Source: Lysinibacillus fusiformis (GTDB lineage: Bacteria; Bacillota; Bacilli; Bacillales_A; Planococcaceae). Taken from it: 64,000 nucleotides of DNA. Location of the stretch: positions 1,550,001-1,614,000 of the forward strand of contig NZ_CP070490.1 in assembly GCF_016925635.1 (NCBI RefSeq), given 5' to 3'. Both the position numbers and the translations under genes were made by a program. The notes beneath the pieces are model-generated. The model was not told the origin of the DNA, did no database searches, and worked only from the letters and a program-made list of their open reading frames with translations. Below are positions 1 through 64,000 of this stretch, piece by piece. Position 1 is the first letter of the stretch, and each line of letters starts with the position of its first letter.

Positions 1-226
1 TCCCAACTCCAAACTTAGGATTTTCAGCTTCTTTTAAACCTTCAGGAAGTTCATTTGAACTAGGATTCATTTCAGAATGGTCCATACCTTCCATATCTTT
101 CTCGGCCATTTCATTTGTCTGCATTTCTTGTTGACTTTCTTTCTTATTTGTATTTCCTGTACATGCAGAAAGCATTAATGCAGCAACTATAGTAACAAGA
201 CTCATTATAATTTTTTTCTCCATCAT
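1..226 (-). CDS. YdhK/DUF1541-like lipoprotein, N-terminal part (3' end outside window)
   Basis: Only the first 75 codons lie in the window. The protein begins with a lipoprotein signal peptide (basic start, hydrophobic stretch, lipobox L-S-A-C), then a Met- and Glu-rich linker with an M-D-H-S motif. It ends in S-S-N-E-L-P-E-G-L-K-E-A, which I recognise as the entry to the DUF1541 domain of YdhK proteins. These are surface lipoproteins often found beside copper genes; their biochemical role is not settled. Two adjacent ATG codons (226 and 223) follow an AGGAGG site, and the second has the better spacing. Its place at the edge of a copper cluster supports a metal-related role by context only. 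Confidence 0.72.
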   Translation of the reverse strand, partial: MMEKKIIMSLVTIVAALMLSACTGNTNKKESQQEMQTNEMAEKDMEGMDHSEMNPSSNELPEGLKEAENPKFGVG

Positions 227-477
227 AGTCCTCCTACTCGCAGGCTTGAATTTTTGTATTCCCAATCATCATAAATTTACTTTAGGGATATTTCATACGA
301 GTTTTTCTTTATTTAGAATCACCAAGAAAATTTAATATATACATTTTAAAGATACCTTCCTTATTCATTTTTAAAACCTGGATTGTCAAAAATGTTGAAA
401 CAGCAAAAGGGGTAAGGAGCTTTTTTTAAATTAATTCATATAATGAGATTAACCAATTTTTTAAGGAGTAGATAACC

Positions 478-735
478 ATTGATAACGAAGCTTTTAAAAC
501 ATTTTCTGATTCTCAATTATTAATTGAATCTATTGAAAAACTAGGTGATGAATTATTTGCATTAACTGTGGAAATTGCATTGAATGTCTTAAAGACTGTA
601 AGTAGTGAAGATGGCCAATTTACAAGCGATTTTTCTTCGCCATCAAGTTACTTGCAACAACAGATAGATTATTTGATTTCTGAATTAAAAATGGTAAACG
701 AAATTATACAAAGTAATGAAAACGAAGCAAAATAA
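478..735 (+). CDS. Small protein of 85 codons with an apparent ATT start
   Basis: An open frame of 85 codons runs from 478 to a TAA at 733-735. It has no ATG, GTG or TTG near its 5' end. An AAGGAG site lies at the right distance before an ATT codon at 478, and an in-frame TAG just upstream blocks a longer start. The product is acidic and helical-looking, with a repeated I-E-S-I-E-K / L-I-S-E-L-K pattern, and has no signal peptide or membrane segment. I do not recognise the family. Either it starts at ATT, as infC does, or the start codon was lost by mutation and the gene is a recent pseudogene. Confidence 0.45.
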   Translation: MDNEAFKTFSDSQLLIESIEKLGDELFALTVEIALNVLKTVSSEDGQFTSDFSSPSSYLQQQIDYLISELKMVNEIIQSNENEAK

Positions 736-862
736 TATTTGTGATTGTATCCATATGCTTCAAAATTAATACCCTACTTTTATTTGAGACTAAACATTTT
801 TTATTTCACCGTCATCTTATTTATCAAAAAATAGAGCTTATCTAAATATATAGATATACCTT

Positions 863-891
863 ATGCCCTGTTAATAATAACTGGGCATTTT
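863..891 (+). terminator. Possible terminator after the small gene
   Basis: ATGCCC and GGGCAT flank an inner GTTA/TAAC pair, giving an 11-bp stem with one T-T mismatch, followed by a short T run. It lies about 130 bp after the small gene ending at 735. The T tract is short, so efficiency is uncertain. Confidence 0.4.
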
Positions 892-957
892 CAAATAAGT
901 ATCATTGTATTTAATTTGACAACTCCATTTGTATATCAATTACAAAATCAAAGCTAA

Positions 958-1884
958 TTACTTAATTATAAACTTGCCAACCATACCAAGCTCCTTATGT
1001 CCTGGAATAGTACAAACAAATTGATATTCTCCTGTATTAATGGGAGTAAAACTCATTTTTTCTGTATTTTTAGGCCCAACATGGAGATGAATCATATTCT
1101 CCTCCTTTTTGTGATGTACATGATTATTACTACTAATAGTATTTGATGTTGGTATTGTAACTTCAATATCATGTTCTATATTATCTTTATTAATTAATTC
1201 TAATGAAACCGGTTGATTCTTCTCCAAAATTACTTCAGAGGGCGAATACTTCATATTTTCTGTTTCTATAGAAATAATCTTAATCTCTTTCTTTTCTAAT
1301 TTATTTTGAGCGTTCGAGTGTAGATTATGATCCACTAAAGAAGAGTCTTTAATAAAGTTTATTTGTTTTTCGGCAAAAGGAATGCCCCCAAAAAAGTAGA
1401 AGAGTATAAAAACCGAAAAGAAGAAGGGTGTTAAAAAGCCCATTTGACTTTGGAATGTTTTTTGACTTTTACTTGGAAGTAGCGCAAATAAAAAAATAGT
1501 GAAAATTGATAGCAACAGAAAAATTCTTATTAATACAATGGATTGCCCGCCATCCACCATTTCACCTAACATTGCCCCCATCATACCAGCCATTAAACCT
1601 GCCATTAAACCTTCTAACATAGGTAATAATCCAAAGTTGCAACCACTTAAAAAGCCAATGCTTGCACCGAGAATAATTGAAATAATCGTTGAGTAAAACA
1701 AGTTCCCTTGAAAGGTAACTCCAAAAAGTATTCCTAATGTTAGCCCTACATTCATACTAAAAAACATTGAAATAGTCATACCTTGCATAGGCTTAATAGT
1801 CTTTTTCATAATTCTTGAAACCATTATGACAATTAACAATAAAAACATTAGTGATACTAAGACAAACATTTGATAAAATCCCAC
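958..1884 (-). CDS. Integral membrane protein with C-terminal cupredoxin domain
   Basis: The first two thirds contain about six hydrophobic segments, several unusually rich in Gly and Met (a run around G-L-M-A-G-L-M-A-G-M-M-G). The last 100 residues form a cupredoxin-like domain, with a His in I-E-H-D-I-E and the closing ligand pattern V-C-T-I-P-G-H-K-E-L-G-M, that is Cys-X4-His-X4-Met of a type 1 copper site. A His-rich loop (N-N-H-V-H-H) lies inside the domain. A GTG start at 1929 is open, but it would leave almost no leader behind the operator-like palindrome at 1933-1949. I prefer the GTG at 1884, which has an AAAGGA site at good spacing. A role in envelope copper binding or transfer is inferred from the domain and neighbours. 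Confidence 0.75.
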   Translation of the reverse strand: MGFYQMFVLVSLMFLLLIVIMVSRIMKKTIKPMQGMTISMFFSMNVGLTLGILFGVTFQGNLFYSTIISIILGASIGFLSGCNFGLLPMLEGLMAGLMAGMMGAMLGEMVDGGQSIVLIRIFLLLSIFTIFLFALLPSKSQKTFQSQMGFLTPFFFSVFILFYFFGGIPFAEKQINFIKDSSLVDHNLHSNAQNKLEKKEIKIISIETENMKYSPSEVILEKNQPVSLELINKDNIEHDIEVTIPTSNTISSNNHVHHKKEENMIHLHVGPKNTEKMSFTPINTGEYQFVCTIPGHKELGMVGKFIIK

Positions 1885-1932
1885 ATATCCATCCTTTAAC
1901 AATTTAATTAGCCTGTCTAAAATACACACCGT

Positions 1933-1949
1933 ATACCTTATATAGGTAT
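1933..1949 (-). promoter_or_regulatory. CsoR-like copper operator (ATACC-N7-GGTAT)
   Basis: The palindrome ATACCTTATATAGGTAT lies directly upstream of the cupredoxin gene. It shares the ATACC-N7-GGTAT frame with the boxes at 6407 and 6897. CsoR operators in Bacillales have this form. No csoR gene is in the window, so the regulator is inferred. Confidence 0.6.
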
Positions 1950-2174
1950 GCTCGAAAGAGAGTATTTATTTTATTATTACTTGATTTAAGTTTTATTTAT
2001 CTTCAAGTAACATCACCTAGTTATTATTGCAGTGAGATTACACCGAGTATATTAAGTCACCAATTTTAATATTCTGCACAAATCAGTAATATAAATGAAA
2101 AATTTAGTATCTCTATTCCATGCTATTCTTACTTTAATCAAAAAAGCGATTGCTTTTCGAAAGGAGTAAGTTTA

Positions 2175-3095
2175 GTGAAAAAGAGATGGTTACTACCGGT
2201 TTTTGCGTCATTTGTAATTTTTTCAGGAATAGGTATGAATGATGCTGAAGCAGCATCAGTTACTGATTTGACGAGTACAGCGAAAGATTATATAGGAGCT
2301 CCTTATAAATATGGTGGGAATGATATTAATACAGGTGTAGATTGTTCAGCATATACAAAGTTTATATTTTCTAAGTTAGGTATTTCTTTAGAGCGCACAT
2401 CTAAAGACCAATATCAGCAAGGTACTTCTGTTTCTAAAGATAGTTTAAAAGCAGGTGACCTCGTATTTTTTAATACTTCAGGCAACGGCATATCTCACGT
2501 TGGAATATACATAGAGAATGGTAATTTTATATCAGCTACTCCAAGTTCGGGTGTTAGAATTGATAAATTAAACGATCCTTACTATTGGGGTTCTCGTTAT
2601 ATAGGTGCAAAACGTATTGCAAACTTTACTACAAATGAAATAGCTCAAGCAGAAGTTAAAGGTGAAGAGATAGACTTTTCCATTTATGCCTCACGTGGAG
2701 CAGTAGCCATACAGCTTGCTAAAGCTTTAGCATTAGATACAAGTGATACAAACTCAAGTTTCCCTGATGTTAAATCATCTTCTGAACAAGCTGGAGCTAT
2801 AGTAGCACTAAAAAAACTTGGAATTTTTAATGGAGATAGTAATGGTAAATTTAACCCAAATTCACCGATTACTCGCGGTCAATTAGCAAAGGTTTTAGTT
2901 GAAGCATTTGATTTAGAACAACAAGGAGAACCAAAGAATTTTACAGATGTAACGAGTACTCATTGGGCCAAAAATTTTATAGCAGTTCTTTCATCAAATA
3001 AGATTACGCAAGGTAAAGGTGATGGCACATTTGGCGTAAACGACAAAGTAACATTAAATCAATTAAATATCTTTATAGAACGATTAACTCGATAA
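2175..3095 (+). CDS. Secreted NlpC/P60 (C40) cell-wall hydrolase with SLH domains
   Basis: The 306-residue protein begins with a Sec signal peptide ending around A-E-A (residues 24-26). Residues 30-150 form an NlpC/P60 papain-like domain with the catalytic Cys57 in V-D-C-S-A-Y and His108 in I-S-H-V-G. This family cleaves peptide stems of peptidoglycan, usually at D-Glu-gamma bonds. The C-terminal half has two clear surface-layer-homology repeats (F-P-D-V... and F-T-D-V-T-S-T-H-W-A), preceded by a partial third, which would anchor the enzyme to pyruvylated wall polymer. Translation starts at GTG 2175 behind AAGGAG. It is the only wall hydrolase with SLH repeats in the island, and its link to metal resistance is unclear. 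Confidence 0.85.
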   Translation: MKKRWLLPVFASFVIFSGIGMNDAEAASVTDLTSTAKDYIGAPYKYGGNDINTGVDCSAYTKFIFSKLGISLERTSKDQYQQGTSVSKDSLKAGDLVFFNTSGNGISHVGIYIENGNFISATPSSGVRIDKLNDPYYWGSRYIGAKRIANFTTNEIAQAEVKGEEIDFSIYASRGAVAIQLAKALALDTSDTNSSFPDVKSSSEQAGAIVALKKLGIFNGDSNGKFNPNSPITRGQLAKVLVEAFDLEQQGEPKNFTDVTSTHWAKNFIAVLSSNKITQGKGDGTFGVNDKVTLNQLNIFIERLTR

Positions 3096-3120
3096 ATTTT
3101 GTTCGAGGACTTAAATTAAA

Positions 3121-3151
3121 AATGGCGGCTCATTTATTCAGAGCCGCCATT
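3121..3151. terminator. Bidirectional terminator between convergent genes
   Basis: A perfect 11-bp stem (AATGGCGGCTC / GAGCCGCCATT) with a 9-nt loop. A T-rich run follows on the minus strand. It lies between the hydrolase gene (plus) and the reductase-like gene (minus). Confidence 0.85.
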
Positions 3152-3181
3152 ATAACCTTCCCAGAACTTCTTAGAGTAAAA

Positions 3182-3799
3182 CTAATTTATTAACTCTTCT
3201 TTTCCTATCCGTTTTAAAAATTTGAAAAACGTTTCTCGTTTTTTTCCATTCTGTGAATATACATTTATAATCTTTTCTATTTTATCGTACAATTCATCTG
3301 GTGTTAGATTCTCTTGCAACAAAGATCCCACCTCTGCATCTTTCCCTTTTGCTTTTCCTCCAACATATAAATTGTAATGGTCTTTAATTTTCATAATCCC
3401 TATATCACTTAACATTGGTTCACCGCAACCAACAGGGCAACCTGTGTATGCAACTTTAAGAGTGAATGGTACAGCTTTTCCTGCTATACGATTATTTATT
3501 TCTTTTGCTACTGGCATCCCCTCTTCTTCTTCTCCTTTGCAAAAATTACATGTTCTCAAACTCTTTACAAAGTTGCCAACTGGATAACAAGATAAATTAA
3601 CACGGTTGAATTCTTCAATTATTTCTTCTTTTTTATTTTCCGGAATTTCTAGATAGAGTTGTTGGAAGGTTGTTAACTCAAGCTGTGCGTCGTCTTCCAT
3701 ATATTTGGTGATCGTTAAAAGTTGTTTAGAATTTAGTTTTGCCCCAAATTCTATTCCCCCATTAACGGCAATTTTAATTTTTTTATCTTCATTACTCAT
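3182..3799 (-). CDS. Nitrite/sulfite reductase half-domain-like iron-sulfur protein
   Basis: This 205-residue soluble protein resembles the siroheme/[4Fe-4S] half of nitrite and sulfite reductases. It has an N-terminal ferredoxin-like half domain (I-A-V-N-G-G-I-E-F-G-A-K), then Cys residues in T-C-N-F-C-K-G and in G-C-P-V-G-C-G-E-P. The second is C-X3-C as in sulfite reductase; the first is C-X2-C rather than C-X5-C. It is far shorter than catalytic NirB or CysI, so enzymatic activity is uncertain, and it may be a redox or heme-binding accessory protein. The start at 3799 has GGAGG nine bases upstream; a longer start at 3829 lacks this. Similar proteins occur in Bacilli as stand-alone genes. 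Its role beside copA is unknown. Confidence 0.65.
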   Translation of the reverse strand: MSNEDKKIKIAVNGGIEFGAKLNSKQLLTITKYMEDDAQLELTTFQQLYLEIPENKKEEIIEEFNRVNLSCYPVGNFVKSLRTCNFCKGEEEEGMPVAKEINNRIAGKAVPFTLKVAYTGCPVGCGEPMLSDIGIMKIKDHYNLYVGGKAKGKDAEVGSLLQENLTPDELYDKIEKIINVYSQNGKKRETFFKFLKRIGKEELIN

Positions 3800-3966
3800 A
3801 CCAATTTTCCTCCATACTTTCCCAAACAATTAATTTATTTTGCTCTTTACCTACCTAAGGATGGTTTATCTGATGAAAATAGTAAGTTAAATTATGTCAG
3901 TTAAACTATTGCGTATTTCTTTATAAGTAAACCCAATAGAGTAAAGTTTACAATTGAATTAAAGGG

Positions 3967-6387
3967 TTATTTATTATCTAATTTTACTCTTTGTAAGCGT
4001 AATGCATTTAAAACTACAGATACAGAACTAAATGCCATCGCCGCACCTGCTACCCATGGAGCAAGTAGACCTATTGCAGCAATAGGAATACCCAAAGTAT
4101 TGTAGGCAAATGCCCAAAATAGGTTTTGCTTAATATTCCGCATTGTTTTTCGACTCATTAAAATAGCATCTGCAATACTATTTAAATCGCCACGAATTAA
4201 CGTAATATCAGCAGCTTCCATGGCAACATCCGTTCCTGTACCAATGGCCATACCGATATTTGCTGTGGCCAATGCCGGAGCATCATTAATACCATCTCCC
4301 ACCATCGCTACATTTTTCCCTTGTGCTTGTAGCTTTTTCACCTCGTCTGCTTTACCTTCAGGCAATACTTCAGCGATAACTTGATTCACGCCTACTTCTG
4401 TTCCTATCGCTTGAGCTGTACGTTCATTATCACCAGTCATCATAATGACTGTAATGCCCATATTCTGTAGTCGGTGGATTGCCTCTTTTGACGTATCTTT
4501 AACTGTATCAGCAACAGCTACTAAGCCTGCATACTGACCATTAATGGCAGCAAGCATTGCTGTTTTACCGTTTCGCTCTAACTGCTCCATTGTTGGTAAA
4601 ATATTATCAATATTGATTCCGTATTGTTGCATTAATTTTCGTGTACCAATGACAACTCCTTGACCTGACACAGTTGCCTGCACACCATAACCTGGAATAG
4701 CCTCAAAAAATTGAACTTCTCCTAATGCTATGCCACGTTTTTCTATGCCCTGTACTATAGCTTCTGCTAACGGATGCTCTGACTGTTTTTCAGCAGCCCC
4801 AATTAATGATAAAAAACGAGCTTCCTCCTGCTCTGAATCTAAAAGAACGTCTGTAAGAACAGGCTTACCATGTGTTACTGTACCTGTTTTATCTACAACC
4901 ACTGTATCAATACTTTGTGTTTGTTCTAAATGTTCTCCACCTTTAAATAAAATACCAAATTCAGCTGCACGACCTGAACCTGCCATTATGGAGGTTGGCG
5001 TTGCTAACCCAAGCGCACAAGGGCAAGCGATTACAAGTACTGCAATTAAGACCTCTAAAGCTGGTGTAAATTCTCCTGGGCGAACCCAAATGATCCAAAC
5101 TAAAAATGTGACAATTGCAATGCCAACAACAATTGGTACAAAAACCCCCGAAATTTGATCTGCTAAGCGTTGAATTGGTGCTTTTGATCCTTGAGCATCC
5201 TCAACCACTTTAATGATTTGTGCTAACGCTGTGTCACGACCAACCTTTGTCGCTGTCATTTTAATAAATCCATTTTTATTAATCGTCGATCCAAATAATT
5301 GATCGCCTTGCTTTTTATCAACTGGTAAACTTTCACCTGTAAGCATTGATTCATCAACAGCTGTTGTTCCCTCTATTACCTCACCATCTACAGGTATCTT
5401 TTCACCTGGTTTCACTAGAATAACATCGCCAATGATAACTTCTTCTAAAGGAACCTCTTTTTCTACACCGTCACGTACAACAATAGCGGTTTTAGCTTGA
5501 AGTCCCATTAGTTTTTTTATGGCTTCAGATGAGCGTCCTTTTGCTTTGGCTTCAAATAATTTACCTAATAATATTAATGTAATTAATACAGCACTCGTTT
5601 CAAAATAAAGATTTGGACCATGATGCGACCCTATCGTCACAATCGCTTGATAAACACTATAGAAATAAGCTGCTGATGTCCCCATGACCACAAGTACGTC
5701 CATATTAGCACTACCATTACGTAAAGCTTTATATGCCCCTACATAGAATTGCTTACCAACAATAAATTGCACAGGAGTAGCCAATACCATTTGGATCCAC
5801 GGATTCATTAGAAATTCTGGGACATATAAAAATGATGTAAAGGAAAAATGTCCAACCATCGTCCAAAGCAGCGGTAAAGAAAGAATAGCCGATAAAATAA
5901 ATTTTCGTTGTTGCTGTTTAATGGCCTTTTCTCGATGGTCCACTGTTTCCTGTTCATCAGCCTTTTGATGAGCCCCATAGCCCAATTTCTCCACCTTCGC
6001 AATGATGTCTACGATTGACACTTCAGATGGATTAAACTCAATCATTGCTTTTTCCAGGGCTAAGTTAACATTGGCAGAAGAGATACCACTTAACTTATTT
6101 AACCCTTTTTCAATGCGAGTTGCACAAGCTGCACATGTCATACCTGTAATATCAAGTTCCGCCTTTTGTTTAACAACCCCATAACCAAGTGCTTCTATTT
6201 TTTTTTCGAAATCTTCTTCACTTAATTTTGCTGGATTGTACTTAATAGATGATTTTTCAAGCGCTAAATTAACAGTCGCTTGTTCCACACCATCCATTTT
6301 ATTTAAACCTTTTTCTATACGAGTTGCACAAGCTGCACAGGTCATTCCTGTGATCTGAATGCTCGCTTCTTTTAATGTATTACTCAT
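3967..6387 (-). CDS. copA: Copper-exporting P1B-1-type ATPase CopA
   Basis: The 806-residue protein exports Cu(I) across the cytoplasmic membrane using ATP. It has two N-terminal heavy-metal-associated domains, each with G-M-T-C-A-A-C (Cys17/20 and Cys85/88). Eight membrane segments surround the C-P-C ion site in A-C-P-C-A-L-G-L. The actuator loop has T-G-E-S, the phosphorylation site is D-K-T-G-T, the nucleotide domain has S-E-H-P, and the hinge is G-D-G-I-N-D. The start at 6387 (M-S-N-T-L) has a GGAAGGTG site. An upstream in-frame start at 6414 would fall inside the operator at 6407-6423. The two HMA domains share the stretch [16 protein letters not shown], suggesting recent domain duplication. 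Confidence 0.96.
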
Positions 6388-6406
6388 GATGCTGTTCACC
6401 TTCCTC

Positions 6407-6423
6407 ATACCCAATAGGGGTAT
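6407..6423 (-). promoter_or_regulatory. CsoR-like operator of copA
   Basis: The 17-bp palindrome reads ATACCCAATAGGGGTAT on the plus strand and lies 20 bp before the copA start. It is the best match to a Bacillales CsoR site in the window. It gives copA its own copper-responsive promoter, separate from copZ. Confidence 0.7.
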
Positions 6424-6439
6424 ATATTTTTGAAAACAA

Positions 6440-6461
6440 GAGAGTGCATTTATGCACTCTC
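6440..6461 (-). terminator. Hairpin between copZ and copA
   Basis: A perfect 10-bp stem (GAGAGTGCAT / ATGCACTCTC) with a 2-nt loop. It is followed on the minus strand by TTGTTTTC. It lies just after the copZ stop codon and before the copA operator, so it should end or reduce copZ transcription into copA. Confidence 0.65.
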
Positions 6462-6468
6462 AAAAATA

Positions 6469-6675
6469 TTATTTTACCTCATATCCCTGTTCTTCTATTG
6501 TTTCCTTAATTTTCTCAAGCGATACTTGGGATTCATTAAACGATACTTCAACTTGTGCATCTTTTAAATTCACGTTTACTTGATCAACACCTTCTAATTT
6601 CCCTAAACTTTTTTCAACAGTATTTACACAATGACCACATGACATTCCAGTTACCTTTAAGATTCTATTTTCCAT
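6469..6675 (-). CDS. copZ: Copper chaperone CopZ
   Basis: The 68-residue protein is a single heavy-metal-associated domain with the Cu(I) site G-M-S-C-G-H-C near the N terminus and the usual ferredoxin-like beta-alpha-beta-beta-alpha-beta length. CopZ carries Cu(I) in the cytosol to CopA and to CsoR. Translation starts at ATG 6675 behind GAGAGGGA. It lies immediately upstream of copA on the same strand, separated by a hairpin and an operator. The CsoR-like box at 6897-6913 probably controls it through a leader of about 200 bases. Confidence 0.95.
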   Translation of the reverse strand: MENRILKVTGMSCGHCVNTVEKSLGKLEGVDQVNVNLKDAQVEVSFNESQVSLEKIKETIEEQGYEVK

Positions 6676-6896
6676 AAAAATCCCTCTCTTTTGAAATATT
6701 TTTATAAAATGTAAAAGGGTATTAATAATTTTTTTATATTTCCTTTTAACTTTCGAATTGTGATTTTAACTTATATTGGCTTCATCACTTTTAATGCAGT
6801 TTATCATTATCAAACAAGCTTTCTTTAAACGATAAATTTGTAATTACATCATCACCGTAAATTATCAACCTCCTCTAAACACACATTCATGTTACC
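6676..6896 (-). other. Long leader between copZ and its operator
   Basis: This AT-rich stretch has no normal gene. An AGGAGG site at 6869-6874 (minus) is followed by a 24-codon open frame starting at ATA/ATT and ending with TAA at 6791. Neither start is canonical. It may be a leader peptide, a relic or chance. Confidence 0.3.
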
Positions 6897-6913
6897 ATAC
6901 CCCAGTTAGGTAT
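6897..6913 (-). promoter_or_regulatory. CsoR-like operator upstream of copZ
   Basis: ATACCCCAGTTAGGTAT fits the ATACC-N7-GGTAT frame of the other two boxes. It lies about 220 bp before copZ on the minus strand. Confidence 0.6.
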
Positions 6914-7031
6914 GTAAAGTGGTGTTTTAATTTACTATATGCGTCACTAATTATGCAGTATATGTTAAATATCACGTTTATTTAACATTCAAACACTGTG
7001 ACTTAATTAAATTTTTTAGCAGTCCATCAAA

Positions 7032-7059
7032 AAACTCTGCTCCTAAATAAGCAGAGTTT
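7032..7059 (-). terminator. Terminator of the Csp-like gene
   Basis: A perfect 10-bp stem (AAACTCTGCT / AGCAGAGTTT) with an 8-nt loop. A T6 run follows on the minus strand. Confidence 0.85.
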
Positions 7060-7127
7060 AAAACATTTTCGCGTTAGAAGAATTACTTTTATTTATCATT
7101 GATTCTTCATTTATAAAATCAAATCTT

Positions 7128-7457
7128 CTACACAGCCATTTTTTTACATACTTCAGCGCATCGGTAACATGTTTCTGCACATTCTTGGCAATGTTTATGA
7201 TGTTCATGTTTTTTACAAACATCACCACATGCCTGACAAATCTCAGCACATAATTGACAAATTTGCTTTACGAATGGACTACCAGACTGCATCGATTTAG
7301 CAGAAAATGCACAAATATCGGCACATTCTCTAAGGGTACGAATGCACTCCGCTAACATTTTAACATCATCTTCTTCTAGACATTCATGATAACATTTATT
7401 ACATTCCTTCATACACTCTAGACAAGCTTTAATACATTCTTCATAGCTCATTTTCAA
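7128..7457 (-). CDS. Csp-like four-helix-bundle copper-storage protein (DUF326)
   Basis: This small protein of 109 residues carries about 20 Cys, most in C-X3-C or C-X2-C pairs along predicted helices (for example C-L-E-C-M-K-E-C-N-K-C and C-Q-E-C-A-E-T-C-Y-R-C). This is the pattern of the Csp3/YhjQ family, whose four-helix bundles hold many Cu(I) ions in the cytosol. There is no signal peptide, so it should act inside the cell as a copper sponge beside CopZ and CopA. The TTG start at 7457 has AGGAGG nine bases upstream; the ATG two codons further in is spaced less well. A half-site like the CsoR boxes (ATACCCC) lies around 7515 upstream, but no full palindrome is seen. Confidence 0.85.
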   Translation of the reverse strand: MKMSYEECIKACLECMKECNKCYHECLEEDDVKMLAECIRTLRECADICAFSAKSMQSGSPFVKQICQLCAEICQACGDVCKKHEHHKHCQECAETCYRCAEVCKKMAV

Positions 7458-7665
7458 TTTTAAATACCTCCTGTTAATTTAGTCTGTCTTATTATAACCA
7501 CTCCTATTTACTATATACCCCATTCAATCATAACTAATCTTCCCTATTGATATTAAACGGGTCTTCGGAATATATAGTGGAATTACTTTCTTAATAGTTT
7601 AAAAACAACTGGTGTTTAAATCGGATTTTCTGGTGGGATGTTAGGATAATCAATAGTATTATATA

Positions 7666-7695
7666 AAAGTATCAATCACATACGAGTGATACTTT
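7666..7695. repeat. Inverted repeat upstream of merR
   Basis: AAAGTATCA (7666-7674) and TGATACTTT (7687-7695) form a 9-bp perfect inverted repeat with a 12-nt spacer, in the 317-bp gap between the Csp-like gene and merR. On the minus strand it is followed by TTTTATATAA. Its function is unknown. Confidence 0.45.
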
Positions 7696-7723
7696 GGGAA
7701 AAAAATAAAATAGTCCAATTTAC

Positions 7724-7755
7724 TTGACCGTGTACTATGGTACACGGTTTATAAT
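7724..7755 (+). promoter_or_regulatory. MerR-type mer promoter and operator
   Basis: A -35 element TTGACC and a -10 element TATAAT are separated by a 20-bp spacer, the over-long spacing typical of MerR-activated promoters. Within it lies the perfect palindrome ACCGTGTAC-N4-GTACACGGT (7727-7748), the classic MerR site. It drives merR and merA together. Confidence 0.92.
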
Positions 7756-7774
7756 ATTCATGGGGTGAAATAAG

Positions 7775-8167
7775 ATGATTTATCGCATTAGTGAGTTTGC
7801 AGATAAATGTGGAGTTAATAAAGAAACGATCAGATATTACGAGCGAAAAAATTTATTACAAGAACCTCACCGAACGGAAGCTGGTTATCGGATATATTCA
7901 TATGATGACGTTAAGCGTGTTGGGTTTATTAAACGAATACAGGAACTTGGTTTTTCTTTAAGCGAGATTTATAAATTACTTGGTGTTGTAGATAAAGATG
8001 AAGTTCGTTGTCAAGATATGTTCGAATTTGTTTCTAAAAAACAAAAGGAAGTGCAAAAACAAATAGAGGATTTAAAACGAATTGAAACTATGTTAGACGA
8101 CTTAAAACAACGATGTCCAGATGAAAAGCAATTACATTCGTGTCCAATAATAGAAACATTAACATGA
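7775..8167 (+). CDS. merR: Mercury-responsive regulator MerR
   Basis: The 130-residue protein has the MerR winged helix at the N terminus (I-R-Y-Y-E-R...G-Y-R-I-Y) and a coiled-coil dimer helix after it. Three Cys at positions 79, 114 and 123 match the spacing (35 and 9) of the Hg(II) ligands Cys82/117/126 of Tn501 MerR. It should repress, and with Hg(II) activate, the adjacent promoter at 7724-7755 by untwisting the long spacer. A GGGGTG site precedes ATG 7775. It is followed after 28 bp by merA on the same strand. Confidence 0.95.
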
Positions 8168-8195
8168 GAGATTAATTAACGAAAGGAGCTTTTTT

Positions 8196-9836
8196 ATGAA
8201 TAAATTTAAGGTAAACATTTCAGGAATGACTTGTACGGGTTGTGAAAAACACGTAGAATCAGCACTTGAAAAGATAGGTGCTAAAAATATTGAGTCTAGT
8301 TATCGTCGTGGTGAAGCAGTATTTGAACTGCCCGATGATATTGAGGTTGAAAGTGCAATAAAGGCGATTGATGAAGCAAATTACCAAGCCGGAGAAATTG
8401 AAGAAGTATCATCACTAGAAAACGTGGCGTTAATTAATGAAGACAATTATGACCTTCTTATTATTGGTTCTGGTGCTGCTGCCTTTTCTTCGGCAATTAA
8501 AGCTATAGAATACGGTGCAAAAGTTGGAATGATTGAGCGTGGAACGGTTGGGGGAACCTGTGTGAATATTGGCTGTGTTCCGTCAAAAACTCTTCTTAGG
8601 GCAGGGGAAATCAATCATTTATCAAAAGACAATCCGTTTATAGGTTTACAAACATCCGCTGGAGAAGTGGATTTAGCTAGTTTAATCACGCAAAAGGATA
8701 AATTGGTGAGCGAACTTCGGAATCAAAAATATATGGATTTAATTGATGAATATAATTTTGATTTAATTAAAGGTGAAGCAAAATTCGTTGATGCTAGTAC
8801 GGTTGAGGTCAATGGGGCAAAGTTATCTGCAAAACGCTTTTTAATTGCAACAGGTGCATCGCCTTCGTTGCCCCAAATTTCAGGACTTGAAAAAATGGAC
8901 TATTTAACTAGTACAACACTTCTTGAGTTAAAGAAAATACCAAAACGATTAACTGTAATTGGTTCAGGATACATTGGAATGGAGCTTGGACAACTATTTC
9001 ATCATTTAGGTTCAGAAATAACGCTTATGCAAAGAAGTGAGCGACTTTTAAAGGAGTATGATCCTGAGATTTCAGAGTCAGTTGAAAAAGCGTTAATTGA
9101 ACAGGGTATAAACCTTGTCAAAGGGGCAACTTTTGAGCGTGTTGAACAAAGTGGAGAGATAAAAAGGGTTTACGTAACAGTAAATGGCAGTAGAGAAGTC
9201 ATTGAATCAGATCAGTTACTTGTTGCCACTGGAAGAAAACCAAATACGGATTCTTTAAATTTAAGTGCAGCAGGTGTTGAAACTGGAAAAAATAATGAAA
9301 TCCTGATCAATGATTTTGGTCAAACAAGTAATGAAAAGATTTATGCAGCAGGAGATGTGACTTTAGGACCACAATTTGTATATGTAGCAGCCTATGAAGG
9401 TGGAATTATTACTGATAATGCTATTGGTGGATTAAACAAAAAAATAGATTTATCGGTAGTTCCTGCTGTTACGTTTACGAATCCGACGGTTGCAACGGTT
9501 GGTTTAACAGAAGAACAAGCAAAAGAGAAAGGGTATGATGTGAAGACATCTGTATTACCTTTAGATGCTGTTCCAAGAGCAATTGTAAACCGTGAAACAA
9601 CCGGTGTATTTAAACTAGTAGCAGATGCAGAAACACTAAAAGTATTAGGGGTTCATATTGTATCTGAGAATGCAGGAGATGTCATCTATGCAGCATCATT
9701 AGCTGTTAAATTTGGCTTAACGATAGAAGATTTAACAGAAACCCTAGCACCATATTTAACAATGGCTGAAGGGCTAAAATTAGCTGCACTTACGTTCGAT
9801 AAAGATATTTCGAAATTATCTTGTTGTGCAGGCTAA
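8196..9836 (+). CDS. merA: Mercuric reductase MerA
   Basis: The 546-residue flavoprotein reduces Hg(II) to volatile Hg(0) with NADPH in the cytosol. It has one N-terminal HMA domain with Cys13/16 (G-M-T-C-T-G-C) and an FAD-binding G-S-G-A-A-A. The redox disulfide is Cys122/127 in T-C-V-N-I-G-C-V-P. It has a second dinucleotide fold (G-S-G-Y-I-G-M-E) and the C-terminal Cys543-Cys544 pair that hands Hg(II) to the active site of the partner subunit. All key residues are present. A strong AAAGGAG precedes the start. No merT, merP, merE or merB homologue lies between merR and merA or after merA, so this is a minimal module ending at an insertion sequence. Confidence 0.97.
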
Positions 9837-9886
9837 GGGAACTTTTTTACAACTCCCTATTCAAGTGAACCAGCTAATGCTTTAAG

Positions 9887-11340
9887 GGATTTTCTAAGTG
9901 CATTTGTGGTCACAAAAATAATTTAACACTGATGATTTCGACATCAAATCTATAATTGATACCTTAACACCGCAGAGTAATAAAGGATGAATAATATGTC
10001 AGACTTATTATCCCTACCAGACATTAAAACAATAGAACCGCCACAAGAAAATGAAACCGATATGATGTTTAAAGTTGAAGCAGTCGGACCACCTGAACGT
10101 TGTCCTGAATGTGGTTTTGACAAGTTGTACAAACACAGTTCAAGAAATCAACTAATTATGGATTTGCCCATTCGTTTAAAGCGAGTGGGCTTACAATTGA
10201 ACCGTAGACGATACAAGTGTCGTGAATGCGGATCTACCTTCTGGGAACGCCTAATATCTGTAGATGAAAAGCGTAGTATGACCAAAAGGCTTTTAAAGTC
10301 CATTCAAGAGCAATCCATGTCTAAGACCTTTGTAGAAGTCGCAGAAAGCGTTGGTGTTGACGAGAAAACCATTAGGAACGTTTTTAAGGACTATGTGGCA
10401 CTCAAAGAACGTGAATACCAGTTTGAAACTCCTAAGTGGCTTGGGATAGACGAGATACATATTATCCGTAGACCTCGGCTTGTATTGACTAATATTGAAC
10501 GCAGGACTATTTATGACATCAAGCCTAACCGTAACAAGGAAACAGTCATCCAACGTCTTTCAGAAATCAGTGACAGGACTTACATTGAGTACGTCACAAT
10601 GGATATGTGGAAGCCCTACAAAGACGCAGTGAACACTATCCTTCCACACGCTAAAGTTGTCGTAGATAAGTTTCATGTAGTTAGAATGGCTAATCAAGCC
10701 TTAGATAACGTCAGAAAGTCTTTGAAAGCCCATATGAGCCAAAAAGAAAGACGTACCCTTATGCGTGAAAGGTTTATCCTTCTAAAGCGTAAACACGATC
10801 TAAATGAACGTGAATCATTCCTCTTAGATACTTGGTTAGGTAATCTTCCTGCTTTAAAAGAAGCCTATGAACTCAAAGAAGAGTTTTACTGGATATGGGA
10901 TACTCCTGATCCAGATGAAGGTCATCTTCGTTATAGTCAATGGAGACACCGTTGTATGTCCAGCAACTCTAAAGACGCATATAAAGACCTCGTGAGAGCC
11001 GTAGACAACTGGCATGTCGAAATATTCAACTACTTTGATAAAAGGCTCACTAATGCTTATACGGAGTCAATTAACAGCATTATTAGGCAGGTAGAGCGAA
11101 TGGGTAGAGGTTACTCGTTTGATGCCTTACGAGCCAAAATCCTTTTCAATGAGAAGCTCCATAAAAAGCGTAAGCCACGATTTAATTCAAGTGCTTTCAA
11201 TAAAGCTATGTTATACGATACTTTCAATTGGTATGAAGTGAATGATCACGACATTACAGACAACTTTGGTGTCGATTTTTCCACACTTATTAAGAATTTG
11301 GAGAAGGGTGATTTATAAGCCCTTTTCCACCATAAAATCC
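9887..11340 (+). mobile_element. ISL3-family insertion sequence (ends approximate)
   Basis: The element carries a single transposase gene. The proposed termini share GGATTTT at 9887-9893 and its complement at 11334-11340, with weaker similarity inward (T..GTG.A). This gives a length of about 1.45 kb, normal for ISL3. No 8-bp target duplication is visible at these ends, so either the ends are misplaced or the insertion has been rearranged. Confidence 0.55.
9987..11318 (+). CDS. ISL3-family transposase
   Basis: The 443-residue protein has the ISL3 layout. An N-terminal zinc-finger-like domain has C-P-E-C and, 40 residues later, C-R-E-C-G-S-T-F-W. A helix-turn-helix follows. The DDE catalytic core has Asp in W-L-G-I-D-E-I-H, Asp in V-T-M-D-M-W-K-P-Y, and Glu in A-Y-T-E-S-I-N-S. 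The closing R-M-G-R-G-Y-S-F-D motif is typical of ISL3. It is full length, without frameshift, so the IS may be active. It lies 150 bp downstream of merA on the same strand and could receive read-through from the mer promoter. Confidence 0.93.
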   Translation: MNNMSDLLSLPDIKTIEPPQENETDMMFKVEAVGPPERCPECGFDKLYKHSSRNQLIMDLPIRLKRVGLQLNRRRYKCRECGSTFWERLISVDEKRSMTKRLLKSIQEQSMSKTFVEVAESVGVDEKTIRNVFKDYVALKEREYQFETPKWLGIDEIHIIRRPRLVLTNIERRTIYDIKPNRNKETVIQRLSEISDRTYIEYVTMDMWKPYKDAVNTILPHAKVVVDKFHVVRMANQALDNVRKSLKAHMSQKERRTLMRERFILLKRKHDLNERESFLLDTWLGNLPALKEAYELKEEFYWIWDTPDPDEGHLRYSQWRHRCMSSNSKDAYKDLVRAVDNWHVEIFNYFDKRLTNAYTESINSIIRQVERMGRGYSFDALRAKILFNEKLHKKRKPRFNSSAFNKAMLYDTFNWYEVNDHDITDNFGVDFSTLIKNLEKGDL

Positions 11341-11350
11341 GAATACCCTA

Positions 11351-11704
11351 TTAAACTAAGAGAAGCTTCATGAGACCTATCATCATACTAATTATGATTC
11401 CCATTCCTATGATTGAATAACTAATTACTTTTAAGTCATCTTTTTTTTGCAATCGACAGTATTTTTTATAACTAACTTCTCCATTTGCGAACATAAGACC
11501 AAATTGATCAGGTTTAATTGAATAAAATACACCATTCTCGTCTTCTAAAATTAGTTTTGTTATAAGGTTCTCCCCGTTCGATTTTTGATTATGAGTATTG
11601 CTTCTCGAGCCTTCAATCCTCACCACTTTGTATATGGAGTTCCCCAAAATCTTTTCTGTTATATGAAAAGCTTGATCTTCTATAAAGTTGTTATTTATAC
11701 ACAC
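11351..11704 (-). CDS. Hypothetical protein with C-terminal membrane segment
   Basis: I do not recognise this 117-residue protein. The first 85 residues are polar, with no signal peptide. The last 25 form one hydrophobic helix (I-S-Y-S-I-I-G-M-G-I-I-I-S-M-M-I-G-L), so it is probably tail-anchored. It starts at GTG 11704 behind a GAGGGGGGAT site. It lies between the right edge of the insertion sequence and the terminator of the CopB-like gene. Confidence 0.5.
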   Translation of the reverse strand: MCINNNFIEDQAFHITEKILGNSIYKVVRIEGSRSNTHNQKSNGENLITKLILEDENGVFYSIKPDQFGLMFANGEVSYKKYCRLQKKDDLKVISYSIIGMGIIISMMIGLMKLLLV

Positions 11705-11809
11705 TTATATCCCCCCTCTGTTCACTAAGCTTCTGATATACTATATGTAAAATTTAATATATAGTTTTAACTAATCAGGAAATTGGAATCTTTTTTTTAC
11801 AATATAATA

Positions 11810-11840
11810 AAAATTCGTCAAATTATATTTGACGAATTTT
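11810..11840. terminator. Terminator of the CopB-like gene
   Basis: A perfect 13-bp stem (AAAATTCGTCAAA / TTTGACGAATTTT) with a 5-nt loop and T-rich flanks on both strands. It follows the minus-strand CopB-like stop codon. Confidence 0.85.
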
Positions 11841-11855
11841 TTGCTTCATCTTTAC

Positions 11856-13958
11856 TTATTCGATTTTGAGCAATTGTGCATTTATTGCACATATAATCGT
11901 ACTTAAGGACATGACAGCAGCTCCAATTGCAGGTGTAATAACAATACCTACACTATATAAAACGCCTGCAGCTAGTGGAATTGCAAGAATGTTATAACCA
12001 GCTGCCCACCCTAAATTTTGGACCATTTTTTTATGACTAGCTTTCGATAGCTTTAATGTATTCAGAATGTCCTCTGGATTGCTGTTTACCAGTACTACAT
12101 CTGCAGTTTCAATGGCCACATCTGTGCCTGCACCGATCGCAATACCTAAATCTGATTCAGCCAGTGCAGGCGCATCATTAACACCGTCACCAACCATTGC
12201 AACTTTCGAATTTTCTTCTTTTAGTCCTTTCACCTTATTAGCTTTTTCATGGGGTAATACTTCAGCAATAACTTTCGTCATGCCTAGTTTTTCACCAACA
12301 TATTTTGCTACACGCACGTTATCACCTGTCATCATAACGGTTTCAATACCTAAATCACTCAATTCTTTTATAACCTTATAAGAGGAATCCCTTATTATGT
12401 CTGCTAAAGCAATCATGCCTAAAAATACATTATCCTTTAATATAAAAATAACGGTTTTACCTTGTTGTGCAAGTTTTTCGTAAGTACTTTCATCGAAGCT
12501 AATATTTTTTTCTTTTAAAACATTTGGACTAACAATTGCAATTTCAGACCCGTTAACATTAGCCACTAACCCTTTACCTGTTAAATTTTTAAAACCTTTT
12601 ACTTCAGATACTTTTATATTTTGCTTCTTACCCTCTTTTACAATTCCCTTTGCTATTGGATGTTCAGATTGAATTTCTACAGAGTAAGCAAGCTTTAATA
12701 ATTCTTTTTCGCTAACCCCTGTAACTGGATGAATATCCGTTATACCAAAATTACCTTCAGTTAAGGTACCAGTTTTATCAAACACAATTCTATTGATTTT
12801 AAATGCGTTTTCAAATGAAGTACGATTCCTAATTAATAAACCCTTCTTAGCAGCAATAGATGTAGAACGTGATGTTACTAAAGGAGTAGCTAGACCTAAA
12901 GCATGAGGACAAGCAATTATTAAAACTGTCACCATTCTTTCTAATGCAAAATCAAAGTCATCTGTTGACCACCAATAAACCAGTGTGATAATACCTGCAA
13001 CAATAGCGACATAGAATAACCATTTAGCGGCTGTATCAGCAAATCCTTGAGCTTTTGATTTAGTTTTTTCTGCATCGCTTACTAATTGGATTACTTGTGC
13101 AAGATAAGTGTCACTGCCTGTTTTACTAACATTTATTTTTAGTACACCCTCTCCATTAATTGAACCCCCAATGGCCTCCATACCTACCTTTTTTTCAATA
13201 GGAATTGATTCCCCAGTTAACATCGATTCATCAACTGTAGAGTGTCCTTCAAAAACTATTCCATCAATGGGAATTTTCTCGCCTGGTTTTACTAGTATTT
13301 GATCACCTGGTTTTAAATCTTCAACAGATACTTCAATAAGGTTGCCTGATGCATCTAACTTATGAGCTTCTTTAGGCATTAATTTAATTAACTCTTCTAA
13401 TGCTTTTGAAGCACCCATTATTGATCTCATTTCGATCCAATGTCCAAGAAGCATAATAACAATTAAGGTTGCTAATTCAAAAAAGAAGTCACTTCCTTCA
13501 ATGAAAAATGCTGTTAGTGAACTATAGACATAAGCTGTTACGATAGCAAGAGTAATTAATAGCATCATCCCAGGAGTTCTATTTTTCAATTCACTCCATG
13601 CTCCAAGTAAAAATGGTTTTCCTCCATAGAAAAAGACTATTGTTGAAAGTAAGAATAGTAATAATGTGTCACCAGCAAAATTTACTTTATATCCAAGAAG
13701 CATCTGAATCATCATGGATAAATATGATATTGGAATCGTTAATACTAAAGATACCCAAAACCTTTTCTTAAAATCAGAAATCGAATGACCATGGTGTTTG
13801 TTGTTACCCTCGCTTTGATTATGTTGATGATGATTGTGTTCATTATTTTTCTTATTGTTAGGGCTGTAATTTTCATGAACATCTTGCATATGATTTGTTA
13901 TTGGTTCATGCGAAACATTATGATTGTGGATGTGGTCTCTTTTTTCTTTTCTCTCCAT
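11856..13958 (-). CDS. copB: CopB-type heavy-metal P-type ATPase (P1B-3, CPH motif)
   Basis: The 700-residue ATPase differs from the CopA here in two ways. Its ion site is C-P-H (I-A-C-P-H-A-L-G-L), and its N terminus is a His-rich tail of about 75 residues (H-N-H-N..., H-N-H-H-Q-H-N, K-H-H-G-H) instead of HMA domains. These mark the CopB group, which exports Cu(II), Cu(I) or Ag(I). The catalytic D-K-T-G-T, T-G-E-S, S-E-H-P and G-D-G-V-N-D motifs are intact. The ATG at 13958 has GAGGAG nine bases upstream; the TTG one codon earlier is less likely. No CsoR-like box was found upstream, so its control may differ from that of copA. Confidence 0.92.
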   Translation of the reverse strand: MERKEKRDHIHNHNVSHEPITNHMQDVHENYSPNNKKNNEHNHHQHNQSEGNNKHHGHSISDFKKRFWVSLVLTIPISYLSMMIQMLLGYKVNFAGDTLLLFLLSTIVFFYGGKPFLLGAWSELKNRTPGMMLLITLAIVTAYVYSSLTAFFIEGSDFFFELATLIVIMLLGHWIEMRSIMGASKALEELIKLMPKEAHKLDASGNLIEVSVEDLKPGDQILVKPGEKIPIDGIVFEGHSTVDESMLTGESIPIEKKVGMEAIGGSINGEGVLKINVSKTGSDTYLAQVIQLVSDAEKTKSKAQGFADTAAKWLFYVAIVAGIITLVYWWSTDDFDFALERMVTVLIIACPHALGLATPLVTSRSTSIAAKKGLLIRNRTSFENAFKINRIVFDKTGTLTEGNFGITDIHPVTGVSEKELLKLAYSVEIQSEHPIAKGIVKEGKKQNIKVSEVKGFKNLTGKGLVANVNGSEIAIVSPNVLKEKNISFDESTYEKLAQQGKTVIFILKDNVFLGMIALADIIRDSSYKVIKELSDLGIETVMMTGDNVRVAKYVGEKLGMTKVIAEVLPHEKANKVKGLKEENSKVAMVGDGVNDAPALAESDLGIAIGAGTDVAIETADVVLVNSNPEDILNTLKLSKASHKKMVQNLGWAAGYNILAIPLAAGVLYSVGIVITPAIGAAVMSLSTIICAINAQLLKIE

Positions 13959-14143
13959 CAAATATCACTCCTCTAAATATAAATCAGATGTGTACTATTT
14001 TTTTAGTGAATGTTCCCTCATTTTTCTTGAATTCATTTCTCCTAGGTTTCCTAGAAAAAATATTTCTTATTTAATCTTAATTTACCCCAAAGTTATGCAA
14101 AAATTATGAATTGTAATTTGAATAAAATTATTATTTAACAAAA

Positions 14144-14176
14144 AAAGAATGAGGATAAAAATGTACCTCATTCTTT
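14144..14176 (-). terminator. Terminator of the D,D-carboxypeptidase gene
   Basis: A perfect 11-bp stem (AAAGAATGAGG / CCTCATTCTTT) followed on the minus strand by TTTTTG. Confidence 0.85.
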
Positions 14177-14184
14177 GTCTTAAT

Positions 14185-15357
14185 TTATATTAATTTCTTC
14201 TTTCGAATAAACTTTAAATAGATGAATAGGACGAAAATAAACATTACGCTAAATTTTGTGTACACCGATGCATCCTGATTTAAATTCGAGTCCTCTGTGT
14301 CTTTATGAGTTACATTTTTATTTATTTTACTATTGGCATTTTCTAACTGAAAAGATGCGATAGTATCCTGATTTTGATTTAATAGCTCTAAATGACCCTT
14401 TCCAGAGATTCTTTGACTAACTGTTTCATGTTGTAAAACTATATAATCGAGTTTTTCTTTGGTCTTAAAGGACATTTCATCAATTTTATATATTTTTCCC
14501 ATCGGAATATTCCTAGACTCAAAATTCTCAAATGCATAATCAAGAAGTTCTATTGTATCGTTATAGGCCATGTCTTCTGTTTGCGCTTTAAGCGTTACGA
14601 CAATAACCGATATATCGTTTCTTGTTGCTGTTGTTATAAGAGTTATTCCTGATTCATCAACATATCCAGTCTTTCCACCCGTTATTCCTTCATAAGGTCG
14701 CTCTCTCATTAATTTATGATGACTATAAAGAGTAGTATCCCACGATTTGCCATCCCAATTAAGTTCCTTTAGACCAAAAATTTTACGAAACTCCTTATTT
14801 TGCATTGCGTATTTCGTAATTTTTGCTAAATCTTGTGCAGTAGTTTTATGATCTGGATCATATAGTCCATGGGGATTTACAAAGTTCGTATTTTGTATTC
14901 CAATATTCTCTAAATATTTATTTATACTAGTCGAAAACTGTTTTACAGACCCATCCAAATGCTCAGCAATAGCAATACCTGCATCATTACCAGAATTCAC
15001 AAGTAAGCCTTGAATAAGCTTTCTTAGATTAACCTTTTCTCCTTCTTCTAAAAAAACCCTAGTTCCTTCAACTTCTCTAGCATTTTTACTAATTGTGACA
15101 ATGTCTTCTAGGTTCCCTTTTTCAATTGCATATATTGCAGTTGCTATCTTTGTTAAGCTAGCAGGAGCCATCTTCTGATTTGGATTTTTTTCATATAAAA
15201 TTCGCCCCGTTTTTTCATCTATTAATATAGCAGCTTCACTGCTAATCAAAGGAGATTCGACCTTCATTGCGCCATGAACTCTATAAACAAAATTTGAACC
15301 TAGTATTAAGAAGATTACTACTAAAATCGCAACCTTTTTTATTAAATGTGTTTCCAT
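14185..15357 (-). CDS. D-alanyl-D-alanine carboxypeptidase (peptidase S11, DacA/PBP5-like)
   Basis: The 390-residue protein removes the terminal D-Ala of peptidoglycan stem pentapeptides outside the membrane. It has an N-terminal hydrophobic signal and the three penicillin-binding motifs: S67-L-T-K70, S122-G-N124 and K229-T-G231. After the catalytic domain there is a PBP5-like C-terminal domain, then a membrane helix near the C terminus with a basic K-K-K tail, so it is held at the membrane at both ends or after cleavage. It lies downstream of the redox/two-component cluster with a 165-bp gap. Two direct repeats TGGAGAA with an 11-bp period lie 50-68 bp upstream of the start; a related site precedes ccdA. 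Confidence 0.9.
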   Translation of the reverse strand: METHLIKKVAILVVIFLILGSNFVYRVHGAMKVESPLISSEAAILIDEKTGRILYEKNPNQKMAPASLTKIATAIYAIEKGNLEDIVTISKNAREVEGTRVFLEEGEKVNLRKLIQGLLVNSGNDAGIAIAEHLDGSVKQFSTSINKYLENIGIQNTNFVNPHGLYDPDHKTTAQDLAKITKYAMQNKEFRKIFGLKELNWDGKSWDTTLYSHHKLMRERPYEGITGGKTGYVDESGITLITTATRNDISVIVVTLKAQTEDMAYNDTIELLDYAFENFESRNIPMGKIYKIDEMSFKTKEKLDYIVLQHETVSQRISGKGHLELLNQNQDTIASFQLENANSKINKNVTHKDTEDSNLNQDASVYTKFSVMFIFVLFIYLKFIRKKKLI

Positions 15358-15404
15358 ATTATTATTCTCCTCATAGTAATCTACACATGTATCTTAGAAA
15401 AAAT

Positions 15405-15425
15405 ATGTGGAGAAAATATGGAGAA
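15405..15425 (-). promoter_or_regulatory. Candidate response-regulator site upstream of the carboxypeptidase gene
   Basis: TGGAGAA occurs at 15408 and again at 15419, an 11-bp period as used by OmpR-family regulators. The 16-bp block ATGTGGAGAAAATATG (15405-15420) recurs with one mismatch upstream of ccdA at 20652. Binding by the neighbouring response regulator is inference. Confidence 0.4.
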
Positions 15426-15522
15426 CAAGTTACGTAATCTAAACTTAACACTTGTAACAATAGTGATTTCTATTAATGTTTGAAAAGCAATGTACTTTTA
15501 TTTGTTTCTAAATTATTTATAT

Positions 15523-16257
15523 TTACATTCCCCAATAAGTAATTGTGTCAAAAATTCCAATAATAAAAAGAGTAACTCCGGCTATTTTTTGAATAAACCT
15601 ACCTACTTTAATACTTTTCTTCATTACTAATCCCTTAATATCAAAGTACCATATAAAAAATAAGATGATGACAAGAGGTATTGATGTTGCCAATCCAAAT
15701 ATTGCAGGTAACACTAATCCATATGAAGTCGACATAACGGTTGGCATTAGCCATACAAAATAGAGTACAAACATTGTTGGACAGAATGCAATTGCAAAAC
15801 TAGCTCCTAGAAAAAAGGAACCAATATAACCTTCTTTTAGTATAGTAGGAACGTTCTTTGAAATTCGATTTAATATTCTTAACTTTATTGTCCCCATTAA
15901 CACAAGTCCGGTAAGTATTAATAGAGGACCAATCAATTTTCGGAAAACCGGAAAGAAATTAATTATTTTGTTTTCAAATGTTTGTCCAAATGCCCACGCC
16001 AACAAACCAATTGCACTATATACTATGACTTTACCCATAATAAACGAAACGATCTCTCTCCAATTACTACCTAATTGGATAGTACGATTACCATATAACG
16101 TAATAGCGCTAATATTTCCAGTCAGTTGACATGGAGCAAATGCACCTATCAACCCAAGGAGGATAGATATAATGATTGGGGAATGCTCATATGAATTTAA
16201 GAATACAGAAACTGGTTCACTTATGGTTTGACTAATTTGAGACATCAAATTATACAT
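15523..16257 (-). CDS. CcdA/DsbD-like membrane thiol-redox protein
   Basis: This protein of about 244 residues has six or seven hydrophobic segments. It carries two membrane Cys in F-A-P-C-Q-L-T-G-N and A-F-C-P-T-M-F, the positions that form the electron-carrying pair in the CcdA/DsbD family. It is distinct in sequence from the second family member in the cluster (19887-20597). It should pass reducing power from cytosolic thioredoxin to extracytoplasmic partners. Its target is unknown; the TlpA-like protein or the beta-propeller lipoprotein are neighbours. The ATG at 16257 has GAAGGGTG upstream and fits better than a GTG three codons earlier. Confidence 0.7.
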   Translation of the reverse strand: MYNLMSQISQTISEPVSVFLNSYEHSPIIISILLGLIGAFAPCQLTGNISAITLYGNRTIQLGSNWREIVSFIMGKVIVYSAIGLLAWAFGQTFENKIINFFPVFRKLIGPLLILTGLVLMGTIKLRILNRISKNVPTILKEGYIGSFFLGASFAIAFCPTMFVLYFVWLMPTVMSTSYGLVLPAIFGLATSIPLVIILFFIWYFDIKGLVMKKSIKVGRFIQKIAGVTLFIIGIFDTITYWGM

Positions 16258-16278
16258 CTCAATCACCCTTCAATAACC

Positions 16279-17205
16279 TTATTTTATTTTTAATTCCCCT
16301 TCTGAAGCTAATTTATCCCACGATTCCCCTTCGTTCTTAGAAAGATAGAAGTTAAGATTATTTGTTACAAAAGTAATTTCTTCTCGATTAGTAGGATTAG
16401 AAGCGATATAAATAATTGGGTCTTGCATTATCTCGTTTGGGAGTTGTATATTTTTTTCTTCTTTACTATCCAATGAGAATGATCTAAGGGAAACAGAATT
16501 TGAGTCATAGTTTGTATAGTAACCCCCATTCTCATTTAAAGTTACGTATGTAACCATTTGAGTAGACTTAAGTAATTTAAAGTTAACTCCATAGTCATTC
16601 GAAACAAAGATTCCATCTTTACTACCAATTGCAACTATTTCTTTTTTGGAAGGGTGAGCTGATAAATTAGAAACAAACTCGGAATTAAAGCCATTCATAG
16701 CTGATTCAGTCCAAGACTTCCCTTCATCAATTGAATAATGCAATCCACCACTCATATTCTCTGTAGGTGTTTCATTAATGACATAGATTGTATTCGAATC
16801 ATAACCAGCTGCAAGATAATGAAAATCAATTTCGCCGTAAAAGGCTAATTGTTCTAGATTTGCTCCTTCATCTGTACTTTTTATAACTCCTAAAGGGTTT
16901 TTAAGGTTTGAGCCTTCCTCAGGATGTCCACTTGAATAGAAGCCATCTTTGACCGCCTGAAAGCCCATATAGTCATGTTTTTGGCTGTTCGCTTCTTCCC
17001 AACCCTTTACACCATATTTATACAATCCTCTATGTGTTGCAATTACAAAATCACTTTTACCATTTATATATCCCAAACCATGTATATGTTCAATTTTTGG
17101 GTTATCCACTTCTTCAAATGAATAACTATCTTTTTCTTTTGAATTACAAGCACTTAAAACTAAAACAATAACTAATAGACCTAACCAAATTTTGTAATTT
17201 TTCAT
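16279..17205 (-). CDS. Beta-propeller (BNR/sialidase-like) lipoprotein
   Basis: The 308-residue protein has a lipoprotein signal with lipobox L-S-A-C at residue 20. The mature part contains several Asp-box-like repeats typical of sialidase/VPS10 propellers (S-T-D-E-G-A-N, S-I-D-E-G-K-S-W, S-N-D-Y-G-V-N-F, S-K-N-E-G-E-S-W). Such proteins are surface exposed, and some are misnamed glycosyl hydrolases. No catalytic residues can be assigned. An early H-I-H-G-L-G motif could bind metal. It lies between the response regulator and the CcdA/DsbD-like gene with gaps of only 12 and 21 bases, so it is surely co-transcribed with them. It may be a sensor or assembly protein of the redox system. Confidence 0.72.
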   Translation of the reverse strand: MKNYKIWLGLLVIVLVLSACNSKEKDSYSFEEVDNPKIEHIHGLGYINGKSDFVIATHRGLYKYGVKGWEEANSQKHDYMGFQAVKDGFYSSGHPEEGSNLKNPLGVIKSTDEGANLEQLAFYGEIDFHYLAAGYDSNTIYVINETPTENMSGGLHYSIDEGKSWTESAMNGFNSEFVSNLSAHPSKKEIVAIGSKDGIFVSNDYGVNFKLLKSTQMVTYVTLNENGGYYTNYDSNSVSLRSFSLDSKEEKNIQLPNEIMQDPIIYIASNPTNREEITFVTNNLNFYLSKNEGESWDKLASEGELKIK

Positions 17206-17217
17206 ACTTTTCTCCTT

Positions 17218-17895
17218 TTAACTCCATTTATACCCTATTCCCCAAACCGTTTTAAGGAACTCATCGGTAGGAAAGTCAGATTTACTTAATTTTTCTCTTA
17301 GATTTCTTATATGTGAATCAACAGTCCGCGTATCTGTATCTGTTTCATATTCCCATGCAGCATGCAGTAATTCCTCTCTTGTAAATGTCTTAGAAGGTCG
17401 AGATATTAATGCTTTTATAATTAAAAATTCTTTTAAAGTAAGTTGCACACTTGAATTTTGGTAGTGTAGAGAATATGTTTCTTTATCTAAAACAAAATCT
17501 TTAAAAGTGATATTTTCATTATCCTTTTCAAATCCGACAATTCTACGCAAAACAGCATTGATTCTTGCTATTAACTCTCTTTCATCGAATGGCTTGGATA
17601 TATAGTCATCTGCACCTAATAAAAGTCCCTTAGCTAAATCAGATTTATCAGCTCTTGCAGTTAGCATTATAATGGGTACTTTTGAAAATTCACGAATAGA
17701 TTCACAAACATCCCATCCATCCATTTCAGGCATCATAACATCTAATAAAACGAGATCGATATTTTCTTTCTTAATTCTCTCTATTGCCTTTATTCCGCTC
17801 TTTTCTTTAATACAGGTATATCCATGTGGAATTAAAAATAATTCGACTAAATCGAGCATTCTTTCTTCATCATCCACAATCAAAATTGTCTGCAT
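17218..17895 (-). CDS. OmpR/PhoB-family response regulator
   Basis: The 225-residue protein has a receiver domain with phospho-acceptor Asp52 (L-L-D-V-M-M-P), acidic D8-D9 and Lys101 (Y-I-S-K-P-F). A winged-helix DNA-binding domain follows (R-T-V-D-S-H-I-R-N-L-R-E-K-L, G-I-G-Y-K-W). It lies 16 bp after the histidine kinase gene, its evident partner. It may bind the repeated ATGTGGAGAA blocks upstream of ccdA and the carboxypeptidase gene, but that is inference. The ligand sensed is unknown; metal or thiol stress is suggested by the neighbours. Confidence 0.92.
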   Translation of the reverse strand: MQTILIVDDEERMLDLVELFLIPHGYTCIKEKSGIKAIERIKKENIDLVLLDVMMPEMDGWDVCESIREFSKVPIIMLTARADKSDLAKGLLLGADDYISKPFDERELIARINAVLRRIVGFEKDNENITFKDFVLDKETYSLHYQNSSVQLTLKEFLIIKALISRPSKTFTREELLHAAWEYETDTDTRTVDSHIRNLREKLSKSDFPTDEFLKTVWGIGYKWS

Positions 17896-17911
17896 ATTTA
17901 ACCTCCATGTG

Positions 17912-19285
17912 TTATATGATCACCGTAAATGTACTTCCTTCTCCAAGTTTACTTTTGACTTCAATGGTACCATTGTGTGCTTCTACTAATTCCTTCACAA
18001 CAGCAAGTCCAATTCCTGAACCACCATATGCACGAGAACGTGATTTCTCAACACGATATAGCTTCTCAAAAATGAAGTCAATTTCTTCTTGTGGAATGCC
18101 AATACCTGTATCAATAACCTCAATTCTTGTTTTCCCTTCATTTTTACAAGCCTTTAATGTTACCTCTGTATTTTCCTTTGAATATTTCAAAGCATTATCC
18201 AATAGGTTTATGACAATTTGCTCTAAACGTAATGGGTCAGCATATATTTGAAAATCTTCAGTGCAAACAAAGTTCAACTTAATATTCTTGAGATCATATG
18301 AAGGAGCAACAAGTTTACATATTGCTTCGAAAAAATATCGAGCAGAGAAAGATTCTTTCATGACAGTAAATGTGTTTTCGTCCATTCTAGCCAAGTCTAA
18401 TAAATTTTTTACCAATTCCTTCATTCTATTGGACTCTTCAACAATAATTTCAAGATACTGTTCTCTTTGTTTCTTACTTAGACTCTCTCTCATCGCTACT
18501 TTTGAATATCCAATTAAATATGTCAACGGTGTACTTAATTCATGAGCCACTGACGCCAGAAATTCATTCCGGTCTGTTTTTAAACGTTCTAAATCATTGG
18601 CTAATTTCTGAATTGAACTTGCTAACTCACCAAGCTCGTTTTTACTTTTAATTGCAAGCTTTACATTAAACTCACCTTTGCTTAATTTCTCTGTTGCCTC
18701 TTTCATCCGTATTAAAGGTCTTGTTATAACTTTTGACAGAACCGCGTAAACAATAAAAAGTACAATAAAACTTGTAGCACCTGCCATACCAAAATGTTCA
18801 GTTAATTCATGAACCATCTTATTAAGAGAACCAGTACTTTGTAGCATTAAAACGTATCCAGATTGATTTGTATTTGAGATATAAGGATGCACACTCATAA
18901 TATAAGGGGATTCTTTCCAGTTAGAAGTCAATAATTCATCTGTTTCTACGTCTACGTTCTTTATTAAAGAAACTATTTGTCCACTTAAAGATTCACTAAT
19001 ATCTGAACTACCAATGATATTTCCTTTATTATCGGTAATGATCACCGCACGATCTTTACTTTTTTCCATCAAAACGATATGTTTTATTGTAGTTTCAGAA
19101 AAATTTTCAATTAAAACATCTCTATGATTAGCACCATTCGCCAATAATGTATAATATTCTTCTTCAACTCTCGAATTAATTATATTTCGATGAAGATAAA
19201 ACATAAGAAATAAATCCATTATTAGCACTACAATAAAAAAACACGATGCTAATTTTGTAGAGATTTTGTTCACTAATTTTTTCAC
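17912..19285 (-). CDS. Membrane sensor histidine kinase
   Basis: The 457-residue kinase has a first membrane helix (residues 12-31), an extracytoplasmic domain of about 130 residues, a second helix (170-185) and a HAMP linker. It then has a HisKA dimer domain with His248 (S-V-A-H-E-L-S-T-P-L) and an ATPase domain with N-L-L-D-N-A-L-K-Y, D-T-G-I-G-I-P and G-S-G-I-G-L-A-V-V. The outer domain is PAS/Cache-like in length, contains D-N-K-G-N-I-I-G-S-S, and has no Cys. It starts 28 bases after the TlpA-like stop codon, inside the same operon. It should phosphorylate the regulator encoded next. Confidence 0.92.
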   Translation of the reverse strand: MKKLVNKISTKLASCFFIVVLIMDLFLMFYLHRNIINSRVEEEYYTLLANGANHRDVLIENFSETTIKHIVLMEKSKDRAVIITDNKGNIIGSSDISESLSGQIVSLIKNVDVETDELLTSNWKESPYIMSVHPYISNTNQSGYVLMLQSTGSLNKMVHELTEHFGMAGATSFIVLFIVYAVLSKVITRPLIRMKEATEKLSKGEFNVKLAIKSKNELGELASSIQKLANDLERLKTDRNEFLASVAHELSTPLTYLIGYSKVAMRESLSKKQREQYLEIIVEESNRMKELVKNLLDLARMDENTFTVMKESFSARYFFEAICKLVAPSYDLKNIKLNFVCTEDFQIYADPLRLEQIVINLLDNALKYSKENTEVTLKACKNEGKTRIEVIDTGIGIPQEEIDFIFEKLYRVEKSRSRAYGGSGIGLAVVKELVEAHNGTIEVKSKLGEGSTFTVII

Positions 19286-19313
19286 CTCTCTTATTAGTCT
19301 AAAAAATTATTAC

Positions 19314-19847
19314 TTAGTCTGGTAAAATTTGTTCCATGTAACTCTTTATATCCTGTTCTTTCATTTCTCCAGTGATTATTTTTTCTATTTTACCCTCTGA
19401 ATTAATAAGAATAGTCGTTGGTAATGGATTTATATTATATGCTTCCATTACACTTTTGTTTTTGTCAATTAATACCGGAAAAGTTAAACCTTTTCGGTCA
19501 ATATAATTTTGAACCACGAAGTCGGATTCTGCTATATTTATAGCTAATACCTGTATACCTTTTTCTTTATATTCCTTATAATATCTATCTATAATTGGGA
19601 ATTCCCTTTCACAGGGTTTGCACCAAGTCCCCCAAAAGTTTAAAAAGACACCTTGTCCTTTGTATTCCTCCAAATTATGTTTATCACCATACATATCAAC
19701 TAGAGTAAAATTTGGAGCATTATCCCCTATTTGTAATACTTCATTTTTTTCTTTAGTTAAAGTTGTATATACTGTAAATAATATTGCCCCAAATAATACA
19801 ATTAATATAATTGAACGCATAAGAAATCGTCTCTTTTTTTTATCCAT
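19314..19847 (-). CDS. TlpA/ResA-like membrane-anchored thiol-disulfide oxidoreductase
   Basis: The 177-residue protein has one N-terminal membrane helix and an extracytoplasmic thioredoxin fold with active site W-C76-K-P-C79. The fold contains the cis-proline segment I-N-P-L-P-T. Such proteins reduce disulfides outside the membrane, for example in cytochrome c maturation or copper-site assembly. The ccdA gene directly upstream, 39 bases away, should supply its electrons. A copper-site or metal-resistance role is suggested by the island but not shown by sequence. Confidence 0.88.
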   Translation of the reverse strand: MDKKKRRFLMRSIILIVLFGAILFTVYTTLTKEKNEVLQIGDNAPNFTLVDMYGDKHNLEEYKGQGVFLNFWGTWCKPCEREFPIIDRYYKEYKEKGIQVLAINIAESDFVVQNYIDRKGLTFPVLIDKNKSVMEAYNINPLPTTILINSEGKIEKIITGEMKEQDIKSYMEQILPD

Positions 19848-19886
19848 AATTAAGTTTGGTTCCTTCCCCTCTTATATGATATAAAA

Positions 19887-20597
19887 CTAAAAGCCAGTAA
19901 ATCCTCCAAAAATAGGTGTTAAAAACGCAATAATTTTAGTCATCATATCAAAGTACAATAAAACCCCCATCAGAATCATTATTGCACCACCTATTTTCAT
20001 AAACAGTCCATTTTTTCTTTGAAGAAACTTCATTTTTCCAATAAATAAGGACATTATTAGGAAAGGTATAGAGAAACCTAGCACATAAAATAACATGTAC
20101 AACATTCCTTGCCCGGGGTTAGACACTCCTAAAGCTATTACTCCGGCAAGAATTGGTCCAGTACAAGGTGTCCATCCAGCTGCAAAACCCATACCAATAA
20201 GTACTGAGCCAAAATATCCTTTGGGCCTTTTTTTAAAACTAATCTTTTTTTCCGATTGTAAAATATCGAATTTAAAGAAACCTAGAATAACTAATCCAAA
20301 AAAGACCATGAAAATTGCTCCAAATTGCCTTAGTAACTCTTTATACTGAATAAAAATCTTTCCGATAAAAGAAGTTGAGAAACCTAATGCCATAAAAATA
20401 ATAGAAAAACCAAGTAAAAAAAGCAGGGTATGTATTAAAGACTTTCGTCTTAAGATCCCTTTCTCTTCTTTTAGTTCATTAAAGGATATTCCTGTTATAT
20501 AAGATAGAAAAGCAGGATACAATGGTAATGAACAAGGTGATACAAATGATAATAATCCAGCCCCAAATGCAAGTATTAAATTTAATTGTTCTAACAA
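19887..20597 (-). CDS. ccdA: Cytochrome c biogenesis protein CcdA
   Basis: The 236-residue membrane protein has six hydrophobic segments and the paired Cys of the family in V-S-P-C-S-L-P-L-Y-P and W-T-P-C-T-G-P. It passes reducing equivalents from thioredoxin across the membrane. It is the first gene of the minus-strand cluster ccdA - tlpA-like - kinase - regulator - propeller lipoprotein - ccdA/dsbD-like. The start is a TTG at 20597 with a weak GAGAG site. Upstream lie a TTGATA-TG-TATCAA palindrome (20674-20687) and the repeated ATGTGGAGAA block. The core chromosome probably has its own ccdA for respiration, so this copy would be a cargo paralogue. Confidence 0.88.
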   Translation of the reverse strand: MLEQLNLILAFGAGLLSFVSPCSLPLYPAFLSYITGISFNELKEEKGILRRKSLIHTLLFLLGFSIIFMALGFSTSFIGKIFIQYKELLRQFGAIFMVFFGLVILGFFKFDILQSEKKISFKKRPKGYFGSVLIGMGFAAGWTPCTGPILAGVIALGVSNPGQGMLYMLFYVLGFSIPFLIMSLFIGKMKFLQRKNGLFMKIGGAIMILMGVLLYFDMMTKIIAFLTPIFGGFTGF

Positions 20598-20651
20598 ATA
20601 CTCTCACGCAACCTTTCTACAGAACATTTAAAAATAAAGTATAGACTATAA

Positions 20652-20667
20652 ATGTGGAGAATATATG
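20652..20667 (-). promoter_or_regulatory. Candidate response-regulator site upstream of ccdA
   Basis: ATGTGGAGAATATATG differs by one base from the block at 15405-15420 upstream of the carboxypeptidase gene and lies at a similar distance (about 55 bp) before the start codon. No clear second half-repeat is seen here. Confidence 0.4.
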
Positions 20668-20808
20668 CATATGTTGATACATATCAAAATTAAGAAGTTT
20701 ATTTTTGATACCTTTCTACAACTCATTAATTAATAGCAATTTTTTTTTAAAAAAAGTTTTAATTCCTGCTCTAAGGATTATAATTCAACGGTAATAATGA
20801 CAAAACAA

Positions 20809-20840
20809 AACCCTGGCACAGTAGACAATGTACCAAGGTT
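20809..20840 (-). terminator. Inner of two terminator-like hairpins facing glmS
   Basis: AACCCTGGCACA and TGTACCAAGGTT pair with two mismatches. On the minus strand the stem is followed by TTGTTTTG. It is a diverged copy of the hairpin at 20913-20947; both are followed by an ATATAGTTAGAA stretch. Confidence 0.6.
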
Positions 20841-20912
20841 ATTTTAATGTACCTACTTTATATATATATAGTTAGAAAAATGAAAGGTTTGAAAGCCATT
20901 TTGAAAAAACAA

Positions 20913-20947
20913 AAACCCTGATACAGCATCATACTGTATCAAGGTTT
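20913..20947 (-). terminator. Outer terminator-like hairpin for glmS transcripts
   Basis: AAACC-C-TGATACAG and CTGTATCA-A-GGTTT form a 13-bp stem with one mismatch, followed on the minus strand by TTTTTGTTTTTTC. It lies about 170 bp after the glmS stop, inside the Tn7-like right end, and should stop glmS transcription from entering the cargo. Confidence 0.75.
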
Positions 20948-21003
20948 ATCTTATTTATATACAATAATATAGTTAGAATCACTCATAGAAATTGTTTGAA
21001 TAT

Positions 21004-21092
21004 CCAGTATACAACTTTTTTGTCCAGTATAAGACTTTATTGTAAAGTATACAACTATTTTGTCTAGTATAGAACTTTATTGTAACTGAACA
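21004..21092 (-). repeat. Tn7-like right end: four tandem TnsB-type sites plus TGT terminus
   Basis: Read on the minus strand from 21092 inward, the end begins TGTTCAGTT and continues with four 20-bp units starting ACAATAAAG, ACAAAATAG, ACAATAAAG and ACAAAAAAG, each ending TATACT plus two bases. As I recall the Tn7 right end, it begins TGT, reaches ACAATAAAG after nine bases, and has sites reading ACAATAAAGTCTTAAACT and ACAGAATAGTTGTAAACT; the match in sequence, order and spacing is close. The terminus is 24 bp past the glmS stop. The likely 5-bp target duplication is 21093-21097 (ACAAT). Confidence 0.85.
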
Positions 21093-21116
21093 ACAATAAT
21101 TCTTCATATTCTATTC

Positions 21117-21155
21117 TTACTCAACAGTCACCGATTTAGCTAGGTTACGTGGTTT
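21117..21155 (-). other. attTn7-type target site in the 3' end of glmS
   Basis: TnsD recognises the last codons of glmS. Here they encode the conserved [11 protein letters not shown] ending, and the transposon end sits 24 bp beyond. The site is intact, as expected for Tn7-type insertion, which leaves glmS unharmed. Confidence 0.7.
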
Positions 21156-22919
21156 ATCCACGTCACAGCGGCGATGTAGTGCAGCATAGTAGCTAATTAA
21201 TTGTAGTGGTACTACAGAAACAAGTGGTGTTAGTAACTCGTTTACCTGTGGAATGACTAAACGATCACCATCTTCATCAATGCCAGCCATCGCGATAATA
21301 CATGGATAGGCACCACGAGCTGCTACTTCTTTGACATTACCACGGATATTTAACCCTACTGATGCTTGTGTAACAAGCGCAAACACTGGTGTACCTTCTT
21401 CGATTAAGGCAATTGTTCCGTGCTTCAGTTCTCCACCAGCAAAGCCCTCTGCTTGGATGTAAGAGATTTCTTTCAGTTTTAAGGCACCTTCAAGGCTAAC
21501 ATAGAAGTCCATATTACGGCCAATGAAGAATGCATTGCGTGCGATTTTTAAGTAATCTTCCGCAATGTCTTCTAACACATCTTTTGAATCGATAATTGTT
21601 TGGATGCCATTAGCGGCAATTGCAAGCTCTTGTTTTAAATCAAATTCTAAGCCTTTGCCATTTGCCTTTGCCGTTACATAGGCTGCTAATGCAAGTACTG
21701 CTACTTGTGCAACATAGGCTTTTGTAGAAGCTACTGCAATCTCTGGACCTGCGTGTAATAACAATGTATGATCCGCTTCACGTGATAGCGTAGAGCCAGG
21801 TACATTTGTAATCGTTAATGTTGGATAGCCAAGCTCTTTAATTTTTACAAGTACTTGACGACTATCTGCTGTTTCACCTGATTGTGTAATGAAGATAAAT
21901 AATGGTCTTTCTGAAAGTAATGGCATGTTGTAGCCGAATTCACTAGAAATATGAACTTCTACTGGGATACCCGCCATTTTTTCGAAATATTGTTTACCGA
22001 TGAGACCGGCATGATAGCTTGTGCCCGCCGCAATAATATATAAACGATCTGCTGCTCGTAATGCTTCTAAAATCTCCGCATCGATTGTTAAATCGCCATT
22101 GTCCCCTTCATATGCCTGAATGATTTTACGAATAACTGTAGGCTGTTCATCCATTTCTTTTAACATATAGTGAGGATATGTCCCTTTTTCAATATCACTC
22201 ATATCAAGCTCCGCCGTATAAGGCGCACGCTCTACTACAGTACCATCTAATTTTGTAATTTCCACACTTGCTTTGTGTACGATAACTACTTCTTTATCGT
22301 GAAGCTCTACGTATTGATCTGTTACCTGTAGCATCGCCATTGCATCTGACGCAACAACATTGAAACCTTCTCCAATCCCTACTAGAAGTGGTGATTTGTT
22401 TTTTGCTACAAAGATTGTATCTGCCGCTTCTGCATCTAATAGTGCCAGTGCATAAGAGCCATGTAATAGTGATAGCGTTTTACGGAAAGCGTCTGCTGTG
22501 CTTAGACCATCTTTCACAAATAACTCTACTAATTGCACAATAACCTCTGTATCTGTATCAGATTTCATTGGAATGCCTTTTAAATAGGTTTTTTGCAATA
22601 AATGATAGTTTTCAATAACCCCATTATGCACAAGTGTAAAGCGTCCTGATGCACTTTGATGTGGGTGGGCATTTAAACGGTTTGGCACACCATGTGTTGC
22701 CCATCGTGTATGACCGATACCAATTTTCGCTGCAATGTCTTCGTCTACTGCCTCACGTAAATCTGCAATACGCCCTTTTTCTTTGAAAACCGTTACGCCT
22801 TCCTCATTACGCACTGCAATACCCGCTGAGTCATAACCACGGTATTCAAGCTTTTCTAAACCTTTTAATAAAATTTCCTTTGCATCTGATTCACCAATAT
22901 ATCCTACAATTCCACACAT
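21117..22919 (-). CDS. glmS: Glutamine-fructose-6-phosphate aminotransferase (isomerizing)
   Basis: The 600-residue enzyme makes glucosamine-6-phosphate from fructose-6-phosphate and glutamine, the first step to UDP-GlcNAc and peptidoglycan. It has the N-terminal nucleophile M-C-G-I-V-G-Y-I-G (Cys1 after Met removal) and the glutaminase motif [11 protein letters not shown]. Two SIS sugar-isomerase domains follow (S-G-E-T-A-D-S, S-T-K-A-Y-V). The C terminus [11 protein letters not shown] is fully conserved. The ATG is preceded by GGAGG. Expression is controlled by the ribozyme at 23115-23280. glmM lies upstream on the same strand, separated by a PfpI-family gene. Confidence 0.99.
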
Positions 22920-23000
22920 AATTCTCGTCCTCCGATATTGTCAATTTAACGCAATGACAAACTAGGCCTCATCCTATCGAATTTTTTTGAATGGACAAGC

Positions 23001-23032
23001 AGTGCTTTATTTTAATAAAAAAATAAAGCACT
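23001..23032 (-). repeat. Inverted repeat in the glmS leader
   Basis: AGTGCTTTATTT and AAATAAAGCACT form a 12-bp perfect stem with an 8-nt loop between the ribozyme and the glmS start. No T tract follows on the minus strand, so a terminator is unlikely. It may stabilise or shape the leader. Confidence 0.5.
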
Positions 23033-23114
23033 CCTATACATGCAAGCTACTCACTCCACTCAGCCAACTGAATAGAGATTTTCGATATGTGAAGCTTCTT
23101 CTATTTATCTATTG

Positions 23115-23280
23115 CTTTTACTATACCTTCTCCATTTTCTGTACATTCAATCACTCAAATGCTTTCAAAATGAAAAATGACAATCGGGTATGTCGATTGG
23201 GAGGCATCCGCCGAATTTTCGATAAACCTCCACCTCGTCTGCTGAAGATCTTTTCGTCCGATTTCTTCAGCTCAGGCGCT
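23115..23280 (-). ncRNA. glmS ribozyme (glucosamine-6-phosphate-responsive)
   Basis: On the minus strand the sequence holds the conserved core of the glmS ribozyme. The cleavage site is A-GCGCC (between 23280 and 23279). Later come GACGAGGTGGAGGTTTATCG, TTCGGCGGATG and CCTCCC, then a P4-like hairpin (AATCG/CGATT) and GAAAGCATTT. The RNA cleaves itself when glucosamine-6-phosphate binds, exposing the downstream glmS message to RNase J1. The 3' limit is approximate. The core is intact, so it should be active. Confidence 0.93.
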
Positions 23281-23364
23281 ATAATTGTTTTCCGATTTTG
23301 CGCTTTCTTTCCCTCCTTGGGCGCTCGTTAAAGGATAAGGTCGGACCTCATCTTCAACTTCTCC

Positions 23365-23393
23365 ATCATACTCAATCATATGCTATCCGTCAA
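23365..23393 (-). promoter_or_regulatory. Sigma-A promoter of glmS
   Basis: TTGACG and TATGAT on the minus strand are separated by exactly 17 bp. The predicted start is about 80 bases upstream of the ribozyme cleavage site. glmS is thus transcribed independently of glmM. Confidence 0.8.
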
Positions 23394-23522
23394 ATTTTCG
23401 TTATAAAAAACACCTAGTCCCAATGCTTTTTCGTGACAAATATGTAGACAAAGTTATACTCATGTACTTTGATTAGCTTTGTACAGCTATATAATGTTAT
23501 TCAATAGATCATACAAAAAAGA

Positions 23523-23545
23523 CACAAGCAATTACGATGCTTGTG
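23523..23545 (-). terminator. Terminator of the PfpI-family gene
   Basis: CACAAGCA and TGCTTGTG form an 8-bp perfect stem with a 7-nt loop. A TTTTTTG run follows on the minus strand. Confidence 0.8.
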
Positions 23546-23553
23546 CCTATCCT

Positions 23554-24069
23554 TTATTTACTGTCTAATAATTTAACGATTTCTCTATTAAATGCTGGAA
23601 GATCGTCTGGCGTTCTACTTGTTACAAGCTGCTTTTGACAGACAAATACTTCTTCATCATGGAAGATTGCCCCTGCATTTTCTAAGTCTACTTGAATGGA
23701 TTTATAGCCTGTGGCATCACGGCCATTTAATGTCTTTGCTGTAATAAGAAGTTGTGGTCCATGACAAATGGCAAAGGTAGGCTTCATTTCATCCATAAAG
23801 GACTTTGCAAATGCTACTACACGATCATCCGCACGTAATAGATCAGGAGAAAAACCACCAGGAATAAATAGCGCATCGTAATCAGTAGCTTTTACTTCAT
23901 CAATGCCTTTATCAATTTTCACTGACTCTCCATGCTTGCCCTTAACTTCCTTGCCCGCTTCTGTATCAATTGTTACTAGCTGATGTCCAGCTGCTTCTAA
24001 AGCCTTTTTAGGGCTTGTAAACTCAATGTCCTCAAACATATCTGTTATAACTGTAGCAATTTTAGCCAT
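23554..24069 (-). CDS. DJ-1/PfpI-family protein (type 1 glutamine amidotransferase-like, YfkM/YraA group)
   Basis: The 171-residue protein has the DJ-1/PfpI fold with the nucleophile elbow A-I-C-H-G-P-Q-L-L (Cys followed by His) and the acidic E-D-I-E-F strand near the start. Bacillus members YfkM and YraA are general-stress proteins linked to repair of glyoxal/methylglyoxal damage or to chaperone function; protease activity is disputed. It sits alone between glmM and glmS, with its own terminator and a 125-bp upstream gap, splitting a pair that is adjacent in B. subtilis. It starts at ATG 24069 behind AAGGAG. Confidence 0.88.
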   Translation of the reverse strand: MAKIATVITDMFEDIEFTSPKKALEAAGHQLVTIDTEAGKEVKGKHGESVKIDKGIDEVKATDYDALFIPGGFSPDLLRADDRVVAFAKSFMDEMKPTFAICHGPQLLITAKTLNGRDATGYKSIQVDLENAGAIFHDEEVFVCQKQLVTSRTPDDLPAFNREIVKLLDSK

Positions 24070-24151
24070 ATCAATAAAACACTCCTTGTTATTGTGACTC
24101 CTAATTACTGTTCCCCATCTCGCTTATTTAAAACATTCTTTTCAAACAAGT

Positions 24152-24186
24152 AAAACCCAATTTCCTATTTACGGAAATCGGGTTTT
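24152..24186 (-). terminator. Terminator of glmM
   Basis: AAACCCaATTTCC and GGAAATcGGGTTT form a stem with one internal mismatch. A T-rich run follows on the minus strand. Confidence 0.8.
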
Positions 24187-24194
24187 CTATATTG

Positions 24195-25547
24195 TTATTC
24201 TGTTAAGCCCATTTCTGCACGTACAACATCCGCAATACGCTCGACAAAACGCTCACAATCTGTTTCTGTTGCCGCTTCGACCATGACACGTACCAATGGC
24301 TCTGTACCTGAAGGACGTACTAAAACGCGACCATTTCCAGCCATTTCAGCTTCCACCTCTGAAATAACTGCAGCGACTTTCGCATTATCAGTTACAGCAT
24401 GCTTATCTGTTACACGCACATTGACAAGACGCTGAGGGTAGATTTTCATTTCAGCTGCAAGTTCTGAAAGCTTTTTACCCGTCGCTTTCATAATGTTGAC
24501 AAGCTGAATACCTGTCAGTAAGCCATCACCTGTTGTATTAAAATCTAGGAAGACGATATGCCCTGATTGCTCGCCACCTAAATTGTATTCATTGGCACGC
24601 ATTTCTTCCACAACATAACGATCACCTACAGCTGTTTGTACACTTTGCATCCCGTTGTCAGCCACAGCTTTATAGAAGCCCATATTGCTCATTACTGTTG
24701 AAACAATCGTTTGCTTCTTCAATCGTCCTACAGCATTTAAATGCTTACCAATGATAAACATAATTTGGTCACCATCAACAATTTTCCCGTTTTCATCTAC
24801 AGCAATTAAACGGTCACCATCGCCATCAAATGCTAAACCAACATCTGCATCTTTTTCGGTAACAAATTTAGCTAGTCCTTCTGGATGTGTTGAGCCTACA
24901 CCAGCATTAATATTTAAGCCTGTTGGAGAAGCGCCCATTGTAGAAATGTCAGCTTCTAAATCAGCAAATAAATGTGTAGCTAATGATGAAGTTGCACCAT
25001 GTGCACAATCAAGCGCTACATGAATACCATCAAATTCTTCATCCACTGTTTGCTTTAAGTATTGAATATATTTTTGACCACCTTCGAAATAGTCACTTAC
25101 AGATCCTAAATCTGCTCCTATCGGACGTGGTAATGTGTCCTCTTGCGCATCAATTAACTCTTCAATTTCCGCTTCCTGGGCATCTGTTAGCTTAAAGCCA
25201 TCAGGACCGAAAAATTTAATACCATTATCAGCAACTGGGTTATGTGAAGCTGAAATCATGACGCCTGCATCTGCGCTCATAATTCGAGTAAGATATGCCA
25301 CACCTGGTGTTGAAATAATACCAAGACGCATTACCTCTACCCCAATTGATAAAAGTCCAGCCACAAGTGCACCTTCAAGCATCTCACCTGAAATACGTGT
25401 GTCACGACCAATTAAAACCTTTGGACGTTCAGTTGCATCCTTTGTTAAAACATAGCCACCTATACGTCCAAGTTTAAATGCAAATTCTGGTGTTAATTCA
25501 CTATTCGCGACGCCACGGACGCCATCTGTTCCAAAATATTTACCCAT
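24195..25547 (-). CDS. glmM: Phosphoglucosamine mutase
   Basis: The 450-residue enzyme converts glucosamine-6-phosphate to glucosamine-1-phosphate for UDP-GlcNAc synthesis. It starts with the family signature [11 protein letters not shown] and carries the phospho-serine Ser101 in S-A-S-H-N-P. The metal loop is D-G-D-G-D-R and the C-terminal phosphate-binding loop is R-P-S-G-T-E-P. The start at 25547 gives this conserved N terminus and has GGAGAG at nine bases; longer starts are unlikely. cdaR and cdaA lie upstream on the same strand, the conserved Firmicute order in which CdaR and GlmM modulate CdaA. Confidence 0.98.
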
Positions 25548-25771
25548 TCTACTTATTCTCTCCTTCAATGCAAGACCGTGCCTAATGAGTTTCTATGAAG
25601 CATTAGACACTTGTCCGCTTACTTTTGGAAAAGTCTGCTTTTATTCATTCATTGGTAATTATTAATATTCCACTCTGTCAGTTTGTTTGATGAATCCTGA
25701 ATTACTACTCAAGACAAACCTGGATTGGATTTTTGATTTAGAATCAAAATAAAATTATAGTCACATATTGT

Positions 25772-26848
25772 TTAAGAATCAATATCTTCCGATTCTTCGG
25801 TTGATGTATTTTTATCAGTTGTAGTGCTCTCATCTGTCACATCAGTTTCTTCAGTAGGAGGTGGCGTTTCCTCTGTAGAAGCTGGTGTTTTCTGTTGTTC
25901 TTCTTGCTCAACCTTTGTAATATCTGCATTCACTTTTATTTTCTTGTCAGATATTTTTGTCACACCATCTGGTAATTTTACATCAAATTCATAAGTTTTG
26001 GACTCAGTAATTTTTGACAGGTCCACTGTTATTGGAATAGCCGTTAAACTGTCAATAATTGATTTTCTACCATACACTTTAATCATTTTCGGTGTAAATG
26101 TTAATGAATTGATAATAATGTCTTCCGCCGCTTGCCCTGTTTCCTTGAGGACCACTGGGATCTCTCGACTGTACTCCCCTATATCTACTTGAACCTTCAC
26201 AGTTGCAGGGTCAATAGTCACATCTAACTTATTTAAATCTCGATCTAATACTTTTACCGCTGCTTCCTGCGAGAATGATTGCTTTAAGCCTTGCTCCCCT
26301 GTAACAGTTGCTTTTACATAGCTAATGCTTTCAATAGCACTTTTTGCACCCGTTACATAAACAGTTGGTGGATTGGCTGTCATATCTTTTAATATATAAC
26401 CTTCTTCGATTAGACGATTGTTCATTTCAGGGTCCACTCGGAACTCCTGCGTGACCTTTTCCTCAATATTTACATGGACGGTTGCAGGGTCTAATGTAAC
26501 CTTTAACTTGTTTGAAATATTTTCGTATTGCAGTTTGACATCATGCTCTCCTAGCAATAAATTGCTTAAATCGGCAAATATAGAAAAATCCTTAGCCCCT
26601 TTTGCTTTTAAAACCAATGCCATTGGACCTTCTATCGTTACATCTACGGTTTCAGGTAAACCTGTCACAATAAGATTCTCATTATCATAATAAACATCTA
26701 CTGGAACATCGCGAATGACATCCGTTTGTTCATTTGAGGTAGCTTTATTTAACGGTGATAACTCGGTACGAACTGAGAAAAAAAGCAAAAATGCCAAAAA
26801 TAGCGCGATGATTCTTAATACCCAAGGGCTATCCATCATTTTATCCAT
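25772..26848 (-). CDS. cdaR: CdaA regulatory protein CdaR (YbbR)
   Basis: The 358-residue protein has one N-terminal membrane helix (W-V-L-R-I-I-A-L-F-L-A-F) and then repeated YbbR domains outside the membrane, recognisable from recurring blocks such as L-P-E-T-V-D-V-T-I-E-G and P-A-T-V-H-V / P-A-T-V-K-V. It ends in a Thr/Glu-rich low-complexity tail. CdaR binds and regulates the diadenylate cyclase CdaA. The start overlaps the cdaA stop by eight bases, so the two are translationally coupled. Confidence 0.95.
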   Translation of the reverse strand: MDKMMDSPWVLRIIALFLAFLLFFSVRTELSPLNKATSNEQTDVIRDVPVDVYYDNENLIVTGLPETVDVTIEGPMALVLKAKGAKDFSIFADLSNLLLGEHDVKLQYENISNKLKVTLDPATVHVNIEEKVTQEFRVDPEMNNRLIEEGYILKDMTANPPTVYVTGAKSAIESISYVKATVTGEQGLKQSFSQEAAVKVLDRDLNKLDVTIDPATVKVQVDIGEYSREIPVVLKETGQAAEDIIINSLTFTPKMIKVYGRKSIIDSLTAIPITVDLSKITESKTYEFDVKLPDGVTKISDKKIKVNADITKVEQEEQQKTPASTEETPPPTEETDVTDESTTTDKNTSTEESEDIDS

Positions 26849-27677
26849 TCTTTTTCCCCCTCCAAGTCAACTTAGAGGATGCATTTGATTCTTGTGCTGA
26901 TCCGAACCACATTTTTCGTAATAATGTTTCGAACTCCTCTAGAGAAAGATTTCGATGGAGATTACCATTTAATGTTATGCTAATTGCCCCTGTTTCTTCT
27001 GATACAACAATGGTAATAGCATCTGTGACTTCACTTAAGCCAAGAGCAGCACGGTGGCGTGTCCCTAACTCTTTTGAAATAAATGGGCTTTCAGATAAAG
27101 GTAAATAACAAGCTGCTGCTGTCACTTTATCTTTTTGCATAATAACCGCCCCATCATGTAGCGGCGTATTTGGTATAAAAATATTTATCAGTAATTCTGA
27201 TGAAATTTCAGCATTTAGCCCTATACCCGTTTCAATATATTCATTAAGACCTGTTTCTTTTTCAATGGAAATTAACGCACCTATTCGACGTTTAGCCATA
27301 TAACTAACAGATTTCTTCATAGCCTCAATAAGCCTTGTTTGTTCTTCTTCTTCTTGACTAGATGAGCGTTGAAATAGCTTTCCTCGCCCAATTTGTTCTA
27401 AACCACGTCTGATTTCCGGTTGGAAAATGATAATAATCGCTAGGAAACCAAATTCAATAACTTGTTGAAGCATCCAGCCAAGTGTTTGTAACCCTAAAAG
27501 GTCTGTTGCAATTCGCGCAATAATAATGACGAATATTCCCTTAAGTAATTGGACAGCCTTCGTACCTTTAATGAGGGTTAAGACTTTATAAACAACGTAC
27601 CAAACGAGCAGTACATCAATGAAGTTAATAACAATATTCACAGGCGTTAAATCTGTGAAATGTTCGATAATTTGCAC
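26841..27677 (-). CDS. cdaA: Diadenylate cyclase CdaA
   Basis: The enzyme makes cyclic di-AMP from two ATP. It has three N-terminal membrane helices and a DAC domain with the catalytic L-H-D-G-A-V-I and R-H-R-A-A-L-G motifs. Both are intact. A GTG start at 27677 with GGGGG seven bases before gives 278 residues, close to B. subtilis CdaA (273). An upstream ATG at 27755 would add 26 poorly conserved residues. The cdaA-cdaR-glmM order links c-di-AMP, potassium and wall-precursor control. Confidence 0.96.
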   Translation of the reverse strand: MQIIEHFTDLTPVNIVINFIDVLLVWYVVYKVLTLIKGTKAVQLLKGIFVIIIARIATDLLGLQTLGWMLQQVIEFGFLAIIIIFQPEIRRGLEQIGRGKLFQRSSSQEEEEQTRLIEAMKKSVSYMAKRRIGALISIEKETGLNEYIETGIGLNAEISSELLINIFIPNTPLHDGAVIMQKDKVTAAACYLPLSESPFISKELGTRHRAALGLSEVTDAITIVVSEETGAISITLNGNLHRNLSLEEFETLLRKMWFGSAQESNASSKLTWRGKKNG

Positions 27678-27762
27678 GTGGCATCCCCCACTTTTCATTA
27701 CGAATCCATACACATTCAAGTATATCACATTCTTAACAAATGTAACTTTTTTCAAATAAAAA

Positions 27763-27782
27763 GTCTACTCAGAAGAGTAGAC
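27763..27782 (-). terminator. Terminator of sigW-rsiW
   Basis: GTCTACTC and GAGTAGAC form an 8-bp stem with a 4-nt loop and TTTTTATTT after it on the minus strand. It separates rsiW from cdaA. Confidence 0.8.
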
Positions 27783-27826
27783 CTTTCAGCCTCTCACGTG
27801 CACTATTTTTTAGGACGTATAGAGTG

Positions 27827-28453
27827 TTATTTAGTTTCTTCTTTTTCCTCAAATGTCATGGCTGTCTTTACAGAATTTTTAATCGTATACCATAACCATT
27901 CAAATACTTCGTCAATTTCTTCAATTCTCCCTGAAACTACCGCTGAAGATGCCATATATTGCCCGTTAATCACTGTGACGTTGCCATCAACTTCACCTTC
28001 AACAATCAAATCGCCATTTTTCACAACAATATCGCCTTTCACCACTTCTCCTTCAGGGACAATCACTGTTTGACCATCAACAACTAAATTAGGTTGCTTG
28101 GTTACTGAGAAATGCTGGTCATCCATGAAGCTACCCAATAATGTAGCACTCATGAATAAGCAAAATACTGCCGCTGCCACAAAGAACGGATGCCGGCGAA
28201 TCCATTTTTGTATACCTACTCGACTTTTTGGTTTTGGTAAACGAGCCATCACTGCTGCTTCAAAATCCGGAGGCGCTGTAATATGGGAAGCACTCTTCAC
28301 AAAGGCGATTGTTTCACTCAATTCTTGCATCAACTGTTTACAATCATTACATGTATGCAAGTGTTGTTTCAACTCTTGCTCATGCTCACGACAAATGTCA
28401 CCGTCTAAATAATCATGCATATAGTCTATCATATGCTCTGGACAAGTATTCAT
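27827..28453 (-). CDS. rsiW: Anti-sigma-W factor RsiW
   Basis: The 208-residue membrane protein sequesters SigW. The N-terminal zinc anti-sigma domain has H-E-Q-E-L-K-Q-H-L-H-T-C-N-D-C (His-X3-Cys-X2-Cys). A single membrane helix follows (F-F-V-A-A-A-V-F-C-L-F-M-S-A-T). The outer part has polymer-forming, bactofilin-like beta strands (V-V-K-G-D-I-V-V-K-N-G-D-L-I-V-E), which is longer and different from many RsiW proteins. Stress leads to stepwise proteolysis (PrsW, then RasP). It follows sigW by 13 bases. Confidence 0.92.
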   Translation of the reverse strand: MNTCPEHMIDYMHDYLDGDICREHEQELKQHLHTCNDCKQLMQELSETIAFVKSASHITAPPDFEAAVMARLPKPKSRVGIQKWIRRHPFFVAAAVFCLFMSATLLGSFMDDQHFSVTKQPNLVVDGQTVIVPEGEVVKGDIVVKNGDLIVEGEVDGNVTVINGQYMASSAVVSGRIEEIDEVFEWLWYTIKNSVKTAMTFEEKEETK

Positions 28454-28466
28454 GACGCTCCCCCTC

Positions 28467-29030
28467 CTACAGATTGTTTAATTGCTTACGTAATGCCTCA
28501 CGTCCGCGGTGAATCCTCGTTTTCACCGTTCCAAGCGGCATATCTAAAATCTCGCTAATCTCTTGTAACGATAACTCTTCTATATATTTCAATACTATAA
28601 CCGAACGGTATTTATCCGGCAATCGTCCAATTTCATATTGAATGCGATCTTGCAGCTCCATTTGTTCTAACTGCTCCTCTGGTAGCTGGTCGTCTGCTGC
28701 GATTTGCGAATACATATCAAGACCTTCTGTACCAGCTACTTCTGCATCTAAATAATAATCCGGTTTCTTTTTTCGAATACGGTCAATGCAGAGGTTTGTC
28801 GCTATGCGATAAAGCCACGTCGAAAACTTTCTTTTCTGATCAAATGTATGCAAGTTCATATAAGCACGTACAAAAGCTTCTTGAGCAATGTCTTCAGACT
28901 CTTGTTTGTTGCCTAACATTCGATAGCATACTTGGTACAGTTTGTGCTGATAGAGACTCACAATATCGGCAAATGCGTTTTGATCGCCTTTAAGCACTTG
29001 TTTTATTCTCTTATTTACTAACGCATCCAT
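28467..29030 (-). CDS. sigW: ECF sigma factor SigW
   Basis: The 187-residue protein has sigma region 2 (D-I-A-Q-E-A-F-V-R-A-Y, F-S-T-W-L-Y-R-I-A-T-N) and region 4 (L-P-D-K-Y-R-S-V-I-V-L-K-Y, L-G-T-V-K-T-R-I-H-R-G). No region 1 or 3 is present, as in the extracytoplasmic-function class. It controls envelope-stress and antimicrobial-resistance genes. The pairing with rsiW and the location next to cdaA match B. subtilis. Confidence 0.96.
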   Translation of the reverse strand: MDALVNKRIKQVLKGDQNAFADIVSLYQHKLYQVCYRMLGNKQESEDIAQEAFVRAYMNLHTFDQKRKFSTWLYRIATNLCIDRIRKKKPDYYLDAEVAGTEGLDMYSQIAADDQLPEEQLEQMELQDRIQYEIGRLPDKYRSVIVLKYIEELSLQEISEILDMPLGTVKTRIHRGREALRKQLNNL

Positions 29031-29068
29031 TGTGTTAACTTCTCCACCTTTACAACTGTCTTATACTA

Positions 29069-29094
29069 TACGACGCACCGATAAGAAAAGTTTC
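29069..29094 (-). promoter_or_regulatory. Candidate SigW autoregulatory promoter
   Basis: On the minus strand GAAAC is followed after 17 bp by CGTA, close to the SigW consensus TGAAAC-N16-CGTA, about 40 bp before the sigW start. The spacer is one base longer than ideal and the first T is replaced by C. Confidence 0.6.
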
Positions 29095-29163
29095 GTTTTA
29101 TTTCAATTATAGCAAAAGATTTTTATGCAATGTGGCAACAGGCAATTTTTTGTCAAATTTTCT

Positions 29164-30069
29164 TTAAACTAGTGTTTCCCCAAATAAAGATCCCATTAAT
29201 GCAACAGCTACATTTGCTGTCGTATTCTTTTCATCTAAAATAGGATTTACTTCTACAAACTCTGCTGAAGTTACCATCCCTGATTCTTGTAACATTTCCA
29301 TTGCTAAATGGCTTTCTCGGTACGTAATCCCTCCTGGAACTGGTGTACCAACTCCTGGCGTATAAAGTGGATCTAGTCCGTCTAGATCCAGTGATAAGTG
29401 TAAGCCATCAACATTTCGTTCCTTTAAATAAGTAAGTGCATCTTCCATCACACGTGTCATGCCAAGTCGGTCAATCTCATGCATTGTATATACTTTAATT
29501 CCTTGTTGACGAATCAATTCACGCTCTCCAGGGTCTACTGAACGAGCTCCAATAATAATAACGTTTTCTGGCTTAATTTTTGGCGCAAAGTTGCGAATTT
29601 GGACTAAACGCTCATGTCCTAGCCCAATACTAACTGCTAACGGCATTCCATGTATATTGCCTGAAGGTGTTGTTTCAGGTGTATTTAAATCTGCATGAGC
29701 GTCATACCAGATAACACCAAGATTTTTGTAATGCTCACCTAATCCAGCTAATGTTCCAATAGCAATACTATGATCTCCCCCAAATACGAGTGGGAACTTT
29801 TTCTGTTCTACTACTTCATGCACACTATTTGCTAAAGCAGTGCTAACGTCTACAACTTCCTCTAAATTAAGTAACTTTTCATCAACTGCTGCGTCTGCAA
29901 GCTTTTGACTAACACGAATATCCCCTTGATCTTGTACCTCGTGTCCGATAGCTTCTAAACGTTCAACAACACCTGCATAGCGAATAGCACTTGGTCCCAT
30001 ATCTACGCCACGGCGTGTTTGTCCATAATCTGTTGGTACTCCAATAATAGAAATATTAAGTTTATTCAT
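29164..30069 (-). CDS. rocF: Arginase
   Basis: The 301-residue enzyme hydrolyses arginine to ornithine and urea. All Mn(II) ligand motifs are visible: G-G-D-H-S-I, D-A-H-A-D-L-N, and S-L-D-L-D-G-L-D-P. The E-V-N-P motif near the end is also present. The start at 30069 ([12 protein letters not shown]) has AGGGGG nine bases upstream; an upstream frame start lacks this. It stands alone here, away from rocD or rocE, between sigW and the tRNA cluster. Confidence 0.96.
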
Positions 30070-30175
30070 GTTTTTATACCCCCTAAAAGTTATAAGACTA
30101 TTGTAAAGCCTACATACCACTTGGCTCAACTCGACAGAAAATTGCATATTTATTCAATTGTAAATAGCATAAAAA

Positions 30176-30203
30176 AATCTCCTACTGTTTTCAGTAAGAG
30201 ATT
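30176..30203 (-). terminator. Terminator of the tRNA cluster
   Basis: AATCTC-C-TACTG and CAGTA-A-GAGATT form a 12-bp stem with one mismatch and a 4-nt loop. Seven T follow on the minus strand. It ends the six-tRNA transcript. Confidence 0.8.
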
Positions 30204-30254
30204 AGTTATCTGTAGTTAATATAACACTTTTGAATAATTTTTATTCTAAAAAAG

Positions 30255-30327
30255 TGAGCCATGAAGGACTCGAACCTTCGACCCTCTGATTAAAAGTCAG
30301 ATGCTCTACCAACTGAGCTAATGGCTC
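30255..30327 (-). tRNA. tRNA-Lys (anticodon UUU)
   Basis: The cloverleaf folds on the minus strand with acceptor GAGCCAT/ATGGCTC, anticodon TTT in CTGACTTTTAATCAG, and T loop GGTTCGAGTCC. CCA is not encoded. Confidence 0.97.
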
Positions 30328-30340
30328 ATAAAAGAAAAAA

Positions 30341-30415
30341 TGGCTGGGGTACTAGGATTCGAACCTAGGCATGACGGAATCAAAATCCGTTGCCTTACCG
30401 CTTGGCTATACCCCA
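30341..30415 (-). tRNA. tRNA-Gln (anticodon UUG)
   Basis: Acceptor TGGGGTA/TACCCCA, anticodon TTG in ACGGATTTTGATTCCGT, T loop GGTTCGAATCC. CCA is encoded. Confidence 0.97.
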
Positions 30416-30429
30416 ATCATTTATAAAAC

Positions 30430-30513
30430 TGGTGGAGGGGGACGGATTCGAACCGCCGAACCCTAAGGAGCGGATTTACAGTCCGCCGCGTTTAGCCACT
30501 TCGCTACCCCTCC
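30430..30513 (-). tRNA. tRNA-Tyr (anticodon GUA)
   Basis: A class II tRNA with a long variable arm (CTCCTTAGGGTTCGG region). Acceptor GGAGGGG/CCCCTCC, anticodon GTA in GGACTGTAAATCC. CCA is encoded. Confidence 0.97.
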
Positions 30514-30531
30514 GAAATAACACAATAAAAA

Positions 30532-30607
30532 TGGTGGAGGATGACGGGCTCGAACCGCCGACCCTCTGCTTGTAAGGCAGATGCTCTCCCAGCTGAGCTA
30601 ATCCTCC
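30532..30607 (-). tRNA. tRNA-Val (anticodon UAC)
   Basis: Acceptor GGAGGAT/ATCCTCC, anticodon TAC in CTGCCTTACAAGCAG, T loop GGTTCGAGCCC. CCA is encoded. Confidence 0.97.
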
Positions 30608-30662
30608 ATAGAAACAGGTGTTATATCACAGTTTATTTTCTTTATAAAGCCTATGCTTTAAA

Positions 30663-30737
30663 TGGTGACCCCTACGGGATTCGAACCCGTGTTACCGCCG
30701 TGAAAGGGCGGTGTCTTAACCACTTGACCAAGGGGCC
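30663..30737 (-). tRNA. tRNA-Glu (anticodon UUC)
   Basis: Acceptor GGCCCCT/AGGGGTC, anticodon TTC in CCGCCCTTTCACGGCGG, T loop GGTTCGAATCC. CCA is encoded. Confidence 0.97.
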
Positions 30738-30850
30738 ATTATTATGTCTTAAACAAGACAAGAATTATAATAACATTTTTAATTCATAATTGCAATACTT
30801 TTTTCATAAATTATTTTATGTATTATAGTACCTAAAATAGGACAAAAAAA

Positions 30851-30927
30851 TGGCTCCGAAGGCAGGACTCGAACCTGCGACAACCTGATTAACAGTCAGG
30901 TGCTACTACCAACTGAGCTACTTCGGA
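30851..30927 (-). tRNA. tRNA-Asn (anticodon GUU)
   Basis: Acceptor TCCGAAG/CTTCGGA, anticodon GTT in CTGACTGTTAATCAG. CCA is encoded. It is the first tRNA of the cluster, about 40 bases behind the promoter. Confidence 0.97.
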
Positions 30928-30975
30928 ACAATGCTATTCACTTTGGTTTTAGACAACCTCTTAAGTACATTTATT

Positions 30976-31003
30976 ATTATAGCAAGCATTATAAATAATG
31001 CAA
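30976..31003 (-). promoter_or_regulatory. Promoter of the tRNA cluster
   Basis: TTGCAT and TATAAT on the minus strand are separated by 16 bp. The predicted start lies about 40 bases before tRNA-Asn. Confidence 0.65.
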
Positions 31004-31198
31004 GTCATTTTGTTATAATTTTTATATTTTTTTGTCGAAGTTTGCCTATATATCCATCTGAGAGCATAAATAGTTCTCTATTAAATCTAATATTTCTCTT
31101 TAACGTATTAAATATTGTTGCTGTATATTATTGTAATTGTTAAAATAAAAATAGTTTTAAGAATTTTCTATCAAATTTCCCAGGGGAGGAATGTTCAG

Positions 31199-32785
31199 AT
31201 GGTATCAAACGATTTAATTGCACCTGAATTTTATAACATCACAGAGGAATTAGAAAAATTTTCGCAAGATAGTGATCGCCAAGCAATACGCTGGTTAAAT
31301 ACACAACAAGAAAGACGTACAGTGTCTTATGTGGAGCTCATTCAAAAAATGAATCAATACGCAAATGCTTTTACGGAGAAGGGGCTTCAAAAAGGCGATC
31401 GTGTATTAGTTATTATTCCTCGACTACCGGAAGCCTATTTCGTTTTTCTAGGCTGTTTAAAGGCTGGCATTGTACCTATCTCATGTTCAGAGATGCTACG
31501 TGCAAGCGATTTAGAATATCGGATGGAGCATTCTTCTGCTAGTGCAGTGATTGCCTATGAGGCATTTACTAGCGAAGTTGACCAAATTACTTCTTCTGTA
31601 GATACATTAAAAAATAAACTAGTCATCGGTGCTCCAAAAGGAGATTGGACTTCTCTAGATGACTTGGCAAGCACGCAGCCAGCTACATTTACAGCTGTAG
31701 CTACTAAACGAGATGATATGGCATTCCTTTCCTATACCTCTGGTACAACTGGTAAACCTAAAGGTGTTGTTCATTCACATGGTTGGGGGTATGCACATAT
31801 TAGAACAGCGGCTTCAAAATGGCTTTGTGTACGTGAAGGCGATCTAGTGTGGGCAACAGCTGCTCCTGGTTGGCAAAAATGGATTTGGAGTCCTTTTTTA
31901 TCAACAATCATGCTCGGTGCTACAGCATTCGTCTACCATGGGGGATTCGATGCAAAAACCTATCTTCAATTAATGCAAGATGAAAAAGTAAATGTCCTTT
32001 GTTGCACACCGACTGAATACAGAATTATGGCGAAAATCGATAATTTACAAGTCTATAATCTATCATCTCTCCGTAGTGCCGTTTCTGCTGGTGAACCTTT
32101 AAATCGCCCAGTGATCGAAACGTTTATGAATCATTTTGGACTCAAAGTACGTGATGGCTATGGACAGACAGAAAACACATTATTAATCGGTACACTCGAA
32201 AACACAGAATTACGTCCTGGATCCATGGGTGTTCCAACTCCAGGTAATATTGTACGTATTATCGACAATGAAGGTAACGAAGCACCAGTTGGCGAGGTTG
32301 GAGATATTGCAGTTCACAAATCCTCACCAGCTTTATTTAAAGAGTATTATAAAGAACCAGAACGCACACAAGCTGCATTCCGTGGTGATTGGTATATTAC
32401 AGGTGATCAAGCAAAATGTGATGAAGACGGTTACTTCTGGTTTGAAGGTCGTGGAGATGACATTATTATTTCATCCGGTTATACGATCGGACCATTTGAA
32501 GTAGAAGATGCGTTAAACAAACATGAAGCTGTACAAGAGTGTGCAGTAGTAGCTGCTCCAGATGAAATTAGAGGGCATATTGTGAAGGCATTTGTTATCT
32601 TACGAGAGGGCTTCAAAGAGCGTGATGAAGAAGATTTAACAAAGGAGCTACAGGAGCATGTTAAAGCGTTAACTGCACCTTATAAATACCCTCGTAGTAT
32701 CGTCTTTATTGAGGAGTTACCAAAAACGACATCAGGGAAAATTCGCCGTATCGAACTACGAGCTACGCCAGTTCAAACAAGTTAA
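31199..32785 (+). CDS. AMP-forming acyl-CoA synthetase (medium-chain/acetate type)
   Basis: The 528-residue enzyme activates a carboxylic acid with ATP to an acyl-AMP and then an acyl-CoA. It has the P-loop-like S-Y-T-S-G-T-T-G-K-P-K-G, D-G-Y-G-Q-T-E-N, Y-I-T-G-D and the C-terminal catalytic Lys in P-K-T-T-S-G-K-I-R-R. The sequence fits the acetyl/medium-chain acyl-CoA synthetase branch (AcsM/YtcI/MbcS), and the substrate cannot be set from sequence. The ATG at 31199 has GGGGAGG upstream. It is a single-gene unit between the tRNA cluster and the rRNA operon, with its own terminator. Confidence 0.9.
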   Translation: MVSNDLIAPEFYNITEELEKFSQDSDRQAIRWLNTQQERRTVSYVELIQKMNQYANAFTEKGLQKGDRVLVIIPRLPEAYFVFLGCLKAGIVPISCSEMLRASDLEYRMEHSSASAVIAYEAFTSEVDQITSSVDTLKNKLVIGAPKGDWTSLDDLASTQPATFTAVATKRDDMAFLSYTSGTTGKPKGVVHSHGWGYAHIRTAASKWLCVREGDLVWATAAPGWQKWIWSPFLSTIMLGATAFVYHGGFDAKTYLQLMQDEKVNVLCCTPTEYRIMAKIDNLQVYNLSSLRSAVSAGEPLNRPVIETFMNHFGLKVRDGYGQTENTLLIGTLENTELRPGSMGVPTPGNIVRIIDNEGNEAPVGEVGDIAVHKSSPALFKEYYKEPERTQAAFRGDWYITGDQAKCDEDGYFWFEGRGDDIIISSGYTIGPFEVEDALNKHEAVQECAVVAAPDEIRGHIVKAFVILREGFKERDEEDLTKELQEHVKALTAPYKYPRSIVFIEELPKTTSGKIRRIELRATPVQTS

Positions 32786-32796
32786 ATATCAAAAAT

Positions 32797-32830
32797 AAGA
32801 AGGCACTCCATTGAGGATGCCTTCTTGTTT
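32797..32830 (+). terminator. Terminator of the acyl-CoA synthetase gene
   Basis: AAGAAGGCA and TGCCTTCTT form a 9-bp stem followed by GTTTTAT. Confidence 0.8.
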
Positions 32831-32871
32831 TATGCGTTTATAAATATTTCTTACCAGAAATCAGCTTAAAT

Positions 32872-32907
32872 AAAAAAAAAGCCACTACTGAGTGTATCAG
32901 TAGCGAC
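32872..32907 (-). terminator. Terminator of the rRNA operon
   Basis: On the minus strand GTCGCTACTGA and TCAGTAGTGGC form an 11-bp stem with wobble pairs, followed by nine T. It lies just after 5S rRNA. Confidence 0.9.
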
Positions 32908-32913
32908 TTTTTG

Positions 32914-33030
32914 CGCCTAGCGACGTCCTACTCTCACAGGGGGAAGCCCCCAACTACCATCGGCGCTAAAGAGCTTAACTTCCGTGTTCGGTATGGGAAC
33001 GGGTGTGACCTCTTTGCCATCATCACTAGA
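32914..33030 (-). rRNA. rrf: 5S ribosomal RNA
   Basis: The minus strand carries the conserved 5S core (GAGGTCACACCCGTTCCCAT, CGAACACGGAAGTTAAGCTC, GAGAGTAGGACG). The 5' CTAGTGATG and 3' CGTCGCTAG close helix I. The ends are placed from helix I and may be off by a few bases. Confidence 0.95.
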
Positions 33031-33055
33031 CATGTATTAAATTGAAAGAATTATT

Positions 33056-33084
33056 CTTTCAAAACTGGATAAACGTGCATTGAA
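33056..33084 (-). other. 3' half of the 23S rRNA processing stalk
   Basis: This segment pairs with 36077-36105 on the other side of 23S through CTTTcAAAACTGGATAAA and a shared CATTGAA. It is the expected RNase-III-type stalk that brings the ends of precursor 23S together. Confidence 0.7.
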
Positions 33085-33099
33085 TGGTTCAAACGTTTT

Positions 33100-36025
<2,926 letters not shown>

Positions 36026-36076
36026 AAGTTATTAAGCCTATAAAAAACTTAAAAAAATAAATGTGTTTGTTACAAT

Positions 36077-36105
36077 TTCAATGTCGTTTTATCCAGTTTT
36101 CAAAG
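36077..36105 (-). other. 5' half of the 23S rRNA processing stalk
   Basis: Complementary to 33056-33084 (CTTTGAAAACTGGATAAAAC... on the minus strand). It lies in the 16S-23S spacer, which contains no tRNA gene. Confidence 0.7.
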
Positions 36106-36140
36106 AACAAGTTTTGAAGTGTTTCATTCGAAAGAATGAA

Positions 36141-36168
36141 CCTTCAAAACTGAACGCAAAACGTAATC
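36141..36168 (-). other. 3' half of the 16S rRNA processing stalk
   Basis: GATTACGTTTTGC...TTCAGTTTT on the minus strand pairs with the leader segment at 37858-37887, closing a stalk around precursor 16S. Confidence 0.75.
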
Positions 36169-36200
36169 TTACAAACCCAAGGTTTGTATTCCGAAATAAT

Positions 36201-37757
<1,557 letters not shown>

Positions 37758-37857
37758 AAGAAATTTGATTAGCTCAAATTGTTTTGCTGGCATCAATTTT
37801 GATGTCCAAAATTTTTGTTTCGTTCACTCGCCGAAGCTAGCTACTTAAAACTTTATT

Positions 37858-37887
37858 GATTACGTTTTGCTTGTTCAGTTTTCAAGG
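37858..37887 (-). other. 5' half of the 16S rRNA processing stalk
   Basis: CCTTGAAAACTGAACAAGC... on the minus strand, complementary to 36141-36168. It lies about 100 bases before mature 16S. Confidence 0.75.
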
Positions 37888-37929
37888 TTCATGTTCTTTA
37901 TTTCGTTGTCATCTCTTGGCGACTTATAC

Positions 37930-37959
37930 ATAATAACATCGATTATTCATGAAAGTCAA
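37930..37959 (-). promoter_or_regulatory. rRNA operon promoter
   Basis: TTGACT and TATTAT on the minus strand are separated by 18 bp, upstream of the 16S leader. Only one clear promoter was found. Confidence 0.7.
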
Positions 37960-38027
37960 CACTAAATCATAAGTTTTTTTAAAGAGATTCATTTTTTATT
38001 TTAAATTTTAGAAACGAGGTTATCATT

Positions 38028-38684
38028 ATGGTCCGTAAAACGTTGATTTCACTGCTTTTAATCGTAACGCTCTTTGCTTTTCTCAAGCCTATAAATTCAA
38101 CGATGATTTCTGTATTTAATATTGCGAATGCACCAGTAGTGGTCACAAAAGGACATTATGGCACATCTCTTATTGTAGAGATTTCTTTCTCTGATGACTC
38201 TCTATTAGAATGGCTTCAAACGGTGAAAGAGCCTTATCCGCTTCTACTTTTGGACGCTGACTGGATTAAACGTTCACCCGATCATTTAAAAATTATACAA
38301 CAACGAAAATTGCCAACAGGGCTACTTGGTCCAGATGATTCAATAGAAAAACCCGTTGATATTACACTCATTCAAAAAGATATTGATACTTACGAAAAAT
38401 ATTTAAAAGAAAAGCCTTTATGGTTTGCTACCCGAAACCATCAATATTCACAGGATTTACAGAAATCTTTATTTCAACAACAAATGAATTTGCTGTCTCC
38501 TTCTCTTATTTGGCAAGGTGAGAAAACTCCTAAATTACAAAAAGGTGATTTTGTCTTTTTCCCACTCCATCAAAACAATCAAATATCCTTTAAAGAGCTT
38601 AACACGCTAATACAACAACATAAGTTTATGTCAGTTGAAGAAAATATATTTGGTTATAAAGTTCAAACTAAAAAAGCCCCATAA
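38028..38684 (+). CDS. Unassigned secreted or membrane-anchored protein
   Basis: I do not recognise this 218-residue protein. It has an N-terminal signal or anchor helix (L-I-S-L-L-L-I-V-T-L-F-A-F-L) and then a mixed alpha/beta domain with a buried-looking strand Y-P-L-L-L-L-D-A-D-W. The tail has few charged clusters and no Cys. B. subtilis has pdaB (polysaccharide deacetylase) beside kbaA, but deacetylase motifs are not visible here. It starts at ATG 38028 with GAGG eight bases upstream. It lies between the rRNA operon promoter and kbaA, convergent with kbaA across a shared terminator. Confidence 0.6.
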   Translation: MVRKTLISLLLIVTLFAFLKPINSTMISVFNIANAPVVVTKGHYGTSLIVEISFSDDSLLEWLQTVKEPYPLLLLDADWIKRSPDHLKIIQQRKLPTGLLGPDDSIEKPVDITLIQKDIDTYEKYLKEKPLWFATRNHQYSQDLQKSLFQQQMNLLSPSLIWQGEKTPKLQKGDFVFFPLHQNNQISFKELNTLIQQHKFMSVEENIFGYKVQTKKAP

Positions 38685-38717
38685 AAAAATTGCCTCCACC
38701 AAAGTGGGGCAATTTTT
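38684..38717. terminator. Bidirectional terminator
   Basis: ATTGCCTCCAC and GTGGGGCAAT pair with a one-base bulge, flanked by A7 and T7. It serves both the unassigned gene and kbaA. Confidence 0.8.
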
Positions 38718-38720
38718 TTC

Positions 38721-39395
38721 TTATGCATTTTTAGCCTGTTCACGACGAGCTTTGCGGCGTGCTTCTAATTTTTGACGATCTTCATCGGATTTTGCATTAT
38801 ATTTAGGCAATACTAATAACTGATACGCGTTAACCGCCAATAATGGGAATAATAAAAGCGCAACATACTCATTAATATTTTCATCGCGACCCATCAATGC
38901 AATTGTCCATTCCAACGTTGTAATGACAATCATAAAGAATAGAGCCGAAATCATTACATGTTTTTTCCCCGTTAATTTTACTTTTTGAACAGCTGTTGCT
39001 ATAGCACCGAAGATTAGAACAATTAATAATCCAACATAGAATAACCAGCTTTGCCCATCCTTCACACCAGGAATAAAGCGGAAGAAAATAATATCAAAAA
39101 CCGTGATGGCAATTAATAATAGTTGTACCCAATTCCATAATGTCAGTGTTCTAAAAATATTTACACCTACTTGATGAAGTGTTAAATAAGCAAAAAAGCC
39201 AGCCTGTGCAATAACACTCATTGTAAACCCTAAGAAAACCATCCATAAAAGTCCTGCGAAGAATTCACCCCATTGACCGTTTGCTATGTATGGTTGGAAG
39301 AATTCCCAGCGAATAAATAAACTAAAAACTCCGTTGACTGCACCACCAACGAGCATTGCAAAGAAGAAAAACTTTGCCCAATTTCGTATCGTCAC
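38721..39395 (-). CDS. kbaA: KinB-signalling pathway activation protein KbaA
   Basis: The 224-residue membrane protein has about six hydrophobic helices and a basic C-terminal tail rich in Arg, Lys and Ala. The sequence M-T-I-R-N-W-A-K-F-F-F-F-A-M-L-V-G and the W-x-W-V-Q-L-L-L region match KbaA, which is needed for KinB kinase activity at the start of sporulation. The GTG start at 39395 has a GGGGGA site. It is divergent from gerD, as in related Bacilli. Confidence 0.88.
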   Translation of the reverse strand: MTIRNWAKFFFFAMLVGGAVNGVFSLFIRWEFFQPYIANGQWGEFFAGLLWMVFLGFTMSVIAQAGFFAYLTLHQVGVNIFRTLTLWNWVQLLLIAITVFDIIFFRFIPGVKDGQSWLFYVGLLIVLIFGAIATAVQKVKLTGKKHVMISALFFMIVITTLEWTIALMGRDENINEYVALLLFPLLAVNAYQLLVLPKYNAKSDEDRQKLEARRKARREQAKNA

Positions 39396-39546
39396 AACTA
39401 AAAGTCCCCCAATTTCTCAATATATCTGTCCTTATTTTATCAATGCCTTGTTAAAAAAGCTATTTCTCATCCTAACCAATACATAAAGTCCAGAGAAATG
39501 TGAACAATAATTGAAAGAGTCTATCTAGAGAAAGGACTGATTGTCG

Positions 39547-40155
39547 ATGCGAAAATTCACCTTATTACTGATTCTAATGCTTTTTCTTGCTGCCTGTTCA
39601 CAAGATAAAACCTCTACCATGTCCTATGATGAAATAAAAAAAATCATGATTGACTCTTTGCAAACAGAGGATGGTAAAAAGGCATTGCGACAGCTTTTGG
39701 AAGAGCCGAGTTTCCGTGAGCTTTTGATTTTAGAGCATGATGAAGTGAAAAAAGCTACCGAGGAAACTTTACTTTCCAAGGAAGCCGAAGACTTTTGGAA
39801 GAAAACCTTTGAAGATCCAAAGTTTAAAGAAACTGTTGCGAAAAGCATGCAAAAACAGCAACAGGATATTATGAAGAACTTAATAAAAGATCCGACTTTC
39901 CAAAAGGATATGGAGGCATTTTTCGGACAACCCGATATGCAAAAGCAGTTAGAAACTATCCTCAAATCATCCAATATGCGCAAGCAAATGGAGGAAGTCG
40001 TAAAGGAAACAATCGAAAGCCCTTTAATGCAATCTAAATGGCAGGAACTTATTAAAAAAAGTGGCGAAACAGGTTCATCAGGAAGTGGCGATAAAAAAGA
40101 AGCAAGTGGCGATAGTGGTGGCGGATCGGATAAGGAACAAAAAAGTACCGAGTAA
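39547..40155 (+). CDS. gerD: Spore germination lipoprotein GerD
   Basis: The 202-residue protein has a lipoprotein signal (lipobox L-A-A-C) and a long helical core with repeated D-P-x-F and Q-K-Q motifs (D-P-K-F-K-E-T, D-P-T-F-Q-K-D). It ends in a Gly/Ser-rich tail. GerD is an inner-spore-membrane protein that gathers nutrient receptors into the germinosome. The ATG at 39547 is chosen; a TTG two codons earlier has somewhat closer ribosome-site spacing. It lies between kbaA and salA, the conserved order in Bacilli. Confidence 0.93.
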   Translation: MRKFTLLLILMLFLAACSQDKTSTMSYDEIKKIMIDSLQTEDGKKALRQLLEEPSFRELLILEHDEVKKATEETLLSKEAEDFWKKTFEDPKFKETVAKSMQKQQQDIMKNLIKDPTFQKDMEAFFGQPDMQKQLETILKSSNMRKQMEEVVKETIESPLMQSKWQELIKKSGETGSSGSGDKKEASGDSGGGSDKEQKSTE

Positions 40156-40170
40156 CCTTGGTCATGTAAA

Positions 40171-40210
40171 AACGGATTTCCCCAATAAATTGGTGGAAAT
40201 CCGTTTTTTT
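40171..40210. terminator. Bidirectional terminator between gerD and salA
   Basis: AACGGATTTCC and GGAAATCCGTT form an 11-bp perfect stem, followed by a T run. Confidence 0.85.
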
Positions 40211-40211
40211 A

Positions 40212-41267
40212 TTATTTATTTAATTTATCAATGATTTTCGTCGCGATGTCTAAATATATTTGTCCTGTTGTATGTTTTTCAGCATATACAGAAGGAGCGA
40301 AATCTTCATCTGTCCAATCTGGTTGCCCAAGTGGGATTTGTCCAAGCAACTCTGTACGTAGTTCGTCAGCTAGCTTAGGTCCTCCTCCTTGCCCAAAGAC
40401 AAATTCTCGGTCACCTGATTTAGATTCAAACCAAGCCATGTTTTCAATAACGCCTAAAATTTCATGGTCTGTTTGAAGCGCCATTGCCCCTGCACGAGCT
40501 GCAACAAATGCTGCTGTTGGATGTGGTGTTGTTACAACGATTTCTTTTGATGATGGTAGCATTTGATGGATATCTAATGCAACGTCACCTGTGCCTGGAG
40601 GTAAATCTAATAATAGATAGTCTAACTCACCCCACTCAACATCACGGAAGAACTGGTCTAATACTTTACCTAGCATTGGGCCACGCCATACGATCGGTGC
40701 GTTATTTTCCACAAAAAAGCCCATTGAAATCATTTTTACACCAAGGCGATCTACTGGGAAAATACGATTATCCACTACTTTAGGCATATCCGTCACACCC
40801 ATCATATCGGGCACACTAAATCCATAAATATCTGCGTCGATTAAGCCGACTTTCTTTCCTAGACGTGCTAAAGCAACAGCTAAGTTAACTGATACTGTAG
40901 ATTTACCAACTCCACCTTTACCAGAAGCAATTGAAATTACTTGTACTGTGCTGAGTGGAGACAAAATATCTTGTGCTTCTGACTCTGTTGCTGTGCCACG
41001 GAAGCTTTGTAATTTTTCTGTCGATAGTTCTTCAAAACGAATACCAACCGTATTTGCTCCCGCTTCTTTCAGCACCTCAACAACTTTCATTTGTAGCTGT
41101 AATTGCTCAGGTGTATTCAGTTTAGCAATCGCAATTTTTACACTGACATGATTTTTTTCTTCTTTTATTGCTACGTTCGTAATACCATCTGTTTCTGCAA
41201 GCGATTTATGTAAAAATGGATCTTGTAGTTGTCCTAGTATTTCTCGTACTTGTTGTTCAGTAATCAC
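40212..41267 (-). CDS. salA: Mrp/SalA-family P-loop ATPase
   Basis: The 351-residue protein has an N-terminal DUF59/MIP18-like domain (about residues 1-85) and a Mrp/NBP35 ATPase domain with the deviant Walker A S-G-K-G-G-V-G-K-S-T. The switch motif is D-L-P-P-G-T-G-D-V. In B. subtilis SalA regulates scoC and protease genes; Mrp relatives carry Fe-S clusters, but the C-terminal C-x-x-C is not visible here. The GTG at 41267 has GGGGAG at eight bases; a GTG three codons upstream is too close to it. It follows cwlD on the same strand. Confidence 0.9.
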   Translation of the reverse strand: MITEQQVREILGQLQDPFLHKSLAETDGITNVAIKEEKNHVSVKIAIAKLNTPEQLQLQMKVVEVLKEAGANTVGIRFEELSTEKLQSFRGTATESEAQDILSPLSTVQVISIASGKGGVGKSTVSVNLAVALARLGKKVGLIDADIYGFSVPDMMGVTDMPKVVDNRIFPVDRLGVKMISMGFFVENNAPIVWRGPMLGKVLDQFFRDVEWGELDYLLLDLPPGTGDVALDIHQMLPSSKEIVVTTPHPTAAFVAARAGAMALQTDHEILGVIENMAWFESKSGDREFVFGQGGGPKLADELRTELLGQIPLGQPDWTDEDFAPSVYAEKHTTGQIYLDIATKIIDKLNK

Positions 41268-41339
41268 GACGAACACTCCCCTTATATTGTCTCGATATTA
41301 GTATATCATAATGATTTAATTTACGTTGTAGATGTTGCT

Positions 41340-42053
41340 CTACTCAATTTTAGCTAATAGATACTCTTCTATACCTTCAACTATGGCATCTGCCATTTTT
41401 TCTTGATAGTTCTTGTCAATTAATAATGCTCGTTCCTCATCATTACTAATGAAACCAGTCTCCACTAATGCTGCAGGTACTTCCACTTTCTTCAATAAAT
41501 AAATTTGCTTAATAGACAATGCTTCGCGGTCTGTATTTTTTAAATTAGTGCGAATGGATTGTTGAATACTCTTGGCAAGAATCTCCCCATCAGCATGTCC
41601 TTCCTTATGGTAAAATACCTGTGCGCCACGCCATTTTGATTCAGGTATGGCATTAGCATGAATTGTTATAAATACATCAGGCTTTTCCTTTTCCACGATA
41701 TCCTTTCTAAGGAAGATATCTTGCTTTTTTCGTTCTCTTAATGTTCCATATTTTTCTGATGGCGCATGCTCATCAATTACATCCCCATTTTTTGTTCGTG
41801 TCATTATAACCGTTGCGCCTTTTTTCTTTAATTGCTTCTCCACATGCTGAGCAATTGCAAGTGTAATATCCTTTTCAATCACTTCGCCCTTTGAAGCTCC
41901 TCCATCCTCACCACCATGCCCTGCATCAATGACAATTTTTATGCCACCAAGTGGGTCCGGTAAGAAGAAGTTACGGTCCGAAGCATTTGTTTCATATGCC
42001 ACGACCACTATACTCATAAGCATAATTACTCCTAGTGCAAGCCAGCGCTTCAC
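41340..42053 (-). CDS. cwlD: N-acetylmuramoyl-L-alanine amidase CwlD
   Basis: The 237-residue protein has an N-terminal membrane signal and an amidase-3 domain. The Zn ligands lie in I-D-A-G-H-G-G-E-D-G-G-A and H-A-N-A-I-P-E-S, and the catalytic Glu in V-E-T-G-F-I-S-N. In spores CwlD removes peptide side chains so that muramic-delta-lactam can form in cortex peptidoglycan, a requirement for germination. Normally it works with GerD's neighbours and PdaA. The start is GTG 42053. Confidence 0.95.
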   Translation of the reverse strand: MKRWLALGVIMLMSIVVVAYETNASDRNFFLPDPLGGIKIVIDAGHGGEDGGASKGEVIEKDITLAIAQHVEKQLKKKGATVIMTRTKNGDVIDEHAPSEKYGTLRERKKQDIFLRKDIVEKEKPDVFITIHANAIPESKWRGAQVFYHKEGHADGEILAKSIQQSIRTNLKNTDREALSIKQIYLLKKVEVPAALVETGFISNDEERALLIDKNYQEKMADAIVEGIEEYLLAKIE

Positions 42054-42120
42054 CCATATCCACCACCCTTTTACATTTAGTGTACGAAATTAGTGGATGA
42101 ACTATGCCAGAAAGTAAAAA

Positions 42121-42149
42121 AAACTCCCAAGTCACAAACTTGAGAGTTT
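42121..42149 (-). terminator. Terminator of the DUF4822 gene
   Basis: AAACTCcCAAGT and ACTTGaGAGTTT form a 12-bp stem with one mismatch. A T7 run follows on the minus strand. Confidence 0.85.
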
Positions 42150-42183
42150 TAATTTCTTCTATATTAAGGGAGGAAGAACAAAT

Positions 42184-43152
42184 TTATTGTATTGTAAATG
42201 TAGGGTTAAGTTCACCTTCATATGGCTCATGCTCTACAAATACAGTGATCTCATTACCATCTTTGTCTTTACCTGTTCGCTTATACGTGAACTTCTTATC
42301 ATTGATTTCAGTAATTTCAAGAGCAACACCATACTTATTATCACCGATAGAAACATGGGCTCTTATTTTATTATCATGGATGACATCAAAGTAACCATAG
42401 TCCCCACGGCTCTCGCCTGTTTCAGGATTAAAGAACTCATATTTATTTGTATCTGCATCATATTTTGCAATACTGATGAAATTTGAATTGTACTCTGTTA
42501 CATCATTACCCGCTTCATCTAACACAACAGTTCCATGCCATAGTGTGCCAGCTAAAATTTTGTCTCCGTCAACATCTGTCACAATATCACCTGTTGAAGC
42601 AACTAGCGTTTTATCTGAATCTGTAAATGCCAACTCTTTTTCTTTATATGGGATATGTTCCACAAATACTTCTACATCATTGCCAGCAGTATCTTTACCC
42701 ATTCTTTTATAAGTAAAAATGCTATCGTTTAGCTCAGTAATCTCTACAACAGCTTGATAGTTTTTGGAATCAGAAATTAAAATTCTTTGTTTCCCATCGT
42801 TTGTGAAAAAAAACGTCCCTTTATCGTCACGGCTTTCACCCGTAGTAGCATCAAAGAATTCATAATGACCTGTCTCAGTATCGTATTTTGCTAAACCAAT
42901 GAAGTTTGCGTTCGCCGCAGTTAAATCATTGTTATCTTTATCATAAACTTTTGTACCTTGCCAATTCGTACTACCTAGGATATTGGCCATTTCTTGTCCC
43001 TTCGTTAATTGATCCTTCACTGTATTTTCTGTTGCAGCACTTTCTGTTTTGACTTCCTCACTATTCGTAGCACTGCCTTTTGCAGGCTCCTTATCTTGAC
43101 ATGCTGCAAGTAATGCCACTGCTGCAACAGATACTATCAATAATTTTTTCAT
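42184..43152 (-). CDS. Lipoprotein with two DUF4822 domains
   Basis: The 322-residue protein has a lipobox L-A-A-C at about residue 18 and an acidic linker. Two tandem copies of a domain of about 120 residues follow. Each copy has W-x-G-T-x-V, Y-E-F-F-x-x-x-T-G-E-S-R, F-T-Y-K-R-x-G-K-D and V-F-V-E-H-x-P-Y, so it arose by internal duplication. DUF4822 has no known function. It is a surface protein with its own terminator and an AT-rich promoter region of over 400 bp. Confidence 0.82.
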   Translation of the reverse strand: MKKLLIVSVAAVALLAACQDKEPAKGSATNSEEVKTESAATENTVKDQLTKGQEMANILGSTNWQGTKVYDKDNNDLTAANANFIGLAKYDTETGHYEFFDATTGESRDDKGTFFFTNDGKQRILISDSKNYQAVVEITELNDSIFTYKRMGKDTAGNDVEVFVEHIPYKEKELAFTDSDKTLVASTGDIVTDVDGDKILAGTLWHGTVVLDEAGNDVTEYNSNFISIAKYDADTNKYEFFNPETGESRGDYGYFDVIHDNKIRAHVSIGDNKYGVALEITEINDKKFTYKRTGKDKDGNEITVFVEHEPYEGELNPTFTIQ

Positions 43153-43570
43153 ACCTACTTACCTCCATCGGTTAGTTTATATTTTTGAGTTACATCAAAC
43201 CCATAATGACAAATCTCAAGTAAAATGAAAGGTTTGTTGTACCTTCTGAAACTTATATTAAAGTGGAATGTTAAACTCCCCCTAAATAATTTCTTAAAAA
43301 AACATAAACTTATACGAAAATATTTTTAATATATATTAAATCTGTACAGAAATAGTGATGTCTATGTAAAAAAGCTAATTATTATTTTCTAGATATACTT
43401 AATCGCAAACAAGTACCTCACCATTTTTTATTATATGAAAAAGCTATGCCTAGCATATTTTTTTAATATTACTCGTGCAATTCGCTACATGTTACCATAT
43501 TTTTATAAACAAAAAGTCGGCTACAGTTCTATACCACTAGTAGACAACCCAAAGAAATGAAGGTGGAAAA
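43153..43570. other. Gene-free AT-rich spacer
   Basis: This 418-bp stretch between the divergent DUF4822 and ankyrin genes shows no plausible gene or hairpin; it presumably holds both promoters. Confidence 0.5.
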
Positions 43571-44179
43571 ATGAATGATCAATTGATACTTACAGCAGCA
43601 AACGGTGATACGGATAAAGTATTAGCACTTCTGCAAAATGGCATCAATATCAATACAACGGATCCGTATGGAAGAACCGCTGTCCTAGCTGCCACTTATC
43701 ATAATCAGGTGGATACTGTGAAGGTACTCATCCAACATGGTGCTGATATTAATATAAGAGATAATAACCTTGAGAACGTACTTTTGCATGCAGGTGCATC
43801 GGGTTATTTAGAAATCGTTAAACTTGCCATAGCGGCAGGGGCAGATACAAAGCTGACTAATCGCTTTGGTGGAATTGCCATCATTCCCGCATCAGAACGT
43901 GGGCATGTGGAGGTAGTCCGTGAGCTACTTAATCACTCAGACATTCATGTCAATCACATTAACAATTTACATTGGACAGCTCTATTGGAGGCTGTCATAT
44001 TAGGAAATGGTGGGGAGAAACATCAAGAAATTGTGCAGTTATTAGTGGATTATGGTGCTGATATGACTATTGGCGATCGAGATGGGGTCACACCATTACA
44101 GCATGCAAAAAAACTAGGTTTTTATGAAATTGAGCAGATTTTAAAACAAGCGGAATCTGAGCGCAGTTGTAATCGTTAA
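43571..44179 (+). CDS. Ankyrin-repeat protein
   Basis: The 202-residue protein is built of about five or six ankyrin repeats, seen from recurring G-R-T-A-V-L-A-A, V-K-V-L-I-Q-H-G-A-D-I-N, I-V-K-L-A-I-A-A-G-A-D and L-L-V-D-Y-G-A-D-M-T blocks. It has no signal peptide or catalytic domain, so it is a cytosolic binding protein with unknown partner. A GGTGG site precedes ATG 43571. It stands alone, facing the ABC exporter gene. Confidence 0.88.
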   Translation: MNDQLILTAANGDTDKVLALLQNGININTTDPYGRTAVLAATYHNQVDTVKVLIQHGADINIRDNNLENVLLHAGASGYLEIVKLAIAAGADTKLTNRFGGIAIIPASERGHVEVVRELLNHSDIHVNHINNLHWTALLEAVILGNGGEKHQEIVQLLVDYGADMTIGDRDGVTPLQHAKKLGFYEIEQILKQAESERSCNR

Positions 44180-44283
44180 CTTAAGGAGGGGTTCTAAAGC
44201 GTATTAAACTTGCTAAAATGCGCTGAGAGCGGGGGATTATAAACAGCACGCTGAGCATTCGAAATCTGAGCGTCAAGAAAAGA

Positions 44284-44337
44284 AGCACAGCATCAGTTTT
44301 ACACTTCTGGGGAACATTACCCTATGTGTGCTGTGCT
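44284..44337. repeat. Inverted repeat after the ankyrin gene
   Basis: AGCACAGCA (44284-44292) and TGCTGTGCT (44329-44337) form a perfect 9-bp arm with a 36-nt loop. No T tract follows on either strand. The surrounding 248-bp gap holds no gene. Confidence 0.5.
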
Positions 44338-44427
44338 GTGGCTGAGTAGGGGTTAGGAAGAATTATTTATGCTAGCTCCTCTAAACTACGTGTGTCATTT
44401 GTACACCACGTGTTCTCAATCTATTCA

Positions 44428-46215
44428 TTAACTATTCTGAAAAATTGGAGGTCCACTCTCCTCTCTTGATCCCATTGTAACTGCAGGATGTTCGTCATTT
44501 CCCGTAGCATGCAAGTGAGCGTAAATTCCATCGAGACTGATTAATTCATCATGGGTACCAACTTCGGCAATCCCCGTTCTATCAAGTACTACAATCTTAT
44601 CGGCACGACGAATTGTGGACAAACGGTGGGCAATCACCAATGTCGTCCTCCCTTTAGCAATCTCATCAAGCGCTTGCTGAATCTCTTTTTCCGTCTTTGT
44701 ATCCAAAGAAGAGGTCGCTTCATCCAAAATCAAAATGGGGGCATTGCGCAGTATCGCTCTGGCAATCGACAGCCGTTGTTTTTGTCCCCCTGACAGACGC
44801 ACGCCACGCTCACCGATAATTGTGTCATACCCTTCGTCCATCTGTTCAATAAAACTATGGGCATTCGCTGCTTTTGCCGCCTCCAAAACTTGTTCATTCG
44901 TCGCATCTTTCCAACCATATGCAATATTGTCATACACTGTGCCATCAAACAAAAACGTATCCTGCAAAACCATCGAGATATTACTTCGTAGACTTTCCAA
45001 CGTTACATCACGAAGATCAATGCCATCAATTTCGATTGAACCTTCTTGGGGATCATAAAAACGGTTGATTAAGCTAGCCAGCGTCGATTTACCTACACCC
45101 GTTGTACCAACTAAAGCAACGGACTGCCCAGGGGCAATCGTTAAATTAACATTCTCTATAATAGGTATCCCATCTTGATAGGCAAAAGAAACATTCTGAA
45201 AATCAATTTTTCCTGTTACTCGAGGTAGAACAATGGCATCTTTCTTTTCCTGAATATCCGATTGTTGATCTAAAACTTCAAACACGCGTTTGCAACCTGC
45301 ACTCGCTTGCCCTGCTCTTTCTGCCAATGCAGAAAACGTCTTAACGGGGGTATAAAACAGCCCTAAGTAAGCAATAAAACCGATGATATCAGCAATGCTA
45401 ATTTCCCCTGTTGCTACCAATCTACCGCCTACAATGACGACTAGAACGGTTCCAAGTGCTGTTACAAAGGCGAGTAAAGGATACGAAGTCTCATAGAGAA
45501 AGCGTGCTTTTAAATACGTGTTCGCTTGTTTTAATGATAATTGTGATATCCTACGCTGTTCTACATGCTGACGATTGAAAATCTGGATCTCTTTAATTCC
45601 AGATAAGTTCTCCTGCACTTTGCCCGATATTTCTCCACGTGCCTTAGCATTCTCTTTCCACATCGGCGATAGGCGCTTACTTTGCCAAATCGTAATTGCT
45701 AAAAGAAAAGGAATGGTAGTGAGGCTAAGCAAAGCCAGCTTGACATTGATCGTTAGTAGCAAAATTCCTACGCCAATAAAAGTCAATACATTGATCACAA
45801 ACTCAGGAATGACATACGCCAAAAAGATCTCTGCCTCCATCGCGTCATTCACTACTCGACCAGTCAAATCACCCGTTCGGCTTTTATTAAAATAACGTAA
45901 ACTCATTCGCTGAAACTTTCCGTAAAGCTTTGTCCTCAAATCCGATACATAATGCATACCCGCATAATGATTCAAATAGCCAGCCGCTGAAGTGGCGATT
46001 GCTTGTAAGGCGGTTGCCCCAAGCAAGGCAAGACCAATATACAGCGCACCAGTAGCAAAATTCTCGCTTCCCTCTGTCGCTAGACTAGTCAGTTCCCTTA
46101 ACGCCCATGGCAAATAAAATCCGGATATTGTAGCTACAATTACACCCAGAAGCCCAAAACTTAGCTGTAACCAGTATCTTTTAGCACTATACAAAATACG
46201 CCACGCAATCTTCAT
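44428..46215 (-). CDS. ABC exporter, fused membrane and ATPase half-transporter
   Basis: The 595-residue protein has a six-helix type-1 exporter membrane domain (about 1-310) and an ATPase domain with Walker A G-T-T-G-V-G-K-S. The signature is L-S-G-G-Q-K-Q-R and Walker B L-I-L-D-E-A-T-S-S-L-D, with an H-loop in I-A-H-R-L-S-T. It resembles MsbA/BmrA-type lipid or drug exporters and should act as a homodimer, since no partner lies beside it. A GGGGTG site precedes ATG 46215. The substrate is unknown. Confidence 0.92.
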   Translation of the reverse strand: MKIAWRILYSAKRYWLQLSFGLLGVIVATISGFYLPWALRELTSLATEGSENFATGALYIGLALLGATALQAIATSAAGYLNHYAGMHYVSDLRTKLYGKFQRMSLRYFNKSRTGDLTGRVVNDAMEAEIFLAYVIPEFVINVLTFIGVGILLLTINVKLALLSLTTIPFLLAITIWQSKRLSPMWKENAKARGEISGKVQENLSGIKEIQIFNRQHVEQRRISQLSLKQANTYLKARFLYETSYPLLAFVTALGTVLVVIVGGRLVATGEISIADIIGFIAYLGLFYTPVKTFSALAERAGQASAGCKRVFEVLDQQSDIQEKKDAIVLPRVTGKIDFQNVSFAYQDGIPIIENVNLTIAPGQSVALVGTTGVGKSTLASLINRFYDPQEGSIEIDGIDLRDVTLESLRSNISMVLQDTFLFDGTVYDNIAYGWKDATNEQVLEAAKAANAHSFIEQMDEGYDTIIGERGVRLSGGQKQRLSIARAILRNAPILILDEATSSLDTKTEKEIQQALDEIAKGRTTLVIAHRLSTIRRADKIVVLDRTGIAEVGTHDELISLDGIYAHLHATGNDEHPAVTMGSREESGPPIFQNS

Positions 46216-46990
46216 ACCACAAACACCCCTTCTTATTTATTATCGAACTTACCAATTTCTTCGCAAAAAAAATAACACCCCCTACCTGAGTAAAAAGTGC
46301 AATTATAGTCCACTGTGAAAAAACCGGCACCTCCACACTCCTGTATACTGTTACAACAATCCGCGTCGCTACTTGTGTTCCCGTTCATTCCGTATTTAAT
46401 ATTTTATTTGTATTTGACTATGCAGACGCCACATTTGATAACTCTATGTTACTCGTTAGTACTGTTGACATGCATGTCGATAATAAAGAAAGCAACAAAC
46501 ACATCGGCACCGCTAAAATCATTTTTACACCCAAAAAATACAGATAATCCTCCATTCCCTTTTAAATTGGACCAGTTTACTTAGTCCATCTTTTATTGGA
46601 GAATCACTGAGAATAACAATCAATATCAGTTACCATATTTCTGAAAAATATTTAGATTTAACATCCATCGCAAAAAAGTACAGGCTGATTGTTAAATGGA
46701 TAGTGTCAGCTCAGATCATTCTTGAATATAAGGGTGACTGGCTTATTGCTAGCAACCATAAGAGCGGCAGAAGATCCTTTTTACATATTTATTTGTATGG
46801 AATAAGATATTCCTTTTAGTAAATGATTATCATAACTTTTTTATAAGTACTCAACATAGATTAAGGTCTTCATGTTTCTTTAGAATTTTGAATCTATATG
46901 ATGAATAAATCACTTCTTAGCGATTGGAAAATGTGTCTAAGAAGACCATTCTGTATTAGAGATTTTTATCCTACGCTCCTAAAAATAAAA
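46216..46990. other. Long gap without an intact gene
   Basis: About 775 bp separate the ABC exporter from the rpsI terminator. The minus strand holds several coding-like fragments interrupted by stops. One is a 35-codon frame (46418-46522) that looks like a lipoprotein signal ending L-L-S-T-C, behind GGGTG. Another is a stretch reading S-P-I-K-D-G-L-S-K-L-V-Q-F-K around 46560-46610. A decayed gene is possible but I could not identify it. Confidence 0.35.
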
Positions 46991-47022
46991 AAGACCCTTT
47001 CCACATAAGTGAAAAGAGTCTT
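46991..47022 (-). terminator. Terminator of rplM-rpsI
   Basis: AAGACcCtTTTCcAC and GTgAAAAGaGTCTT form an imperfect 15-bp stem. TTTTTTATTTTT follows on the minus strand. Confidence 0.85.
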
Positions 47023-47034
47023 GAAAAGCCGATA

Positions 47035-47427
47035 TTAACGTTTTGAGAACTGAGGTGCACGACGAGCGCCGCGTAGACCTGGTTTTTTACGTTCTTTCAT
47101 GCGTGAATCACGAGTAAGTAATCCAGCTGATTTTAATGCAGCACGGAAATCTGGGTCTACTTGAAGTAGAGCACGAGCGATACCGTGACGAACAGCACCA
47201 GCTTGACCAGTGTATCCACCACCGTTAACGTTTACGTGGATATCATAGCTTCCTGTAGTTTCAGTAGCTACTAATGGTTGTTTAATTACTTCGCGTAATG
47301 CAGCGAATGGTACGTATTCTTCGATTTCACGTTTGTTGATAACAATTTTACCTGTACCTGGTACTAAACGTACGCGAGCTACAGAGCTTTTACGGCGACC
47401 AGTGCCGATGTATTGAACTTGTGCCAA
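47035..47427 (-). CDS. rpsI: 30S ribosomal protein S9
   Basis: The 130-residue small-subunit protein has the family N terminus [15 protein letters not shown] and the C-terminal tail [11 protein letters not shown], which reaches the P-site tRNA. It follows rplM by 25 bases, the universal L13-S9 pair, and ends the operon at the terminator 46991-47022. Confidence 0.99.
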
Positions 47428-47452
47428 AGTAATATCCTCCTCTTAATTTATA

Positions 47453-47890
47453 TTATCCGCGAAGCTCGTATGCTTCTGGTTTTTGTGCAGCATGTGGATG
47501 CTCTGTTCCAGTGTAAACATTAAGTTTAGTGAACATTTTACGACCTAAAGAGTTTTTAGGAAGCATTCCTTTAACTGCTAATTCGATCATTCTTGTTGGG
47601 TATTTATCTAACATTTCACCAGCAGTACGAGTTTTTAAACCACCCGCAAATTGAGTGTGGTGACGGTAAAGTTTACCCTCTAATTTGTTACCAGTTAAAT
47701 GGATTTTGTCAGCGTTGATGATGATTACGTGATCACCTGTGTCAACGTTTGGTGTGAATGTTGGTTTATGTTTACCACGTAAGATTGCAGCTACTTCAGA
47801 AGCTAAACGTCCAAGAGTTTGGCCTTCTGCATCAACTACTAACCATTTACGGTCTACTTCGTGACCTTTAGCCATGAATGTTGTACGCAT
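47453..47890 (-). CDS. rplM: 50S ribosomal protein L13
   Basis: The 145-residue large-subunit protein shows [16 protein letters not shown] and M-L-P-K-N-S-L-G-R. It is an early assembly protein. A clear promoter (47991-48019) and a structured leader precede it, so rplM-rpsI is its own transcription unit behind truA. Confidence 0.99.
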
Positions 47891-47984
47891 GTATATATCC
47901 TCCTAATCGATTCGATTACCGTTATTTTTCATTAGACTACACTATAAGTTTCGGGGCTTATTTGTGGTGGTAATGAAAATACCA
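47891..47984 (-). promoter_or_regulatory. Structured rplM leader, L13-leader-like
   Basis: The 5' untranslated region on the minus strand contains TTACCACCACAAATAAGCCC, then CGAAACTTATAGTGTAG, then AACGGTAA. From memory this resembles the Firmicute L13 leader, an autoregulatory structure. The family assignment is not certain. Confidence 0.5.
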
Positions 47985-47990
47985 TCTGTT

Positions 47991-48019
47991 ATCATATAAT
48001 GAATGACTTTTAAAGTCAA
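47991..48019 (-). promoter_or_regulatory. Sigma-A promoter of rplM-rpsI
   Basis: TTGACT and TATGAT on the minus strand are separated by exactly 17 bp, between truA and rplM. Confidence 0.8.
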
Positions 48020-48068
48020 GCAATTTCATTAAACACCTGGTGAAGTTGTTCAGAATTGTAGAACACCA

Positions 48069-48809
48069 CTAATAGAACACTTTTTCTAAGTATAGACCTT
48101 GTGGTGGTGCGGTTTTTCCTGCCTTATCACGATCCCCTAAAGCAACTACCTGCGACACATTGTCGATCTTCCGTCGACCAATGCCAACCTCCCAAAGAGT
48201 ACCTGCAATAATACGTACCATATTATATAAGAAGCCATTACCTTCAATCACCATATGTAGCTCCTCTCCATGCCATTCAAACTGCAGCATTGTTACTGTG
48301 CGTACTTTATCTTTCACGCTTGTATTCGCTGCACAAAAACAAGAAAAGTCATGTGTACCAATGATAGCCTTAGCAGCCTCTTGCATCGCCTCTACGTCGG
48401 GTTTAACTCCATTTGTCTCCACAGTGTAATATCTGCGGAATGGACTTTGAATAGGCTCACAAGACCAAATATAACGGTATCGCTTCCCAGTCACGCTGTA
48501 ACGCGCATGAAAATCATGTGCCACTTCCTCTACCGATAATACGCGAATATCTCTTGGCAGTTGCACATTCAAAGCCTTACTATACTTTTCTGTTGGGATG
48601 GCGAGTGATGTATCAAAATGCAACGTTTGCCCTGTCGCATGAACTCTAGCATCTGTACGGCCACTTGCAGTTACCTTCACCTTTTCTCCCTTATGCATAA
48701 TGGCTAGAACACGCTCAAGCTCAGCCTGCACTGTGCGCTCCCCTGGCTGTACTTGGTAGCCAGAAAAAAGCGTTCCATCATAGCTTATAATTACTTTTAA
48801 TCGTCGCAT
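48069..48809 (-). CDS. truA: tRNA pseudouridine(38-40) synthase
   Basis: The 246-residue enzyme makes pseudouridine at positions 38-40 of tRNA anticodon arms. The catalytic Asp lies in A-S-G-R-T-D-A-R-V-H-A. The N terminus I-S-Y-D-G-T-L-F-S-G-Y-Q is typical. It follows ecfT by 13 bases, the order found in Bacilli. Confidence 0.98.
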   Translation of the reverse strand: MRRLKVIISYDGTLFSGYQVQPGERTVQAELERVLAIMHKGEKVKVTASGRTDARVHATGQTLHFDTSLAIPTEKYSKALNVQLPRDIRVLSVEEVAHDFHARYSVTGKRYRYIWSCEPIQSPFRRYYTVETNGVKPDVEAMQEAAKAIIGTHDFSCFCAANTSVKDKVRTVTMLQFEWHGEELHMVIEGNGFLYNMVRIIAGTLWEVGIGRRKIDNVSQVVALGDRDKAGKTAPPQGLYLEKVFY

Positions 48810-48822
48810 AAAGCCTACTCCT

Positions 48823-49620
48823 TTAACTTCTATAGAAGAATAGCAATACGCCTATTGCTACTAATAATACAAGCGCAAATGTGTCCCCCATATCCCATTT
48901 TAGCCTACGGTATCTTGTACGCCCTTCTCCACCACGATAGCCTCTTACTTCCATCGCTGTTGCTAAATCCTCCGCTCGCTTAAAGGCGCTGACAAAGAGC
49001 GGGACAAGCAACGGCACTACTGCCTTTATACGGTCCTTAATTGGTCCAGATGATAAATCAGAGCCCCGTGCCATTTGAGCCTTCATAATCTTGTCCGTCT
49101 CATCCATTAAGGTTGGAATAAAGCGTAATGAGATGGACATCATTAAAGCTAATTCATGGACGGGTACTTTTATTGCTTTTAATGGATTCAACAGAACTTC
49201 AATACCATCTGTAATAGAAATAGGTGATGTCGTTAACGTTAAAATTGACGTCATAAATACTAATACTAGAAAACGGATTGAAATAAATATTCCCCGTTTA
49301 ATCCCTTCATCATAAATCGTAATGAATTTTGATTCAAAAATAGGGACGCCTTCCTTCGTCATAAAAATATGGAGAAGGAATGTGAAGGCCATTAAAAAGA
49401 GCACAGGTTTGAGACCATTAATTAAAAAATACAGGCGAATGCGCGATACTAAGACAATCAGTAGCGTGAAAGCGAGTAGCATGGCATATGTCACCGTATT
49501 ATTAGCCAAAAACACAATAATAATAAAGGCGAACACAAAGATTAGCTTTGACCGTGGATCAAGTTTATGCACAGGTGAATCACCCGGTAAGAAGCGGCCA
49601 AAGATCATTTTTTCCATCAT
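48823..49620 (-). CDS. ecfT: ECF transporter transmembrane protein EcfT
   Basis: The 265-residue membrane protein is the coupling subunit of energy-coupling-factor vitamin transporters. It has hydrophobic helices, the N-terminal L-D-P-R-S-K-L and the two coupling-helix motifs with A-R-G (Q-M-A-R-G-S-D) and A-M-E-V-R-G-Y-R-G. Its start overlaps the ecfA2 stop by four bases. With EcfA1 and EcfA2 it serves several S-components encoded elsewhere. Confidence 0.97.
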   Translation of the reverse strand: MMEKMIFGRFLPGDSPVHKLDPRSKLIFVFAFIIIVFLANNTVTYAMLLAFTLLIVLVSRIRLYFLINGLKPVLFLMAFTFLLHIFMTKEGVPIFESKFITIYDEGIKRGIFISIRFLVLVFMTSILTLTTSPISITDGIEVLLNPLKAIKVPVHELALMMSISLRFIPTLMDETDKIMKAQMARGSDLSSGPIKDRIKAVVPLLVPLFVSAFKRAEDLATAMEVRGYRGGEGRTRYRRLKWDMGDTFALVLLVAIGVLLFFYRS

Positions 49621-50489
49621 GACTCCGCACGCTCCTCTCTAAGCGCTTGAGCAATTTCAGCAGCAAGCTCCTCCTCTGTCAAACAAACCTTAGACAAAGA
49701 ACGACCCATCATATGCTCGATCTTTTGTTGAAAGCGGACAATACGTGGTGGCTCCAAACGGAATTTCTTTAAGGTATCAACATCTTTAAAAATAACTCGT
49801 GGTGTTCCACTTAAGACATTCTTTCCTTCATGCATGATCACAATATTATCTGCATATCGAGCTGCATCCTCCATACTATGGGTCACTAGAATGGTTGTAA
49901 GATGACGTTCTTGATGCAGCTGATAAAACATATCCATAATTTCTTTTTGACCTCGCGGATCAAGGCCTGCTGTTGGTTCATCTAATACAATAACCTCTGG
50001 ATCCATCGCTAAAACACCCGCAATAGCTACTCGACGCATTTGACCGCCTGATAAATCGAATGGTGATTTATCCAGAACGTTATCAGGCAAGCCAACTAAG
50101 CTGACCAGTTCTCTTGCACGAGCTTCAGCTTCCTCCTCTGATATACCAAAGTTCATTGGACCAAACATAATATCCTTTAACACTGTCTCTTCAAATAATT
50201 GATGCTCCGGAAATTGAAAGACAATGCCGACCTTTTGTCGTACTGAATTTAAATCCTTCGCTTTTTTACCAGCCACAATTATGCGATCCCCAATATGTAC
50301 TTCTCCTGAAGTAGGTCTTAGAAGTGCGTTAAAAAGCTGAAGAATCGTTGATTTTCCAGAACCAGTATGGCCAATAATCGCTTGATAAGTATGGGATGGG
50401 ATGTCAAAATCTACATCGAATAATGCCCGTTTTTCAAAGGGAGTTCCTTTTGCATAGGCATAGCTTACTTGTTGAAGTTTGATGTCCAT
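49617..50489 (-). CDS. ecfA2: ECF transporter ATPase EcfA2
   Basis: The 290-residue ATPase has Walker A G-H-T-G-S-G-K-S, Q-loop F-Q-F-P-E-H-Q-L-F, signature L-S-G-G-Q-M-R-R and Walker B V-I-V-L-D-E-P-T-A-G-L. It forms a heterodimer with EcfA1. Its start overlaps the end of ecfA1 by 25 bases, so the genes are coupled. Confidence 0.97.
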   Translation of the reverse strand: MDIKLQQVSYAYAKGTPFEKRALFDVDFDIPSHTYQAIIGHTGSGKSTILQLFNALLRPTSGEVHIGDRIIVAGKKAKDLNSVRQKVGIVFQFPEHQLFEETVLKDIMFGPMNFGISEEEAEARARELVSLVGLPDNVLDKSPFDLSGGQMRRVAIAGVLAMDPEVIVLDEPTAGLDPRGQKEIMDMFYQLHQERHLTTILVTHSMEDAARYADNIVIMHEGKNVLSGTPRVIFKDVDTLKKFRLEPPRIVRFQQKIEHMMGRSLSKVCLTEEELAAEIAQALREERAES

Positions 50490-51310
50490 AAATCATTCAC
50501 CAACTCTTCTTCTGTCATATGTTGTCCCATTAATGGAACACCTTCCTTTTGCAATAGCTTTGATAACTTTAAGGCAAATGGCAAATCCAGTCCAAATTCA
50601 ACCAGCTTGTCCCCTAGTGCAAAGATTTCAGCAGGTGTGCCTTCTGCAAATTTCTTACCATCATTCATAAAAAGAACACGATCTGCTAACATTGCCTCTT
50701 CTAAATCATGTGTAATAGATAAAACTGTTAATCCTGTTTCCGCACGTAATGTTTGGACAGTTTGTAAAACCTCTGCACGTCCCTGAGGATCTAACATGGA
50801 TGTCGCCTCATCTAAAATTAAAAGCTTTGGCTTTAATGCAAGTGCCCCAGCAATGGCAACACGCTGTTTCTGTCCACCAGATAAATGATGTGGCTCATGG
50901 TCTAAAAACTGACTCATTTTTACTTGGTCCAGTGCCGCATGTACACGCTTCACCATTTCTTCAAAGGGGATGCCGTTGTTTTCCAAAGCAAATGCAACAT
51001 CATCCTGTACCGTTGCACCAACAAATTGATTGTCAGGATTTTGAAAAACCATTCCCATTAAGGAGCGGGATTCCCAAAGATTTTCTTCATTTAAGGGTTC
51101 TCGTAGTATTCGCACATCCCCCTGCTGAGGAAATAATAAACCATTCATCAGCTTAGCAATCGTGGACTTACCCGAACCATTATGTCCGACTATAGCTATC
51201 CATTCGCCTTCTTCAACAGCAAAGCTAACATTTTCAACAGCATTACGACTGTTTTGAATTTCTGGTGTATATGAAAAAGTCACATTATTTAAAGATAAAA
51301 TTTCAGGCAT
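50465..51310 (-). CDS. ecfA1: ECF transporter ATPase EcfA1
   Basis: The 281-residue ATPase has Walker A G-H-N-G-S-G-K-S, F-Q-N-P-D-N-Q-F-V, signature L-S-G-G-Q-K-Q-R and Walker B L-L-I-L-D-E-A-T-S-M-L. It is the first gene of the ecfA1-ecfA2-ecfT-truA unit. The 424-bp gap upstream to rplQ holds a long inverted repeat and the rplQ terminator, so a separate promoter is likely. Confidence 0.97.
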   Translation of the reverse strand: MPEILSLNNVTFSYTPEIQNSRNAVENVSFAVEEGEWIAIVGHNGSGKSTIAKLMNGLLFPQQGDVRILREPLNEENLWESRSLMGMVFQNPDNQFVGATVQDDVAFALENNGIPFEEMVKRVHAALDQVKMSQFLDHEPHHLSGGQKQRVAIAGALALKPKLLILDEATSMLDPQGRAEVLQTVQTLRAETGLTVLSITHDLEEAMLADRVLFMNDGKKFAEGTPAEIFALGDKLVEFGLDLPFALKLSKLLQKEGVPLMGQHMTEEELVNDLWTSNFNK

Positions 51311-51512
51311 ATCTAGAACTCCTCTCTACGCTCAGCTCTACTAACTAACTTACACTTTTTTATGTATGAATTCTACTACAATCCGTATGTCGATAAAAGA
51401 AAAATACTACAATAACAACTCAAATTAATAATGGCTTATTAAATAACAAAATACCACCCATATATTAAAAAAAGCACCACAAATTGGCGCCATCTAATCT
51501 AATAAAAAAGCG

Positions 51513-51599
51513 CGCACCTCATTCGATAGAAATGCGCTAGTCGTTACATTTACAAGAAATACGGGTGCTCAAGCCCTTATTTCTCCTGAATGAGGTGCG
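51513..51599. repeat. Nested inverted repeat between rplQ and ecfA1
   Basis: CGCACCTCATTC (51513-51524) and GAATGAGGTGCG (51588-51599) form a perfect 12-bp outer arm. Inside lies a second hairpin (AGAAATAcGGG / CCCtTATTTCT, 51555-51584). No T tract follows, so this is not an ordinary terminator. Confidence 0.6.
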
Positions 51600-51688
51600 G
51601 AGAGCTAAACGAGACGCCACACCCTTAAGTGTCCGCTCATCATAACGCTCAGCTTAATTATTTGTCGTATAAATCATTTATAAAGAAA

Positions 51689-51710
51689 GAGGGTGGTGAT
51701 TCCCACCCTC
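51689..51710 (-). terminator. Terminator after rplQ
   Basis: GAGGGTGG and CCACCCTC form an 8-bp stem with a 6-nt loop. TTTCTTTAT follows on the minus strand. It ends the long ribosomal operon. Confidence 0.8.
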
Positions 51711-51734
51711 TTCACCACAAGTTTTCTCTTATGA

Positions 51735-52115
51735 TTAAACTAGTTCAATCACAACAACAGGTGCACCGTCACCACGACGAGGACCTACTTTAAGAATACG
51801 AGTGTAACCACCTTGACGCTCAGCATAACGTGGTGCAACATCATCAAATAACTTTTGAAGTGCAAATGATGTTGTTTCGTTACCTTCTGCATCAGTCGTT
51901 GTTACTAGTTCACGACGGATGAATGCAGCAGCTTGACGGCGTGCATGTAAATCTCCGCGTTTACCTAAAGTAATCATTTTTTCAACAGCTTTACGTACTT
52001 CTTTAGCGCGAGCCTCAGTAGTTTCGATGCGCTCGTTGATGATTAAATCAGTAGCTAAGTCACGTAACATCGCTTTACGTTGAGAACTTGTACGACCAAG
52101 TTTTCTGTAACCCAT
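51735..52115 (-). CDS. rplQ: 50S ribosomal protein L17
   Basis: The 126-residue protein starts [18 protein letters not shown], the L17 signature. It is the last gene of the spc/alpha cluster, 57 bases after rpoA. Confidence 0.99.
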
Positions 52116-52172
52116 GGATGTTTCCCTCCTTTATAGAAAAAAATCTGATCTTGTTAGTTGTGTTTAAATCGC

Positions 52173-53117
52173 TTAGTCTTCTTTGCGTAATCCTAAACCA
52201 AGCTCTTCTAACTTCGCTTTTACTTCTTCTAATGACTTACGTCCAAGGTTACGAACTTTCATCATATCGTCTTCTGATTTATTCGCAAGTTCTAGTACTG
52301 TATTAATACCAGCGCGTTTTAAACAGTTATAAGAACGAACAGAAAGATCAAGTTCTTCGATAGTCATCTCTAAAACTTTTTCTTTTTGATCTTCTTCTTT
52401 TTCGACCATGATTTCAGCAGTTTGTGCCTCATCTGTCATGCCAACGAAGATGTTAAGATGCTCGGTTAAAATTTTTGCTCCGAGCGAAATCGCCTCTTTC
52501 GGACCGATGCTGCCATCTGTCCACACATCAAGAGAAAGTTTGTCGTAGTCAGAAGACTGACCTACACGAGTATTTTCCACTTGGAAATTGACGCGTGATA
52601 CTGGAGTGTAAATAGAGTCGATCGGGATCACGCCGATAGGAAGATCCTCACGTTTGTTTTGATCAGCAGGAGTGTAACCACGGCCGCGTTGTGCATACAT
52701 ACGCATACGTAAATGACCGTTTTTAGCGATTGTTGCAATATATAGATCTGGGTTTAAAATTTCCACGTCACTGTCATGTGTAATGTCAGCAGCCGTAACT
52801 GTACCATCGCCTTTAACATCAATCTCAATAACTTTTTCTTCGTCAGAGTAGATTTTAAGAGCTAGTTTTTTCACGTTCAAAATGATTGAAGCTACATCTT
52901 CTACTACGCCTTCTACAGTTGAGAATTCGTGAAGAACACCATCAATTTGAATTGAAGTGACAGCAGCTCCTGGTAATGAAGACAGAAGGATACGACGTAA
53001 AGAATTACCCAAAGTGTTTCCATATCCGCGTTCAAGCGGTTCTACAACAAACTTTCCATATTTGGAATCTTCGCTGATCTCCACCGTTTCAATCTTTGGT
53101 TTTTCAATTTCGATCAT
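52173..53117 (-). CDS. rpoA: RNA polymerase alpha subunit
   Basis: The 314-residue protein has the N-terminal dimer domain ([17 protein letters not shown]) and the C-terminal DNA-binding domain ([14 protein letters not shown]). It assembles the core polymerase and contacts UP elements and activators. It sits in the normal place between rpsK and rplQ. Confidence 0.99.
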
Positions 53118-53256
53118 TTTATTTACCCTCCTTCAAAACATCGAATGTATAGGTTCTTTCCATCATAGATTCGATCGTCAATGACGTATCGTTTATTATC
53201 TGCACAAGACAGTCTGTACAAAAAATGATGTTCTCATACAATATGAGACGCACCCA

Positions 53257-53664
<408 letters not shown>

Positions 53665-53671
53665 TTACCAA

Positions 53672-54037
53672 TTATTTTTTCTTGTTCGCAACTGTTTTAC
53701 GAGGACCTTTACGCGTACGCGCATTGTTCTTCGTATTTTGACCACGAACAGGTAAGCCACGACGGTGACGGATACCACGGAATGAACCGATTTCCATCAG
53801 ACGTTTAATATTTAATGAAGTTTCGCGACGTAAGTCACCTTCAAGTTTGTAAGAATCTAATTGTTCACGGATTTTGTTTAACTCATCTTCAGTTAAGTCG
53901 CGTACGCGTGTATCTTCTGAAATACCTGCATCAGCTAGTACTTTCTGAGCTGTAGTTTTACCAATACCGAAAATGTACGTTAATGAAATTACAACGCGTT
54001 TGTCGCGAGGAATATCAACACCAGCAATACGTGCCAT
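53672..54037 (-). CDS. rpsM: 30S ribosomal protein S13
   Basis: The 121-residue protein starts [13 protein letters not shown] and ends in the basic tail [14 protein letters not shown]. It forms intersubunit bridges and contacts P-site tRNA. Confidence 0.99.
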
Positions 54038-54061
54038 GTACGTTGTGCACCTCCTTTAGAA

Positions 54062-54175
<114 letters not shown>

Positions 54176-54212
54176 CTAACCTAACCTCCTTAGTAGTCCG
54201 GAGCGCAAAAGA

Positions 54213-54431
54213 TTATTTAAAACGGTATGTGATACGACCGCGAGTTAAATCATAAGGAGATAACTCAATAGTAACCTTATCTCCAGGTAGAATACGGATA
54301 AAGTGCATACGAATCTTACCAGATACGTGTGCTAGAATCACATGTCCATTTTCTAATTCTACCTTAAACATCGCGTTTGGCAAAGTCTCAACAACTGTCC
54401 CTTCGACTTCAATTACATCATCTTTCGCCAT
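54213..54431 (-). CDS. infA: Translation initiation factor IF-1
   Basis: The 72-residue S1/OB-fold protein has [15 protein letters not shown] and the C-terminal R-G-R-I-T-Y-R-F-K. It binds the A site during initiation. In B. subtilis the gene upstream is map with a KOW-domain gene between; here only a map relic precedes it. Confidence 0.99.
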
Positions 54432-54489
54432 CTACTCTGTCTCCTCTCTATATGCAAATTAAAGTTCTCATCGTTACATCAAACGGATA

Positions 54490-54840
54490 TCTGCTGCAAC
54501 TTTAGAAGCAACCTCGTTTCAACATATGTTTGGATTGTATGAGAGATGTTTGAAAGACGCTCGTCTGGTTTCGCTTCACACAATCCACGGAATATACAGA
54601 ACCAGTAAGGGCACTGAATCTCCCATGTTTACACGAATACCGGAATGTCTTGGATGAGATATTCATACCCGTTACACAGATGCTTCCACGAAACCCATTA
54701 TACTCCTCCAAAAGGTATGTTGCACTTTTAAGAAGAAATATATACCGGGCACAATATGCTTTTGCAACTCTCAAAAAAATTATGTTTCGTTGTTGCTCCC
54801 GCATGCCTCCCGCGGAAGCAGTACTCTGCGCCCGGAGCCG
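54490..54840 (-). pseudogene. map: Decayed methionine aminopeptidase gene (map relic)
   Basis: No intact gene lies between adk and infA, where map is expected. Three collinear fragments in three frames match the MetAP sequence. They are Y-N-G-F-R-G-S-I-C-V (54673-54702), H-P-R-H-S-G-I-R-V-N-M-G-D-S-V (54612-54656; intact form H-G-I-P-G-x-R-V) and G-L-C-E-A-K-P-D-E-R-L-S-N-I-S-H (54515-54586, continuing T-I-Q-T-Y-V-E). Spacing implies loss of roughly 110 bp between the last two, several small indels, and loss of the whole catalytic C-terminal half. The 5' part next to adk is GC-rich and hardly alignable. An active map must exist elsewhere. Confidence 0.85.
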
Positions 54841-54844
54841 GGTA

Positions 54845-55531
<687 letters not shown>

Positions 55532-55568
55532 TTAAAGGAAACGATGGAACGTTCCCTAAAAACCAACA

Positions 55569-56864
55569 TTATTTCATAAAGCCTTTGTAGTGACGTTTAA
55601 CAAGTTGAGATTCTAGCTGCTTCATCGTTTCGAGCGCTACGCCGACTACGATAATAATACTAGTACCACCGATCTGCACTGAGGCAGGTAGATTCATAAA
55701 GTTTATGAATATAACCGGCATTACTGAAATAACAGTTAAGAAAATCGCGCCGACAAATGTCAGACGATATAACACGCTTGTTAAATACGTTTGAGTGTTT
55801 TCACCAGGACGAATACCTGGAATATAAGCACCTTGCTTTTTCAAGTTATCAGCCACATTTTCTGGATTCACTTGTACGAATGCATAGAAATATGTGAATG
55901 CGATGATTAATGCTACATAAATAATCATTCCAACAGGTTTTGTATGATCAAACGTGTTATTAATGAATGTTGTAACATTATTTTCACCGAAGAACGGAAC
56001 TAACGTACGAGGTGTCATCAGAAACGCTGAAGCAAAGATTACAGGAATAACCCCTGCAGCATTTACTTTTAACGGTAAATGCGTTTGTTGACCACCAGTC
56101 TGTTGGTTACGTCCAGTAACTCGTTTTGCATATTGAATTGGAATTTTACGTAGTGCTTGTTGCACGTAGATAACTCCAATAACAACCGCAAGCAAAATTA
56201 AAACAAGTAGACCAAGGATAATTAGGTTGATAAATAATTTATCACCAGCACCCTCGATTTGTTGTGCATAGATTTGGTTGATACCTGTAGGTAATGCCGC
56301 AACGATACCTGCGAAAATTACAACAGAAATACCATTACCAACACCATGCGCAGTAATTTGATCAGCAAGCCATACTAGGAATGCTGTACCCGCTGTTAAT
56401 ACAATAGAAATTATAACATATGTTAAAACTCCTTCTTCCTTAATCAATGACCCGCCATACATTCTATTAAAACCGAATGACATTGCGAATGATTGAATGA
56501 AAGCAAGAATAATAGTAAAGTAGCGTGTAAATTGTGCAAGTTTACGTCTTCCGACTTCACCTTGCTTTGCCCATTCAGCAAACTTCGGTACTACGTCCAT
56601 TTGCAATAACTGAACAATAATTGAGGCTGTGATGTAAGGCATAATCCCCATCGCAAAGATCGAGAAGTTCTTTAAAGCACCACCGCCAAAAGTATTGAGG
56701 AAACCAACGAGGTTAAACTCATCAGTTGCCTTTAATACATTAGCGTCAACGTTAGGTACTGGAATGAAAGTTCCAATACGAAAAACGATTAACATTAAAA
56801 GTGTGAAAATGATTTTATTTCTTATATCTCGAACACGCATAAAGTTAGAGATTGTCTGAAACAT
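55569..56864 (-). CDS. secY: Preprotein translocase subunit SecY
   Basis: The 431-residue protein has ten membrane helices forming the Sec channel. Visible signatures are G-G-G-A-L-K-N-F-S-I-F-A-M-G-I-M-P-Y-I and the plug/loop region around R-R-K-L-A-Q-F-T-R. The ATG overlaps the rplO stop (TAATG), giving translational coupling. Confidence 0.99.
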   Translation of the reverse strand: MFQTISNFMRVRDIRNKIIFTLLMLIVFRIGTFIPVPNVDANVLKATDEFNLVGFLNTFGGGALKNFSIFAMGIMPYITASIIVQLLQMDVVPKFAEWAKQGEVGRRKLAQFTRYFTIILAFIQSFAMSFGFNRMYGGSLIKEEGVLTYVIISIVLTAGTAFLVWLADQITAHGVGNGISVVIFAGIVAALPTGINQIYAQQIEGAGDKLFINLIILGLLVLILLAVVIGVIYVQQALRKIPIQYAKRVTGRNQQTGGQQTHLPLKVNAAGVIPVIFASAFLMTPRTLVPFFGENNVTTFINNTFDHTKPVGMIIYVALIIAFTYFYAFVQVNPENVADNLKKQGAYIPGIRPGENTQTYLTSVLYRLTFVGAIFLTVISVMPVIFINFMNLPASVQIGGTSIIIVVGVALETMKQLESQLVKRHYKGFMK

Positions 56865-57304
56865 TAAATCACCTCAGTAGTTCCGCCGGCATTCTCGATT
56901 GCTTCTTTCGCTGAAGCTGAGAATTTATGAGCTTTGACAGTAAGCTTTTTATTAAGCGTTCCATTGCCTAGAACTTTAATTCCAGCTTTTTCATTGCTCA
57001 CTAGACCAGTTTCAAGTAATAATGCAGCAGTTACCTCTGCACCGTCTTCGAAACGGTTTAAAGCATCTAGGTTAACGATAGCGTATTCTTTACGGTTAAT
57101 GTTCGTAAAGCCACGTTTTGGTAAACGACGGAATAATGGGTTCTGACCGCCTTCAAAGCCTGGGCGTACACCGCCACCAGAACGAGCGTTTTGACCTTTA
57201 TGACCTTTACCTGCTGTTTTACCGTTACCAGAACCGATACCACGACCAACGCGGTTGCGTTGCTTACGAGAACCTTCTGCTGGTTTTAACTCATGCAGTT
57301 TCAT
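56864..57304 (-). CDS. rplO: 50S ribosomal protein L15
   Basis: The 146-residue protein starts [13 protein letters not shown] and has the Gly-rich [18 protein letters not shown]. The start at 57304 has AGGAGGTG upstream; an upstream in-frame codon is less likely. Confidence 0.98.
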
Positions 57305-57338
57305 AGTGGGTGGCACCTCCTTGTTCAATAATTGGAAA

Positions 57339-57521
57339 TTAAATTTCTTTTACAGTAACTAAGTGAGCTACTTTATCAAGCATGCCGCGAGTAGCTGCGT
57401 TATCAGCTTTCTCTACAGTTTGGTGTAATTTACGTAAACCTAAAGCTTCAACTGTTTTGCGTTGTGCAGGTTTAGTACCAATCACAGATTTAGTAAGGGT
57501 GATTTCTAATTTGTTAGCCAT
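57339..57521 (-). CDS. rpmD: 50S ribosomal protein L30
   Basis: The 60-residue protein has [11 protein letters not shown] and [10 protein letters not shown], the L30 signature. It lies between rpsE and rplO. Confidence 0.98.
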
Positions 57522-57534
57522 TATCTTTCCCCCC

Positions 57535-58038
57535 TTATCCTAATATTTCTTCCACTGATTTACCACGTAATTTAGCTACGTCCTCTACGCGTTTTAATTC
57601 AGTTAAACCTTGAACAGTTGCACGCACCATGTTGATTGGTGTGTTAGATCCAAGAGATTTTGAAAGAATATCAGTAATACCAGCAAGTTCTAGTACTGCA
57701 CGTACTGGACCACCAGCGATAACCCCTGTACCAGGAGCAGCAGGTTTAATTAAGATTTCTCCTGCACCGAAGCGACCAAGCACTAAGTGTGGAGTTGTTC
57801 CACCAACACGTGGCACTTCTACTAAGTTTTTCTTCGCATCTTCAACAGCTTTACGGATAGCATCTGGAACCTCTTGAGCTTTACCAGTACCGAAACCTAC
57901 ATGACCGTTTCTATCGCCAACAACAACTAGTGCTGTGAAGCGGAAGCGACGTCCACCTTTAACAACTTTAGCAACACGGTTAATAGTAACTACGCGTTCT
58001 TCAAGTTCTCCAAGTTTGTTTGCGTCAATTCGACTCAT
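57535..58038 (-). CDS. rpsE: 30S ribosomal protein S5
   Basis: The 167-residue protein has [18 protein letters not shown] and the fidelity-region loop [10 protein letters not shown]. Spectinomycin-resistance positions lie in the V-K-G-G-R loop and look wild type. Confidence 0.99.
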
Positions 58039-58059
58039 GAAATGTGTCCCTCCTTCTTA

Positions 58060-58419
58060 TTAAAATTCTAAACCATTCTCACGTGCAGCTTCAGCTAAAG
58101 CTTTTACGCGTCCATGATATAAGTAACCACCACGGTCAAAAACTACAGCAGTAATATTTTTTTCCGCAGCGCGTTTCGCGATTGTTTCACCGATTTTTGA
58201 TGCAGTGTCAACATTGCTACCAGTACCTTCAAAACCTTTTTCTTGAGAAGATGCGCTAACAATTGTTACACCTGCTACGTCATCGATAAGTTGAGCGTAG
58301 ATGTTCTTGTTAGAACGGAATACATTTAAGCGTGGACGCTCAGCAGTACCCGAAATTTTAGAACGAACTCGCGCATGACGTTTTTTACGAACTTGATTTT
58401 TATCCTGTTTCGTAATCAC
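58060..58419 (-). CDS. rplR: 50S ribosomal protein L18
   Basis: The 119-residue protein binds 5S rRNA. The start is the GTG at 58419 (M-I-T-K-Q-D-K), which has AAGGAG at eight bases and matches the B. subtilis N terminus. The end [14 protein letters not shown] is typical. Confidence 0.98.
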
Positions 58420-58451
58420 AAGGGTCACTCCTTTCTAATGCTTAGGCAGCA

Positions 58452-58991
58452 TTATTTACCTGTTTTACCTTCTTTACGACGAACGTATTCGCCTTCGTAA
58501 CGGATACCTTTACCTTTATATGGCTCTGGTGGACGAACGTCACGGATGTTAGATGCAAGAGCACCAACGCGCTCTTTGCTGATACCTTTAATGATGATTT
58601 TAGTGTTAGAAGGAACTTCAATTTCAAGACCATCTTCAGGTGTGAACTCTACTGGATGTGAATAACCTACGTTAAGTACAAGTTTTTTGCCTTGTAATTG
58701 CGCACGGTAACCAACACCGATAAGTTCTAAAGCTTTTTCGAAACCTGCAGAAACACCAGTAACCATGTTCGCTAGAAGCGCACGAGTAGTACCGTGGTTT
58801 GTGCGGTGTTCTTTTGATTCAGAAGGACGTGATACAGAGATTACGTTACCCTCTTGCTCAATTTTCATATCTTGGTGGAAAGAACGAACAAGTTCGCCTT
58901 TAGGACCTTTAACAGTAACAGTGTTGTCAGCTGCAACAGTAACAGTTACGTTAGCTGGTACCTCGATAATTTTTTTACCTACACGAGACAT
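58452..58991 (-). CDS. rplF: 50S ribosomal protein L6
   Basis: The 179-residue protein starts [11 protein letters not shown] and has the C-terminal [13 protein letters not shown] signature. It lies near the factor-binding site of the large subunit. Confidence 0.99.
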
Positions 58992-59021
58992 TTAGTTGCA
59001 CCTCCATTCATTTATTGCTAA

Positions 59022-59420
59022 TTACCAAACGTATGCTAGAACTTCGCCGCCAACTTGTTTAGCGCGAGCTTCTTTATCTGTTAATAAACCTTGTGAAGTT
59101 GACACTAAAGCGATACCAAGACCGTTCAGTACTTTAGGCACTTCATTTGTTTTAGCATATACACGTAAACCAGGTTTAGAAATACGTTTTAAGCCAGTGA
59201 TAACACGCTCGTTATCTTTACCGTATTTTAAGAAGATACGGATAATACCTTGCTTGTTGTCTTCCACGTATTCTACGTCACGTACGAAACCTTCACGCTT
59301 TAAAATTTCAGCGATTTCTTTTTTCACGTTGGAAGCCGGTACTTCTAACTTCTCGTGACGAACCATGTTCGCATTACGAATGCGAGTAAGCATATCTGCA
59401 ATCGGATCAGTCATTGTCAT
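59022..59420 (-). CDS. rpsH: 30S ribosomal protein S8
   Basis: The 132-residue protein starts [15 protein letters not shown] and ends in [15 protein letters not shown]8 nucleates the central domain of 16S and in many bacteria regulates the spc operon. Confidence 0.99.
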
Positions 59421-59449
59421 TACATTTACCTCCTTCCCAAATTAGGGGA

Positions 59450-60197
<748 letters not shown>

Positions 60198-60226
60198 GTG
60201 TGTACCTCCCTTCTTTTATTTACTAA

Positions 60227-60535
60227 TTAGTCGATTACTGCACCTGATTTTTTTGCAACACGAACTTTTTTACCGTTTTCGATTTTATAACCTACACGAG
60301 TCGGCTCGCCAGATTTAGGATCGATTAGCATTACGTTCGAAACGTGAATTGCAGCCTCTTGGCTTACAATCCCACCTTGTGGATTCAATTGGTTAGGTTT
60401 AACGTGCTTTTTCACGATATTTACACCTTCAACAAGAACGCGATCTTGTTTAGGGAAAGCAGCTAGGATTACTCCTTCTTTGCCTTTGTCCTTACCAGTG
60501 ATAACCTTAACCTTGTCACCTTTTTTTACATGCAT
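60227..60535 (-). CDS. rplX: 50S ribosomal protein L24
   Basis: The 102-residue KOW-domain protein starts [18 protein letters not shown]. It initiates large-subunit assembly. Confidence 0.99.
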
Positions 60536-60570
60536 GCTGTCGCACCTCCTTGATTGGCACTATCATGAAA

Positions 60571-60939
60571 TTAAAGAACTTCTGGAGCTAGAGAAACGAT
60601 TTTCATGAAGTTGCTGTCACGTAATTCACGTGCAACAGGTCCGAAAATACGAGTTCCGCGTGGTGATTTATCATCACGAATAATTACACAAGCATTTTCA
60701 TCAAATTTGATGTACGTTCCGTCTTTACGACGTACGCCTGATTTAGTACGAACGATAACAGCTTTAACAACGTCACCCTTCTTGACAACGCCACCTGGTG
60801 TTGCTTTCTTAACTGTACAAACAACGATATCACCGATGTTAGCAGTTTTACGGCCAGAGCCACCAAGCACTTTAATTGTAAGAACTTCACGTGCACCTGA
60901 GTTGTCAGCAACTTTCATACGACTTTCTTGTTGGATCAC
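60571..60939 (-). CDS. rplN: 50S ribosomal protein L14
   Basis: The 122-residue protein starts [17 protein letters not shown] and has F-D-E-N-A-C-V-I-I. It bridges the subunits. Confidence 0.99.
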
Positions 60940-60981
60940 TTAGGTTACCTCCCTTCGGAAATGGTTGTTCCGAAATAGTTA

Positions 60982-61245
60982 TTAAATAATAACCGCTTTT
61001 TCTACAACTTCAACTAGACGGAAACGTTTAGTAGCTGATAGCGGGCGAGTCTCCATGATACGTACGATATCACCGATTTTCGCTTGGTTTTGCTCATCAT
61101 GAGCTTTAAACTTTTTAGAGTATTTTACACGTTTACCGTAAAGCTTGTGCTTTTTGTGAGTTTCAACTAAAACAGTAACAGTTTTGTCCATTTTATCTGA
61201 AACTACGCGGCCCGTGTAAACTTTGCGTTGATTACGCTCAGTCAT
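60982..61245 (-). CDS. rpsQ: 30S ribosomal protein S17
   Basis: The 87-residue OB-fold protein has [14 protein letters not shown] and [15 protein letters not shown]. It lies between rpmC and rplN. Confidence 0.99.
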
Positions 61246-61263
61246 ACTTGAAAACCTCCTTTA

Positions 61264-61888
<625 letters not shown>

Positions 61889-61889
61889 A

Positions 61890-62543
61890 TTATTTGCCTC
61901 CTTCCACAGATTTCTTCGTAGGAAGAACTTCACCACGGTAGATCCATACTTTAACGCCTAATTTACCGTAAGTAGTGTCAGCTTCTGCGTGTGCATAGTC
62001 AATGTCAGCACGTAGAGTATGAAGTGGAACAGTTCCTTCACTATAGTGTTCAGCACGCGCGATATCAGCGCCACCTAAACGACCAGATACTTGTGTTTTA
62101 ATTCCTTTTGCACCAGCGCGGATTGTGCGTTGGATCGCTTGCTTTTGCGCACGACGGAATGATACACGGTTTTCTAATTGACGAGCGATGTTTTCAGCTA
62201 CTAGACGAGCGTCAAGATCTGCACGTTTAATTTCAATGATGTTGATGTGTACACGTTTACCAGTTAACTCGCTAAGGTATTTACGAAGGTTTTCAACTTC
62301 CGTACCACCTTTACCGATTACCATACCTGGTTTCGCAGTGTGAATTGTAATGTTTACACGGTTTGCAGCACGTTCGATTTCTACTTTAGAAACAGAAGCG
62401 TCTTTAAGAGCCGTTTCAATATATTTACGCACTTTGATGTCTTCGTGAAGTAGAGTTGCATAGTCTTTTTCAGCGTACCATTTTGACTCCCAGTCACGAA
62501 TAATACCAACGCGCAGTCCTATTGGATGTACTTTTTGACCCAC
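61890..62543 (-). CDS. rpsC: 30S ribosomal protein S3
   Basis: The 217-residue protein starts [12 protein letters not shown] and has the KH-domain loop V-I-G-K-G-G-T. The start is GTG 62543, three bases after the rplV stop. It helps unwind mRNA at the entry site. Confidence 0.99.
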
Positions 62544-62546
62544 GGA

Positions 62547-62891
62547 TTAACCCTCCTTCTTCTCAGATACCACTAGAGTGATGTGGCTTGTGCGTTTGTT
62601 AATTGCGCTTGCACGTCCTTGCGCACGTGGACGGAAACGTTTTAAAGTTGGACCTTCATCAACGAACACTTCAGAAACTACTAAAGAGTTGATGTCAAGA
62701 TCGTAGTTGTGCTCAGCATTAGCAACTGCAGATTTTAATACTTTCTCAACGACTGGAGACGCCGCTTTTGGAGTATGACGTAAAATTGCAACTGCTTCAC
62801 CAACTTGCTTACCTCGGATTAAGTCTACAACTAGACGTACTTTGCGAGGAGCAATGCGTACTGTACGAGCGATAGCTTTAGCTTGTGTCAT
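62547..62891 (-). CDS. rplV: 50S ribosomal protein L22
   Basis: The 114-residue protein has [16 protein letters not shown] and the hairpin P-R-A-Q-G-R-A that lines the exit tunnel. No macrolide-resistance change is obvious in the hairpin. Confidence 0.99.
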
Positions 62892-62913
62892 TAGGATTTA
62901 CCTCCTCTCAAAA

Positions 62914-63192
62914 TTAGCGTCTTGTTTTCTTGTCGTCTGCACCGTGACCTTTGTAAGTACGTGTCGGTGCGAACTCACCAAGTTTATGGCCTACCATATC
63001 TTCTGTTACGTATACAGGAACATGTTTACGTCCATCATATACAGCAATCGTTAAACCGATGAAGTTCGGGAAGATTGTAGAACGGCGTGACCAAGTTTTG
63101 ATAACTTGTTTTTTCTCAGAAGCCTCTTGTACTTCCACTTTTTTCATTAAGTGGTCATCAACAAAAGGTCCTTTTTTCAAGCTGCGACCCAT
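62914..63192 (-). CDS. rpsS: 30S ribosomal protein S19
   Basis: The 92-residue protein starts [14 protein letters not shown] and has [12 protein letters not shown]. It lies in the small-subunit head beside S13. Confidence 0.99.
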
Positions 63193-63252
63193 GTAGGAAC
63201 CTCCCTCCGTGATTCCACCACGGCTCTCACATAGAACCGTAGTTTAACCACT

Positions 63253-64000
63253 TTATTTTTTACGACTACGGATGATAAATTTATCCGATTTGTTTTTCTT
63301 CTTACGAGTTTTGTAACCAAGTGCTGGTTTACCCCAAGGAGTCATTGGTGATTTACGTCCGATTGGAGAACGTCCTTCACCACCACCGTGTGGGTGATCG
63401 TTAGGGTTCATTACAGAACCACGAACTTCTGGGCGTTTACCTAACCAACGGCTACGACCTGCTTTACCGATGTGTACAAGTTCGTGTTGTTCGTTACCAA
63501 CTTGACCGATTGTAGCGCGGCAAGTAGCTAACACTAAACGTACTTCACCAGATTGAAGACGAACGATTACGTACTTATCTTCACGACCAAGTACTTGAGC
63601 AGAAGTACCAGCTGAACGTACTAATTGTCCACCTTTACCAGGTTTTAACTCGATGTTATGGATTGTAGTACCCATTGGAATGTTTGCTAATGGTAATGCA
63701 TTACCTACTTTAATATCAGCATCTGGACCAGAAACGATTGTTTGACCAACCTCTAGACCTTTTGGTGCTAAGATGTAAGCTTTTGCTCCATCAGCGTAGT
63801 TGATTAATGCGATATTCGCAGAACGGTTTGGATCATATTCAATAGTAGCAACTTTTGCCGGAATGCCATCTTTAACACGTTTGAAATCGATAACACGGTA
63901 TTGCTTCTTATGACCACCACCATGATGACGAACAGTGATTTTACCTTGGTTGTTACGACCAGCTTTGCGTTTAGTTGGTTCAAGCAATGATTTCTCAGGC
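63253..64000 (-). CDS. rplB: 50S ribosomal protein L2 (N terminus outside window)
   Basis: About 249 of some 276 residues are present, from [14 protein letters not shown] to the C terminus. The peptidyl-transferase-region motif [14 protein letters not shown] is intact. The frame is open to the window edge, so the true start lies beyond 64000. Confidence 0.98.

Follow-up and report, generated by a model that had tools for sequence, protein, structure and literature searches.

Tn7 inserts about 25 bp past glmS, duplicates 5 bp of target DNA and lies with its right end nearest to glmS, and these properties are shared by the element described here.

Tn7-like transposons with more than one target selector have been described. 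Faure et al. 2023 (PMC10293859) describe dual TniQ-TnsD Tn7-like elements and count loci with two tnsD genes, and our element resembles these in having two TnsD-family selectors. The genes described there are in tandem, however, whereas in our element some 20 kb separate the two, the second being placed beside the left end. As that survey collected genes up to 50 kb from tnsC (PMC10293859), elements like ours may be included in its counts. The same article describes Tn6022 as encoding TnsE near its left end, which likewise places a second target selector near the left end and far from the core genes, but the selector is TnsE there and a TnsD-family protein here (PMC10293859). The description of Bacillus cereus ATCC 10987 in PMC2359905 includes an island, BCEGI-1, located after glmS and containing two Tn7-type gene sets. 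It has in common with our locus the Firmicute host, the glmS site and two Tn7-type gene sets in one island, but both are full tnsABCD sets there whereas here one set is accompanied by a lone second TnsD. In the open-licence literature we found no description of the present element, and none naming Lysinibacillus with Tn7 and glmS.

Ends and boundaries of the element

The window is the whole stretch of DNA analysed, 64,000 nucleotides (G000:C1:1550001-1614000) of the Lysinibacillus fusiformis genome G000, a single contig of 5.0 Mb; subtracting 1550000 from a coordinate on G000:C1 gives the window numbering. Other genomes and loci are referred to by G and L numbers. The initial annotation had placed the right end of a Tn7-like transposon at glmS, having noted four alternating tandem 20-bp repeats, a TGT nine bases outside them and a distance of 24 bp to the glmS stop codon. 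Re-reading of the sequence confirmed each of these observations, and the features of the two ends are the following (window numbering unless a contig is given).

1..21092, no strand: in-window part of the 54,010-bp transposon (GC 33% versus 41% right of 21100)
21006..21085, minus strand: right end, four contiguous 20-bp TnsB-type sites (from the repeats, shuffles and alignment with the Tn7 right end)
21086..21092, minus strand: outer part of the right end, terminal TGT at 21092-21090 (from flank reading and the Tn7 alignment)
21093..21097, no strand: target-site duplication ACAAT, right copy, 5 bp (equal to the left copy at G000:C1:1517078-1517082)
21117..22919, minus strand: glmS, the attachment gene (30 of 30 loci read give the C-terminus NLAKSVTVE)
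G000:C1:1517083-1517231, inverted relative to the right end: left end (from the site scan and flank reading)

The four direct repeats are contiguous, with starts at 21006, 21026, 21046 and 21066, and their minus-strand sequences, taken from the outermost inwards, are ACAATAAAG, ACAAAATAG, ACAATAAAG and ACAAAAAAG. The position of the TGT, nine bases ahead of the first repeat on the same strand, makes 21092 the last base of the element, and exactly 24 nt (21093-21116) separate it from the glmS stop codon (21117-21119). An 18-bp site pattern with at most one mismatch was found four times in the window, always inside the array, while 100 dinucleotide shuffles of the window gave a mean of 0.01 sites and none of them (0/100) reached four. 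We then used the four sites to scan 204 kb, made up of the window and the 140 kb to its left. The seven top scores (23.7-27.7) corresponded to the four right-end sites and to three inverted left-end sites; the next real score was 16.1 and the maximum over five mononucleotide shuffles was 20.2. In a plasmid search the array also aligned with the Tn7 right end of the E. coli plasmid NZ_CP074702.1, where tnsA comes next, with 81.3% identity over 79 query bases (10-88). This alignment, which had been proposed as a check, recovered the same four sites at near-equal spacing (starts at 10, 30, 50 and 70 here versus 10, 30, 51 and 71 in Tn7), and three of the four 9-mers are identical.

The inverted left end consists of three spaced strong sites at G000:C1:1517090-1517231, 32.9 kb to the left of base 1 of the window. 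Together with the presence of ACAAT at both flanks, these inverted sites delimit an element of 54,010 bp (G000:C1:1517083-1571092) with an overall GC content of 33%. An inverted left-end array, a second ACAAT copy and tnsA/B/C/D had all been suggested as things to look for left of base 1, and every one of them is present. A point against is that the left terminus is TGA, not TGT, in G000, G002 and G011. The spacing of the left-end sites, 66 and 56-57 bp, was found again in G166 and L180.

Nine elements could be lined up at both ends (on separate contigs for G002, G011 and G014), and eight of these have matching 5-bp duplications, all different, as read by eye from the flanks. The ninth, in the G001 stack, has both end arrays but mismatched flanks, and for G133 and G018 the right end alone was lined up. 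The duplications, given in the left-flank reading, are:

G000: ACAAT
G002: AACAA
G011: CTTAC
L180: CACAT
G166: GCTAT
G159: TAAGC
G014: CATAG
G030: ACACA

Matching duplications in eight of nine elements are strong evidence for a precise mobile unit. A left-end search across the 32 genomes of the genus gave some match in 17 of them and full copies nowhere beyond G000, G002 and G011.

Transposition genes and cargo

Four core genes are located in the middle of the element, 25-32 kb from its right end.

G000:C1:1539139-1540980, minus strand: tnsD1
G000:C1:1541000-1542628, minus strand: tnsC
G000:C1:1542625-1544796, minus strand: tnsB
G000:C1:1544756-1545625, minus strand: tnsA

Their products match the Tn7 proteins with E values of 8.4e-111 (TnsB), 1.5e-48 (TnsA), 3.5e-91 (TnsC) and 8.5e-22 (TnsD1), and TnsA, TnsB and TnsC align to the solved Tn7 proteins across most of their length. 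The TnsB DDE triad, the TnsA E/D/K set and the TnsC Walker motifs, at what we take to be their residue positions, are present in these alignments. The element is like Tn7 in its four right-end sites with an alternating core, its nine-base TGT offset and its tnsABCD gene set. It differs from Tn7 in its size of 54 kb with metal cargo on either side of tnsABCD, in carrying an additional TnsD at the left end and no TnsE that we could find, and in the position of tnsABCD, which adjoins the right end in Tn7 but not here.

The annotated cargo comprises the following features.

3967..6414, minus strand: CopA-like copper-type P-type ATPase
7775..9836, plus strand: merR and merA, mercury resistance
9987..11318, plus strand: ISL3-family transposase within the cargo
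11856..20597, minus strand: second P-type ATPase, D-Ala carboxypeptidase-type, DsbD-type membrane and BNR/sortilin-like proteins, response regulator and kinase, and thioredoxin- and CcdA-like proteins (the last two named by eye)
G000:C1:1521369-1525588, minus strand: ars operon

The cargo also includes a serine resolvase, a heavy-metal P-type ATPase accompanied by an ArsR-type regulator, and multicopper oxidase and cupredoxin genes. The earlier proposal that the copper/mercury island is transposon cargo holds, as the island is bounded by both ends and by ACAAT with tnsABCD inside; the arsenic genes belong to the cargo as well. We also observed an inverted 120-bp repeat (73%) at G000:C1:1538927-1539046 and 1569883-1570002, in which a CcdA-like gene fragment adjoining tnsD1 mirrors the ccdA-like gene located towards the right end.

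A search of PLSDB gave 169 records with a match to the second TnsD (TniQ2, see below) and 455 with a match to TnsC. Two near records, CP031730.1 and CP065518.1, both labelled as Stenotrophomonas plasmids, have a TnsC 93.7% identical to ours, and the other 453 TnsC records are below 60%. CP031730.1 (L180, L181), labelled as a Stenotrophomonas rhizophila plasmid, carries glmS, the phosphoglucosamine mutase gene, sigW and sigB, and for this reason we read it as a Lysinibacillus-like chromosome; the two records are probably a mislabelled or contaminant chromosome. No plasmid copy of the lineage was therefore retained from PLSDB, both near records looking chromosomal.

The glmS site across the genus

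A glmS match was found in all 32 genomes of the genus (32/32), and 30 downstream regions were read. In the window, a glmS ribozyme-riboswitch (Rfam RF00234) lies upstream of the gene at 23120-23291. A four-site array of the same type as ours follows glmS in 4 of the 30 regions (G000, G002, G011 and G018) and a single weaker site in five more (G006, G009, G017, G028 and G031). Sorted by eye according to the type of end, the 30 regions comprise 4 of the same type, 5 of family B, 6 of family C, 2 of family D and 13 others that are unsorted, partial or empty. The family C end (TGTGAGTTATAACTAATACTGTCA...), a different type, follows glmS in six genomes (L071, L079, L086, L090, L092 and L098).

The DNA just outside the left end of our element (1516526-1517066) is 98% identical to a stretch of G021 that starts within about 100 bp of glmS, and in G021 four other 20-bp repeats, those of family D, lie between glmS and that stretch. 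One family D repeat remains in the outside flank of G000 (1517040-1517077) and in that of G011. In G002 and L180 the outside flank carries a shortened family B right end of about two repeats, and a family B end is found in G014 too. The G000 element is thus flanked by glmS on one side and by another transposon's right end on the other, and these neighbouring ends outside the left end place members of the lineage between glmS and other transposons. We take the transposons lying beyond the elements of the lineage to be older; their right ends have shrunk from four repeats, as though a displaced end underwent decay or recombination.

Three further sequences can be mentioned here. G001:C1:5041034-5050117 (L106) is an element of about 9 kb with both end arrays of the same type and a TnsD1 fragment, situated inside a glmS stack about 8.7 kb from glmS. 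A stretch of about 175 bp (L007:4531-4705) matches several genomes of the genus at 90-94%, and nothing was named on L007 by Rfam at gathering thresholds. The Peribacillus plasmid pB carries an array resembling a Tn7-type right end (L216:20001-20057); its gene table, an incomplete one, lists no tns gene up to 20 kb away.

From sequence comparison, the repeats beside glmS are almost certainly the right end of a complete 54,010-bp Tn7-like cut-and-paste transposon. We regard it as very improbable that they are instead a relic right end and that the metal genes form an unrelated island without a transposon boundary. Relic ends do exist in the genus, as G018 (L115, G018:C50) has a four-site right end after glmS and its genome yielded neither a TnsD nor a left-end match, and an ISL3 transposase does lie within our cargo. 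Against this, the inverted left end and ACAAT bound the island and tnsABCD lies inside it, and near-identical elements with other duplications are present in G002 and G011. The initial annotation had listed repeats kept in strains without the cargo as an observation speaking against a transposon; G018 does carry the repeats without the transposition machinery, while the other three array genomes (G000, G002 and G011) carry a matching TnsD. We read the G018 right end as a relic or a non-autonomous element, and not as evidence against the transposon. By analogy with Tn7, TnsB would bind both ends of the complete transposon, TnsA and TnsB would excise it and TnsC would link the transpososome to TnsD1. 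TnsD1 would read the 3' end of glmS, so that the element would insert about 24 bp beyond the stop codon, with its right end on the glmS side, and leave glmS itself intact.

TniQ2, a second TnsD, and the distribution of TnsE

The second TnsD-type gene lies next to the left end.

G000:C1:1517289-1519175, minus strand: tniQ2

TniQ2 is a full-length TnsD of 628 aa, and some 60 bp separate its gene from the innermost left-end site. The protein shares 30% identity with TnsD1 across almost the full length and, like TnsD1, contains TniQ and TnsD domains. It is present at 100% identity in L. boronitolerans JCM 21713 and, across residues 1-356, at 98% in L. macroides DSM 54, and has relatives in three other genera (G166, G159 and G133), in G014 and in L180. 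In a tree of 33 rows, from which the G159 pieces and the near-identical genes of G002 and G011 were omitted, the five TniQ2 rows form one clade (100/100) apart from the other 28. None of the 14 rows with TniQ2 as best match adjoins tnsC, several of these rows being copies of one gene. Between G000 and L180 the identity is 45% for TniQ2, 93.7% for TnsC and 87% for the available piece of TnsD1, and relative to G133 and G166 it is 60-62% for TnsD1 and 33-34% for TniQ2. TniQ2 thus diverges far faster than the core genes.

The position beside the left end recurs to varying degrees. In G166, some 210 bp separate the end of TniQ2 from the innermost left-end site, with the left-end spacing of 66/56 seen in G000; in G159 an interrupted TniQ2 lies about 200 bp from a weak site; in L180 one ORF separates TniQ2 from the left end; in G014 the gene is in two pieces about 4 kb from weak sites on another contig; and G133 has it between tnsA and the right end, not at the left end. 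All placed TniQ2 elements are at glmS, on a single contig in G000, L180, G133, G159 and G166 and with ends on two contigs in G002, G011 and G014. Among glmS elements with one TnsD, the gene directly follows tnsC in L108, L110 and L113 and is separated from it by a gap of 1.4-2.1 kb in L109 and G016.

In the seven genomes with TniQ2 that were searched, TnsE (Pfam PF18623) gave no match in G000, G002, G011, G133, G159 or G166 (0/6), a result that a very divergent TnsE could escape. In G014, TnsE is found solely beside the TnsD of its other element, of family B, and in the relative G030, which has one TnsD and no TniQ2, TnsE adjoins that TnsD. Among 261 genomes, the same set for the family-wide and order-wide searches, TnsE is present in 18 and TnsD-type genes in 52. 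Pairs were defined as two TnsD-type genes within 65 kb on one strand and set by hand at E 1e-20. Fragments that stem from one broken gene, as in G025 and G030, did not count as a pair; G244 (two contigs) was entered as single, as was G137 despite a second weak TnsD-like ORF (L158). TnsE occurs in 2 of the 20 genomes with paired TnsD-type genes versus 15 of the 32 others (p = 0.007, uncorrected for kinship and therefore overstating the independence of these related genomes). The two TnsE-positive paired genomes, G014 and G016, each have two elements in tandem.

Judging from these comparisons, we lean towards the reading that TniQ2 is an alternative selector which would feed the same TnsC another DNA target and replace TnsE. 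Points against it are the glmS location of all placed copies, the lack of any plasmid copy in PLSDB, the three broken copies and the position beside the right end in G133. It is unlikely, though worth serious consideration, that TniQ2 is a leftover TnsD of another transposon or a duplicate without a targeting role. Its low identity relative to TnsC between G000 and L180, and its state in three copies (interrupted in G011 and G159, split in G014), are what such a leftover might display. However, the clade recurs in related elements of four genera, open full-length frames are found in G000/G002, L180, G133 and G166, with the TniQ and TnsD domains kept in the three that were scanned, and in G011 the core genes tnsB and tnsD1 are interrupted as well, which indicates that this copy is decaying as a whole.

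The location of every placed TniQ2 element at glmS would also fit a TniQ2 that targets glmS as a backup, or that is itself the glmS selector with TnsD1 as the alternative. We consider this distinctly unlikely, since TnsD1 is the operon gene and the better conserved of the two, and the one-TnsD elements at glmS keep their TnsD after tnsC. A role of TniQ2 as adaptor for an RNA-guided (CRISPR) selector seems highly improbable: several CRISPR-associated transposons have two TniQ-family proteins according to the part of PMC11406308 that treats them, but TniQ2 has a full C-terminal TnsD domain, unlike the small TniQ of such systems as outlined in PMC10293859, and no Cas family match was obtained among the 37 distinct element proteins scanned. 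Returning to TniQ2 as an alternative selector, we tentatively propose, as a possibility rather than an expectation, that this Firmicute lineage swapped TnsE for an end-linked TniQ2 whose target changes fast. TnsD1 would have stayed fixed on glmS, and TniQ2, evolving several times faster, may direct the element to sites on mobile DNA.

In all, this locus gives a base-by-base view of the boundaries and landing site of a metal-resistance island in a spore-former, and provides a natural Gram-positive relative of Tn7 with ends close to the prototype. In this genus glmS is a crowded dock at which different transposon families are stacked one behind another, and the paired selectors of the element pose a testable question, namely which DNA is recognised by the second TnsD.
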